Assembly (NCBI RefSeq): GCF_016097555.1
Contig: NC_054713.1
Location: 38,349,670-38,413,669 of the forward strand
Length of the DNA stretch: 64,000 nucleotides
Reading direction: 5' to 3'
DNA from: Gigantopelta aegis
Taxonomy: Eukaryota > Mollusca > Gastropoda > Neomphalida > Peltospiridae
Program-made: the position numbers and the translations under genes
In this document: positions 1 through 64,000 of the stretch, in pieces
How positions within the stretch are numbered: the stretch's first letter is position 1
How the letters are laid out: every line of letters begins with the position of its first letter
The notes under the pieces: generated by a model
Database searches by the model: none
Told to the model about the DNA's origin: nothing
The model's input: only the letters and a program-made list of their open reading frames with translations

Positions 1-480
1 ATTTCCGTATAACCGAAGTGTTTCTGGTTATTCTGGTGTTTCTAATACCACAAAATGTATTTTGTCATATTTTTAAAAACACACGTGCGTCTGAGAAGTA
101 TTTTAGTCTATATTTAAGGGTATTTCAACGCCACAGACTCTTATTTCACTCTGTTGTATTCAAATTTGTTACAGGTTTGTAAATTAACCAAACTTAGTGT
201 CCATTTTTTTCGGGTTCAAACTAGAGTCTAGGTGAAAATTATGCCTTAGTGTATAAAAACTAGGGTTCGTCCCTTTAAAGCTGCTGGTCACCTTTTGATA
301 GCGAGTGTGTTTTAAAATCGTGGTTGTGTGCAATACGACTGTTATATGATGGGAAGGCGCGAGTGTAGTTTTAAGAGCGCTCTGCGGGAGTATAACCACC
401 GGAAAGCCTAGAATATTGGCTAAATCACTAGCCTTATGACTAGTGGGTTAACATCCTGTAGCCGGTTCAAGGAAGGAACA
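1..480. other. No recognisable gene or repeat
   Basis: AT-rich sequence with no convincing exon or transposon ends. Short open frames here have no recognisable motif. Confidence 0.5.
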
Positions 481-485
481 AATTT

Positions 486-885
486 TTTGGTTTAACGACG
501 CACTCATAACATTTTATTTACGGTATTATGGCGCCGGACATATGGTTAAGGGCCACACAGATATTGTGAGAGGAAACGCGCAGTCGCTACTTCATGGGCT
601 ACTTTTTTCGATTAGGTCAGGTCAGGTCATAGGGTTTTACATGCACATTCAGAACAAGCTGTTGTAGCGCAGGCCTGTCGTGGGCACAAGAGCCGGCCTT
701 GGCCGGCTCCTCCGTCCATGACAGGATTTTTCGATTAGCAGCAAGGGATCTTTTATATGCACCATCTCACAGACAGGATAGTACGTACCACGGCCTTTGT
801 TACACCAGTTGTGGAGCACTGGCTGGAACGAGAAATAGCCCAATGGGCCCACCGACAGGAATCGCTAACCGGTTCACACCCAGAG
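486..885 (-). repeat. tRNA-headed SINE (long-tail variant), interrupted
   Basis: This is a reverse-strand copy of the SINE that recurs through the window. Its conserved middle, which reads GGGATGGTGCATATAAAAGA on the sense strand of good copies, is followed by the long-tail variant end that reads AAATAAAATGTGTTGAATGC in sense. A short retroposon splits it at 616-726. Family identity is from recall of molluscan repeats; the homology among copies is visible in the sequence. Confidence 0.8.
616..726 (-). mobile_element. Short retroposon inserted in the SINE
   Basis: A GC-rich unit of about 110 bp ends, in reverse orientation, in a TCAGG-type simple tail. It is bordered by identical 12-bp copies of TTTTTCGATTAG at 604-615 and 727-738, which is a target-site duplication. 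This makes it a later insertion into the SINE. I do not know its family. Confidence 0.75.
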
Positions 886-951
886 CTAGTTTTAACAGCT
901 CAGTTTGCAGTTGTATGGCCACTACAACGACGTCTTTCTGTCTCTTTGAGA

Positions 952-1254
952 CGGGACGTAGGCCAGTGGTGAAGCGCTTGCATGATGCGCAGTCGGTCTA
1001 GGATCGATTCCCGTCGGTGGCCCATTGGGCTATTTCTCGTTCTAGCCAGTGTACCACAACTTGTATATCAAAGGCCGTATGAGCTATGCTGTCTGTGGGA
1101 TGGTGCATATAAAAGATCCCTTGCTACTAATGGAAAAATGTAGCGGGATTCCTCTTTAGGACTATGTGTCAAAATTGCCAGATGTTTGACATCCAATAGC
1201 CGATGATTAATAAATCAATGTGCTCTAGTGTTGACGGTAAACAAAACAAACTTT
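952..1254 (+). repeat. tRNA-headed SINE, short-tail variant
   Basis: Full-length forward copy. It runs from a tRNA-like head (AGTGGTGAAGCGCTTGC, then GGTCTAGGATCGATTCCCG, a B-box-like stretch) through the ATATAAAAGATCCCTTGCTA core to a tail resembling GTGCTCTAGTGTTGACGG. It lies about 70 bp from the preceding SINE, in opposite orientation. Confidence 0.85.
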
Positions 1255-1299
1255 AAAATTTTCCTGAAGGTATAAATAATAAGGCAACTACTCCAACGT

Positions 1300-1385
1300 C
1301 TCTCTGACTAACCACTAACAACTAACCACTAACCCACTGTCCAAGACAGACAGCACAGCTGGATGCCCAGGACCACGTACTTGAA
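1300..1385 (-). repeat. Fragment of a second SINE-like family
   Basis: The reverse complement matches the start of the repeats at 6410, 9711 and 18036 (TAAGGTTCAAG, a tract with GGACAGTG, then TTAGTTGTTAGT). Only the first third is present. Confidence 0.6.
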
Positions 1386-1399
1386 CCTTACCGGGTAAT

Positions 1400-1436
<37 letters not shown>

Positions 1437-1913
1437 GCACGAACATGAAATGAAGTTAAGTTTAGCCCCCGAGGGTAGGGCGGGATAGTCACGTACCACT
1501 AATGTCCTCGTGGTGACCTTTTAATTTGCGGAAGCTCGGCTGAGTTTTTAAAAAATTAAAACAGGATGTAATTTACGTTTTACTTTTTAATTGATTTGTT
1601 TTTTTGTTGTTGTTTTTTGGGGGGTGTTCATAAATGTATCAAAGAATGTTTTATTCTACGTTGACAGATTTCGTTTTAAAAAATGTAAAAAAAAAGAAGA
1701 AAAAACGCACAAAAACCCCCACCTCAACAACAACAACAAACAGAAAAACAAACAAATGTATTGCATGAAGACTACAAAACAGTTCTGTTTTACCACAGAA
1801 TGCTAAACATTTTCACAAAGGGGAACGAAATAATGTTTCTTTGACAGCATTTCAGCACATTTTAATCTGAAGGTACGTCTCTTATGTTTGGAACTGCACA
1901 AAAACAGCGGGGA

Positions 1914-1916
1914 GGA

Positions 1917-1992
<76 letters not shown>

Positions 1993-2011
1993 CACACATA
2001 CACACACAAAT
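1914..2011. repeat. (CA)n microsatellite
   Basis: About 90 bp of CA dinucleotides with a few interruptions. The cysteine/valine-rich frame across it on the reverse strand is an artefact of the repeat. Confidence 0.95.
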
Positions 2012-2294
2012 AATTTAAAAAAAGTATTATCTCGAAGATGTCATTCGTGGAACAGTGATTAGGATTGAAAAACAATTAACAAGACAAGACACGCCTATAT
2101 TACACCCGGGCCGTTGCGCCACGGCATGAGAGGAATATATACATATACAATTTATAACATTCACGTGACAAGATGGTTGATAATAAACCTATACAAAGAC
2201 CAATAAATACATTTCTATAAGAACTAGTGTATAACAGAAACTCTAAACACAGTAAATACATAATTAAGAACATCGTTAAACACATACCACAGGT

Positions 2295-2458
2295 CAGGGC
2301 CGTAGCTAGTGGGTGGGTGGGCGTGGCAGAAAAAAATTCGGAAAAAATTGTAGAAATTTAATGAAAATTCTCTTGTTAACTGTTTAAGGAGTTTTAGACT
2401 ATTAACTACTCAGTTGCCCCCCCCCCCCCCCAATTAAAAAAGCCTTGCTACGGCCCTG
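2295..2458. mobile_element. MITE with CAGGGCCGTAGC terminal inverted repeats
   Basis: The left end reads CAGGGCCGTAGCTAG and the right end is its inverse, CTTGCTACGGCCCTG. Its internal sequence (TTAAGGAGTTTTAGACTATT) recurs at about 23950-24010. CAGGG ends suggest the hAT superfamily, but I see no clean 8-bp target duplication. It is non-coding. Confidence 0.65.
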
Positions 2459-2811
2459 CAGGTTGGTGTTCATATAAGCTATGATAAAAATCTAGATATA
2501 CAACGTATGTGGCTAAGTACTTATAACAAAATATGTCACGGTGAAAAAAAATATAATTATATATTTTGGTTTGGTTTGGTTAGGGACGTTTTTAAAAACG
2601 GTATTAATAATTACGTTTATAAAATATGCTAATTTCTTTAATATTCCGATTCGCTTACTGTTCATTAATTCTTTAAATTTATAAGTACTTGGTTGTTTAT
2701 AGTAATACAAATGTATATACTGGACCCTTTAATTACGAAAGATAGTAGAACTCATTGCCAATATCGGTTACGTCGCTTAGTGCACAAAGTATAGATATGT
2801 TGTTGGGTGGG

Positions 2812-3132
<321 letters not shown>

Positions 3133-3134
<2 letters not shown>

Positions 3135-4497
3135 CAATGCTAGTTTCAAACTACTAACTGTCACGATGAAGTCGGCCAACTCGCCGATCTCTCGACTTCT
3201 ACGACTGTGTACAACTCATACAACCGATTAGTTGTTAATCTGAGCGCACCTGTCGTAAGTTGGCACTGGGGGGTGGGTGGGAGGGTTACAATACAACGCG
3301 ACCGTGGAGTTGGCCAACTTCGTGGTGATAGTCGACAGTGTGAGTCTATCACAAGAGATTATAAATGTAAACATCAAATAAGTAAAACACTTAACACCCC
3401 ACATCTCAACCCCACCCTCACTCCTATACCCTCATCCCATACCCATACCCCACACACACATAAACAAATACGTTCTCCGTTTTGTTAGGAAATCTTAATA
3501 TCACTGATTTTTACAGAATGTGCCATTTCAAGCACAGTAACAAAAATATATAGAATATTCTACAGGTATACTTAGACGACATTCCCCATACTCACGTATC
3601 CCCCATACTTACCCCCACCCACCCTATTATTCACTACCGTAATTCTCCTGCTATTGGGTGGTTTTGAAAAAAACTAACTTTTAAGTAATATGAGAGAATT
3701 ACTAAAAAAGAAAAACTTCCCTCTCCCCCGCCACTTTACAACCACCCCCGTTTCCACCCACCAGTTCCTAAGTTAATGGGCGGTACAGTGACTTGATGAT
3801 ATTTATGACATAGGTCTTCGATTACGCAGCAATTTTCACGAACTAGTACGAAAATAAATCTACGTAGCATTAAAAAAATACATTTATTATATTCCAATAA
3901 ATAATTAAACCAGAACTACTTCCTGTTCAAACATCGACGTGTGTGATGAAACATGTACACGTCAACCGTTCACCCACTCTCGATCCATCAACATTATGAC
4001 ACGATTATAATAATAATAATATGTACATTCACTAAATGCTCAAGCACGCCTACCGTGGACACATCCTCCGGATCTGACCAAGATCTACTGACGCAAATCT
4101 ATTAAATACCAATCAATCAAACAAACTCATAACTTGTCCAATCACCGATTGCGTTATATTGACGAAAAAACGTAAAACATTAGTCATAGGGTATGATATA
4201 TTGCTGTGATTAGATAAAAATCATTATTACTGCTTAAGAAATACTTTTTGGAACTACGGCTTGTGTTACACCATATTTTACTTATCTGAAAATTCTGCAT
4301 CAGAAAAGTAACTATGTGGATGAAGATAGTATGGGGTAAGAGAAATAGGTGTTTGTCTTTCATTTCTATTTATTAAAATAGAAAATGTTTGCTTTAATAC
4401 CATCCACGTTAAAATTTTAAAAAGAATTTTAAAAAGTTGAAAGATTAAAATTTAATGTTTCTCCCTCCTGTTACAGATTTCTTAAAGAAGTAATATA
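3133..4497. other. No recognisable gene or repeat
   Basis: C-rich short motifs lie near 3390-3770 and AT-rich sequence follows. I see no exon with plausible splice sites and no transposon ends. Confidence 0.5.
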
Positions 4498-4952
<455 letters not shown>

Positions 4953-5172
4953 ATTGGGAGACAGGTCTGGGTGTTGTTTATTGAAACAAAAATCTAGGTA
5001 TTTTCTGTGTTGTTGTTTTGTGGTGGTTTTTAGTTGCTTTTTGGGGAGGGGTTCGTGATTTTGTTAAAATTTTATTATTATTTTGAAAGTGGATTGCTTT
5101 ATGACAAACATACCTGCTAACTGCTTCTTGTTTTTCATCTCCCCACATCAAAAAATATTCATTGTGAAACCT

Positions 5173-5200
5173 AGTGTTATATATAGATATAGATATACAT

Positions 5201-5281
<81 letters not shown>
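5173..5281. repeat. (TAGA)n-(TA)n microsatellite
   Basis: Tandem TAGA followed by TA dinucleotides. Confidence 0.95.
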
Positions 5282-5286
<5 letters not shown>

Positions 5287-5298
5287 TAATAGAAGAAG

Positions 5299-5538
5299 TT
5301 TTGTTTTGTTTAACGACACCACTAGAGCACATTGATTTATTAATTATCGGCTATTGGATATCAAACATGGTAATTTTGACACAGTCATAAAGAGGAAACC
5401 CGCTACATTCTTCCATTAATAGCAAGGGATCTTTTATATGCTGGAACGTGAAATAGCCCAATAGGTCCACCGACGGGGATCGATCTTAACCTGACCGCGC
5501 ATTAAGCGAGCGCTTTACCACTAGGCTACTTCCAGCCC
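5299..5538 (-). repeat. tRNA-headed SINE, short-tail, internally deleted
   Basis: Reverse copy from TTTAACGACACCACTAGAGC to the tRNA-like head GCGCTTTACCACTAGGCTAC. Relative to other copies it lacks about 65 bp after the ATCTTTTATATGC core. Confidence 0.85.
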
Positions 5539-5723
5539 CCTCGGGCTAAGAGATAAGAGGCATATGAAACCAACTGGTGAAAAGGGCAACCCAATGGAAA
5601 AAAAATGAAAAACTACTACTACTACTACTACTAATAATAATAATAATAATAATAATAAAGCCAAAAAAAGGGGAACTTGAATATATTTAGTGCAGGTCCC
5701 TGGTGCCCCTCCCTAGATCCGTA

Positions 5724-5850
5724 GGTCGGGTCGGGTCGTGTCGGGTCGGGTCGGGTCGTGTCGGGTCGGGTCGGGTCGTGTCGGGTCGGGTCGGGTCGTG
5801 TCGGGTCGTGTCGTGTCGGGTCGGGTCGGGTCGTGTCGGGTCGGGTCGGG
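5724..5850. repeat. TCGGG/TCGTG pentamer minisatellite
   Basis: About 25 tandem pentamers of TCGGG or TCGTG. The following sequence (ACTGCTTTGTATGGC, then AAAAATATACTGAACA) resembles a second, shorter pentamer locus at 6200-6395, so both seem to be members of one repeat family. Confidence 0.85.
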
Positions 5851-5966
5851 TAGGAACTGCTTTGTATGGCAATTTCCACTGAAGTTTCAGAAATGAATCG
5901 GCGCCGATCGCCTTAAAAATATACTGAACAACAAAAGAAATTACACTACGGCATTTCAATATCCTT

Positions 5967-6198
5967 GGGGCAGGACGTAGCGCAGTGATAAAGCGCTCGC
6001 CTGATGCGCTGTCGGTCTGGGATCGATCCCAGTCGGTAGTCCCATTGGGCCATTTCTACTTCCAGCCAGTGTACCACGACTGTTATATCAAAGGCCGTGG
6101 TATGTGCTATCCTGTTTGTGATATGGTGCATATTAAAGAGCCCTTGCTACCAATGGAAAAATGTAGCGGGTTTCAACGCTAAGACTACGTGTCCAAAT
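5967..6198 (+). repeat. tRNA-headed SINE, 3'-truncated
   Basis: The forward head GTAGCGCAGTGATAAAGCGC and core are present and the tail is lost. It lies between the two TCGGG-type repeats. Confidence 0.85.
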
Positions 6199-6405
6199 GA
6201 GCCATCGTCGGATCGCGTCGCGTCGGGTCTGGTCGAGACTGGTCGGGTCAGGTCGGGTCTGGTCGGGACTGCTTTGTCAGGCCAATGTTCGCCGAAATTT
6301 CAGGCATGCCTCTCCCAGATCCATCCTACAGTTATCGGAAGGACCAATTAATCCGCCCGCGTCTGTTGCCCTGAAAAATATACTGAATAAAAAAAGAAAA
6401 TTCAC
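6199..6405 (+). repeat. Second TCGGG-type repeat copy
   Basis: Degenerate GGTCGGGTC/GGTCTGGTC units lead into GGACTGCTTTGTCAGGCCAA and end in AAAAATATACTGAATAAAAA, parallel to 5724-5940. Confidence 0.6.
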
Positions 6406-6409
6406 ATTT

Positions 6410-6657
6410 ATTTCAACTTATTGTCGTACTTATATCCAATTAAGGTTCAAGTACGCTGTCCTGTGCACACACCTCAGCTATCTGAGCTGTCTGTCCAGGA
6501 CAGTGAGTTAGTTGTTAGTTGTTAGTGAGAGAGAAGAGGGTGTCGTGGTCTTACACCTAACCACTGAGTTTGGGTGGTAGCCGGTACCGGGCTGCGAACC
6601 CTTTACCTACCAGCCTTATGTCCAAGGGCTTAACCATGACGCCACCGACGTCGGTAA
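6410..6657 (+). repeat. Second SINE-like family, near full length
   Basis: It begins TTTATTTCAACTTATTGTCG and contains GGTTCAAGTACGCTGTCCTG. It ends with the tRNA-like GGTACCGGGCTGCGAACCCT and CTTAACCATGACGCCACCG. Further copies lie at 9711 and 18036, with fragments at 1300 and 16540. The copy at 9711 is inside an intron of the host gene. Confidence 0.75.
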
Positions 6658-6689
6658 CTTCACACACTATTTTAATATCTTTATTTCAG

Positions 6690-6888
6690 CGGCGGCCCTG
6701 TGCTGTTTCATGGGTGTGATCATTGCTCAGCAGCAGACGAGTAAATGCGAACAGCAGTTCCAGAGCAACCTGTACACGTGTCTACAGAACCAGTCCCTGG
6801 ACGTGAAGAACTTCCTCTGGTTCGTCACAAACAAGACTGGGGGCCAGGCACCCGCCGACCAGGCTTCATTCAAGACCCAGGTTTGTGG
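6690..6888 (+). CDS. Exon 1 (first one visible) of the cysteine-rich gene
   Basis: The acceptor is TTTATTTCAG and the donor GG|GTAAGT. It encodes the end of a signal peptide, then a CEQQFQSNLYTC pair and a terminal QVC, and leaves two bases of a Gly codon. Confidence 0.85.
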
Positions 6889-9165
6889 GTAAGTACGTCA
6901 CGCCTTGTTGTCTTGTTCGTAAGTCACGGACAGAAGTAGAGGTAGGGCCGTTATTAGTCACAATACTCTTCAAAAACAAAAGTAGGGGAACCTGAAATAT
7001 TAATGTTAATATCAACTATTGGACCGAACATACGTTTTGACCACAGACATCCTAGTAAAGAACGTTCAGGTATGTTTATCAACACACCGAAACACATTCC
7101 ATAGTTTGCACGTGCATCACGCAGTTGCCCCGTACACGTGCGTGGGGTGTCATTCTCGATTTTGTAAATTTCCAGGAATGTCGATTAATCACAGTGGAAT
7201 ATTATTTCTGTCAATCTTTTTTTTATTCTGTTGATCATACAGTTGTTATTGTTTTGTTTTTAGTCATTTTCATTGTTTGAATTTGCGAAAAACGTCAACT
7301 TTCAAATTTCACTTCTGACCCCAATCGTCCTTCAAGATCTTTGGTGGTGATAAAACCTACTGTAATATTGAACTACCGGTTGTAATGTTTGCCCAGTTAA
7401 TTCACTATTATCATATAACCATTCCCCACAGCTAATATACCTTACAATTTTGGCAAGTGTAAATTCTTCTTAGAGTTCCCCTACTGTTTTTTTTGAAGAG
7501 TATATAATAAATACTTTTTTTAAGTTTCCAATCGTTGAGGCCTAGTGCTTATAAAATGTTTTTTAAAGTCTGAATTCTGTAAAAGAGTCTAAGATTTCAT
7601 CGAGTCTGAACTCAAGACTCTAACATATTCTGAGAATTCATCATCATGGCAACGACACACACATTTCATGCGTGTGACGTCGTTAGAGTTTTGTAAGAAG
7701 GGGCCCTGAGCCCGTGATTACAACACGTTTACAGTTCAGACTCAATCTCTAATGACGCCACACGCGTGCAGTTTGTATGGCGTTGCCATGACGTTCACGT
7801 CTCAGACCCTTGTTAGAGTCTCGACTTTAGACTCTAAAAGTTTTATAAACATTAGACCCAGTTCGCTTCTTCGCTTTAGCTCTGCATGGGGGCCCACCTT
7901 CTTTGTTCGGCGGTCGCCTTTTGGTGGGGAAAACCCAGTGTGACATTTTTCCCCAGTTGAATCCATGATGTTTTTTTAGCTCCACTATACTACATGTAGT
8001 TTTTCACTATTCTCTTTTCTTCTTCCTTGTTTTGTTGTTTTGTTGTTTGTTTTGTTTTTTTGGGGGGTGGGGAGGGGTGCTGGGTGTGTCACGCTCTCAG
8101 TCTGATGGTTATTTACCATATATTTCTCAATAATCTTTCTCACTAGTACATTAAATTGTTCGTTATAATTGAGGAGGCACGTGGCTAAGGGTTTAATCGT
8201 TTAAACTAACTTTATATTCAACAAAAAAGAAGTTTTAATTCAACTTATACTGACAACTAGCTCTATATTCAACAAAAAGAAGTTTTAAATCATCTTATAC
8301 TGACAACTAGCTCTATATTCAACAAAAAGAAGTTTTAAATCATCTTATACTGACAACTAGCTTTATATTCAATCAAAAGAAGTTTTAAATCATCTTATAC
8401 TGACAACTAGCTTTATATTCAACAAAAAGAAGTTTTAAATCATCTTATACTGACAACTAGCTTTATATTCAATCAAAAGAAGTTTTAAATCATCTTATAC
8501 TGACAACTAGCTTTATATTCAATCAAAAGAAGTTTTAAATCATCTTATACTGACAACTAGCTTTATATTCAATCAAAAGAAGTTTTAAATCATCTTATAC
8601 TGACAACTAGCTCTATATTCAATCAAAAGAAGTTTTAAATTCATCTTATACTGACAACTAGCTTTATATTTAACAAAAAGAAATTTTAATTTACCCTAAA
8701 CTCTCAATTGCCTACAGGAAGCAGAGATCCGTGTTTCAGTGCGGCATCGGCTTCATGCGCGCTCTGATGGCGCCAAACAGTCCGTGCGCCAAAATGACGC
8801 CGCCGACTCAACCAGGCCAGGCCGCGCCCGCGCCAGTCGATATGAGGAAGGCAGTCGAATCCCAGTTCTGGTCGTTTTTCGGAACACTCGACAGCGCATG
8901 TGCTCATCGTAAGTTTTTCTTTCTTTCTTTCTTGTTTCTTTTTTTTTTTTTTTTTTTTTTGGGGGGGGGGGGGGGGGGAGAGTGCGGTGGGTGCGATGGG
9001 GTGATATTTATTGGCACACAGATGGTGGTAAGCCTACATACATGCCTCTCCACAAAACCGTAAGTGTCGTCTAGTGTATTTTCGTGGATTACAGGCATTT
9101 ACAGGATCTTAGGAATTACAGGAATTTAGCTGACAGACCTTTAATCTGTCTTTGTTTCTCGTTTT

Positions 9166-9202
<37 letters not shown>

Positions 9203-11849
9203 GTTTTGGGTTGTTGTTGGGGTTTTCTGTGTGGGTTTTTTGGGGGGTTGCCTTTCGGTCCTCAAATAGAGCGGGATATAACTATGCGGTAAAAGGTGTA
9301 TACCACCAAATCAAATCACATAGACGACGATAGTAACATATGGCTAAGTCGCAAATTCAATTTATCTCTAATCTCTTTGCGCATGCGTATGCGTAAACCG
9401 CAATGCGTAATCCATATGAATCACTTTCTGTGAAAATATCTTGAGTAGATTCCATGTGTGCGTTTTCTGTGCGTATCCGATGCGTATCTTGTCATTGTAA
9501 ATACCCATTGTACAACAACGCTTCATATTCTGTCACTTGGGTGTATCAAGTTTCAAAAGATCACTCTATGTATTGCGAATTGCAGATTACGTACACGAAT
9601 TGAAGATTACGTACACGAATTGCAGACAAATGGAGTTTGCGCCTAAAACTGGTATCTGCAACGTTTCAATCATCATATATACACCATGAATATAAATACT
9701 ATCATCCTTTCATTTCATTTCAACTTATTTTCGTGCTTATATCCAATTAAGGTTCAAGCACGCTGTCTTGGGCACACACCTCAGCTCTCTGGGTTGTCTG
9801 TCCAGGACAGTGAGTTAGTTGTTAGTGGTTTGTAAGATAGAAGAGGGTGTAGTGGTCTTACACCTACCCACCGAGTCGTTAAAACTAGCTCTGGGTGGAA
9901 GTCGGTACCGGGCTGCGAACCCAGTACCTGCCAGCCTTATTCCCCATGGCTTAACCACGACGCCACTGGCGCCGGTTCTGTCATCATATACCCTTGAAAT
10001 AAACCAGAAACCAAATGTGTATCTAAGTTGCTAGGGACTGCCCCGTGAATGACACATACTCTGCTTCTATTCCAGCTTGCCGTCGAACGTTGGCGAATGA
10101 TTTAAAAGGGTGTTACGACGCCGCTGGTTTAGACTCCGCCCTCTTCCTGTCAAACACGAGCATGAGTCGAGGGGCGGTAATCGGCACACAACCCGACCAA
10201 GTGAAACTCTTCTGTGAGTAAGTACACGTTTTTCCTCATTGTTATGGTCACAGACCATTAATTTCTCTATATGTTTCTATATATCCTTAGTGGCTATAAC
10301 ATTTTTATTAATATCAGCAGGCCCGTGGATTTTTTATGTACCTTTGCCTGCCTGGGGGACACATACCCTGAAAAGGACAACCCCTGTTGTCCAGCTCTTT
10401 CTCCCAGCATATTGATTTAAACAAACACACCCTCTAAACCTGGCCGGAGTACACCCATTTTACACAAAAAGCACTACTTTCGCATGGGCCGGAATTACCA
10501 CAAACAAGTCTTCAGTGTCAACAAGTTACACATGTTTACAAACTACATGCTCTCCCCTGTCACTTCAGTCAAATAGTTGCCACTTCAAAGCTGTCTGCCA
10601 TGAAATAATCACAGTCAAACAGCAGACTATTTTCGCTGGATCGATTCCCGTCAGTGGGATCCATTAGGTTAATTTTCGTTCCAGCCAGTGCACCACGATT
10701 GGTATATCAAAGGCCGTGGTATGTGTTATCCTGTTTGTGGGATGGTGCATATAAAATATATCTTGCTACTAATGGAAAAATGTAGCGGGTTTCCTCTCTA
10801 AGACTATATGTCAAATTACCAAATATTTAACATCCAATAGCCGATGGTTAATAAATCAATGTGCTCTAGCGGTGTCATTAAACAAAACAGACATATAATT
10901 CTTTTTATCCTGCAACCACGGTTTTTATTGACAGAATATGATGACGGAGAAAGTCAAGTCATATCCTGCTACTAGCAAGATATGACTTTTGACGTCACAT
11001 GCATAGCCTACATTACAAAATCGCTCATTTGACCTCTAGGTCATCGTACAATGTGGCTGAAATAACAGAAATAATAGCTTTTCCCATTAATTTTTATGGT
11101 CTGCAGGATAAAGATAATGACTAGTTAATGACGTCGGATATCTGCTTTATCCTGTTCAGGCAGAGCCTCGCGGAATGTCCTATTCTTACCTTCACAGGAT
11201 AAAGCAGATATCCAACGTCATTAATTAGTTACTCTCAAGATTTACGTCTCTCCTTGTGCACAGATTAAAACCAGAGTTCAACAACAACAACAACAACAAC
11301 AATAATAACAATAACAATAATAATAACAATAACAACAATAATAATAATAATAATACAATAATAAAGTTATGAGAGACTTCAGAGCAATGTAGCGAATGAT
11401 TAGCGATCGTCCACCTTCTTAAACAGCCCACTGACAATCGCCGACTAAACACTAAATGCCCTCGGGTGTCGGTGATAAAATGATTCTTGTTACTGACGAG
11501 TGTGTGGTGTGTTACTGACGAGTGTTACTGACGAGTGTGTGGTGTGTTACTGACGAGTGTTTTGCATGTTTGAACAGAAACAACGCCAAGCTGGTGACCT
11601 GCATGAAGCAGAAGAGGAGCGACTGTCCTGAGGCTCCGCTCGTCCTGCGGGCCATCGGACTCGACATCGAGTCTATGGACAAGGGGGTCAAAGTCCTCTG
11701 TAAACACCAGAAAGGTCAGTGTATTCTTCTTCTTCTCCTTCTTCAGCATCATCATGATAACCGTCATTATCACCATCATCATCATCATTATCATCATCAT
11801 CATCACCATCATTATCATCATCATTATCACCACCACCACCACCATCATT

Positions 11850-11881
<32 letters not shown>

Positions 11882-14389
11882 TATCACCACCATCATCATC
11901 ACCATCATCATCATCATCATCAACAACAAAATCATCATCATCATCATGGCTTGACATAAAATCATGGACAACGGTGTCAAAGTCCTCTGTAAACACCAGA
12001 AAGGTCAGTGTCTTCTTCTTCATCATCATCATCATCATTATCATCATCAACAACAACAACATCATCATCATCATCATCATCATCATGGCTCGACAGAGTC
12101 CATGGACAAGGGGGTCAAAATCCTCTGTAAACACCAGAAAGGTCAGTGTACTCTTCTTCTTCTCCTTCTTCGTCATCGTCATCGTCATCATCATCATCAT
12201 CATCAAAACCATCATCATCATCTCGTCGTCGTCGTCTTCATCATCGTCATTATAATCATTATAGTCCTCTGTAATCATTAGAATGGCCAGCGTCTTCATC
12301 ATCATCAAGAAGACTGATGGTGGATGTAATGGCGATGATAACTGTCTTTGCTAATAATGATGGTGATGATGATGGTGATGATAATTTGATGCTGATGTTG
12401 TTAATACTGTTGATGATAATGGTTATTTTCATGGCAACTATGGTTTCTTATTATTATCATCATCATCATGACCATTAACGTCATCATCATCACTATTATT
12501 AAGACTATTTTGATTATATAATTATGATAAAGATGATCATCGTGTCACTGCTTTCGCTGAAAGCATGATGATGATGATGATGATGACGACTTCGATGCTG
12601 ATAGAGATAATAGTAATTGTGATGAATGTCATGAAGATTTTGATGATCATTATTTTGATGATGATGATCATCATCATCATTATCGTGATCATGACAACGA
12701 TGACAATAATAATAACCATAACTACACAACTACATTTTTGCTTATGTCCCACTAAGAAACATATGAATGAATAAGATCAACTCTTTATTCTATTGTTATT
12801 TACCTGTTGTTTTACCTGTAGACTACCTGAAAGGAATCCCATGTTTCGCCGAGCCCACGGACAAGGTTGTGAGTTGTCAGGAGGACCAAGGCAAGAAGAT
12901 GATGCAGCTGATGATGGCCACTCAGCAAGGACTCAACGAGAGCACCTACTTCGTGGAATTCTGCAGGTACAACCAGTCGATCACTTCTCACACGCAAGTG
13001 TGTTCTGTGGCGTTTTTCCATAACCCCTGTGGTGTATGAGCACGTTAAACTAATTTTCTACCTACGTTCTGATCCCACTGGCACAACGCTCGCTCGATGC
13101 ACGGTCGGTCTGGGATCGATCCCCGTCGGTGGGCCCGTTGGGCTATTTCTCGTTCCAGCCAGTGCACCAGGACTGGTATACCAAAGGCCGTGGTATGTAC
13201 TACCCTGTCTGTGGGATGGTGCATATAAAAGATCCCTTGCTGCTAATCGAAAAGAGTAGCCCATGAAGTGGCGACAGCGGGTTTCCTCTCTCATTATCTG
13301 TGTGGTTTATAACCATATGTCCGACGACATATAACCGTAAATAAAATGTGTTGAATGCGTCGTTAAATAAAATATTTCTTTCTTTTTACCTATGTTATGC
13401 GTTACCTTAGAGTTGTAGTCTCGGGTATAATTATCTGTTTTTATTATTTAATCATTTAGAATCAGTAATCAGTCTATAGTCCGTCCCATCATTCTATAAA
13501 AAAAAATTCTGTAAATAATTTCAATTTTGTTTGACGAAAGAAGAAAAGTAAAAGTGTTTTGAACATAACAAAAAAATACTGGGTTTTTTTGTGCAATTTA
13601 GAAATCAACTGGCTCGGAAATAAATAACTTGTGGTAAATTTTATAGTATGAACAAATGCTTTCCCTGTGGAACGGACTATAGGTTATATTTTTAATTATT
13701 ATTTCACCATTTTGAATAAATCATCAACATTAAAGCTGCAGTTGGGGCGTATACTTTAATTATTTAACTATTTTCACCATCAACATTTGATCTTTAGTCC
13801 CAGGCTCATAATGCGGACATTCAACTCACTGAGCTAGGTACCGCCTCTGTTTCGCATATAATGCGAACATTCAACTCACTGAGCTAGGTCCCGCCTCTGT
13901 TTCGCATATAATGCGAACATTCAACTCACTGAGCTAGGTCCCGCCTCTGTTTCGCGTATAATGCGAACATTCAACCCACTGAGCTAGGTCCCGCCTCTGT
14001 TTCGCATATAATGCATTTGGAACTATTCTGAGCCACTTTATATATACTTATTTATTTTTTTAACTAAATTTTTAAAATCTGCTTCTAAACATTATTTCTA
14101 TTTCAGAATTCGACTGGATCACGTCAAGTGCGACCTCGGCGCATGGGCGCAGAAAAAGCACGAAGCTTGCAACCAAGGCGTCATAGGCCTGCGCACTGAG
14201 CTCGAGTGCACGCTACTTCCGGATCAGTGCTCGACCGCCCAGAAGGAAAAGATAGCAGACGTATGTCACGTGGACAAGTTCTTCAAACACCTTCGAGCCG
14301 GCGCAGGTGGAGGGGGCGGGGCTTCGGCTACGTCTGTCACGTTCGCTTTGTTTGGGGTCACAATCCTAGCTTTAACATTGATAGTGTGA
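6690..14389 (+). CDS. Secreted cysteine-rich, probably GPI-anchored protein (six exons seen)
   Basis: Six exons with GT-AG borders join in frame: 6690-6888, 8718-8908, 10076-10217, 11578-11714, 12822-12966 and 14107-14389 (stop). They give about 365 residues. An exon with the start codon must lie upstream, because 6690 opens with two bases that complete a codon; I could not place it. The first visible residues (AALCCFMGVIIA) are the hydrophobic end of a signal peptide. The last 20 or so (after GGGGGASA) are hydrophobic and end at the stop, as in a GPI-anchor signal. Exons 1, 3 and 5 each carry a C-x10-C pair and end in phase 2; exons 2 and 4 end in phase 1. This suggests three tandem copies of a two-exon cysteine module. 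The family is not recognised; the role is probably extracellular or cell-surface. Confidence 0.85.
7540..7866. repeat. Possible foldback element in intron 1
   Basis: Arms containing GACTCTAAC and GTTAGAGTCTC face each other, with TTATAAAA near both outer ends. A related stretch at 34505-35125 has the same CAGAC-GTTAGAGTCTC region split by another element. The boundaries are uncertain. Confidence 0.4.
8205..8698. repeat. 50-bp tandem repeat, about 10 copies, intron 1
   Basis: The unit contains CTTATACTGACAACTAGCTC and TATATTCAACAAAAAGAAG with one or two substitutions per copy. It ends about 20 bp before the exon 2 acceptor. Confidence 0.95.
8718..8908 (+). CDS. Exon 2 of the cysteine-rich gene
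   Basis: The acceptor is CCTACAG and the donor CATC|GTAAGT. It encodes 64 residues with FQCGIGFMR, a proline-rich stretch and a closing DSACAH. It ends in phase 1. Confidence 0.88.
8936..9205. repeat. Poly-T/poly-G homopolymer runs
   Basis: Long T and G runs at 8940-8978 and about 9167-9200 flank ordinary sequence. Their lengths may be unreliable in the assembly. Confidence 0.9.
9711..9977 (+). repeat. Second SINE-like family, intron 2 copy
   Basis: Near full-length forward copy, from TTTCATTTCAACTTATTTTC to CTTAACCACGACGCCACTGG. Confidence 0.8.
10076..10217 (+). CDS. Exon 3 of the cysteine-rich gene
   Basis: The acceptor is CTATTCCAG and the donor GA|GTAAGT. It encodes 47 residues with CRRTLANDLKGC (C-x10-C) and closing VKLFC. 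It ends in phase 2 like exons 1 and 5. Confidence 0.88.
10637..10892 (+). repeat. tRNA-headed SINE, 5'-truncated, intron 3
   Basis: Starts within the head at GGATCGATTCCCGTC and runs to the usual GGTGTCATTAAACAAAACAG tail. Confidence 0.85.
11124..11230. repeat. Hairpin, arms about 37 bp, intron 3
   Basis: The left arm contains GACGTCGGATATCTGCTTTA and the right arm is its inverse. About 33 bp separate the arms. Confidence 0.8.
11278..11364. repeat. (CAA)n/(ATA)n microsatellite
   Basis: Simple trinucleotide tract in intron 3. Poly-leucine frames on the other strand are artefacts. Confidence 0.9.
11578..11714 (+). CDS. Exon 4 of the cysteine-rich gene
   Basis: The acceptor is TTTGAACAG and the donor AAAG|GTCAGT. 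It encodes 46 residues with LVTCMKQKRSDC and closing GVKVLCKHQK. Its 3' end has been copied into the following intron. Confidence 0.88.
11715..12300 (+). repeat. Exon-end copies embedded in an ATC-rich microsatellite, intron 4
   Basis: The last ~38 bp of exon 4 and its donor recur at about 11963-12010 and 12100-12148, and in decayed form at about 12262-12296. CTT and ATC/CAT repeats separate the copies. Two copies keep a GTCAGT donor. No acceptor is evident in front of any of them, so they are not complete exons. The poly-His, poly-Ile and poly-Asp frames here are repeat artefacts. Confidence 0.85.
12301..12760. repeat. Degenerate GAT/ATC-rich tract
   Basis: Simple-sequence DNA continues the intron 4 microsatellite, with both ATC and GAT runs. 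No coding signal is seen. Confidence 0.8.
12822..12966 (+). CDS. Exon 5 of the cysteine-rich gene
   Basis: The acceptor is TTACCTGTAG and the donor CAG|GTACAA. It encodes 48 residues with CFAEPTDKVVSC (C-x10-C) and closing FVEFC. It ends in phase 2. Confidence 0.87.
13072..13385 (+). repeat. tRNA-headed SINE, long-tail variant, intron 5
   Basis: Forward copy ending in CGTCGTTAAATAAAATATTT and a CTTT-rich tail. Confidence 0.88.
13468..13686. mobile_element. MITE with CTATAGTCCGTCCCA ends, intron 5
   Basis: The left end CTATAGTCCGTCCCA and right end TGGAACGGACTATAG are inverted copies around about 190 bp of AT-rich non-coding DNA. Related pieces occur at 23468-23625, 58193-58268 and 63450-63495. 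Confidence 0.75.
13810..14014. repeat. 50-bp tandem repeat, four copies, intron 5
   Basis: The unit contains CATTCAACTCACTGAGCTAG and CCGCCTCTGTTTCGCATAT. Copies differ by one or two bases. It is unrelated in sequence to the 50-bp repeat in intron 1. Confidence 0.95.
14107..14389 (+). CDS. Exon 6 (last) of the cysteine-rich gene
   Basis: The acceptor is CTATTTCAG. It encodes 93 residues with five cysteines, a Gly-rich linker and a hydrophobic tail (FALFGVTILALTLIV), then TGA. The tail after a small-residue stretch fits a GPI-attachment signal. A poly(A) signal AATAAA lies at 14442. Confidence 0.88.
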
Positions 14390-14441
14390 AATTACACGAT
14401 GTGAGAAAACCATAATATACTGACTCACTGCAGGCGCAACA

Positions 14442-14447
14442 AATAAA
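14442..14447 (+). terminator. Poly(A) signal of the cysteine-rich gene
   Basis: AATAAA about 53 bp after the stop codon, overlapped by a second AATAAA four bases on. Confidence 0.65.
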
Positions 14448-14806
14448 TAAATTTTGAATACACACATCATTGAAAAAACTATTTCTTTGAAATTAAAAAA
14501 AAAGAAACATATATCATCAAAATAATAATAATAATAATAATAATAATAATTACAAGCACGTGCATACAGTGCGTATGGTTGACGGCGGGCCTGTTTATTT
14601 AGTTTAAATGGGAAATTGTTAAATCTAATCGAAATGAGATTTTACTGGTCTAACAAAAGTTGACATGGTCGTTCCTGTAAAATTAATTGGGGGTTGAGGG
14701 GTGGGGTGGAGGTGGGGGGCAGTAGAAATAAAATCATTAAAAATAAAATCAGGTCACAGTAATATGGTCTACTCCAGATCCATAAAAAAAAGCGCATTAA
14801 TAGCTT

Positions 14807-15028
14807 GGCATACACTTGCCGACTCAGCTGTCAGCACTTGTTTGGAATAAGTGTCCTAGCCGACGTAACCATTCTTGTTGGCGTTTCGCAAAATCCGATA
14901 CCGGTAGCTTCTGAAGATGACGTCACAAGACTACAGATTAGACATCACAGTCGCGTCTTTTCCCCCAGCACGCATCTATCGACTTTATCAGTGTGTGTTA
15001 ATCGGCAAGTGTGTGCCAAGCACACGTT
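14807..15028. mobile_element. Small MITE with CTTGGCATACACTTGCCGA ends
   Basis: The left end GCTTGGCATACACTTGCCGA is inverted at the right end as TCGGCAAGTGTGTGCCAAGC. A related short palindrome lies at 29519-29590. Non-coding. Confidence 0.65.
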
Positions 15029-16330
15029 GCATACATTGGGGATTTTTTTTTGTTATATAAAGAGTCACCTGCCCCTTCTCCACCTCACTTTATCTCGCTA
15101 GGTAATGCATCAGTTAACCCGTGTCTAGATTCCTTCTCATTGGAATTATAATTAAAACACGGCTGGCTTAAGCTTTAAAGTACCGTAGAATGTATCTGAG
15201 TGACTGTTATCAGACCACCAAGATGTATCACACAGTAAGATCTTAATTCTATCATTTTTATGTTTAAAAAAATTGTTGTTCAATCTTAGGTGGTTACAGT
15301 AATAGAGTAAAACATAGCTATCTTCCATGCATGCCCGGGTTACATCCAGCTACATGTTATTTTTGTTTTGTTTATCCACGGTATATATTTTTTGACACCC
15401 GCGGTATCTTTCGGAGTAGCGTTATTTCGAAATTCCATATAAATGTCGGGTATAACGAACTTTGCTGTCTCGAATTTCAGTAAATCTAATACCAGTAAAA
15501 GGTATTTCTGCATGAAAAGATTAATAATATTGCACTTTCATTTCATGTGTGGCATTTGTAGTCGATCTGTTAGTAAACCTATTCGTGTCCATTTGTTGGT
15601 CAACAACGATATTTCGAACTAATCGATGTTACCTGGTCGTGTCCCTTTGTCGGTCAGCAACAATATGTCGAGCTAATCGATCTGTTATCTTATAATTCGA
15701 GATAGTGAAGTTTGACTGTACTCCGATGTTGTGAATTGTGATCATGCATGAAGCCAACTTGGCTGATAAAATGACCACAGTTAAAAATTTGTTTTCTGTT
15801 AACGTTTGTGACGTAGTACATGAATGTAGATTAGTATCTAAACCGAGGCTTTGGCTACTGCTCATGGAACGTTGGCAGGACTCTTTGGAGGATGTGTCCA
15901 TGACAGGCATGCTTCAACATTTCTCTGATGGCAGGAGGCATGTCAAAAATTGTCGAAATCCACATCCACTGGACTGCGGTCAGTACATATAGGTTTTGTC
16001 GCCGACATCTCTTCACTGTTTAACTGGTAGTCGATCTGTCAGTTATTTACCATTCAGCCAGTGGTCTAGCGAGCGTTTTATGTCACTTGGCGCTCGCGTC
16101 AGTTGAACGCAGGGCTTGTCTTCGTATTGGAGTCTTTATAATCTAGACGTTTCTAAGCATAGCCACAGTTTCGTACAATTGTGAATGTCTTGGGGGCGGG
16201 AAATGTCCTTTGTGTTACGTGTTGTTCTGTATTTGGTTATTAATTCAAATAAAATAATACGACAGCAGAACTCTGTGTGTGACTTGTGTCCTAGCGTTAA
16301 AGGCTCATCAGTAATCCTTGTATTCAACTA
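15029..16330. other. No gene recognised; a 53-bp imperfect tandem duplication
   Basis: 15583-15690 holds two units sharing CGTGTCC and CTAATCGAT. No exon or transposon end is recognised in the rest. Confidence 0.5.
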
Positions 16331-16332
16331 AT

Positions 16333-16498
16333 GCAGGAGGCCTTCGAAATCGGTACGGCCGATACGATCATGGCCGTACCACTTTTTTGGCCAGGAACAT
16401 TTTTTTCTCTCTTACTATGGCGTTCGCATAGTATAGATCTCATCATATACATTGCTTTCATGACCGTACCAACTTTTAATTCCTTCCGACGCCCCTGC
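16333..16498. mobile_element. Possible MITE related to 23338-23467
   Basis: It begins CAGGAGGCCTTCGAA and ends TTCCTTCCGACGCCCCTG, with GGCCGTACC motifs inside. The copy at 23338 has the better-matched ends. Boundaries and superfamily are uncertain; CAGG ends hint at hAT. Confidence 0.45.
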
Positions 16499-16539
16499 AT
16501 TGAGCCGTTGCAACTGACCGTGTGTGTGGGGGTGGGGGT

Positions 16540-16626
16540 GGGGGTGGGGGGGGGGGGGGGCAGGGATTCGAACCCAGCACCTTCCAGGCTTAAGACTGAT
16601 GGTTTAACCACGACACCACAGAGGTC
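16540..16626 (+). repeat. 3' fragment of the second SINE-like family
   Basis: A poly-G run is followed by GATTCGAACCCAGCACCTTC and GGTTTAACCACGACACCAC, matching the ends of the 6410 and 9711 copies. Confidence 0.6.
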
Positions 16627-16683
16627 CTAGTGAACTTAGCGCAGTGGGATCCAGGGTGTTCCCCTGTCTGTCCATCGGTTCGT

Positions 16684-16938
16684 TAAAGTTTGTTGTGTTT
16701 AACGATAAATCGGACATATAGTCTTAGAAATGAAACCCGCTACATTTTTCCATTAGTAGAAAGGGATTTTTTATGTGCACCATCCCACAGTCAAGATAAC
16801 ACATACTACGACCGTTGATATACAACAGTCGTTGTGCACTGGCTGGAATGAAAAATAGTGCAATGGGTCCACCGACGGGGATCGATCCTAGACCGACCGC
16901 ACATCAGGCGGGCGCTTTACCACTGGGCTATGTCCCGG
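16684..16938 (-). repeat. tRNA-headed SINE
   Basis: Reverse short-tail copy ending at the head GCGCTTTACCACTGGGCTAT. It lacks about 45 bp near the tail. Confidence 0.85.
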
Positions 16939-17337
16939 TACGGAATAGAGCATATACATGAGATTGTCTAAATCTAAGTCTAACCTTTTAGCGTTCAGTC
17001 TCTACAGTACAATTTCCCTTTTGAGGCGACTCAACATTTAAAAAAAAAACCCCACAAAAAACAGATCAAGTGTCATTATTCGAGTTTCAAAACATTTTTA
17101 TTTTCCACATAGTTCAAGATAATACAGGAAATATAACCCGTATTCATGACACGCATATGTCATAACGCTTTCACGTGCAGTCTTCGTTCGGTATTGTAAT
17201 CGCTTACCAAAATGACGTCATTTTGTCGTCCTTCTAGTTAGGTTTCAAAGGTTTTGACGTGATCCTTGTTATTCATAAAACTAATATTGTAAACAATGTT
17301 GGTGATAAAGAAATTATTACACTCGATCCATAACTGG

Positions 17338-17544
17338 TTCAACAGAGGCCATGGTTTGTGCTATCCTGCCTGTGGGAAGCGCAAATAAAAGATCCCTTGC
17401 TGCTAATCGGAAGAGTAGCCCATGTAGTGGCGACAGCGGGTTTCCTCTCAAAATCTGTGTGGTCCTTAATCATATGTCTAACGCCATATAACCGTAAATA
17501 AAATGTGTTGAGTGCGTCGTTAAATAAAACATTTCTTTCTTTAT
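17338..17544 (+). repeat. tRNA-headed SINE, long-tail, 5'-truncated
   Basis: Begins at GAGGCCATGGTTTGTGC and runs to CGTCGTTAAATAAAACATTT plus a CTTT tail. Confidence 0.85.
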
Positions 17545-17930
17545 TACACTCGCGTGTGAGTCGTACTGAAACACGTGCCAGAATTCATGTATTACCTTCG
17601 CTCTCGCTCGGGCAGTGCAAGAATCCCGACACTCGCTTCGTATAATCAGTACGACATACACGCTCGTGTAACAATCTCTATTTAGTAAAGTTTATTTTTC
17701 TCTACGTTTTGTCCACCAACTACCTATTTGTTATATTTGTATATATTTTAAAAAGGAAGGTTATCCCCATAAAATTATATACCACAAATGACATTATTGT
17801 TTTAATCAAAGTATTATTGTAGTATACATTGTATATATTATATAATCCCAATATTATTGTCTATTTACTACTAACTGTACTATATTGTCATGTAAAGTAA
17901 CTAATGTATAGTGTAATATAATAAATTAAA

Positions 17931-18500
17931 GGGACTGTCCCGAGTTTGCGACATTATAAAATTTTTACGACTAACTGATCCTTTTTGATGACTAAAATTA
18001 CATATTAAATATATTTTCCAGTTTTGTATATAATTTTTCATTTCATTTCGACCTATTTCCGTGCTTATATCCAATTTAGGTTCAAGCACGCTGTCCTGGG
18101 CACACACCTCCAGGACAGTGAGAGAGAAGAGGGTGTAGTTTTCTTACACCTACCCATTGAGTCGTTAAAACTCGCTGTGGGTGGGAGCCGGTACCGGGCT
18201 GCGAACCCTGTACCTACCAGCCTTATGTCCGATGGCTTAACCACGACATCACCGAATATCACCGAATATCATTATCTGTAATAACAAGGCGTTTGTGGTC
18301 GTCCTAATGTTTGTAGTAGTGCAAAGTAGGTTTCACCTTCCAATAATTTCGTATTGACTGCTGCGAACATTAGTACACGACCGCAAACGTTGGATATTTA
18401 GACACTGATGTCCTAAACAAGAAAAGGTATTTAATACGTAATTTTAGTTGTCCAAAATGCCATGTCAGGCAATGTCTGCAAACTAGGGCCAGTTCCTTTA
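17931..18500. mobile_element. Decayed TTAA-type MITE split by a SINE-like element
   Basis: The left part (TTAAAGGGACTGTCCCGAGT) and right part (from about 18278 to 18500) resemble the two halves of the MITE at 19819-20152. A second-family SINE-like copy occupies about 18036-18252. Confidence 0.6.
18036..18252 (+). repeat. Second SINE-like family copy
   Basis: Forward copy from TTTCATTTCGACCTATTTCC to GGCTTAACCACGACATCACC, with a deletion in the GGACAGTG region. Confidence 0.75.
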
Positions 18501-18558
18501 AATGTTTCCACTGAATATATTACTGTTTGGGTGTTTAGGGCATGATAGTCTCTTTGTC

Positions 18559-19121
<563 letters not shown>

Positions 19122-19408
19122 ATTTTGTAATATATGTTTGTACCTGTGTTTGTTTTGTCAATAAAATATATGACAATATTTTTAATCATTTGTTTGCAAA
19201 GGTTTTATTTTTAGTATAATATTTAATTATTTAACTTTATTATGACAATGATTGCTTCACGTACGTTCTGGATAAATATTAGACCATTTTCCATCGTTTA
19301 TTTCTACCAACTATACACTAAATGGCATTCTTGGAAAGTAATACAGACGGTCTCTTTTGGGAACCAGTGTAGTATTTTATTTATTACACCGCAAGTCGAT
19401 GAACAAAC

Positions 19409-19715
19409 AGTGTTTTGTTTAACGACACCACTAGAGCACTTTGACTAATTAATCATCGGCTATTGGATGTTAAACACTGAGTAATTTTGATATAGTTTTA
19501 GTGAGGAAACCCGCTACATTTTTCCATTACTAGCAAGGGATATTTTATATGCTCATCCAACAGACAGGATAGCACATGCAACAGCCTTTGATATACCAGT
19601 CGTGGTGCACGGGCTGTTACGAGAAATGGCCCAATGGGTCCATCCACGGGGATAGATCCTAGACCGACCGCACATCAGGCGAGCGCTTTACCACTCAGCT
19701 ACGACGCACCCCCTA
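19409..19715 (-). repeat. tRNA-headed SINE, full length
   Basis: Reverse copy from TTTTGTTTAACGACACCACT to the head CGAGCGCTTTACCACTCAGC. Confidence 0.88.
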
Positions 19716-19818
19716 AGACATGGAAATTTACACACCTAACACAGGGTAAGATCACAGATACCCCCAAACAATTCTTGAGGGTCGTATGGTAATATATATG
19801 GGGCCGTTCAAATATTAA

Positions 19819-20152
19819 AGGGACATTCCTGAGTTTGCTGCAATTTTTAAGATTTTATCGACTAACAGAGATTTCTTAACGATTGTAATTACATATCAAA
19901 TATATTTTTCTGCATAAAATATTAGTGGCTATATATTAAACGTGTTTCTGGTCGTTCTAATATTTGTACTAGGTTAAATTTCATTTTATTTCCAGTTTGG
20001 GCCTTTTACAAATATTAAGACGACGAGAAACACATTGAATATACAGACACTGATATTATAAACAAGAAAATATATTTAATTTGTAAATTTAATCGTAGAA
20101 ATATTTTATTAGTCAGAAACATCTTACAATGCAGTAACTCAGGAATGTCCCT
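19819..20152. mobile_element. TTAA-type MITE (334 bp), complete
   Basis: Terminal inverted repeats begin AGGGACATTCCTGAGTTTGC at the left, with a slightly diverged inverse at the right. They are flanked by TTAA at 19815-19818 and 20153-20156. TTAA target duplications are characteristic of the piggyBac superfamily. Other copies are at 39190-39844 and 41786-42144, with half copies at 17931 and 42437. Confidence 0.85.
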
Positions 20153-20183
20153 TTAAGTAACGCTATTTTTGTCAAAATTAGAG

Positions 20184-20221
<38 letters not shown>
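20184..20221. repeat. Poly-C run
   Basis: About 38 consecutive C. The length is probably imprecise in the assembly. Confidence 0.9.
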
Positions 20222-20223
<2 letters not shown>

Positions 20224-20734
20224 CGCTCGTTCCCTTGTTCCAGCAAACCATATTTTTTTCACAGCAGGAATATTTTCTTCTTTTTCTTCTTCTTCTTCTT
20301 TTTGACATACACACAAACATTGATGTACATTTTAAAAATAATTTATTCACCATCTTCAATTTATGACAGCATCTTACAATGTATATTTTAAAACGTACAT
20401 TTTACAATGAGTCACCAACACAAATAGCATGTTATTGTATTCACACAGGTACAAAACATATTATGTTTATCATATATTAGCTAGCATATAACCAATTTAA
20501 TCAAAGTTTGTGATCACATACTTTCAGAATTTGATAACTGCAAATTATATGTAAATTAATCGAGGTCACGGCACTACGCTTATTGACATTTAAGCAAATG
20601 TACTACGGTGACACTTCATAATTGACGTATGCATTCATAGTCATCAAATTAAAAAAATTCAATAGCAGTTTTACACTGAAAGCTGTCCAACATTCAGAAA
20701 AGAAAAAACATTAAGCAATAGTTAATTTTTATGT

Positions 20735-22510
20735 AAGGATATTCAAAATGACGTCATTTAGGTCTCACATTATTTTCTTTCAAAAAGACCCTGCGTCACA
20801 TATTCTTACGTCATTTGAATATCGAGTAATGGCTGACTGATCGCAGCTGTTGCTACGTAAAGGCCACCGCAGATATTTGCAACTTTGTCGCACGCAATTG
20901 AAATTGCATGATTGCAAGCAACCTTTTTCTCGTTGCACTGATCCGCACACACATGCGACAAGCAGCAATTTTGGTCTAGCAGAGATGACGTGACAGTCAA
21001 AATGGCGGTTTTTTCCCCGTATTTGTTTGGACGGTGGTGATCGAGACATGTTCTACACCATATTTTTTATGACGTAGAAAAGTGAATTTACGTAAAGTAG
21101 CATTGAAGTCGTCCCGCATAGGATACAACCACACAATTTGTGTATAAAACCTATATAAAGATACCTGGTACTTCAATAGCAGATTTCTTCTCTGCAAGAC
21201 ACCTCTCCCTTTTAGCTATGTTGCTATATTCAGGGGATGCTGTGTCAAAACGACATGGTATTGTCTACCAAATCACCACTAATTCATCCTCTTTTTCTGA
21301 AGACCACATGCTGCTGGAGGGGCTACCATTTTGAGTCATGTGATCACTATCTATCCGTTCATTGGCAGTTTAAATTCTTGCGTCAACGTTTTGTTGCATT
21401 GGAGGCGCACACGTTTGCGACAGCGTGCAATTAGATGTCATTACATGCAATACAATCAAACATGTTTAAGGGGCCAGCGTACACTTCTTTTGAAAATAAA
21501 AAATGTCTATCAACATTTTTCATTTGGGGATGTACACTTTTAGGAGAGGGAGGGGGAGGGGGTGGTCAAAAGTGTACTCTTTGTACACTTGTGAAAATGT
21601 TGAAAATTATGGACGGCCCCTTAATTTATAATTACAAAATGTCCGTGTTTATACGATTTCCTCAATTCTGATTGGACGACTTTGAAGAAAAACTGAATGT
21701 TATCCTTCGATAAAGCTCAGAAGATGACGTCATTACGCCAGCTGGGTCCTCATTACGCAAAACAGGTCATACAAAGGACACTAGAAGACGATTTATGTGT
21801 GTTTTAACTAAATATGGTGTGTCCAGGCGCTTGTGCATAAATTTTAGAAGAGGGTGGGGTGCTACTATGACTAGCGCAATTTTCCCCGGAAAAATTAGTG
21901 AAAAAAGAGAACATTTACTCGACCGCCGAAACCCACCCTCTGCACACGTTTCTTTGTTTGCAATTATATACAAACTGTTTGTAATCTGTTTATGAATTTA
22001 TCGATGTACAACTGTCACAAACTGCATACAATTGCGTAGCGTGATGAAGGAACAAAAAACCTCAAATTACGCCATTACGTCAAATGGGACGTCATTACGT
22101 AAAACAGATCATGGGAAGAACGTTATAAAGTGGTTTATGAATTATGTGTAGTTTTAACTAAATAGTTTGTGTTGTTTGTAATTATAAGAATTGTTTCTCA
22201 TTTTGTTGTGAATTTATCGATGTATAAGTGTCACAAATTTAGTATAATACCGCTTCTTTACGCTACGCGATTTTATACTATTTGTGACTGTTATACATCG
22301 ATAAATTCACACAAAAACAAAATGACAAACAATTCTTGCTAAAGGATTTCCAAAATGACGTCATTCAAGTCTGACGTCATTTCCAATCAAAAAGACACCG
22401 TCACATATTCTTACGTTATTTGAATATCGAGTAATGGCTGACTGACCGCTAGTGTTGTTACGTAAGACAACTTGACGGCCGATTTGCATAGACCGATATC
22501 AGAATTAACT
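20735..22510. repeat. Region bounded by ~150-bp direct repeats
   Basis: 20735-20850 and 22340-22470 share CAAAATGACGTCATT, GTCACATATTCTTACGT and ATTTGAATATCGAGTAATGG. The interior has further repeated ATTACG-rich pieces near 21725 and 22050, and a hairpin at 22186-22337. I see no coding domain. It may be a non-autonomous element or a local duplication. Confidence 0.5.
22186..22337. repeat. Hairpin, arms about 62 bp
   Basis: The left arm includes GTGAATTTATCGATGTATAA and the right arm its near-inverse, TTATACATCGATAAATTCAC. The loop is about 20 bp. Confidence 0.8.
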
Positions 22511-23337
22511 GATCTGACGATTAAGTTTTCGCCTTAATTTATTTAGAAATGTTATTGGGGTTTTTCAAATCGCTGACAAGAGGAGACATTCAAGTATTTC
22601 ATTACAGCGTACATTTTAGACTACTTGTGAAGTTGTTTTAAATCGACGATAACGGACTTTGATCGAAGCAAAAGAACATGAACGTCGAATGCAACTCAAA
22701 CATCACTGAATACATATCCTATGCTAAATGTTCTAGTTCAGGCGGCGCTCTAATTATGCGATTAGTCGCAACGACGTGTTGCATTCGATTTGTCGGTCCT
22801 TCGAAACCCTGAATATACAAAACTATTTAAAGTCCAGATGTGTCATGTGATGTCCAAGACGGCAGTATCAACACAAAAGGAAAAAGCATGACCTCACCAA
22901 GAAGTCATGAACGTGATTAACCTTTATGAGCAAAATCCCATCCTTTTTACGTTTCAGTAGATAAATACAAAGATGACGTTTTTTAAAAATAAGTAGTTAT
23001 TGTTAGGAAAGGGGATTGTGGTAGTGGTAGTGATAACGGTCGGGGTTTTCTACATGTTTTTTTTTTTTTTGTGGGTTTTTTTTGTTATTGTTATTAGGTG
23101 GGGGTTTTGTTGTTGTTTGTTGGTGTGGGGGGTTTTTGTGTGTTTTTTATGGTGCGGGGTTTTTTTTCGCAATCGAAAATGATCGATATAGAGGTATTTA
23201 AAGTCAAACATAGGCTCCTTATTGTTATAGAGCGGGAATCATTGACTACTGTTTGGTAGGCAGAGAATGCGCAGAATGTATACAGATTGGTCTCTGACGG
23301 TTAGAGATCGTCAATAACTGTCCAAAATAATGTCCGT
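22511..23337. other. No gene recognised
   Basis: AT-rich and G/T-rich sequence with homopolymer runs near 23050-23170. No exon or transposon end is recognised. Confidence 0.45.
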
Positions 23338-23467
23338 CTCAGGAGCGTCGGAAGCAATTAAAAGCTGGTACGGCCATGAAAACAATAGGAAGAGAAAAAA
23401 ACCTTTCCTGTCCCAAAACATGGTACGGTATTGTCCGTACCGGCCGTACCGCTTCCGACGCCTCTGC
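23338..23467. mobile_element. Small MITE with CAGGAGCGTCGGAAGC ends
   Basis: The left end CAGGAGCGTCGGAAGC faces the right end GCTTCCGACGCCTCTG. The hAT-like CAGG start is suggestive. No clean target duplication is seen. Confidence 0.6.
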
Positions 23468-23625
23468 GTCCATAGTCCGTCCCACAGAGAACGCCTTTTT
23501 TCATGCTATGAAATTTACTACAACTAATTTATTTCGGAGCCAATTGATTTGTAAATTGCACATTAAAATAGTATTTTTATATTATTTCCAAAAGACTTTT
23601 ACTTTTCGTCTTACGTCAAACCAAA
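23468..23625. mobile_element. Partial MITE of the CTATAGTCCGTCCCA family
   Basis: CATAGTCCGTCCCAC, CGCCTTTTTTCATGCTATG and CTTTTACTTTTCGTCTTACG occur in the same order as in the inverse of 13468-13686. The right end is missing. Confidence 0.6.
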
Positions 23626-23894
23626 CTTTTTTCTTCTTTTTTTCAAATAATTTTTTTTTACAAAAAATTAACCCCCCCCCCACACACACACACACAAATC
23701 GAGTATCGTCAACCTAGCTAGGCTTTTGCCGTATGACGTCATACAAGATACATGACGTCATTCTTTGTAAACAAATATACAAGTTTTGTATTGTTATCGC
23801 ACTTATCGGGCTTATGTCACGTGACCTATATTACTTATCTAGTCATATTTTGACAATGAATACAATGATTGCGGGATAAAAATGTAATGCCTAT

Positions 23895-24063
23895 GAGCCT
23901 CTCCCCCCTCCCCCCCCCCCCCCCGAAAAAAATCCGGAAAGCATTATAGAAACTGAAAGAAAATTCTCTTCTTAACTGTTTAAGGAGTTTTAGACTATTA
24001 ACTACTCAGTTGCCACGCCCCCCCCCCCCCCCCCCCAACAAAAAATCCTAGCTACGGCCATGC
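23895..24063. mobile_element. Second copy of the CAGGGCCGTAGC-type MITE, left end decayed
   Basis: It shares CTGTTTAAGGAGTTTTAGAC and ACTACTCAGTTGCC with 2295-2458 and ends CTAGCTACGGCCATG. Poly-C runs flank the shared part. Confidence 0.6.
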
Positions 24064-24099
24064 TATACCCGTCATGTCAAGCTGAATTTTGTGATTTAA

Positions 24100-26320
24100 C
24101 TATGCTTGTCTGACTTTGATCATTGTTACTTCGCATATAGACAACCGAGGTTTGTGTTTAGTATTGTTTATTCCAAAAAACCTGTGAATTATGATCCAAA
24201 ATCAGAATCATGGTGGATGTATGCATAGTGCAACGTTTGACAACGGACATCCATATACACTCAATATGGCGACCGAGATGCAGCATGGGGGAGCAGAGTT
24301 CAGATACATGATGAACGCCCCACAACCCGGCCAAGCTCAGCAGCAGTCAGTGAGTACTGATAGTCATAGCGTTATGTTTCTGCCCGCATGGGCCAAAAGT
24401 CTGGTGGAAAGGCTCGTCAATATTGAACAACAGACTGCCAAGCTAGCGTGTTTGCCAGCAATAGAAAACAAGTTGTCCAATATTGAACAACAGACTGCCA
24501 AGCTAGCGTGTTTGCCAGCAATAGAAAACAAGTTGTCCAATATTGAACAACAGACTGCCAAGCTAGCGTGTTTGCCAGCAATAGAAAACAAGTTGTCCAA
24601 TATTGAACAAACAGACTGCCAAGCTAGCGTGTTTGCCAGCAATAGAAAACAAGTTGTCCAATATTGAACAACAGACTGCCAAGCTAGCGTGTTTGCCAGC
24701 AATAGAAAACAAGTTGTCCAATATTGAACAACAGACTGCCAAGCTAGCGTGTTTGCCAGCAATAGAAAACAAGTTGTCCAATATTGAACAACAGACTGCC
24801 AAGCTAGCGTGTTTGCCAGCAATAGAAAACAAGTTGTCCAATATTGAACAACAGACTGCCAAGCTAGCGTGTTTGCCAGCAATAGAAAACAAGTTGTCCA
24901 ATATTGAACAACAGACTGCCAAGCTAGCGTGTTTGCCAGCAATAGAAAACAAGTTGTCCAATATTGAACAACAGACTGCCAAGCTAGTGTGTTTGCCAGC
25001 AATAGAAAACAAGTTGTCCAATATTGAACAACAGACTGCCAAGCTAGCGTGTTTGCCAGCAATAGAAAACAAGTTGTCCAATATTGAACAACAGACTGCC
25101 AAGCTAGCGTGTTTGCCAGCAATAGAAAACAGGTTGTCCAATATTGAACAACAGACTGCCAAGCTAGCGTGTTTGCCAGCAATAGAAAACAAGTTGTCCA
25201 ATATTGAAAACAATGTCAGTAGACTTACAAATGAACTGAAAGCAACATGTGAAAGAGTCGGTGTGTTAGCAAATAGTTGCCAGTTTCTTAGTGATGCTTT
25301 CGATACATCCAAAAAGGAACGCGACAGCATTAGGCAAGCGGTGAAATCTTCTGAACAAAAGATCACCCGAGAAATTAACGACATAAATACTAGGCTGGAG
25401 ATTCTGCGTGTAAATTCAGATAAATTAAGCAGTGAATAAGCTGAATTACAAAAGATGGTGTATGATTTACAAACACGGTCCACGAGGAACAATTTATTGT
25501 TTACTGGACTCAAAGAAAATGATAAAGAAAATACTGAGGACATTCTGTACAACTTCTTAGAAAAGGAACTGAATTTTGATACATCACAACTTTATTTCGA
25601 TAGAGTACACAGATTAGGGAAATTGAAAAAAGACCGTGACGGTAAAACACTCAACTCCAACCCGAGACCAATTGTGGCCTGATTTGAGCGCTATTACGAC
25701 ACGGAAACCGTTCGCCGGAAGTCGTACATGTTAAAAGGAAAACCCTATGGAATAATGGAGCAGTATCCCCATCAGATCGTCGAGAGGCGTAGGCAACTGT
25801 ACCCACTGTTTAGGGAGGCCAAGCAAAACAACCAACAGGTTTCGTCTGTTGCTGTTGTAAACAAACTGTTATCACTGCTAGCAAAAAATACAACAGGACA
25901 ATCAGAAAGCATAGTAATTCTTATAATAAAAAAGTAGAAAAGAATCAAATGTAATAAAAAGTGACGCTAAGCATATTTTTAAAATAATAAAAGGTTCAAA
26001 AAAGTATTATCTAGCCCCTCCCTAGAAGAATTTGTCATTTATTTTAAGAATACCAGCTATTATAAAAATGAGGCAGATGATGTTGTTAACGTGGACGAGA
26101 TAGCTTCAGCAGTTGACTCGAATGACTTCTCAAACAAGCCAATAAAAGATGAAGAAATAAAGAAAGCAGTAAAGCAACTATATCTGTTTGTATCGTGGTA
26201 TATATGCTTTTGAAATCATCTTGATAATTTGTATGTTTATTATTATTTATGTTCCTCTGATGCCACCGAATGGGGGCCATGAGAGTAAATAAAGTTCTGT
26301 TCTCTTCTGTTCTGTGTACT
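24100..26320 (+). mobile_element. Internally deleted L1-type LINE
   Basis: ORF1 (24191-25930) is followed by a short ORF2 piece (about 26000-26190, with VDEIASAVDSNDFS and KDEEIKKAVKQL, as found just before the reverse transcriptase). Then come a 3' UTR and a tail of TTCTG-like repeats at about 26290-26315. The endonuclease and reverse transcriptase are missing, so it cannot move by itself. The tail resembles the TTCTG-ending LINE tails at 39000 and 42340. I found no target duplication. Confidence 0.75.
24191..25930 (+). pseudogene. LINE ORF1 protein with 60-bp repeat expansion
   Basis: The start (MIQNQNHGG) is followed by about 13 tandem copies of NIEQQTAKLACLPAIENKLS (24418-25205), then a coiled-coil-like stretch. 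After that comes QTRSTRNNLLFTGL, the start of the RNA-binding domain in L1-type ORF1 proteins. The next part, YMLKGKPYGIMEQYP and VVERRRQLYP-like sequence, fits the C-terminal domain. The repeats are almost identical in DNA, so the expansion is recent. One extra A in the fourth repeat (about 24610) shifts the frame, and in-frame stops follow at 25437 and 25680, so the gene is dead. ORF1 proteins trimerise by coiled coils and bind element RNA; the repeats lie where the coiled coil should be. Confidence 0.78.
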
Positions 26321-26827
26321 TTTCAGCTGTCTTCAATGAGATCAACTCACCAACAGATTATACATCCATTAATCTGCTGAATCCCAGATCCTTTTGGTGA
26401 GATCAGCTCAAAGCATATTTTTGCAGCAATCATTTACTTGTATAGTTACCTAAATCCAGCTAAACATTGCCATATATACTGAGTCAAATTAAAAGCTTCA
26501 CAACCGTTTCATCTTGGCTAATTAGCAAATATGATAGAAGAACGTGTTAAATAAGGTATTTTTTAATTGTATGACGTCCAAAGAAAGAATAGGAATAAAT
26601 GTTGAGTCAAAAATCAGTTCGATGCGTCCACAGCATTCATCAAAACCACAAACAGTCAAAATGGTAATTCACAAGCAGGGTCGTCTGATGGAATCACAGG
26701 TTCAGTAGCGCGTATGCCCTCCATGTGTTACCACAACTGCAAGGCAATGCGTACTCATTGATTGCCTGATGTGTGTAAAGACTGCATTATGGATACGGCG
26801 CCATTGTTCCACTAATGAGACACCAGG

Positions 26828-28026
26828 TTACTGCAACGTCTGTGGACGGTTCCTGAGAGTGCGCAGTCGTCTTCCCAGGAGATCCCAGACATGCTCGATG
26901 GGATGAAGGTCGTGCGACCTTGAAGGCCAATCCATGACATTGATGCCAGCGTTCCTCGGGTAATCCCTTGTCAAGATGGCCGTGTGGAGTCTGGCGTTGT
27001 CATGCTGAAAGATCAGGCCTGGACCATGAGCTGCCATGAAGGGCACAACTTACTGGGCCAGCACCTGGTCTCGGTATGCAGCAGCGTTGAGGTTGCCACG
27101 GATGACAAGTAGTCGAGAACGGCAATTTCCAAAGAAAGTGCCCCAAACCATTACACCACCGCCTTTGAATATGTCGACTTTACTGATACAACACTGAGCA
27201 TGACGTTCACCACATCATCTCCAAACCCTCTGCCTGCCATCGGCAAATTGCAGTGTGAATTTTCAATTCATCGCTAAACACGACTCTGCTTCATTTCCTC
27301 TGTTTGTTTTGTTTTAACGACACCACTAGAGCACACTGATTTATTAATTATCGGCTATCGGATGTCAAACATATGGCCATTTTGACACAGTCATAGAGAG
27401 GAAACCTGCTACATTTTTCCATTAGTAGCAAGGGATCTTTTATATGCATCATCCCACAGACAGGATAGCACATACCACAGCCCTTGATATACCATTCGTG
27501 GCGCACTGGCTGTGACGAGAAATAGCCTAATGCGCCCACCGACGAGGATCGATCCCAGACCGACCGCGCATCAAGCGAGCGCTTTACGACTGGGATACGT
27601 AACGCCCCCTCCATTCCTCCATCGCAAGTGGTTTTGTGCCCACAGTTGACGTTGACGTAGGTGAAATTGGATCAAAATGGTTCCAACATATGGGCGCCGT
27701 GCGTGGAGGTGACCGGTTCGCAGCCGATTTCGGATCGTTTGCGTGGACACCCGACGTCTGAAAAGTTCATTACTGGTTGCTGTAGCTGACATGAAATGGT
27801 TCCGGAGGTAACGTAACACAATATGACGGTAATCTGCCTGTGACGTCACACGTGGTCTACCCGGTCGGGGGCGATCAGCTGTGATGCCCGTTTGTTGTGC
27901 TCGTGTCCGCAGATTATAAATTGCCCGTCGACTGCAACCCAACGCTTTTGCAACGTCAGCTACTGACGTTCCCGCGTGCAACATGCCGACGGCACGTTCA
28001 CGCTGCACATTTGTGAGCCGTGGCAT
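26828..28026 (-). pseudogene. Tc1-family transposase remnant
   Basis: The likely start is MPRLTNVQRERAVGMLHAG at 28026, followed by a helix-turn-helix (SVADVAKALGCSRRAIYNLR), a GRPR hook and a second DNA-binding part. The first catalytic Asp lies in a VFSDE-like context near 27270, the second in QHDNARLH and the Glu in PIEHVWD, the Tc1 DDE triad. It is interrupted by the SINE at 27302-27611 and by an in-frame stop after LAQ near 27048. It would have cut and pasted the element. Confidence 0.85.
27302..27611 (-). repeat. tRNA-headed SINE inside the Tc1 transposase
   Basis: Full reverse copy from TGTTTTGTTTTAACGACACC to the head GCGCTTTACGACTGGG. The flanks TTCATTTCCTC and TCCATTCCTCC are a possible imperfect target duplication. 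Confidence 0.9.
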
Positions 28027-28322
28027 CGAAACAGGTCTTAACAAATATCGTTTTAATGTGGTTGTTTGTTGTGTCAGACTACTGTGAGCAAGTAAAGATG
28101 AAAACACGTGTGCTATTGTAGTCACGTGAACAGTGGCACATGCAAAACCACTTTTGGCTCAATTGTGTTGTGCACGTGCTATGAATCGGGTCACGTGGGC
28201 TGTGATGGGCTGCAAATGGAGTGTAGACATTGCCATTACAATATTTATTCCTGAAAAATACCTGCTTTCAACACTCACTGACTTTATTTAAATTTTAGAT
28301 TGTGAAGTTTTTAATTTGAGTA

Positions 28323-29245
28323 TATGTACCATTACAACTGAATCATCCTTATCTGTGAACGGCGATTCCAAAGTGATAATGAAAGAACAATTCACCCAGT
28401 GGTATGCCGACAAATTTTCAGCGCACTTGAACAGTAAAAAACGAAGAAACGGTCGACCTCAGGTTTGGCATGCTAAAATCCATTCACCCGCGATGAATCG
28501 TGTCGGCTTTTGACAGGGTGGTCAAAGACCCTGCGATTGTCACACGTGGCTGGCATATTGCTGGACTATAGGGCAATTAGTCTGTCTCGTCTACGATGAA
28601 TTGTTTTCCAGTTGTGTTTTATAAATATGTTATAATTTTAATCTTTGTTGTTTTTGTTTTAATAATGTAGGACACATAGACAAAACTTAGAAATAAATGC
28701 GTCATATTATTAATGCGAATAACACGAACTTGCATTTTTCGCATTAATATTATGATATCATTAATTTCAGGATCTACAGTATTCATGAGCAAACAATTGA
28801 TGGACATCTAAATAACTAATAACTAAATGTGAATAACCTTACTGCATATTTACTATCCATGTCAGAGGTAGTTTTTAGAAAAGGGAAGCCTTAACATTTC
28901 AAAAGGGTGGATTTTACAGAACCTAATTACCGAGGGTATATAGATATCATCCACCGAGGGTGCTTTTCCTTTAATATGGTATACCGCTAGATTGTTACAG
29001 ACAACAATCTAAATCAAGTGAAATACGTTTCTTGAACTTTAATAAACATTTTCAATGTCGTTCACAAAATAAACTTTTAGTGTTTTCCTTATATAAAGAA
29101 TTTTCTGAAAATAACTTTGTTGTAGAGAATGAGATAAGTTTAATTAATTTACTTCACCTTCCTCGAAATGTTGTATTTGACTATTTACAGACCGTATTCC
29201 TGGCTTTAAGTGTTTCCAGTTTAAGTCACGTAAGAAGACATTACC

Positions 29246-29278
<33 letters not shown>

Positions 29279-29790
29279 TTTGAACGTTATTGTTCTTTTA
29301 AAAATAATCATAATAAAAATTAAATATATAAAATATTATTAATAAGTACGATTAAATTTAATTATCCAGATTAACTTTTATTTCTTTTAGTTTCATCTGG
29401 GTATGAATTTATTAAAAAAAAAAAAATAATAAATAAATTAAAAACAGCATCGCCGATTCAGTTTGAGGAAGCTTTATTAGTATTATCTGATTTAATATCT
29501 ACCACGATGAACCTAATGCTTGGCACACACTTATCGATTAACGCCGATTCAACAGTGGCGTTGGCGTTAAGCGGTAGGTGTGTGTATAACATGGAACGTT
29601 TGCTCCTTCGGGCGTAGCCTAGCAACCTTTGAGTTCAATGTTATAAATAGATTTGGTTTTCAAAGCCACTTATAGATTAAAAGCTAAAAACCAACCATGT
29701 ATCCTATGGATTTTTTTTTTTTTTTTTTCATGAGATGTAGGTTGGGATCTATTACATCTTCTTTTTTTCATCCAATCAATAATTAATAAC
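28323..29790. other. No gene recognised; short palindromic MITE near 29519-29590
   Basis: A 65-residue frame at 28316-28513 (with QFTQWYADKFSAHL) is protein-like but matches no family I can name. 29519-29590 resembles the small MITE at 14807 (GCTTGGCACACACTTATCGA). The rest is AT-rich. Confidence 0.45.
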
Positions 29791-29843
29791 TATATTAACA
29801 TAAATGACGTCATATTATAAGTCACGTGTTATCTACAAAATAG

Positions 29844-29851
29844 TATAAATA
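29844..29851 (+). promoter_or_regulatory. TATA box of the copy A capsid operon
   Basis: TATAAATA about 87 bp before the small protein start, with TGACGTCA and GTCACGTG upstream. The same layout precedes the capsid genes of the other copies. Confidence 0.6.
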
Positions 29852-29895
29852 TCACAATTTTAAATAAAACTGTCACTCTTACAAAATCATTTGTA

Positions 29896-30294
29896 ATGAA
29901 ACGACGCACGAAAAAAAAAAAAATAATCACAATTATTATGTTCGCAGCTTTTGCATTTACAGCCATAGAAGTAATAGAAGAAATATTTGCTATTGCAAAT
30001 ATTGAAGCAGTCGAAGCAATAGTAGAAACAACAGCTCAAGCACTTGAAGAAATATTAGGATCTGATTCAATAATTTTAGAAAAAGCAACAACAGCATCAG
30101 AAGCTATAGTCAAGACTGTTACTTCAGCTGCAGTTGATTATACGAAATCACAGATAAAAGAAGCAATCAACGAAGTTGCAACCCCAGAACAAAGAAGAAA
30201 AAGAGAAGAAGAAGAATCGAATGTAGAACGAGATTATTTTGCTTCTAGACAAGTATATCGTACATCATCAAATAATACACCAAAATCATCATAG
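29896..30294 (+). CDS. Small capsid-side protein, copy A
   Basis: The frame is open for 132 residues; homology with the other copies begins at an internal Met (MFAAFAFTAIEVIEEI, 29938). The layout is the same as in units B and E: a hydrophobic, Ala/Ile/Glu-rich start, an SYTKS-like motif (here DYTKSQIKEAINE), and a basic RRKREEEE segment. Its stop is immediately followed by the VP start, with no gap. The function is not known; see the unit B entry. Confidence 0.65.
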   Translation: MKRRTKKKKIITIIMFAAFAFTAIEVIEEIFAIANIEAVEAIVETTAQALEEILGSDSIILEKATTASEAIVKTVTSAAVDYTKSQIKEAINEVATPEQRRKREEEESNVERDYFASRQVYRTSSNNTPKSS

Positions 30295-31240
30295 ATGAGT
30301 AAAAGAAATTTTACTAAAGGTGAAATAACAAAGTTGTGGGCTATAGCAAAAGCAAGAGCAATAGCAAAATATTTACAACTGGGATTCACAAGACCTGAAG
30401 CTCAACAAGAGTGGTTATCTTTACGTAGACAATATCCAAACGCCTTTATACCTAATAAGGTAATATATGATCATATAAGTCATATTGAACAAGGATATTT
30501 AAGTGAGAATCCAACACAAGAATCAGAAGTTGATATAGAACAATCATTAGATACTATACCAGAAACACTAATAGAAGATATACCAATTCAAGGACCTTCG
30601 TCCAAATCACCTGGACCAAAAAGGACAAGAAATAGTCAACTATCTCCAACACTATCTGAAGATGTTATCGGATCTACATCATCCAGTGGAGTATTCCCTA
30701 GTCCGCAAGAAAATGTTATGGACACTGATGCTATTGATCAACAAGAAGTCACTCCAAATGGTGGTAGTGAAATTATGCAGGGAGCTCCTATGGCATCTGC
30801 TATGGGGAACAACGTCTTATACCAAGGATTTGGAGGAACAACGAAAACACAGAACCCACAGATTATAACAGTAAAAAAAAAAAACATTCAAAAGAACATT
30901 TACATCTGCTATAAACTTTACTAAACAAAGAAAAGCTGAAATGAAAATTATAAATAATTCCCATACATTGGGATGGCCTGAAGCTGTTGGTGATCATAGT
31001 ATATGTGAGTTTCATTTTAATCATGCTGGTCATATCATACCTTATTTTTATAAGAATGCAAGTATGAAACCAGAAGACTGGAATCTTCCAGATGAGTTTA
31101 TTGGATATAAAATTTAAAAATTTGGATATAATATACCTAATATGATGTTACATGTATTAAATAACAATAAAAGCGATTCTTACGAAGTGTCAGTATTAGC
31201 TCCACCTAATGCTAGAGTATGGACCTTTACAGAGACTAAG
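30295..31240 (+). pseudogene. VP capsid protein part, copy A (fossil)
   Basis: The N-terminus (ITKLWAIAKARAIAKYLQLG, with AFIPNKVIY further on) and the GGSEIMQGAPMASA motif match the VP of units B, C and E. Later matches include DEFIGYKI and APPNAR. Broken, with a few breaks. Confidence 0.78.
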
Positions 31241-31249
31241 GATACCGCA

Positions 31250-31865
31250 ACAAAGGATCGATCATCTGATAAGGCAATTCCGGAATACATGGTTAAAGAC
31301 AAAGGTGCAGAATCATTCAATTTCTTCTACTCTTTGATCAAGCAGTATCCGGATGTCACTAGATTGAACACCATGATCAGTAAGTTTGATTGTAATTCAA
31401 AAGAATTTAAAGCACTTTGTACGACAGTTGCCAATGCATCTGGTGTGAAAATGTTTAACGCTGCTAGAGCGAAATATGTAAATGAAATGTCTAAACAATT
31501 TGCTCTTGGAACAATCAATGCCCTTCCTGATAAGTTAGACAAATACATGTCCCCTGATGATTCCTTTCGCATGTTCAATGCATGGTGCGTAGAACAAGAA
31601 ATCCCAGAACGTTGGTTATGTTTTGATTAACAGTTTGTTAAAAGGAAAGGGGAAGAAAAAGGTTGGGATATATTTACATGGAGAATCAGATAGTGGCAAG
31701 ACAATGATCTCTAGTAGCATGTTTGAATGTGTATCATGCACTGGCAAAATTGCCAAGGATAACTTTCCATGGCAAATGTTAGGTGGTAAACGTGTCGTAA
31801 TTGGTGAAGAAATTGCTGTTGTTCAGAGCAAAAAAAAAGGAAATAAGCGACGTTATCGGAAATAA
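31250..31865 (+). pseudogene. NS1 part, copy A (fossil)
   Basis: Matches the middle of NS1: SKEFKALCTTVANASG, DKYMSPDDSFRMFN, then the helicase Walker A region (GESDSGKTM) and DNFPWQMLGGKRVVIGEE. Broken. Confidence 0.78.
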
Positions 31866-31961
31866 CGTTGCCCGACGAGGTCAAGTTCGTCGAAAAAGGA
31901 ACAAACACGCATTTTAATGATGGGATGCTTTAATTTAGTTAACGAGGATGTTTTATAAAAG

Positions 31962-31965
<4 letters not shown>

Positions 31966-31999
<34 letters not shown>
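31966..31999. repeat. Poly-A run
   Basis: About 33 A residues. No retroposon body recognised on its 5' side apart from copy A. Confidence 0.85.
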
Positions 32000-32001
<2 letters not shown>

Positions 32002-32202
32002 TACTTGAGAAATAAGAAAATCGATCCAAAATTGCGAGTCTTTAGCACCTTGTCTCTTTTATGTAGTCGGGATCGAAAGTTGTGTTATAAATACACGTTA
32101 AATGGCTATAACATTGACATGTATGAAGAGAGTATAAACAAAATATTGTGAAAATATATCAAATTTACCAAAATACAACAATTTTATTTATTTATACTAA
32201 TC

Positions 32203-32785
32203 TGTGTCATGTCCAATCTGATTAAAATTAGCACTACTGGTCTACCAGTAGATCTAACAGCATTGCGTGGATTCTCATGTCCAGGTGACATTTCAACTAT
32301 AAATAACAATTTAAATATCGACCAATTACACTTCACCTTTTATAGCGTTATTCGGGGGCATACACATTCTAAAAATATCGGGCGAGACTATTTATGCAAT
32401 GGGCGAAACTTGTTGGTCTATTTCAACATTAAAAAACAGGGGGGAAAGTGCAGTAATAAACTCTGGATTGTATACTAGTATAAACAGATTTTATGGCTAT
32501 ACCATCACGGTGGGGTTTTTTTCGTCTTGAAACGAATTTTATATAAAATTTTATATTGAAATTGGTTTCCGGGATACTTCGTAATTCACCCGAATCATTT
32601 CAATACCCTCGGAATAATCCCGAATGTTTTCAAATTCTTTTCAAATCACTGGCATGATTTTGCAAGTTAGGTTCTGAATGGTCGAATGAAAGGTCAACTG
32701 GACATGAGCTTCAAAGGGGTGCTGTTAGATCCACAGGTATAGTAATTAACCAGTGGAGCTAATTTTAATTAGATTGTGTCATGTC
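32203..32785. mobile_element. Non-coding element with ~85-bp terminal inverted repeats
   Basis: The left arm has ATCTGATTAAAATTAGC and AGATCTAACAGCATTGCG; the right arm has the inverse (CTGTTAGATCC, then GCTAATTTTAATTAGAT). The 89-residue frame inside overlaps the left arm and is not a recognised protein. The superfamily is unknown. Confidence 0.6.
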
Positions 32786-33215
32786 GTGCTCGCATCGGTC
32801 ATACATAGATCTACTTGACCCATTAATTTATGTTGAAGAGGACCCTCCACCTCAGTGTGAGCACTGTCAGTGTATCCTGACGGTGCGCCACATTTTGGTG
32901 GAGTGTAAGCATCAGAAGGAGACTAGAAAAAGATATATTTGGTCAAAGAAATGTGATGGAATCCTTTCGATTCCATCCAGAACTTATATTACAATTTCGA
33001 CGAGATACTGACTTTTATTCTAAATTTTAATACTAGTATTACCTATCCGTGATAGTTGTAATTTTTGCACAGTTCTTTACACTGTGTTTTTATTTAACTC
33101 TTGAATTTTATATTGATGGTTATCATTACATTATTTTTGCATTTACCATAGTTTGACACCCAATAGCCAATGTATTTTTTGTGCTGGGGTGTCATTAAAT
33201 ATCTATTCTATTCTG
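32770..33215 (+). mobile_element. 5'-truncated non-LTR retrotransposon, 3' end
   Basis: A frame at 32781-33011 contains PQCEHCQCILTVRHILVEC, the Cys-His motif found at the C-terminus of Jockey/CR1-like reverse transcriptases. The 3' UTR ends TTTGACACCCAATAGCC and GGGTGTCATTAAATATC with an ATTCT tail. Shorter copies of the same end are at 39339-39618 and 57355-57600. Confidence 0.75.
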
Positions 33216-34185
33216 TCTGTGGCAATAGTCTGTGGTTATAACTTCTTTCTGTATACTATGGGTAATACGTGTCTAGGAATTATTATATATCGTAATTTGA
33301 TTGTCGGACAAATTATTCTTTCATAATAAATGCTAATTATAATTTTCATTGTGGTTAAGTTGTATTGTGTTTATGGACCAGAGTAACTTGCCTATCCCAA
33401 ATTATATATGTGTAGGGAGTATCACTAATTAATGGGGTTTTATGCCAGAGATAACCTGCCTACTTATGGTGTATTGGAGTAAAGTATATACCCCGCCTTT
33501 TCACCCCAACCGCTGACGGGTTGTAACTAAACTATATTAATAATATTATGTTTTGATGCAGGTGTCATACCTGTAACATAGACAACAGGATAGTTCGTGA
33601 TCCATGATTATTACTTGATTCTAGTGGTTAGTCAACCAGGTCAGGTAGAGTACGTGTACCGTTTATCTCATAACAAATAAATGAAATTATCAACCGAGTC
33701 TATGTTAATCAATATTTGTCGAGACTCTGCCGAGACAAACACCGATTAACTAGAAGAGGTTGATATTTTACATATTAAAAAAAACAACACGAATAGCTAA
33801 TTCTATTTACCATATAGCACTTCTAACATAACATTTTAATTAAATTTTTAGTAAATCACAGTACTAAAGTCGCCATCATCGGTAATATGACGTCATCACG
33901 ATTAGCACGAGTTTATTTTGCGCAAGAATATATACCACGAGACCGCGTAGCGGTCGAGTGGTATGTTCTTTCGCAAAATAAACGAGTGCAATAAATAGGA
34001 AGCGAAATTACCTCCCACTGTCAGTGATGTCATGTATATGGAACTGATGAACCCGTTACGGGTGAAAGGCGCTTATTCCATTAAAACGTGAAATTCTATA
34101 TTGTTTATATATTCATCCGATACACTTCATTCTAATAACATATATATATATATATTTGTTTTTTGTTGTTGTTGGTTTTTTTGTT

Positions 34186-34231
<46 letters not shown>

Positions 34232-34345
34232 GGAGGGGGGGGGTTGTAAGTGTAAAAACACATTTAAGGAATAAATGAAGTATAATTAAAACATCTATGG
34301 TATTATTTAATAATAACAGGGTGGCATTACACTGTCCTTGCCTAT
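33216..34345. other. No gene recognised; palindromes
   Basis: 33710-33765 can fold (GAGTCT and AGACTC pairs). 33905-33990 is a long palindrome around GACCGCGTAGCGGTC. Its outer motif, AATAAACGAGTGCAATAAAT, recurs in slightly altered form near 36683-36702. A poly-T tract follows at about 34172-34230. Confidence 0.5.
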
Positions 34346-34480
34346 TGCTATTTTAAGGAGATGGAAAGTTACGCCATTGGAATACTGACATCATTCAAAT
34401 TTATAAGTAGCTATATTATTACAATACTACGCCACTTTAAAATAAAAACTAATCTACTAACATTGACCCCTGTCAAAGTA
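34346..34480 (+). repeat. Dispersed repeat R, partial
   Basis: Shares GCTATATTATTACAATACTA and TTGACCCCTGTCAAAG-type sequence with 40684-40985 and, inverted, 43708-44025. Confidence 0.65.
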
Positions 34481-34584
34481 ATTCCGAGAGCAGACAACGC
34501 AAAAAAATTACTCAATCTCAAATGACGTCACATGCATGCAATTTGCATGGCGTTGCCAAGACGTTACTGTCTCAGACTCTGTTA

Positions 34585-35080
34585 AGGGCCTGCTACACGA
34601 TACGATAGAATCGGACCGAGTCACTCGCACCAGTCAATCGGACCGATTGAATCGGACGTGGTGCCACACGGTACTTGTCAGTCGTATGGAACGTGACGTC
34701 ATTGAAAAACGTCCTTGCTGTAACCATGGTAAACAATGTCGTGTGTTGATAAGAAGGCGGCTGTCGTAACGTTTTTGTTTTTATATAAATGACTGAACAC
34801 ATCCCACACAGAGTTGTGCCCCTGATGAGCTGTTGGGTCTGTGCCGACGACAAGCGAACAGAGTTTTTCACCATTACACTCAGAACGTTGAGGTTATCTG
34901 TGCCATGATCTGATTGGTCAACGTCACCAAACGTCCGATTCAATCGTATGAAAATAGAACAGGTTCTAAACTTCGACTCGTACGAGTGATTCGGGCCGAT
35001 TCAATCGTATGGCATGCCAAACGTCACGATTTGCTTGTTGGCGTACCAATCCGAGTCACTCGTATCGTGTAGCGTGGCCT
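34585..35080. mobile_element. PIF/Harbinger-type MITE (496 bp)
   Basis: The ends are inverted: GGGCCTGCTACACGATACGA at the left and, inverted, GGCCACGCTACACGATACGA at the right. TTA flanks both sides (34582-34584 and 35081-35083). A 3-bp TTA duplication is typical of PIF/Harbinger. The uninterrupted site is seen in the related sequence at about 7806-7825. Non-coding. Confidence 0.75.
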
Positions 35081-35351
35081 TTAGAGTCTCGAGTCTAGAC
35101 TCTAAAAGGTTTATAAGCACCAAGCCAGGTTAGAGATTTCCAAAGCAATCTTAGCGCCACTAAATCGTAAAACAATCGTAGGTTATGACGTCACTACAGC
35201 ACACGCCATTGTGACGTTATTGGTTACGATAATTTTACGATTTTATAAGCTAAGATTGCTATGCACATACGGGCCCAGGCCGTTGTAGAAACGTCAACAG
35301 CTTATGGGTTAGGTATAACAATAAAGATGATACGTTACGTGTAACACAATA

Positions 35352-35490
35352 CCCTCACATTAAAGGAACAGATAGCTAATTAATTTCTCCTGACATTAAA
35401 GGAACGACGATGACCAGCGGAAGTCAGTTCAGAAATCTCCGAACTAATTCTCCTGACATTAAAGGAACAGCGATGGGCCAGCGGTGGTCA
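35352..35490. repeat. Imperfect tandem repeat with CTGACATTAAAGGAAC
   Basis: Three copies of a unit containing ACATTAAAGGAAC, two of them followed by GCGATG or GACGATG and CAGCGG. Confidence 0.7.
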
Positions 35491-35499
35491 GTCTATAAT

Positions 35500-37160
35500 T
35501 CATATATGAACTTTGTGGACGGTGCGAGATGACCGCGTACGACTGTGTTGACGGACAGATCCGGCCTCAACCGACCAATGTCGCTGCATAACCCGCATAC
35601 CTTCCTCGTGCCAGTAGTGTTTAAAAGAAGAGCCAGCAAGCTCTATCGACAGTCTTTTCTCAACCACGAAAACCTCCGGCCAACGGCAATTCAAGAATCA
35701 GCTACTTTGTTGACCCAGCCGGTCGTTATACTTTCTGACGAAAGTAAAACTGAAACATCCGATGATAACGTGAGGCAGATGCAGTTCCTGTGAACATTTT
35801 ATCCCGAACCACGATCATCCTATCAGTTAACTCTGTGACGAGAACTCAGAGCATAACTGAACTATACCTTGTGAAATGTGTAACTTATAACCTATTAAAA
35901 TCTTCCTTAACTTGATCGATCTTTCGAGTTTATCAACCGTTGTACGAGTGTTTCACAACGCGCGCTCGTACAGCGACGACTATAAAAGAGTACTACCACT
36001 ATACGAATCATCAGTGTCACTAACCATACGACTGGTAGTGGCACATACGTTGCTGCTGCGCATGGGAAAACAGTGCTTTTCGGTAATTCATAAAGTAGAC
36101 TATATGACTGGGAATATACAGAGAGGGAAAGACGGCCTACCTCTACAGAGAAGACAAGGACACAAAAAATCAAGAAATAAGTATTTGTTGTTGTTGTTGT
36201 TGTTGTATATTTCCGTTACAATTTTTGGGCAAACACGTGTAGATTTTGCATAGCAAGTTTGATCAAAATTGATGCAACAAATGGCTTATTACATACCTAT
36301 TCAATCTTACTATAGTGATTAAAAACATTTTGAAACCGTGTGATAAAAATATTTTGTATCGCACATATGTGCAATATGGACCGGAACTTTTAAATAGGGA
36401 ATTCCCTTTTTCTTTTTACTGCAGTTAGCGCCTTTTATTTACTGACGTCATATATGATTTACAAATGACGTCACATCGTAATTTGAAACATTACACAAGG
36501 CTGCCGCAGAGTATGATTCTTAAGGTTAATTAAGTAAATCCATGAAATGAGTTTTGATCATAGATTTAAGAAAGAGTTGTTATGACGTTAAATTAAAAAC
36601 CATTTTTGTAAAACATAAAAGAAGGTATGTAACAAATACAGAACTTCACATACGTTGTTTTCTATATATATTCTTGCGCATAATAAACTCGTGCAATAAA
36701 TAGGAAGCGAAAACAACGTATGTGAAGATCTGTATTTTTATGTAACTCCTGAAACGGGATGCACTTTCAAGGTGTAATTGTGATACATGCTTAGCAGTAG
36801 GGAATCCATGGAAAAATTAGACACTGATGGAAAACGGGTGCTTTTCTGTAGTTGATGCTGTATGACTGGGAACATACAGCATGTCCTTATTTGTCATAAA
36901 TACCATTTAAGGACTGTGTTGTTTAGTTTACGTTCACTGCGGTGAAAACATCCGCAAACTATGTGAATCGGCGATCACACGTAAGTTTGCGGATGATTTT
37001 TGTTTTGTTTTTGTTTGTTCATACCCAGATGAACGTAAAAGAAATGACAGACAACTAAGCGAATTAGAATGGAGTTAACTATGTTTTATTTCACCATTTA
37101 ATGTTGGTTTAACTGTTGCACATTTGTAACGGCACATAGATGATAATGTCCCACTCCAAA
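35500..37160. other. No gene recognised
   Basis: Short frames at 35545-35793 and 35912-36253 have no recognisable motif and no clear splice context. A small hairpin, ATCCGCAAACT with its inverse AGTTTGCGGAT, lies at about 36950-36990. Confidence 0.45.
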
Positions 37161-37397
37161 CAGGGGCGTAGCGTGAGTTGGACCTGGGGGGGGGGGTGAG
37201 GGGGGGTTCGAATATGAACCAAGTGGACCTTTTCTATTTTGTTTTCGCACCACCAGAAACTCCATATGTATCGACCTGTATGTTTTAGTTCTGAAAGCGG
37301 ACCATTTGCTTCAGCGGTCGTCCGACCCCCCCCCCCCCCCCACCACCACCACCACCACCCCCCCCACCCACCCCCCACCCCCCAGCCTACGGCCCTG
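37161..37397. mobile_element. MITE with CAGGGGCGTAGC/CTACGGCCCTG ends
   Basis: The ends resemble those of the MITE at 2295-2458; the interior differs and includes G- and C-rich runs. Possibly hAT. Confidence 0.55.
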
Positions 37398-38785
37398 CCA
37401 AAAAATACTGAAAGTTTCAGAGGCTTATTTAGAATATTGTTTAAATGACATACTGTTTAACAGGTTATAAATAATAATGCAAACCAGTCACGGGTACAGG
37501 TGGAATGCTTCCCCGGACAATTTTGACAATATAATGGCCTGAAAGCCGATTTACTGGCATCTGAGTAAAACTATTAATCCTATTCTAATTATTATTTTAG
37601 ATCATTTTAAAAGGTTTTTTAGTGGATTTTATTTTGGTGGTTTCACAATATTTTTATTTATCTCAAATTTTATAAGACAATTTATATTTTTACAGTAGTC
37701 GACACACATTAGTTGTCAAGAAACATCTTTGCCACCTCTTGTCTCTCACATCTACAGCTTGTATTTTGAACCAAATATCGAATTATGTTGTGTGTAGTGT
37801 TATTAATCATTTGTTAAAAATGTGTACCGGACAACAAAAACAAATTCTACCATTCTTTTTTGCTTATTTGATGTCAAGTCTTCGTCTGTTGGCTATGCCT
37901 AAATGTTACATTTAAAAAAAAAAAATCATTCGTTAATTTTCGGAAGTATTTTTCGTCCATGACTTTGTATTATTAAATATTATGTTTAAATGATGCAGAC
38001 GTAACAAAGGCCTCCTTATTGGAATTTGCCAACAATTTCGCCGCTGTCACTTTTTTGGTTGACCGGTTACGTGAGGGAACATCGACCGGCGTACGCCGCT
38101 GTAGTCCAAACAAATACGCACATTTACACTGCTGACAGATCTCGGAGATCAAAACTGACCAATGGTGATGAAGATAACATACGTGAATAATATAACCGCG
38201 GCCATGATGGAATCGCCAAAATGCTGGTTGGTATAAAACCCGGACTACTGGGTAAGCATAAAATCCGGATTGTTGGGTTGGTATAAAACCCGGACTTCTG
38301 GTGTGAAACGTGGCAAATATTGACAAAACCCAGACAGTAATCGGACAACGCAAAAATCCGGAATTCCCGATAAATCCGGAGGATTCTCATCTATGAAGGG
38401 AATCACGAAGTGAAGACGGTAAAACGGATATTTGCAGTAATAAACCAACATTCTACCATGACTTTGGAAAATACTCAATTCTGATTGGCTACACACCTTA
38501 AATTAGAGGTGTTAAATTTATGATAGTGGTACCACCTCTGATTTAATTAGGCCGCTTTGCTCGCGTAGGAATATGAATAGGTGCTTATTAACAAAGAATC
38601 CAATATGACAGCTACGTTTGACATCGGAACGCTGGTGCATATATATTTTCGATCCAGAAATAAATAAATCCTGAATCGTTCGATGACGACATGGAACCTT
38701 GCGACGGGGAACACAACGGAACAAGCGAAGAACAGAAAGAAAGTTAGTAGACCTTCACAGATTGTATTTTTTACAAGACTAAACA
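37398..38785. other. No gene recognised; TAAAACCCGGAC repeats
   Basis: Short repeats of GGTATAAAACCCGGACT lie at 38228-38310. No other structure is recognised. Confidence 0.45.
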
Positions 38786-38786
38786 G

Positions 38787-38920
38787 TAACTAAGGTCGAA
38801 GACAGTCACTTTTCGCACCCTTGTTTTGGCTTCGTACATAATAAATATAGCATATTTTACCGTAATTTCACTTGAAATCCATATTTCGTAAAAGGTACAA
38901 TTTTTTAATCACAAGATTTT
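38787..38920 (-). repeat. Dispersed repeat R, partial
   Basis: Shares CCTTGTTTTGGCTTCGTACA with 43735-43755 and, inverted, 40970-40990. Confidence 0.6.
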
Positions 38921-39189
38921 CTTCAAACACATTCAGGTGCATTAGTAACAGGGGCAGCGCAGACGGTAGGGCAGAACAGAACAGAACAGAACTTTATTCA
39001 CTCAGAACACCAAACGGTGTTACATTGAGGTGTTTACAAACATACAATACGATGGCGGCTGCTGCTTAAAATAAAATATTAAATAGTCTGCATTGAGCAT
39101 TGATTACTGTTACTATAGCGTGTACATATATAGATATATAAATAGCATATGCACATTCATTAACCTCTGGCTGAAATACAAATATTTAA

Positions 39190-39844
39190 AGGGACATTCC
39201 TGAGTTTGCTGCATTGTAAGATGTTTCTGACTAATAAAATATTTCTACGATTAAACTTACAAATTAAATATAGTTTGTTGTTTAGAATATCAGTGTCTGT
39301 ATATTCAGTGTGTTTGTGATCGTCTTGATATTTCTAAGACCCCTGCGCGTGCTGTAATCTCACCGTGGTGCAGGGGTGTAACATTCTCTTTGAGAATGGC
39401 CAATACAGCACAAAATTGAAATTTAGAGTAAAAGTCAGTATCTATCTGTGATATTTGTATTTTTGCACAGTTCTTTACACTGTTTTTATTTAAATCTTGA
39501 ATTCTTATATTGATGTTGATCATCACTTTATTTGTTTTCATTACCATAGTTTGACACCCAATAGCCGATGTATTTTTCGTGCTGGGGTGTCGTTAAACAT
39601 TCATTCATTCATTCATTAATATTTCTAAGAAGCCCAAACTGGATTTTGTCTTCAAATAATTATATTTTAGGAAATAAAATGAAATTTAACCTAGTACAAA
39701 TATTAAAACGATCAGAAACACGTTTAATATACTGCCACTAATATGTTATGCAGAAAAATATATTTGATATGTAATTACAATCGTTAAAAAGTCTCTGTTA
39801 GTCGATAACATCATAAAAATTGCAGCAAACTCAGGAATGTCCCT
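39190..39844. mobile_element. TTAA-type MITE interrupted by a LINE tail
   Basis: Same family as 19819-20152. Its ends are AGGGACATTCCTGAGTTTGC and the inverse, with TTAA at 39186-39189 and 39845-39848. Confidence 0.85.
39339..39618 (+). mobile_element. 5'-truncated LINE tail inside the MITE
   Basis: Matches the 3' UTR of the LINE at 32770-33215 and ends in CATT repeats. Flanked by an 11-bp duplication, ATATTTCTAAG, at 39328-39338 and 39619-39629. The MITE at 41786 shows the empty site. Confidence 0.88.
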
Positions 39845-39849
39845 TTAAA

Positions 39850-40683
39850 TGAAGTTTTATTAGATTTGTTGTTAAAGATAAAAAAGAAAAATAATAATAG
39901 ACGTAAAACAAATACCTAAGCTTATTCCTGCATACCTATTATCATTTCTTTTCCTTTTTTTTTATTATTCCGTCTAAAAAGCAAAAAAAAACATTTTTTT
40001 AATTTTTTTTTAAAGAAAGTATAAAATTACACGATTACCATTTTCGGGACCTCGCGTAATCTTTGTAGACTAACAGTTATGAACTAATCAGACAATTTTA
40101 CCGGCTTCGCTGATTTCCGTAACGAGTTCATTTGTGTGGGCTACAGAAGCCACTATTAAATTCAGTCCCTTTTCTCTTTTTGTCATAACTATATGGACAG
40201 TATAAATGAGTTATCCTTATCAGACGTTCTGATCTATTACCTTACAAAAGTGAACTGTTTCTAATTAATAATAAATTAAATAGGCAAAGAAGTTTTGATC
40301 GGATTGGTACGTTTTCGAAGTTGTCTATTAAACCTGTGTTTTTCGATTTATATAGCAAAGATAAGTACCAGTCATATATTAAAATCTTGCATGGAAGCTA
40401 CCGTTCTCGTAACATTTTTTTTCTTCTTGTTCTGGTATTATTAAACGGATCTTTCTGTCAGCTACGTAAGGTAAATAGTGGCAATCAATATACACAATTA
40501 TTTTACGTGCGCTGTTTGTTAAGTGTAACGTGCGTTATTTTTCACACTCGCCAGATCGAAATTACCTGCGCTGTACGAGCGCGATCGCACCCGCGCACCT
40601 TAAAAGGTAAGGTCTGCAATTTTGCATTGGAATTTTTTCCAGCATTCTTAAAACGGAAACGTCGTGTACCCAATTTATAGTTA
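39850..40683. other. No gene recognised
   Basis: AT-rich. A 119-residue frame at 40321-40680 has no recognised motif. Confidence 0.45.
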
Positions 40684-41010
40684 TTGTAAGGAGATGCAAA
40701 GTGACGTCATTCAAATTCAAAATTAGCTATATTATTACAATGTTTCGCCACATTAAAATAAAATCTGGTCTACTAACTTTGACCCTTGTCATATTTCTAT
40801 AACAAGCAGACAACGTTGTTTACAGGTTTGTATTTTTTTTTTTTTTTTCATAATTCTGGACAAAATATTAAGTTTACGTTTTAAAAGATGAAAGAACTAA
40901 AAAATAACTTTTGTCACTAATATATCATATTAAAAAATTAACGTTGGATGTTTTATTTATTGTGTACGAAGCCAAAACAAGGGTGCTAAAAGTGACTGTC
41001 ATCAAAATGT
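40684..41010 (+). repeat. Dispersed repeat R
   Basis: Runs from GGAGATGCAAAGTGACGTCA to GTACGAAGCCAAAACAAGGG; the inverse copy is at 43708-44025. Confidence 0.75.
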
Positions 41011-41299
41011 AGCGTGTACATAACAGTAGCAGACGATCGAATTGTAGAGATAAACATCAGCTAACCGTGACAGATAATACTTTGTAACTCTGGTTCATGA
41101 ATTTTCCCTTATAACCATTGATTAGATGTGTCCGAAGTTCTACAGTCGTATGTTTTTATTTAATTGTCAACGGCGCGTTAGCGTTTAAAGGCTGACCCAA
41201 ACCCAACAAAGATGGCCGTGTCTAGCCAATTCACTACTTCTTGTTCCACGGATTAAAAATAGTTCCAACATTGAATACGTTGTTAGCCATGGTAGAATG

Positions 41300-41462
41300 G
41301 AGATAAACATCATCTGACGTCAGATTGGAGGTAGTTTATCGTGCATTTGACACCGCTAAATGTTACATTTAAAACCTCACGCAAACGCGTTAGAAATGTC
41401 ATTTAGCGGTGTTAAATGCACGATAAACTACCTCCAATCTGATGTCAGATTATGTTTACCTT
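41300..41462. repeat. Hairpin, arms about 63 bp
   Basis: The left arm includes CAGATTGGAGGTAGTTTATC and the right arm GATAAACTACCTCCAATCTG, with a 37-bp loop. Pairing is almost perfect. Confidence 0.88.
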
Positions 41463-41785
41463 CTAATTAACGTTCACAAATGGTCGCATGTAACATGGTA
41501 ATCCCCATTCAACTTTAATAAATTCTTTTTTTTTTTTTAAAGTGCTCGATAACTACGATAGTCCATTGCGAGATTCATAATTCAGCATGTTTGCCGTTAT
41601 TTAGTCAATAGTTTACTTTGGAATACCTGTTAGTGCAACACGCGTGACGACACACAAACGTTTATAAACAACATTTACATCATAATTTTTTTAGAAACAC
41701 GTGTTTTGCTTCAGAAAAGATTCAACGGTGATATTTTGAAAATACGTCCAATGAAACAGCGAGAAGCAGCGTATGAATATGTTAA

Positions 41786-42144
41786 AGGGATATTGCTGAG
41801 TTTGTTGCAATTTTTAAGATGTTATCGACTAACAGAGACTTTTTAACTATTGTAATTACATATCAAATATATTTTTCGGCATACAATATTAGTGGCTGTA
41901 TATTAAACGTGTTTCTGATCGTTCTAATATTTGTACTAAAATATAGTTTTTTCGTACGTACGAAATTATTTGAAGACAAAATCCAGTTTGGGCTTCTTAC
42001 AAATATTAAGACGATCAGAAACACATTGAATATACAGACACTGATATTCTAAACAACAAACTATATTTAATTTGTAAGTTTAATCGTAGAAATATTTTAT
42101 TAGTCAGAAACATCTTACAATGCAGCAAACTCAGGAATGTCCCT
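41786..42144. mobile_element. TTAA-type MITE
   Basis: Same family as 19819-20152, with TTAA at 41782-41785 and 42145-42148. It has no insertion and shows the empty site for the LINE in the 39190 copy. Confidence 0.85.
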
Positions 42145-42436
42145 TTAAATATTTGTATTTCAGCCAGAGGTTAATGAATGTGCATATGCTATTTATATAT
42201 CTATATATGTACACACTATAGTAACAGTAATCAATGCTCATTGCAGACTATTTAATGTTTTATTTTAATCAGCAGCCGCCATCGTATTGTATGTTTGTAA
42301 ACACCTCAATGTAACACCGTTTGGTGTTCTGAGTGAATAAAGTTCTGTTCTGTTCTGTTCTGTTCTGTTCTGTTCTGCCCTACCGTCTGCGCTGCCCCTG
42401 TTACTAATGCACCTGAATGTGTTTGAAGAAAATCAG

Positions 42437-42548
42437 ACACTGATATTCTAAACAAGAAAATATATTTAATATGTAAGTTTAATCGTAGAAATATTTTATT
42501 AGTCGGAAACATCTTACAATGCAGCAAGCTCGGGAATGTCCCTTTAAA
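42437..42548. mobile_element. Right half of a TTAA-type MITE
   Basis: Begins CAGACACTGATATTCTAAAC and ends in GGGAATGTCCCTTTAA. The left half is absent. Confidence 0.7.
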
Positions 42549-42984
42549 ATTGATGAGCTTTTGTAGGAGATTTCCCAAATGGCTCGACATGTAATGCTTT
42601 TGATTATCCAATCATTTCTCGTTATATGTTGGTTGAATTAGAATATAGTTTACCGAACAGACATTAAACAAATAGACTGAACTCGGACTGAACGTTATAG
42701 TTACCCAGACAAGCCCGTAGCATGGTGAACATTATTGGTGGGACCCCAACTGAACGAGCGCCGAAGGGGTGGGGGTGTCCGGGGGCATCATTCAAACGTT
42801 ATTACCCAAGCCTTGGGGATAAAATTGATCTACGTGTCATTTCTTACATGGGTGTGCAATTCATCTTACACCGGTGTGTAACTATTACCTGTACTTTGCT
42901 TTCAAAAATATAAATATTTTTCAATTTACCTGCAATAAATCAATAAATACCTGTACCTGTTCGTTGATAAAGTTATCGTTTTAT

Positions 42985-43085
42985 TAATCATTGACTTTTG
43001 GATGTCAAACCCGCTACATTTTTCCTTTAGTAGCAAGGGATATTTTATATGCACCATCTCACAGACAAGATAGAGCATACCATGT
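42985..43085 (-). repeat. tRNA-headed SINE fragment
   Basis: Central part only, with GTAGCAAGGGATATTTTATA. Confidence 0.75.
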
Positions 43086-43470
43086 TGGTCGTTATTTACT
43101 TTGGAATTCCTGTCAGCGTCATACAAACGTTTATAAACAATATTAAATTTACATCATTTTTAGTTTTTTTAGAAAAACACCTGTTTTGCTTCAGAAAAGA
43201 TTCAAACTTGGGTAGGTAAGGTATGTGTCCGCTCTGACTTCTTGTCATGGATGATGATTTTTCTTAAATATTGCATTTTCTTGGTATTTATAGTGTGGTT
43301 TTGGTTTTTGTTATTGGGGTTCTTTTGGGGCATTTGTTTTTTAATTTAGCGCACCCCAATCCATAATGCGTAGGAACACTACGCAGCAAGGTCAGCCACG
43401 GAAAAATAGGTCAAGGAAAAGTAGGTCAAGGTCACAGAAAGTAGATCGTTTGATGATACAAGGGCCCTTA

Positions 43471-43621
43471 CTACTGTCAAACATTTTGGTAATTTTGACA
43501 TCAAGTCTTAGAGAGGAAATTCGCTACATTTTTCCATTAGTAGCAAGGGATCTTTTATATACACCATCCCATAGGCAGGATACACATAATACAGCCTTTT
43601 ATATACCAGTCGTTGTGTACA
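43471..43621 (-). repeat. tRNA-headed SINE fragment
   Basis: Central part, with GTAGCAAGGGATCTTTTATA. Both the tail and tRNA-like head are missing. Confidence 0.78.
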
Positions 43622-43707
43622 GGACCAATAACCTGTAATATCATAATATATTTATTTACTATGGGAAGTGCTTTCAAAATAATATTACAAAAACTTGTTC
43701 AGATACT

Positions 43708-44025
43708 AAGGTCGACGATAGTCACTTTTCGGATCCTTGTTTTGGCTTCGTACACAATAAATAAAACATATCCAATGGTAATTTTTTGATATGATATATT
43801 TGACAAAAGGTACTTTTTATTTCTTTCATCTTTTAAAAGTTCAAATTAATATTTTGTCCAGAATTATGAACAATTAAAAAAAAATACCGACCTATAAACA
43901 GCGTTGTCTGCTTGTTATAGAAATTTGACAGGGGTCAACGTTAACAGACCAGTTTTTATTTTAATGTGGCGAAGCATTGTAATAATATAGCTAATTTTGA
44001 ATTTGAATGACGTCAGTATTCCAAT
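43708..44025 (-). repeat. Dispersed repeat R abutting the viral array
   Basis: Inverse of 40684-41010. It runs up to the first viral fragment, so it marks the left edge of the densovirus-like array. Confidence 0.7.
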
Positions 44026-44029
44026 GAAA

Positions 44030-44264
44030 AACGTTAGACTAGTTAGGACGATGGCTGCTATTGCTTCTCCCGCCGCGACTTCTATTATACCTTCAAGAGC
44101 TTCTACCGCTAAGAATGTCAACGCTGCGAACATTGTTGACTGAATGATTAAAATGATACATGTATCCCCTTTTATACTATTGTTAATCTATTGTTCATAC
44201 GTCATATCCGGTTTGATTTTGTTAGAATGTGATAGATCCTAAACTAGTCTAACATTTTTTTTTT
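44030..44264 (-). mobile_element. Densovirus-like unit Z: leftmost fragment
   Basis: A scrap of the small capsid-side protein (MFAALTFLAVEALEGIIEVA on the reverse strand, start at 44133) with its TATAAAA promoter near 44170, leading into a telomere. The rest of the unit is absent. Broken fossil. Confidence 0.8.
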
Positions 44265-45330
44265 AAATAATCCTCAAGAATAGCAGCTAGCCCGTGTTTT
44301 TGCAACTAATCCAACATGGCTGACATAGAACATGCATGATCCTTCGGGCGTACGCCTATCATGTCCGAAGGGTTCTATTGTGACGTCAGCAATTTTAGAT
44401 TTCTTGCAAAAACACCACCTAGTAGCTATTCTTGAGGTTTTCTTTCACTTAACCTTCTGACTACTGCAGGCGAGATATCTCGCCCGACGTCACGTCAGTC
44501 GATATACTGTACACTGTATACAGTGCATTCCCCAATTCATATTTCCCGCCGTTTTGCACACGACACTCACCGGAAACGGAAATATAATTAAAGAAAAAAG
44601 ATTTTTTTTCAAAATGGTGGTTTTTGTTTTGATTTTTTCAATTGAAAATACCTTGAAATTTTGAGTTCAAAAAGTGGTTTTCGGCAAGTATTTTCGCTTG
44701 ACAACAATGGCGGCACGTCGCGGTAATTTTCAGGGATCGATAGCTGATTGTAACAGCTAATTTGATAATAAATTTGATCGTTTTACCAACAACGAAAATT
44801 ACCAAATATTGCAATATGAATCGTAGTTCGGGTTTTAAAAAAAATTCTGGTCAGAAAACCACTGTTATCGGGAATAATGGACATAAATACTGGACAGCTG
44901 GCCACAAATGTCCGTAAGTAAACGCAACTTTTTCGATTTTTTGCCTAATTTTAATCACCATTAGCCGATCTAAAATAATAAAAATTACAAAAAAAGACAC
45001 GAAAATAATACTTACCGATTCATATATGAACTTTATTTCATGTATTTATGAAACATTTAAGTGAATATATGTGAGTAAAAATTATAAACTTGTACCCACT
45101 CAACGTGGTTTTTGTTAAAAATTAATCCAGTAGTCTAAAGGTTAAGATTACTTTAGACTAGTTTAGGATCTAGTGGCACGTGACGTAGAACCCTTCGGGC
45201 ATGATAGGCGTACGCCCGAAGGATCATGTAAGTTCTACGTCACGTGCCACTCGCCCCGTGGGCGGCTCCGCCGCAGTTAATACATAGTTGCAAAAACCAT
45301 GGTCACGGTTACTTTCATTAAGATTACTTT
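44265..45330. repeat. Paired hairpin telomeres between units Z and B
   Basis: Arms CCTCAAGAATAGC...GTGTTTTTGC and their inverses enclose a 31-bp core (44341-44371) of CCTTCGG, the palindrome GCGTACGC and CCGAAGG. A second hairpin has the core in the opposite orientation (45192-45222), between GGCACGTGACGTAGAAC and its inverse. Such T-shaped palindromes are typical of parvovirus ends. A MITE sits between the two. This is the Z/B counterpart of 51085-51450. Confidence 0.85.
44453..45141. mobile_element. TTAA-type (piggyBac-like) element in the telomere
   Basis: The ends CCTTCTGACTACTG and CAGTAGTCTAAAGG are inverted. TTAA flanks both sides (44449-44452 and 45142-45145). The other telomere pair shows the empty site at about 51297-51301. 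A 16-bp palindrome GGCGAGATATCTCGCC lies just inside the left end (44469-44484). A short frame near 44817 (MNRSSGFKKNSGQ) runs into CC|GTAAGT, a possible splice donor. No transposase core is present. Confidence 0.85.
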
Positions 45331-45455
45331 AGACTAGTTGCGATCTATCACATCATCAAATTCAACTTATGACGTCATCACAATCCCCCGGCGGAGCCGA
45401 CCGTATATATATCGGAAAATACGAAGTATAACGGAAATGACGTCATAATAACCTC

Positions 45456-45496
45456 TCTATATTCACAAATTTTAATTAGCTTTTCTATATTCACAA
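45456..45496 (+). promoter_or_regulatory. Paired TCTATATTCACAA motif, unit B
   Basis: Two copies of TCTATATTCACAA start exactly 28 bp apart (45456 and 45484), upstream of the NS1 TATA box. The same pair with the same spacing is in units C and D. It may be a site for NS1 or for a host factor. Confidence 0.65.
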
Positions 45497-45573
45497 AGTG
45501 GTAGTCATAGTATATGTTGATAGTAACCGTGACCATGGTCTCTGTTGTGGATACACATGACGTCACAATGCTC

Positions 45574-45582
45574 TATATAAAG
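45574..45582 (+). promoter_or_regulatory. TATA box of NS1, unit B
   Basis: TATATAAAG lies 77 bp before the NS1 start codon and just after TGACGTCA. Units C and D match it. Confidence 0.75.
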
Positions 45583-45650
45583 GATCAGCGCTAGCAACCT
45601 TCACTTCATGAAAATATCTCGAACAGATAACTTCTGCGGAATTTTTTAAA

Positions 45651-48113
45651 ATGACTACGACAATAGAAGAGTTCTTCAGTCCTGATGGAAGTATTGAAGA
45701 CATTTACTACTCTGTAGTAATAGGCCGTGGCGAATACGACATGGTCCATCCTCAATATTTACAACCTCGTGCATATGCTAAGAATAAGCATGGCGACTAT
45801 GTATTTGCAAATAATGGAGGATATTACAAGACGTATGTTGTGGACAGTGAAGAAATCACGGAAACCGTTATTGACCAGTGGTCCACACCACAGACAGAGA
45901 ACCTTCAAAAAGGACATTACAACCTCATTCTGGAATTGAAGAGTTTCCTGAAAAATAAGAATTGGAAAGTTCTTATTTTATATCACAATAAAGACTGTCA
46001 AATGTCCGGAAATATACCCACGTACGGCTCTCATTTACATTTGATATGGTGCACGAAGCTAACCCAACCATCTCAAGATCGTCAGTATAGGCGGCTGCAT
46101 AGACTGATTACGTTGGATGGTGGATACATCAAGACCAAGAAAATGTCCAGTCCACAAAAATGGGCCGTTTCTTCATTCATGACGTATTTAATGGAGGATA
46201 GTAATAAGACTTTCCTGGGGACTAACTGCCCGAAGATGTTGAAGAAATGGAATGAAATCCGTGCAAACGAACAAGCATGGTAGGATGCCGGACTTAATAT
46301 GGACGACCTCTTTGACAAAGAGGATGATAAAGAAATACCTCCTATGAAATTCACAGTTGGAGAACCAAAAGTACGCACGACAGTAGCGGATATGATTCAA
46401 AAGGATAGAAATAATCAAAACGTCGTGGATGCTCGTACAAGATCGATGAAGTCACCGGGAGGACTTCGGGTGCCCAGGCGTGAAGATGGAACTCTGGAAA
46501 AACCGATAGACGTGGATGAAGAAATATCAGTTCCATCGTACATGTTACTAAGTAAGGGTAAAGAAACATTTGACTTCTTTTATTCATTGGTGAAAAGTCA
46601 TCCCAAGGTTACTAAGTTGAATTCAATGATTGGTGAGTTTCCACCCGAAAGCAAGGAGTTCAAGGCGCTGTGCAACTGTGTTGCGAACTTTTCTGGCGAC
46701 AAAATATTTAATGCTGCCAGGACAAAGTATTTGAGTGAGCTTGCAGATAAATCAGCTATCGACCAATTGGAAACTGTTTCTGGATCGATTGATAAATATA
46801 TGACACCCGTCGATTCATTCAAGATGTTCAATACCTGGTGTAAAGAACAGAGCTTGTCGCCAAGATGGTTATACGTATTGATACACTCACTTATGGCAGG
46901 AAAAGGCAAGAAAAAAGTAAGGATCTACTTTCAGGGTCAAGCTGATTCAGGCAAGACGATGCTGACATCATCAATGTTCGAAGTGTTACCATGTGCCGGG
47001 AAGATTACCAAGGATAACTTCCCTTGGCAGATGCTGGGAGGCAAAAAAGTTATACTAGGGGAAGATGTCGCCATAACACAAGCAAATATTGACAAATACA
47101 AGGACCTTTTGTCAGGCTCTCAGGCATCGTGTGAAAGAAAAGGAACAACTCCTGTGTATTGCAAAGCAGACATGTGTCTACTAAATTCAAACGTCAGGAT
47201 GGGAAGCGGACTCACTGGTGCTCAGATCTCAATAATGAAGACCAGGATGTACTTCATTCAGAATCTGAAGAAAAGCGATGTCCTCACTTCCGCATACGGG
47301 CTATTACATCCAAAATTATTCTTATTAGGAAATAGACCAACAGATGATGAGATCACAATAGCTCTCGATAATGATAGAGAATACTTCGCAGATGTGGTCA
47401 ATTCATTGGCCGACGACGACACGTCTGCGGGCGTCCATTCATCTTTTGTCGATGTATTTGACAACGAGCCAATTCTCACAGAGTCTGAGAGAGAACTACA
47501 ATGGATAGTTGATGATATTACGGAAGACGCGAAGAATGAGGAAATAGCGAAAAGCAAAAAGGGCTTTAAGCACGTGGTTATCCGTTCGCCACCAGAGTCA
47601 CCACCCACCAGGAAAAGGAAATCTAATGATGAATTCTTCCAAGACTTAGAAGAACAGTACGATCGATTTAAAGTTATTAAGACTGAACCAATTACTCGGT
47701 CTCCTACTCCATATAATCATGACGTACATCCGGATTCATCAGATACTAACAATAATTTATTAAAGAGGAAGTCTCCTGACGTCATTGATGAATCGTCATG
47801 TGACTCACAACCCAGATGTAGTAATGACAATGAGGAAGTGACACAAGATAGAAAAAGGAGACGCCATACGAAAGCGCCTGTCGTTTCTGCAGCTAGATTG
47901 GACGTACGCAATGGACCATTTAGCGATGATGAAATAGCGTACTTCCAGGCATTGTATAAACCACCTGCATTGATGCAAGCTATCGAAATGGAGAGGGAGA
48001 TGGATGAAGCATATGGGATAATCAGAGAAGAACATCGTGAGGGCAGCCATAGCCCAGACTTCGAGGCAGGAGGAGATAACAGAGAGGTGCTTTGGGGAAG
48101 GGAAATGCGATGA
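45651..48113 (+). pseudogene. NS1 replication protein, unit B (fossil, about one break)
   Basis: The N-terminal HUH nickase domain has the metal-binding pair in GSHLHLIW near residues 128-130, and QDRQYRRL follows. The SF3 helicase has Walker A GQADSGKTM, Walker B KKVILGEDVAI and the sensor region TPVYCKADMCLLNSN. The C-terminus is acidic with KRKS/KRRR-like basic patches and ends VLWGREMR, shared with unit E. In the family, NS1 nicks and unwinds viral ends during rolling-hairpin replication in the nucleus. Confidence 0.88.
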
Positions 48114-48179
48114 CATCAATGGACATATATTGTGTATATATTATATGTGTGTATTGTATTATTATGAATGTAAGTTCGT

Positions 48180-48269
48180 AATAAATATATATATGTATAT
48201 TTAAACTGTTTTGTTCAATCATTTATAGTAATTAATTAATAACAATATAATAATATGCAACTATTTATT
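48180..48269. terminator. Convergent poly(A) signals, unit B
   Basis: AATAAA for NS1 at 48180-48185 on +, and TTTATT at 48264-48269 (AATAAA on -) for VP. They lie in the 190 bp between the two facing genes. Confidence 0.65.
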
Positions 48270-48305
48270 CATACTTGACATATGAATAATACATTGTATG
48301 GATTG

Positions 48306-50405
48306 CTAACGTGGATAATTCCAATCATTAGCTACCATTTCCTCTGGTAGAGTTCTATCACCATAGCAACCCTTCAGAGGATACATCATTCGGCGTCTAT
48401 TTTGACGCTTCATCCAGCCATCCATTACTGGTATAATAAGTCTATCTTTCCACTGTTTCTGTATTCTTTTCGTGTAGTCTTCATCTTTTTCATCTTTCCT
48501 TTGCATATTTCCTCCATTCTTTATGCCACTCTTATGTCCTGTGATCTGGTTTTCTTGATTCTTGAATAAACCAGTCATGTCTGAACCTGGGCATCCCCTA
48601 ATTCCTATTGGAATATACGGTGGACAGAAAGCTGTTCTTACGTAAAATTCCACTTCTGAAAAATACGTAATTTGAAAATTCGCATGGTAATTAAAGAATA
48701 ATTTACCACCCTCTGTAGTTGGCTCAGTGTCTGGGTATACTCCAATTAGAAATATAGGGGGTCTCTCTACATTATGGGCGCGTCTATGACACCCGTCTTG
48801 ATCAACATTACAGTTTGTACTGTTCATATTACGGGCGTGGACATCACCTTTCGCATATGCACTTGTACACAATTGCTGTGCATTACCACCTATTTCTGCT
48901 GCAACCTTTTTAGATTGCGTATCTGCTGCCTGTACGTGTGTATATTTATTATTAAAATATGTCATCTGTACTTCCTTCATCGACGCATCGCTGTATCGTT
49001 GTTCGAATACTTCGTGCATTGGCCATACTTCTAAAGTTGATTGTTTCGATTTGTCTGCCTGGTAGTTCTTCCGATTATATTGGCCGCTTACATGTGTGTA
49101 ACCTAGATCAACTGTTGTGTTGCTAGGAAATAACACGATTGGCCCTCCTTTCACTTTATATTCAAGTGCGAACCCTCCACTCGAAATAATGGTTTCTCTG
49201 TAACCCGGATGTCTTTTCATATCATAAATATCATTAGGGCTGATTGCAGTATACATTCCTGTGTCTGGTTGTGTCTTCCAATTTCCATTCAGTATCTGCA
49301 TGCCCATGTCGCTAGGCAACCATAAATGCCTATTGGGCTGTATGGGTATTAATCTTTCATTAGTGTCTATCATGCATTCTTCATCTCTGAATTTATCATT
49401 ATGATTCAATACATGTGCTGTACTCTCTGGCATACCATAATCGTTATTGACGTCTACAAATGTCCATATTCTAGCATTTGGCGGCGCCATTACTGGTACT
49501 TCATTAGTATTAGACTTGGAGTTATTCATTACATGTAAGACCATATTGGGTATATTGAACCCAAATTTCTTGACTTTGTATCCTATAAAATCGTCTGGTA
49601 AATTCCAGTCAGACGATTTCATGGAGCATTCTTTATACCAATATGGTATAATATGCCCTCCGTGATTCATTGTGAATTCACAAATGGACGGATCATCTAT
49701 TGCATCCGGCCATCCTAAGTCTTTCTCGTTGTGTAGTATTCTCATATATCCCATTCTCGATTTCGTGAAATCTATACTAGAAGTAAACGTTCTCTTGAAG
49801 GTCTTCTTAATTTTTATAATGTCTGGTCCATGACACTTTGTGCTCTTTCCGAAACCAGTATATAATACATTGTTTCCAGTAGAAGCTGACATGGGCGCTC
49901 CTTGAACCGCTTCACTTCCACCACTTGGTGCTATTCCTTCACCGTCAATGGTAGATTGACTAATCATGTGATCTTCTTCAGATGTGTATACTCCGGAAAG
50001 AGGATCGTTAATTACATCTACATCAATTGTGTCTTGTAATTGGGGTGACATTCTTCCAACTTTTGCCGTCGACGTACCTGGTCTTTCCCCATCTTGTACG
50101 ATATTCATTCGCCTCTTTCCGTTACCGTTTTTGGCCATGTTATCGCTATCTGGGTCTCGACCGTCAGGATTTAAGTCTTCGTACGGTTCAGGTTCTGTTT
50201 CGCTTCCGAAATAGTCCAATCCGATACTATCTATTTCCTGATAGATTTGTTTATTTGGTATAAATGCTTTTCCAATTTTCTTTCTTAACGAATACCACTG
50301 TTTGGCAGCTTCTTCGTCAGAATATCCAATTGCCTTATACTTTTGTATTGCCTTCGATTTCGCAATTCCCCACAATTTGGTTATATGTGGATTAGAGCGT
50401 CTCAT
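48306..50405 (-). CDS. VP capsid protein, unit B (frame looks whole)
   Basis: About 699 residues if started at MRRSNPHITKLWG (50405), the start shared with C and E; the frame stays open upstream but that part overlaps the small protein. After a charged N-terminus (IGKAFIPNKQIY) come GGSEAVQGAPM and STGNNVLYTGFG, then conserved jelly-roll-like blocks (NHGGHIIPYWYKECSM, NIPNMVLHVMNNS, APPNARIWTF) and a FNYHANFQITYFSEVEFY block near the C-terminus. It would form the virion shell. I see no HDxxY phospholipase motif. Confidence 0.85.
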   Translation of the reverse strand: MRRSNPHITKLWGIAKSKAIQKYKAIGYSDEEAAKQWYSLRKKIGKAFIPNKQIYQEIDSIGLDYFGSETEPEPYEDLNPDGRDPDSDNMAKNGNGKRRMNIVQDGERPGTSTAKVGRMSPQLQDTIDVDVINDPLSGVYTSEEDHMISQSTIDGEGIAPSGGSEAVQGAPMSASTGNNVLYTGFGKSTKCHGPDIIKIKKTFKRTFTSSIDFTKSRMGYMRILHNEKDLGWPDAIDDPSICEFTMNHGGHIIPYWYKECSMKSSDWNLPDDFIGYKVKKFGFNIPNMVLHVMNNSKSNTNEVPVMAPPNARIWTFVDVNNDYGMPESTAHVLNHNDKFRDEECMIDTNERLIPIQPNRHLWLPSDMGMQILNGNWKTQPDTGMYTAISPNDIYDMKRHPGYRETIISSGGFALEYKVKGGPIVLFPSNTTVDLGYTHVSGQYNRKNYQADKSKQSTLEVWPMHEVFEQRYSDASMKEVQMTYFNNKYTHVQAADTQSKKVAAEIGGNAQQLCTSAYAKGDVHARNMNSTNCNVDQDGCHRRAHNVERPPIFLIGVYPDTEPTTEGGKLFFNYHANFQITYFSEVEFYVRTAFCPPYIPIGIRGCPGSDMTGLFKNQENQITGHKSGIKNGGNMQRKDEKDEDYTKRIQKQWKDRLIIPVMDGWMKRQNRRRMMYPLKGCYGDRTLPEEMVANDWNYPR

Positions 50406-50409
50406 TGGC

Positions 50410-50985
50410 TTAATTATTATAGTCAAATATATAATCCGGTGGACGTTGTTGAGATGGCTTTGTAGTTGTGCGGAATGTTGATGATGTACTTGGTGTAGCT
50501 TGTCCTGCAAAGATGTAGTCTGGCGGACGTTCTTTGCTTGGTTCTTCTGTTACACTCGAAGTACTTGGTATTGTTTGACCTTCAAAGATATAGTCAGGTG
50601 GACGTACCTTTGATGGTTTGGACACGTTTGTTGTATCTGTATTATTACTACTCTCTCCTACTAATCTTTGTCTTTTATGCTGTGATATGATATCTGAAGC
50701 TTCTTCGTCTTCTTCTCTCTTTCTTTTTTGTTCCTTAAGATCTTTTATTTCATTTATTGCTTCTTTTACTTTTGATTTTGTATAACTTAATGCCACGTTC
50801 GCTACAGATTCTGTTATTAGTTTGGACTCTTCTGCTATACCTTCTATTGCGAAAGTGTCTTCATCTAATATTTCTACTACTGCTGGTCCGGCAGTTTCTG
50901 CTATTGCGGCTATTGCTTCTGCTGATCCTATTTCAATTATTGCTTCAAGAGCTTCTACTGCAATGAATGCTAATCCTGCAAACAT
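50410..50985 (-). CDS. Small capsid-side protein, unit B
   Basis: 191 residues. The first 20 (MFAGLAFIAVEALEAIIEIG) and the following AIAAIAETAGPAVVEIL are hydrophobic with regular Glu. Then come SYTKSKVKEAINEI, a basic KRKREED and HKRQRL (likely nuclear localisation), and two repeats of RPPDYIF plus a third at the C-terminus. The start resembles polyomavirus VP2 (Ala/Glu-rich, membrane-active), but this is resemblance only. VP starts four bases after its stop. It may be a minor capsid or membrane-penetration protein; no known densovirus PLA2 domain is visible. Confidence 0.72.
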   Translation of the reverse strand: MFAGLAFIAVEALEAIIEIGSAEAIAAIAETAGPAVVEILDEDTFAIEGIAEESKLITESVANVALSYTKSKVKEAINEIKDLKEQKRKREEDEEASDIISQHKRQRLVGESSNNTDTTNVSKPSKVRPPDYIFEGQTIPSTSSVTEEPSKERPPDYIFAGQATPSTSSTFRTTTKPSQQRPPDYIFDYNN

Positions 50986-51019
50986 TGTATATATAATGAT
51001 ATTTAGTCATGATCACCTC

Positions 51020-51027
51020 TATTTATA
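51020..51027 (-). promoter_or_regulatory. TATA box of the capsid operon, unit B
   Basis: TATAAATA on the reverse strand, about 35 bp before the small protein start. Units A and E match; Z and C have TATAAAA. Confidence 0.7.
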
Positions 51028-51084
51028 CTATTTTATTTGATTGTTAATACGTCATTTCCGGTTTGATTTATCAGATTGTGATGG

Positions 51085-51450
51085 ATTTTCCTAACTAGTC
51101 TAACGATTTTTATTAATCCTCAAGAATAGCAGCATGGCCGTGTTTTTGCTAATTATTCAAAATGGCTGACATGTAACTACATGATCCTTCGGGCGTACGC
51201 CTATCATGTCCGAAGGGTTCTATTGTGACGTCAGCAATTTTGGTTTTCTTGCAAAAACACCACCTAGTAGCTATTCTTGAGGTTTTCTTTTACTTAAGAT
51301 TACTTTAGACTAGTTTAGGATCTAGTGGCACGTGACGTAGAACCCTTCGGGCATGATAGGCGTACGCCCGAAGGATCATGTAAGTTCTACGTCACGTGCC
51401 ACTCGCCCCGTGGGCGGCTCCGCCGCAGTTAATACATAGTTGCAAAAACA
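51085..51450. repeat. Paired hairpin telomeres between units B and C
   Basis: The first palindrome has core 51186-51216, the second has the same core inverted at 51344-51374. Outer arms are CTCAAGAATAGC and the inverse, then GGCACGTGACGTAGAAC and the inverse. 51302-51447 matches 45146-45302 at every base I compared. It joins two genome copies end to end. Confidence 0.87.
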
Positions 51451-51657
51451 CGGCCTTATAGCTATACTTGAGGATTTCTTTCATTTAGATTTCTTTAGAC
51501 TATTTTAGATCTATCAAATCAATTAATCCAAACTCATGACGTCATCCCCACCGGAGGTACTAGCGACCATTTTAACCCACCGGAGGTATTAGCGACTATT
51601 TATTTAGCGGAAAATACGAAGTATTACGGAAATATCCGATGATGTCATAATGAGCTT

Positions 51658-51698
51658 TCTATATTCACAAATTTTAATTAGCATTTCTATATTCACAA
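51658..51698 (+). promoter_or_regulatory. Paired TCTATATTCACAA motif, unit C
   Basis: Copies start at 51658 and 51686, 28 bp apart as in unit B. Confidence 0.65.
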
Positions 51699-51775
51699 CG
51701 ACGTAGTCATGGGTTTGTGTACATAGCAACGTAACCATGGTCTCTGTTGTGGATACAAATGACGTCATAGTCCTC

Positions 51776-51784
51776 TATATAAAG
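51776..51784 (+). promoter_or_regulatory. TATA box of NS1, unit C
   Basis: TATATAAAG follows TGACGTCA and lies 99 bp before the NS1 start. Confidence 0.7.
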
Positions 51785-51874
51785 GATCAGCTGTAGCAAC
51801 CGTCATTCTATGAAAATTTCTCGATGATAGAAGGTCATTAGAATTTTTTTTGAAAAATTAAAAACAAATTCAAC

Positions 51875-53083
51875 ATGTCTACAATTGATCAATACTTTAA
51901 CGTTGAAGGTGAAGGTGAAGACCTTTATTATTTAATTGTCATAGGTCACGGAGACTATGACATGGTGCATCCACAATTTCTCCAGCCTCGTGCCTTCGCC
52001 AAAAACAAGCATGGAGACTATGTCTATGCAAGTAATGGAGGGTACATCAAGACGTATTTAGTTGATGCTGAAGAGATACATCAGACAGTCATCGACCAAT
52101 GGTTTACTCCACAGTTGGAGAATCTTCAGAAAACACAGTATAATCTCATACTGGAGTTAAAGAGCTTTATGAAAAATAAAAACTGGAAGATCCTTGCTGC
52201 ATATCATGATAAAGACTGCAGTATGTCTGGGAACATACCCACGTATGGGTCCCACTTACACATGATTTGGAAGACGAAACTGACACAACCTAGTCAGGAT
52301 CGCCAATACAGGAGGCTCTATAGACTAGTCAATCTTGATGGAGGATATATGAAGATGAAAAGAATGTCTACCCCACAGAAATGGGCGTTGTCTTCATTTA
52401 TCCAATATTTAATGGAAGACTCAGACAAGACATTCCTCGGAACCAATTGTCATGAGATGCTTATAAAGTGGAATGAGATAAGGGATAACGAGAAAGCGTG
52501 GGAGGACGCTGGTCTTAACATCGATGACTTCTTTGTGAATGAAAAAGAAGATGAGATTCCACCCAGTAAATTTACTGTTGGTGAACCAAAAAGGAAGTCA
52601 ACCGTGGCTGAAATGATTAACAATCATAACAGTAATCAACCACGTGCCAAGTCATACAATAGTATAAAAGGGGATACATGTATCATTTTAATCATTCAGT
52701 CAACAATGTTCGCAGCGTTGGCATTCTTAGCGGTAGAAGCTCTTGAAGGTATAATAGAAGTCGCAGCAGGAGAAGCAATAGCAGCCATCGTAGAATCAAC
52801 TGCACCAGCTGTAATTGAAATCCTGGGCGAAGGTAGTGAAGTTATCGAAGAAGTTACTCAAGTATCAAAACTAGTAACTGAAACGGTAGCGAAATCAGCA
52901 TTAAGTTATACCAAGGGCAAAGTGCAAGAGGCGCTAAAAGAGCTAAGAACAATTAAACAGACTCCTTTAAAAAGAAAAAAGGAGGAAGAAGAAGAAGACG
53001 AAACAGACATTATCGCTCCACATAAAAGGCAGCGACTAAGTGGTGTGCGTGATAATACAACGCCTAATCCATCGAAGGAATGA
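51875..53083 (+). pseudogene. Unit C: NS1 N-terminal part fused to the small protein (fossil chimera)
   Basis: One 402-residue open frame. It starts as NS1 (HUH motif GSHLHMIW, then DRQYRRLYRL) and ends as the small capsid-side protein (MFAALAFLAVEALEGIIEVA onward, SYTKGKVQEA, HKRQRLSG). A capsid-operon TATAAAAG (52663-52670) lies within it. In whole units these two genes face each other from opposite ends, so this unit is rearranged. The stop overlaps the VP start (ATGA). Confidence 0.8.
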
Positions 53084-54725
53084 GAAGAAATAACCCCCAA
53101 GTAACAAAACTCTGGGGAATTGCTAAAAGCAAGGCCATTGCAAAATATCAGTCCATTGGATTTTCGAGAGAAGAAGCGGAGAAAAATTTGGCTAAACTGA
53201 GAAAAGACATCGGTAAAGCATATATACCGAACAGAAAATTATACCAGCAAATAGATAGCATCGAATCCGATTTCCTAGGAGACGACCACGAGCCGGAAAA
53301 CTACGAAGACTTGAATCCCGATAGTAGAGATCCGGATATGATGGGAAAGGAAACGGAAAGAGGCCACACATCGTCAATGATGGTGAACAACCAGGTACAT
53401 CCACTGCTAAACAAGGCAAGATGTCAAGCCAAATGAGTGATACAATAGACATGGATGTTATAAACGACCCAATAGACGGTGTCCATCCATCCGACGAAGA
53501 AAATATAATGAGCCAATCAACTGTGGCAGCTGAAGATATAACACCAAGTGGCGGAAGCGAGGCCATTCAAGGCTCACCAATGGCAGCTTCAACTGGAAAC
53601 AATGTATTGTTCAGTGGATTCGGGCAGACAACCAAAACTCAAAATCCACACATCATCAAAGTAACAAAAACGTTTAAACGTACATTTACATCCAGTATAG
53701 ACTTTACCAAATCCAGGCATGGACAAATGCAAATCATCAATAATGATGAACACTCAGGCTGGCCGGATGGATTCGACGACCCCTCAGTATGCCAGTTCCA
53801 AATGAATCACGGGGGTCACATGATACCGTATTGGTACAAGGAGTGCTCAATGAAACCATGTGACTGGAACTTACCAGATGAATTTGTAGGGTATCGCATA
53901 AAAAAATTCGGGTTTAACATACCCAACATGGTTCTCCATGTAATGAACAATAGTAAAAGTGACAACAATGAAGTCCCTGTAATGGCACCACCAAACGCCA
54001 GGATATGGACATTCTTAGATTATGGAGTACCCGAAAGCACAGCGCACAAGATACACCATAACAACAAGTTCCGTGACGAAGAGTGCATGGACGATACAAA
54101 TAAAAGACTAATCCCACCTCAGCCAAACAGACGATTATGGTTGCCAAGCGATGTGGGAATGCAGATTTTGAATGACTCTTGGACTTCTGCACCAAATAGT
54201 GGAGTATATAAGGCGACCACCCCGAATGATATATACGACATGAAATGGCACCCTAGGTATAGGGAAACTGTGATATCCAGTGGAGGATTTGCACTTGAAT
54301 ACAAGGTGAAAGGGGGACCAGTAGTGTTATTCCCTAGCAACACAACACTAGACTTGGGATACACACACGTAAGCGGACCTTACAATAAAAAAAATTATCA
54401 AGCCGACAAGTCTGAACAGGGAACACTCGAGGTATGGCCTACACACGAAGTATTTGAGCAGTGATATTCACAACCGTCAATGAAAGAAGTACAAATGACA
54501 TACTTCAACAATAAATACACTCACGTAAATGCGAGTGATACCCAGTCTTCAAAAGTGGCTGCGGAAATAGGCGGCAATGCGCAGCAGCTATGCAAAAGTG
54601 CCTATGCCAAAAACGCTGTAAACTCAAGAAACAGCAATAGTACTAACTGTAACGTCGATCAAGACGGATATAATAGGCGTGCCCACAACGTGGAGAGACC
54701 CCCCATATTTTTGATAGGGGTATAT
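53080..54725 (+). pseudogene. VP capsid protein, unit C (fossil)
   Basis: On the + strand, opposite to VP in B and E. It matches them in ITKLWGIAK-like N-terminus, GGSEAIQGSPMAASTGNNV, NHGGHMIPYWYKECSM and RRAHNVERPPIFLIGVYP. Broken, with about three breaks. It runs directly into a telomere core. Confidence 0.82.
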
Positions 54726-54890
54726 CCTTCGGACATGATTGGCGTACGCCCGAAGGATCATGTATGTTCTATTGTGACGTCAGCAATTTTGGATTTCTTG
54801 CAAAAACACCACCTAGTAGCTATTCTTGAGGTTTTCTTTCATTTAAGATTACTTTAGACTAGTTTAGATATATCACATCAAATAAAAAAC
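54726..54890. repeat. Telomere piece between units C and D
   Basis: Core at 54726-54756 (CCTTCGG, GGCGTACGCC, CCGAAGG), then TTGCAAAAACACCACCTAGT and GCTATTCTTGAGG as in the other junctions. Only one hairpin is recognised here. Confidence 0.8.
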
Positions 54891-54951
54891 CCACCGGAGG
54901 TGACGTCACGACAATACATTACCGAAGGTATTACTGAGATTAATTATCCTC

Positions 54952-54992
54952 TCTATATTCACAAATCTTAATTACTTCTTCTATATTCACAG
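54952..54992 (+). promoter_or_regulatory. Paired TCTATATTCACA motif, unit D
   Basis: Copies start at 54952 and 54980, again 28 bp apart. Confidence 0.65.
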
Positions 54993-55040
54993 TGACGTCA
55001 TAATTGAATTATGGGTAATTTAGTGACGTCATAATGCTCC

Positions 55041-55048
55041 TATATAAG
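55041..55048 (+). promoter_or_regulatory. TATA box of NS1, unit D
   Basis: TATATAAG follows two TGACGTCA sites and lies 80 bp before the NS1 start. Confidence 0.65.
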
Positions 55049-55120
55049 AAAAAATTTCAAATCATCGGTAGTCTATCAAAATTTCTCACAGAGGAAACTT
55101 CAGGACTACATTTTTCGAAA

Positions 55121-56590
55121 TGACAACTATAGATGAATTCTTTAAGGCGGAAGGCTAGAAAGAAGATATATATTACTCACTTATTGTAGGACATGGTGAA
55201 TATGATATGGTTCACCCACAGTTCCTACAGCCAAGGGCTTTTGCAAAGAACAAGAACGGTGACTTTGTATATGCCAACAATGGCGGTTACGTCAAGACAT
55301 ACTGGGTTGATTATGAAGAGTTACACGAGACTCTCATAGACCAATGGTCGACCCCTCAAAACGAAGTGTTACAGAAGAACCAGTATAATTTAATACTGGA
55401 ACTGAAGTCCTTCCTCAAGAATAAAAATTGGAAGGTACTTGTATCGGATCACAATAAAGAATGCAGCATGTCGGGGAAATATCCCAACATACGGGTCCCA
55501 TCTTCATGTAATTTGGAAGACCAAACTTACCCAGCCTAGCCAAGATAGGCAGTACAGGCGTCTACATAGAATGATACAGAATGATGAAGGTTACATGTAA
55601 GTTGAAAAATTGAGCAGTCCTCAAAAATGGTCAGTGTCATCATTTATGGAATACCTCATGGAGGATTCTGAGAAGACATTTCTATGCACAAATGATCCGG
55701 AAATGTTAAAGAAGTGGAACGAAATAAGAGCAAATGAAAGAGCATGGGAGGATGCTGGTCTGTCACTTGATGACTTATTTGTTAAAGAAAAGGAACCGGA
55801 AATACCACCAACAAAGTTCACCACTGTAGAACCACAGAGGAAAAATACAGTGGCCGAGATGATAAATAACAAAAATAACAATGAGGACAGCCCAAGAGCA
55901 AGGAGTATGAGAAGTCCGGGCGGACTACGCGTAGCCAGAAGGAAAGACGGAACACTGGATGCACCTATTGATGTGGAGGAAACAAAGGATTTAAATGTGC
56001 CTCAATACATGCTTCAATCGAAAGGAAAAGAAACTTTTGACTTTTTCTATGAGATGGTTAAAAACATCCAAAAGTAAGTAAGCTCAATGCTATGATAGGG
56101 GAATATCCGGTAGAGAGTAGGGAGTTTAAAGCCTTGTGCAATTGTGTTGCTAATTTCTCAGGGGATAAGATATTTAATGCAGCGCGTACTAAATATCTAA
56201 GTGAAATGGCTGATAAGAGCGCATTAGAGCAGATAGCTAACATGGACTCTACCTTAGACAAATACATGACACCGGAAGATTCTTTTAAGATGTTTAAATC
56301 TTGGTGCCAAGAACAGTCCATTCCTCCTAGGTGGTTGTATACTGTAATGTATGCTTTGTTATCTGGTAAAGGAAAGAAAAAGGTAGGGGTGTATTTTCAG
56401 GGAGTGAGTGTTTCTGGAAAGACTATGCTCACTTCCAGTATGTTTGAATGTCTGTCTTGTGCTGGAAAAATCACAAAAGATAATTTTCCATGGCAGATGT
56501 TAGGTGGAAAAAAGCTTGTATTGGGAGAGGAAGTGGCTATTACACAAAGTAATATAGACAAGTACAAAGTAATATAGACAAGTACAAAGA
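55121..56590 (+). pseudogene. NS1 replication protein, unit D (fossil, several breaks)
   Basis: Matches NS1 from its start (MTTIDEFF) to the helicase Walker B region (GKKLVLGEEVAI). The Walker A region reads GVSVSGKTM. The unit has no VP side in this window. Broken, about five breaks. Confidence 0.82.
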
Positions 56591-57354
56591 CTTATTTGTT
56601 ATGACGTCAACTTCAGGATGACGTATGACGTCAACCTGAGGATGTCATTAACTGTTTGTTGACAGCCGAGTGAAACAAAAAATAACAGCTGCAAAGTGAC
56701 GTCATTCAAATTTTAAAAAAAATACCACGCCAGCCTGCGTGTGCCAATATTACACCAGTTAGATATTGAGCACTTGTTATGACATGAGTAGTATCTTACA
56801 CTGGTGTGTAATAAATTATGGGAAAGTTATAGAATAATTAAAGAATAGTCGACGAGCTACGAGGCAATTACGATACTGTTATTTAAAACAACATTGCAAG
56901 TCAAGAACAAGAGCGTTGCGTCATATCTGTTACGTATGTATCGCTGATGACGTAAGTTAGTTGTTGACATGACTGCCACTATGGAAACTTCTCGTACCCT
57001 TAATCCGGTTGTTTGTTGTTTCAGTTGTGACGTCAAAGCATATAGTGAACCACTGATTATGACGTCAAAGGGAAGAAATGGGGGCTTTTTTTTTCTTTAC
57101 TTACGGAAGATGATTTTTCTTTCCCCACTTCTCTCTGCGCATATGGGTAATAAATTAAAATATGAAATGGGTTCATGACATGGATATTATGGGTAAGTTA
57201 TAGGATAAATTTAATTATTTGCAAATGAAAAGACAAACATATATTTTGTCTCATTAAAAACTTAAATTTTTTAGTCGAATTTTTTAAAGAAGAAATAAAT
57301 TTAAAAACCTACCCTCCCGACTCTAATTTTTTACTACAAGAAGACTTCAGTGAA
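56591..57354. other. Non-viral spacer with many TGACGTCA-like sites
   Basis: No gene recognised. It contains repeated ATGACGTCAAC and a stretch AAAGTGACGTCATTCAAATT shared with repeat R. Confidence 0.5.
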
Positions 57355-57600
57355 TGAATGAATGAATGAATGTTTAACGACACCCCAGCACGAAAAATGC
57401 ATCAGCTATTGGGTGTCAAACTATGGTAAATGCAAAAGTAAAAGAAAAGACTTAACAGACCTGCACACACCAGCCAACACGACAGTCTAATCAGGGGGAG
57501 GGGCCCAGGGGGGCAAAACAGGCGATGACACGCGACAGTCGCATGGATGTATTTTTGGATATTGTTAAAGCGCTCCCAAACATTATCCAATATTGTAAAT
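57355..57600 (-). mobile_element. 5'-truncated LINE tail
   Basis: The reverse strand reads TTTGACACCCAATAGC, GGGGTGTCGTTAAACATTC and a CATT tail, as in the LINE ends at 33150 and 39540. Confidence 0.75.
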
Positions 57601-57629
57601 ATGTATTTTTTTTCATAATTTTCAGTTTT

Positions 57630-57904
57630 TAAAGTTTGTTTTGGTTAACGATACCACTAGAGCACACTGATTTATTAATCATCGGTTATTAGATGTCAAA
57701 TATTTGGTAATCTTGACATATAGTCTTAGAAAGAAAACCAGCTACATTTTTCCGTTAGTAGCAAGGGATCTTTTATATGCACCATCCCACAGACAGGAGA
57801 GCGCATACCACAGCCTTTGATATAACAGTTAGAACGAAAAACAGCCCTATGGGCCCACCGACGGTGATCGATCCCAGACCAACCGCGCATCAAGCGAGCG
57901 CTTT
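57630..57904 (-). repeat. tRNA-headed SINE
   Basis: Reverse short-tail copy from GTTTGTTTTGGTTAACGATA to the head CAAGCGAGCGCTTT, missing its last bases. Confidence 0.85.
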
Positions 57905-58192
57905 GCTGTTTTTATTATAAAGCTTACAAGGTTGTAATATACAGGCAAAAGAACCTCTAAATATGTTCAGATACAAATTATGACGTCGTCATCAGGATGA
58001 CGTCACCGACTGTGAGAACTGAACAGCTGATCAACCGGCAGAGCCGAAACAAGAATTTATTTATTTATATCATATAACTTTTAAACTTCAAAAGAAGAAA
58101 CACTGTCCAGGCGATAGCGGTGAAAAATTAATAATAACAAGTACTAATTATAAGAGGTATATAGCTGGTCGAAGTGGCCCACACACAATTTA
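57905..58192. other. No gene recognised
   Basis: AT-rich spacer with TGACGTC sites. No repeat ends recognised. Confidence 0.45.
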
Positions 58193-58268
58193 GACCTATA
58201 GTCCGTCCCACGTGGAAAACGCCTTTTTTCATACTATGGAATTTACGATAAGTTATTTATTTCTGAGA
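58193..58268. mobile_element. Left piece of a CTATAGTCCGTCCCA MITE
   Basis: CTATAGTCCGTCCCACGTGG to TTATTTATTTCTGAG matches the first third of the inverse of 13468-13686. The viral unit E follows at once. Confidence 0.7.
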
Positions 58269-58270
58269 TA

Positions 58271-60406
58271 ATTAATCACATCATATGGTGCACCAAGTTG
58301 ACACAGCCGTCACAGGATAGACAATATCGACGTCTATATCGACTTGTAAACTTGGACAAAGGATATATGAAGTGCAAGAAGCTGTCTGCACCTCAGAAAT
58401 TCTCTTTGAGTCACTACATGGAGTATTTAATGGTGGACGAGGAAAAAACTTTTCTTGGTACTAACTGTCCCAAATTGCTAGAGAAATGGCAACAGATTCG
58501 TGATAATGAAAAGGCATGGAATGACGCCGGTCTAAATATAGAAGACATGTTCACCGCGTCACCTAGTGAAGAGAGTATACCGGATACTAAATTCAACATC
58601 CGGGAACCGAAAAAACGAACCACAGTGGCCGATATGATAAACGCGGACAAGAATAATGCCAACATTGCTGCAGCAAGAGCAAAATCCATGCGATCACCTG
58701 GTGGATTACGAGTCGCAAGAAGGAGTGATGGAACATTAGATAAACCCATAGACGTCGACGCAGACCTATCTGTGCCTAAGTATATGTTACAGGCTAAAGG
58801 AAAGGAAACTTATGACTTCTTTTATAATTTAGTTAAGGCTCATCCCAATGTGACACGGCTCAATTCGATGATTGCTGAATTCTCGCCTGACAGCAAAGAA
58901 TTTAAGGCTCTCTGTAACTGCGTTGCAAATTTCTCAGGCGAAAAAGTATTCAACGCTGCCAGGTCAAAATATCTTAGCGAGCAGTCAGAAAAAACGTCCA
59001 TTGAACAAATCAAACTATTGTCAGACAGCATGGATAAATACATGACTCCTGAAGACTCATTCAAAGTATTTAATTCGTGGTGTAGAGAACAAAACGTACC
59101 ATCCCGATGGTTATACGTAGTTCTTCATTCATTATTATCCGGAAAAGGCCGAAAGAAGATTGGGATTTATTTTCAAGGGGAAGCCGATTCCGGAAAAACA
59201 ATGATGACCTCCTCGATGTTCGAGAACGTTCCATGTGCAGGGAAGATAACAAAGGATAACTTCCCTTGGCAGATGCTAGGCGGAAAGCGAATTATACTAG
59301 GTGAAGAGATATCAATTACCCAAACTAACATCGACAAATATAAGGATCTTCTATCTGGATCACAAGCGTCGTGTGAACGTCAGGGGACTACTCCTGTCTA
59401 CTGCAAAGCCGACTTGTGCTTACTTAATTCAAATGTTCGCTTGGGATCGGGCTTGACCGGAGCTCAAATATCAATTATGAAGACCCGGATGTTCTTCGTT
59501 CAAGGATTACAGAAAAGTAATGTACTGAAATCAGTATATGGATTGATGCATCCAAAATTATTCACTTGTGGAATGTTACCATCTGAAGATGAAATCCAAC
59601 TCGCTTTGGATAACGACCGTGAATATTTCGGTGATATCACGAACAATCTCAAAGAAGATACAAGTACAATGGGAGTGCATTCATCATTTATAGACGTATT
59701 TGACAATGCACCTTCTATAGTTAAATCAGAAGACGAACTTCCATGGGTTAGAGTCCAACTTGCAGAAGACAAAAATAGGAGTGAACTAATGCCATCGTCA
59801 CTATCGCCCATTTTAAAACGTAAGCGAGAGGATCCTACATGGAATGAGACATTTCCGGAAGAGGAACCGATTGCCAAACATAAGAAGGGCTTTAAACATG
59901 TTGTAATATGTTCACCTCCTGTATCTCCAACTGTCGATGAGGACTACGATGTATTTAAGGTTATAAAGGTAGAGAATATTACTCGACCTTGTACACCTGA
60001 AAAAGACAATTCTTCTTTAAAGAGAAAGTCTCCATACGAAGTGGATGAATATAAATTACAAGGAAGAGATCACAAAAGACCTTGTATATCACCAGAACCG
60101 GGTACCAGCCGTGACGACAACGATGCCTTAGAAGAAAGAAGACATCTACGTCATCAGACTAAGCCAAAATTATCATGTGCAGAGACTGATTTTAATCATT
60201 CCAGTGACAATAACCCGTTCTCTGCAGATGAGAGGGCTTATTTTCAGGCTTTAACGGAGCCTCCTAATGTCTTGGAAGCCATAGAGAACGAACGTCTTAT
60301 GAACCAAATCTATGACTTAGATGATTATTCAGATGGAGCACATTCTCCTGACTTTGAAGGAGGAGGCGATAATGGAGATGTACTTTGGGGTAGGGAGATG
60401 AGGTGA
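58271..60406 (+). pseudogene. NS1 replication protein, unit E (fossil, partial)
   Basis: A long open frame beginning at the HUH region (LIWCTKLTQPSQDRQYRRL-like; only the end of the domain is present). The helicase is complete in appearance: Walker A GEADSGKTM, Walker B RIILGEEISI and TPVYCKADLCLLNSN. The C-terminus ends GGGDNGDVLWGREMR as in unit B. Confidence 0.87.
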
Positions 60407-60467
60407 CTTATCTGGGAAAATGTCTGTTATATAATGTGTGTATGTGTTACATATTTGTTATAATAGA

Positions 60468-60551
60468 ATAAATATATAACTTTAATATTTGTTATGTTTT
60501 GTGTTTAGTATTATAAAATTGACAACAATATATATAATGCAATCATTTATT
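60468..60551. terminator. Convergent poly(A) signals, unit E
   Basis: AATAAA at 60468-60473 for NS1 and TTTATT at 60546-60551 (AATAAA on -) for VP, arranged as in unit B. Confidence 0.65.
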
Positions 60552-60573
60552 TACACTTGAAAGTAAATATACA

Positions 60574-62694
60574 TTATCGAGGATAATTATTATCATCCTT
60601 TTTCATTGCTGCTGGTAAAGTTCTATCTCCATAACATCCTTTAACAGGATGTAATATACGGCGTCTGTTTTGCCTTTTTAACCAGTTATCCATGACTGGT
60701 TGTATAAGTCTATCATCCCACGATTGTTGAATTCGTTTTAGGTAATCCTCATCCTTTTCATCTTTCTTTTGTTCAAAGTTGGTACCTTTAATACCACTTT
60801 TATGTCCGACTATTTCGTTCTTTTGATTTTTAAATAGTCCAGACATGTCTGAGCCAGGACACCCACCTATTCCAATGGGTATATACGGTTGACAGAAAGC
60901 TGTCTTGACATAAAACTCTACTTCTGAGAAGTAGGTGATTTGAAAATTTGCATGATAATTAAAAAATAATTTTCCACTTTCTGTAGTGGGTTCAACGTCT
61001 GGATACACCCCTATAAGAAATATAGGCGGTCTCTCCACATTATGAGCCCTTCTATTATACCCATCCTGATCTACATTGCAGTTAGTACTATTCATGTTTC
61101 TAGCATTAACTGCGTCCTTAGCATAGGCACTTTTACACAGTTGTTGTGCGCATCCACCTATCTCAGCTGCTACTTTGCTTGACTGTGTGTCATACGCATT
61201 TACATGCGTATATTTGTTGTTGAAGTAGGTCATTTGAACCTCCTTCATTGATGGCTGAGAATATCTTGTCTCAAAGACTTCATGTGTGGGCCATACTTCT
61301 AATGCCCCAGCAGTTGTCTTCTTTGCTTGGTAATTCTCAGCTTTATATTGTCCACTGACATGTGTGTATCCTAAATCCAAGCTAACATTACTTGGAAATA
61401 ACACAACTGGGCCACCTTTCACTTCATACTCCAAAGCGAAACCCCCACTAGATATTACTGTTTCCCTGTATCCAGGGTGACGTTTCATGTCGTATATATC
61501 GTTCGGACTTGTTGCCATATAAAGTCCTCCAAATGTATCTTCGTGAGTTCTCCAACTCTCATTGAGTATTTGCATACCTATGTCACTAGGTAACCACAAT
61601 CTCCTTGTTCTCTGTACTGGTAATTCCCTCTTACTAGTATCACTCATGCATTCTTCGTCTCTGAAGTGATCGTTATGTGATATGTTCTTATCGCCCGATT
61701 CCGGAACTCCGTAATCGTTATTAACGTCTAGAAAAGTCCAAATTCTGGCATTTGGTGGTGCCATAACAGGGACCTCGTTTACATTCCCTTTAGAATTGTT
61801 CATCACGTGCAGAACCATATTTGGAATATTAAATCCAAATTTCTTTATCTTATACCCTATAAACTCATCCGGTAAATTCCAATCGCATGTTTTCATGGAG
61901 CACTCTTTATACCAATATGGTATAACATGACCTCCATGGTTCATCGAAAATTCACAGATGGCAGGGTCGTCTATTGCATCTGGCCATCCCAAATCTTTCT
62001 CATTATGAAGAATACGCATAGTTCCCATCCTCGCTTTGGTGAAATCAATAGAGGATACAAACGTCCTTTTAAATGTTTTTGTTATTTTTATAACATCTGG
62101 CCCATGTCCTACTGTGTTTCCACCGAAACCAGTGTATAATACATTATTCCCGGTGGATGCAGTCATGGGAGCTCCTTGTACCGCTTCACTACCTCCTGTA
62201 GGGGCAATTCCTTCCATGTCCACAGTACTTTGACTGAACATTTCCTCTTCTGATGATGTATAAATACCCTTTACAGGGCTTTTTATGACATCTTCAGTTA
62301 TAGTTGGATTCAACTGAGGGGCTAGTCTTCCTACCTTTGCAGTAGAAATACCTGATGTTCCCGGTCGTTCTCCGTCATCCACAATTTTAGGCCCTGGCCT
62401 CTTACCGTTTCCATTAGTTGCCATTTCCTGTTCGAAATCGGGATCACGTCCGTCTGGGTTTAGATTTTCGTAAGTATCAGGTTCGTTATCATTACTGAAA
62501 AAGCCTGATCCTATACTATCTATTTCTTCGTATATGGCACGATTTGGAATATAAGCCTTACCAATTTTTTTCCGAAGAGTATACCACTGGTCACGGGCTT
62601 CTTCTTCTGAATAACCAATTGACTTAAACTTATTAATTGCCTTAGTTTTCGCAATACCCCACAGCTTTGTTATGTATGGGTTCGTGCGTCTCAT
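60574..62694 (-). CDS. VP capsid protein, unit E (frame looks whole)
   Basis: 706 residues from MRRTNPYITKLWGIAKTK to GCYGDRTLPAAM...NNYPR. It has the same block order as unit B VP: GGSEAVQGAPM, NHGGHVIPYWYKECSM, NIPNMVLHVMNNS, APPNARIWTF, NVERPPIFLIGVYPD and FNYHANFQITYFSEVEFY. The two differ at roughly a fifth to a quarter of residues by eye in sampled stretches, so they come from distinct virus lineages rather than a recent duplication. It starts directly after the stop of the small protein. Confidence 0.87.
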   Translation of the reverse strand: MRRTNPYITKLWGIAKTKAINKFKSIGYSEEEARDQWYTLRKKIGKAYIPNRAIYEEIDSIGSGFFSNDNEPDTYENLNPDGRDPDFEQEMATNGNGKRPGPKIVDDGERPGTSGISTAKVGRLAPQLNPTITEDVIKSPVKGIYTSSEEEMFSQSTVDMEGIAPTGGSEAVQGAPMTASTGNNVLYTGFGGNTVGHGPDVIKITKTFKRTFVSSIDFTKARMGTMRILHNEKDLGWPDAIDDPAICEFSMNHGGHVIPYWYKECSMKTCDWNLPDEFIGYKIKKFGFNIPNMVLHVMNNSKGNVNEVPVMAPPNARIWTFLDVNNDYGVPESGDKNISHNDHFRDEECMSDTSKRELPVQRTRRLWLPSDIGMQILNESWRTHEDTFGGLYMATSPNDIYDMKRHPGYRETVISSGGFALEYEVKGGPVVLFPSNVSLDLGYTHVSGQYKAENYQAKKTTAGALEVWPTHEVFETRYSQPSMKEVQMTYFNNKYTHVNAYDTQSSKVAAEIGGCAQQLCKSAYAKDAVNARNMNSTNCNVDQDGYNRRAHNVERPPIFLIGVYPDVEPTTESGKLFFNYHANFQITYFSEVEFYVKTAFCQPYIPIGIGGCPGSDMSGLFKNQKNEIVGHKSGIKGTNFEQKKDEKDEDYLKRIQQSWDDRLIQPVMDNWLKRQNRRRILHPVKGCYGDRTLPAAMKKDDNNYPR

Positions 62695-63219
62695 TTATAT
62701 ATTAGATGGAGGTGTCAAGAAAAGTGGTTTATGAGGTGGTGTTATAGGTTTACCAGTTTCTCCCGGTAATATTTTATCGTACAAGTGTTGTAAATGTTCT
62801 AGGGAACCATATTCAGGAACAGCCTCTTCTGAAGTGGCTTCTCCTTTGATACGATTGGTATTACTTTGTTCACTTGTTTTAGACGTTGTACCAGTTTCTA
62901 TCAATACTCTTTGTCTTTTATGCTGTGAAACTATGTCTGCTGCGTCTTCTTCTCTTTTACGTTTAGTTTGACCTTCTTTTAAGTTCGTGATAGCCTCTTT
63001 CACTTTACTTTTGGTATAATGTAAAGCACTGTTGGCTACTCCTTCTACGATAGCTTTAGAGGCTTCTTGTAATCCTTCTATTTCTAATATTCCTTCGCCA
63101 AACGCTTCTGATATCGCTGGCGCCACTGATTCTGCAATTGCTGCTATTGCTTCACTCGCTCCAATTTCTATAGTAGCTTCTAGTGCTTCTATACAAATGA
63201 ATGCTAACGCTGCAAACAT
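62695..63219 (-). CDS. Small capsid-side protein, unit E
   Basis: 174 residues. The hydrophobic start (MFAALAFICIEALEATIEIG), HYTKSKVKEAI, KRKREEDAAD and QHKRQRV are the same blocks as in unit B. The C-terminal part, beyond the basic patch, is different. Its stop abuts the VP start with no base between. Function unknown; probably a minor structural protein. Confidence 0.72.
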   Translation of the reverse strand: MFAALAFICIEALEATIEIGASEAIAAIAESVAPAISEAFGEGILEIEGLQEASKAIVEGVANSALHYTKSKVKEAITNLKEGQTKRKREEDAADIVSQHKRQRVLIETGTTSKTSEQSNTNRIKGEATSEEAVPEYGSLEHLQHLYDKILPGETGKPITPPHKPLFLTPPSNI

Positions 63220-63253
63220 TTTATAATAAGTGACATTTTTATAATTTTTATCC

Positions 63254-63261
63254 TATTTATA
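63254..63261 (-). promoter_or_regulatory. TATA box of the capsid operon, unit E
   Basis: TATAAATA on the reverse strand, about 35 bp before the small protein start. Confidence 0.7.
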
Positions 63262-63449
63262 CTCTTTTATTTGATTGTTAATACGTCATTTCCGGTTAAA
63301 TATATGATGTGATGGATCTTTCTACCTATTCTAACGATTTTTATATAACCTCAAGAATAGCAGCTTGGCCGTGTTTTTGCTAATTATTCAAAATGGCTGC
63401 TCTTCAACTAACATGACCCTACGGGCGTACGCCTGTCATGTCAGGTTTT

Positions 63450-63495
63450 TTTAATTATTATTTCCAAAACACTTTTACTTTTCTTCTTACGTTAA
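63450..63495. mobile_element. Right piece of a CTATAGTCCGTCCCA MITE
   Basis: ATTATTTCCAAAACACTTTT and ACTTTTCTTCTTACGT match the later part of the MITE at 23468-23625 and of the inverse of 13468-13686. The terminal repeat itself is not seen. Confidence 0.6.
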
Positions 63496-64000
63496 AGCCG
63501 CACACCCTAGTTCCATCCAGCGAAAATAAATTATAATTTGGTTAATCTACAAACCTGTAACACATTTAGATCACGTTTTTATCAAATGGAGTGAAAAAGC
63601 AGGTTTTATATCGATAAATACCATGGGAATCCCCATGTCCCAATTGCTTGAAATAATTTTGAAAGTTAGTATTCTGATGTCACCGGTAGAAGCACAACAA
63701 TGCCTACGTCACGACAAATTTCACAGACTTGGGGTGCGTTCGTTTCACCTCTCCTGGACATGTTCCAACTGTTCTGTCCTGGTTGTATCCCCTCTCCAGA
63801 TATCGTAAGACTTAGCAAAATTATTGGTTTTAAGGGTTTGTAACGTTTTGTATTGAGACACTTACTTGTCTGAACTTTATTGTTACTGAAAATTTTCACG
63901 AACTGTGAAGAAAAATCTCACAAATGAACAACAACAAATCGGATGTTGATTGCGCGAACCGTGCACGAGAAAACAAACCGAACCAAAATGATAACGGTCA
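63496..64000. other. No gene recognised
   Basis: Ordinary AT-rich sequence. Short frames lack motifs or splice context. Confidence 0.45.

Follow-up and report, generated by a model that had tools for sequence, protein, structure and literature searches.

A Probable Endogenous Array of Distinct Ambisense Parvovirus-Like Genomes Joined at Hairpin Telomeres

Main Finding and Layout of the Array

The window (the whole 64,000-nucleotide stretch of Gigantopelta aegis DNA analysed) probably holds an endogenous viral array, fixed in the chromosome of the animal and made up of the units Z, B, C and D together with E (Table 1). At least four related yet distinct ambisense parvovirus-like viruses, the lineages B, C, D and E, appear to be represented in it. 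Unit Z is probably a member of the C group, a link based on no more than 170 nt, and a remnant elsewhere in the window, F, is a probable fifth virus of the group. Units Z, B, C and D are directly joined at their hairpin telomeres, and both complete junctions (2/2) are head-to-tail. NS1 runs in the same direction in B, C, D, E and F. Units B and E, which are near full length in coding content, carry NS and VP on opposite strands, an ambisense layout known in Densovirinae (PMC11357303); C and F are not ambisense as read, both being rearranged. A first-pass annotation had described a joined cluster of densovirus-like genomes, and this was confirmed in part: ambisense parvovirus-like units linked through telomeres are supported by the NS1 profiles, the comparison of units and the hairpin and tip sequences, while its suggestion of a replication concatemer was not supported (see below).

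Table 1. Positions of the viral units, their telomeres and associated elements in the window.
Feature	Position	Strand	Remarks
Remnant F: 5' half of VP joined in frame to middle of NS1	29938–31952	+	both parts on +
Z right telomere arm	44225–44334		85/99 to B right arm, 82/102 to E right arm
Module M copy 1, split by insert	44335–45297 (44335–44452 + 45146–45297)		267/270 identical to copy 2
TTAA-flanked insert, 689 bp	44453–45141		14-nt terminal inverted repeats, 12/14 alike
B left telomere arm	45298–45375		80%, 84% and 87% to C, X and D left arms (on 45288–45375)
B NS1, N-terminal part, H-x-H motif	45612–46283	+	ends at in-frame stop; motif read from translation
B NS1, C-terminal part, SF3 helicase	46284–48113	+	Parvo_NS1 7.8e-10; same frame as 45612–46283
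B VPmain	48306–50405	-	ATG at 50405; 77% amino-acid identity to E, 706 columns
B VPn, separate ORF	50410–50985	-	stop 4 nt before VPmain ATG
B right telomere arm	51077–51179		from arm comparison
Module M copy 2: tip, D-type left arm X, opposite second tip P2	51180–51449		267/270 identical to copy 1
C left telomere arm	51450–51540		80% to B left arm, 88% to D (on 51440–51540)
C NS1, N-terminal part	51854–52639	+	75% to B over 208 codons; DNA similarity to B stops at 52639
C VP leader, VPn and VPmain, inverted orientation	52654–54727	+	cut at D telomere
D left half telomere	54726–54880		tip opposite to first M tip, then same arm type
D NS1, frame-disrupted and truncated	55120–56600	+	SF3 piece Parvo_NS1 4.2e-08
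Host-like, repeat-rich DNA between D and E	56610–58276		repeat at 57650–57850, further window matches
E NS1 without first ~128 residues, otherwise open	58277–60406	+	ORF list and Pfam
E VPmain, 706 aa, open	60574–62694	-	ORF list
E VPn	62695–63219	-	stop abuts VPmain ATG
E right half telomere	63302–63448		ends at tip; tip 29/37 to M tip

Telomeres and the Shared Junction Module

Hairpin telomeres with inverted terminal repeats are present, and as the units are joined or cut, their ends are seen only at joins and cuts. The B/C junction folds into a strong hairpin and reads, in order, B right arm, tip, a D-type left arm (X), a second tip of opposite orientation (P2, with a stem of 20 bp) and C left arm; the order between Z and B is the same. 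The tip sequence was found without mismatch at six unit ends or junctions and without mismatch nowhere else. The tip of D matches the first tip of module M in reverse complement at 36/37 bases and lies beside the same arm type, the left arm of D matching the X copies at 99/102 and 100/102 positions. Both tip orientations thus occur beside one arm type, which looks like the flip and flop forms of a parvovirus telomere, described for AAV (PMC1131931).

The two copies of module M are identical at 267 of 270 positions, a count that excludes a 4-nt gap (the compared piece extended 2 nt into the insert). The immediate flanks of the module agree at 80% on the left (218/271) and 82% on the right (288/351), and the NS coding sequence in the same comparison of the Z/B and B/C flanks agrees at 71% (445/625). 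Nine comparisons of homologous telomere arms were made. All six outside M fell at 80–88% (two of the pieces extend 10 nt into M), and the three that involve X, inside M, gave 84% to the B arm, 86% to the C arm and 97% to the D arm. The D-type arm is found at three junctions with identities of 97–98% (111/114, 100/102 and 99/102). General conservation of telomeres as the cause of the identity of M was ruled out by the arms outside it and by the chance of 2e-9 of finding at least 267/270 matches at a true identity of 90%; the near-identity of the module therefore points to copying or gene conversion.

The first copy of M is interrupted by an insert of 689 bp, with TTAA at 44449–44452 and 45142–45145 and the corresponding empty TTAA at 51294–51297 in the second copy. 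The TTAA duplication and the terminal inverted repeats are features of a piggyBac-like element, which we take the insert to be. A BLAST search of 44455–45143 within the window retrieved only itself.

Divergence and Decay of the Units

The coding sequences of the units share 64–78% amino-acid identity in 10 comparisons of 87–699 codons, with pS values of 0.79–1.05 and pN values of 0.15–0.27. No dN/dS ratio is given because pS is beyond the range of correction, but protein change lies far below silent change. The seven NS1 comparisons, all on partial NS1 (87–579 codons), gave identities of 64–76%, below the 85% NS1 identity used as the species rule (PMC11357303). Judged by these sequence comparisons, the units are several species-level lineages, not one virus species.

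Lesions in the reading frames, counted by hand, numbered one in B (5.14 kb), two in C (2.86 kb), three in D (1.5 kb) and none in E (4.8 kb), where the truncation of E is uncounted and the count for D is low (in-frame stops in 2/3 frame pieces). The trend across B, C and D, based on six lesions, had a p value of 0.024, and heterogeneity had p values of 0.047 and, with E included, 0.007, in a post hoc test chosen after the data had been seen. The pattern leans towards serial joining with D the oldest unit.

Nonstructural Genes

Pfam Parvo_NS1 matches were obtained for B, D and E and for a piece of F, and the PDB sequence matches of NS1 include AAV Rep and NS1 chains. An H-x-H motif, presumably the HUH nickase motif, is present in the translations of B and C and in the relatives P0002 and P0003; unit E lacks the part of NS1 that would carry it. 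The motif was recognised by reading translations; no HUH profile match was obtained. The parvovirus affinity of NS1, with its HUH and SF3 motifs, had been claimed in the first-pass annotation and is upheld by the motif in B and C and by the SF3 helicase domain of the Parvo_NS1 profile in B, D, E and F; for VP, the profile search named in that annotation gave no Pfam capsid family, and there was no real PDB match. Among unspliced ORFs, no plus-strand frame longer than 70 aa other than NS1 was found in the NS region of B or E. In unit C, the N-terminal part of NS1 and VPn form one 402-aa ORF across the inversion join (51875–53083). Functional fused genes were considered for the in-frame fusions of C and F, which were left as chance.

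Capsid Genes

In B, C and E, at most 4 nt separate the stop codon of VPn from the start codon (ATG) of VPmain, or the two overlap; the corresponding place in F reads TAG followed at once by ATG. The capsid gene of unit C also has a frame change at about 53338–53349 and a stop at 54462. As the abutment is found in 4/4 units that hold the place, a capsid gene of two ORFs seems native to the group. The abutment sites (50395–50430, 53065–53100, 62680–62715 and 30280–30305) have the look of a bicistronic or spliced capsid gene.

No capsid family was found for VPmain in Pfam at E values up to 10, where two non-capsid families were matched over four VPmain members; a match of B VPn to NdhO (1.1e-4, below the cut-off) was taken as chance. 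By sequence, no viral PDB chain was retrieved for VP, the one non-viral chain having an E value of 1.1. The AlphaFold models of VP were poor (pLDDT of 29.0 and 30.5), so their fold matches were not used; a PDB fold search with the low-confidence model returned 86 matches, none below an E value of 0.001. In BFVD, one of 90 matches reached E ≤ 0.001, a 'Capsid protein [Parvoviridae sp.]' found through the model with pLDDT 30.5, at 22% identity over 479 columns and a TM score of 0.09. This match, probably driven by sequence, is weak support for a parvovirus capsid and the only support for that identity. The HDxxY motif and a glycine-loop pattern, which we take to be signatures of phospholipase A2 (PLA2), were absent from the five ORFs searched (VPn and VPmain of B and E, and the C ORF at 51875–53083).

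Remnant F and Relatives in Other Assemblies

Remnant F is the sixth densovirus-like remnant in the window. A tree of five sequences places its VP with P0001 (support of 0.96); for its NS1 piece, the nearest relatives are P0002, P0005 and P0006 (61–62%). Five NS1 relatives and a single VP relative came from two single-protein searches. A profile search with NS1 yielded six NS1 matches, of which one was new; no named virus or named densovirus NS1 was among the matches of the protein searches, in which NS1 was matched by six proteins. P0001 and P0002 are each on a contig of 8,418 bp, taken to be one and the same; the contigs of P0003 and P0007 measure 2,601 bp and 297,455 bp, respectively. The three NS1 relatives P0004–P0006 are on a contig or contigs of 60,905 bp, which suggests another cluster elsewhere. 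The long contigs suggest endogenous copies in other assemblies. No relative was confirmed in viral contigs by single-sequence and profile scans, nor in genome contigs, a set that may omit the genome of the window itself.

Chromosomal Setting

The window is free of N over its 64 kb and contains pieces of Tc1/mariner-like transposase. Stretches of the D–E interval match 39541–39617 (97%) and 33131–33213 (88%). Repeats, insert, transposase pieces and the lack of N fit an animal chromosome. The dispersed repeat at 57650–57850, about 180 bp or longer, recurs at 12 other places in the window with 80–91% identity to this copy. Positions 24418–25212 hold 13 copies of a 60-bp unit (99%), and three long open frames run across them, two on the minus strand and one on the plus strand. 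Rfam gave no match at the gathering score. A target-site duplication was sought around the array and no clear one was found; ATGACGTCA, present near both ends of the Z–D block (44007–44015 and 56601–56609), was not taken as one because this 9-mer occurs 42 times on the two strands of the window (1–64000), where 0.48 are expected. For TGACGTCA, the count is 19 within the first 44 kb and 18 within the cluster. The ATGACGTCA/TGACGTCA palindrome, presumably of CREB type, is abundant in host-like as well as viral DNA.

Origin of the Array

The array as a whole is best explained, with moderate confidence, by distinct viruses that were joined at their telomeres and fixed as an array. Viral ends would have recombined with other viral ends that were already there, whether chromosomal or inside a co-infected germ cell; two junctions would thereby have received a copied or homogenised 270-nt module, and three a D-type arm. 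The simplest agent would be the host, through homologous recombination or gene conversion at the telomeres, with nicking of a resident telomere by NS1 a second possible one. That D and C are more damaged than B would fit growth of the array away from D, the order and number of joining events being what we infer. The transposon-like insert in the Z/B copy of M is a later arrival. Exchange of the module among viruses before integration would give the same pattern, and the missing target-site duplication also counts against this reading. A more tentative proposal is that viral telomeres already in the chromosome serve as heritable landing pads, at which later viruses join, the joining itself copying the junction module.

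The main rival, a possibility held at clearly lower probability, is one integration of a mixed array, in which co-infecting viruses were joined outside the chromosome at their terminal repeats, much as recombination between ITRs turns AAV vectors into head-to-tail heterodimers and linear concatemers (PMC1131931). A single event without a special target would then suffice, and the shared module could stem from exchange during mixed infection, but at least three species would be required in one germ cell, and the uneven decay across B, C and D (trend p of 0.024) speaks weakly against it. Repeated integration at one spot, raised in the first-pass annotation, is compatible with the data and favoured by divergence and uneven decay, with entry as a single mixed array as its alternative. 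An integrated replication concatemer of a single virus, which the same annotation had offered, would account for telomere-joined units with related genes; it is contradicted by the amino-acid divergence and saturated synonymous sites between units of different lineages and by the head-to-tail order, since read-through of a hairpin gives inverted dimers, head-to-head or tail-to-tail, as stated for AAV (PMC1131931), and it is given next to no credence.

Duplication of one endogenous copy within the chromosome, followed by divergence there, would be in keeping with the common direction of the NS1 genes and the likeness of the junction modules; nevertheless, the pS and pN values and the long open frames would demand very long selection on the copies, whose junction modules differ at just 3/270 positions, and this explanation is considered improbable. 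Hairpins and repeats are hard to assemble, and separate viral contigs could have been chained by mistake, but such an artefact is very improbable in view of 64 kb without N and the repeat-rich DNA of the window's own type between D and E. The module copies are also not one collapsed sequence, because they differ by three substitutions and the 689-bp insert.

Comparison with Known Systems

Sea star-associated densoviruses resemble the units in their NS1 initiator and helicase motifs, ITR hairpins and genome of about 6 kb, but they have a PLA2 motif, whereas HDxxY is absent from the five array ORFs searched, and their ORFs are NS1, NS2, NS3 and VP (PMC7737747), whereas the NS regions of B and E show NS1 as the sole unspliced plus-strand frame above 70 aa and VP here consists of two abutting ORFs. 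The ambisense layout is shared with ambisense Densovirinae (PMC11357303). The IHHNV clusters of Penaeus monodon are similar in that parvovirus fragments are gathered at a single chromosomal site and show inversions and palindromic joints, the S97-EVE lying between direct repeats; they differ in being jumbled fragments of IHHNV types, whereas species-level lineages are found here, telomere-joined from Z to D (PMC8982415, PMC9357335). In insect cells, ITR-bearing DNA of JcDV ambidensovirus vectors likewise integrates with rearrangements in opposite orientation, but integration there was experimental, random and scrambled, and concatemeric integration is left unconfirmed in the cited text (PMC5978394). 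The AAV heterodimers are also joins of different genomes head-to-tail via terminal repeats, although of vector DNA and not of an endogenous array, and no shared module across the joins is described in the passages drawn upon (PMC1131931). Parvovirus-related sequences are known from molluscs among other phyla (PMC5013282). No telomere-joined array of several densovirus species was found among the titles and abstract openings retrieved from the open literature, a scope outside which preprints and most subscription papers fall.

Implications

While the endogenous parvovirus clusters described in shrimp are scrambled fragments, the present one is a telomere-joined, head-to-tail array at species level. 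It reveals an ambisense parvovirus-like group with a two-ORF capsid gene that lacks the PLA2 motif and was recognised by no capsid profile in Pfam. The near-identical module at two joins, despite saturated divergence, makes the route of germline entry testable, and the array lets one test whether an old insertion attracts new viruses. The data suggest that an old viral end can serve as a docking point for later viruses; if landing pads of this kind are real, viruses of one lineage group that arrived in succession are kept in the chromosome as a stacked record.
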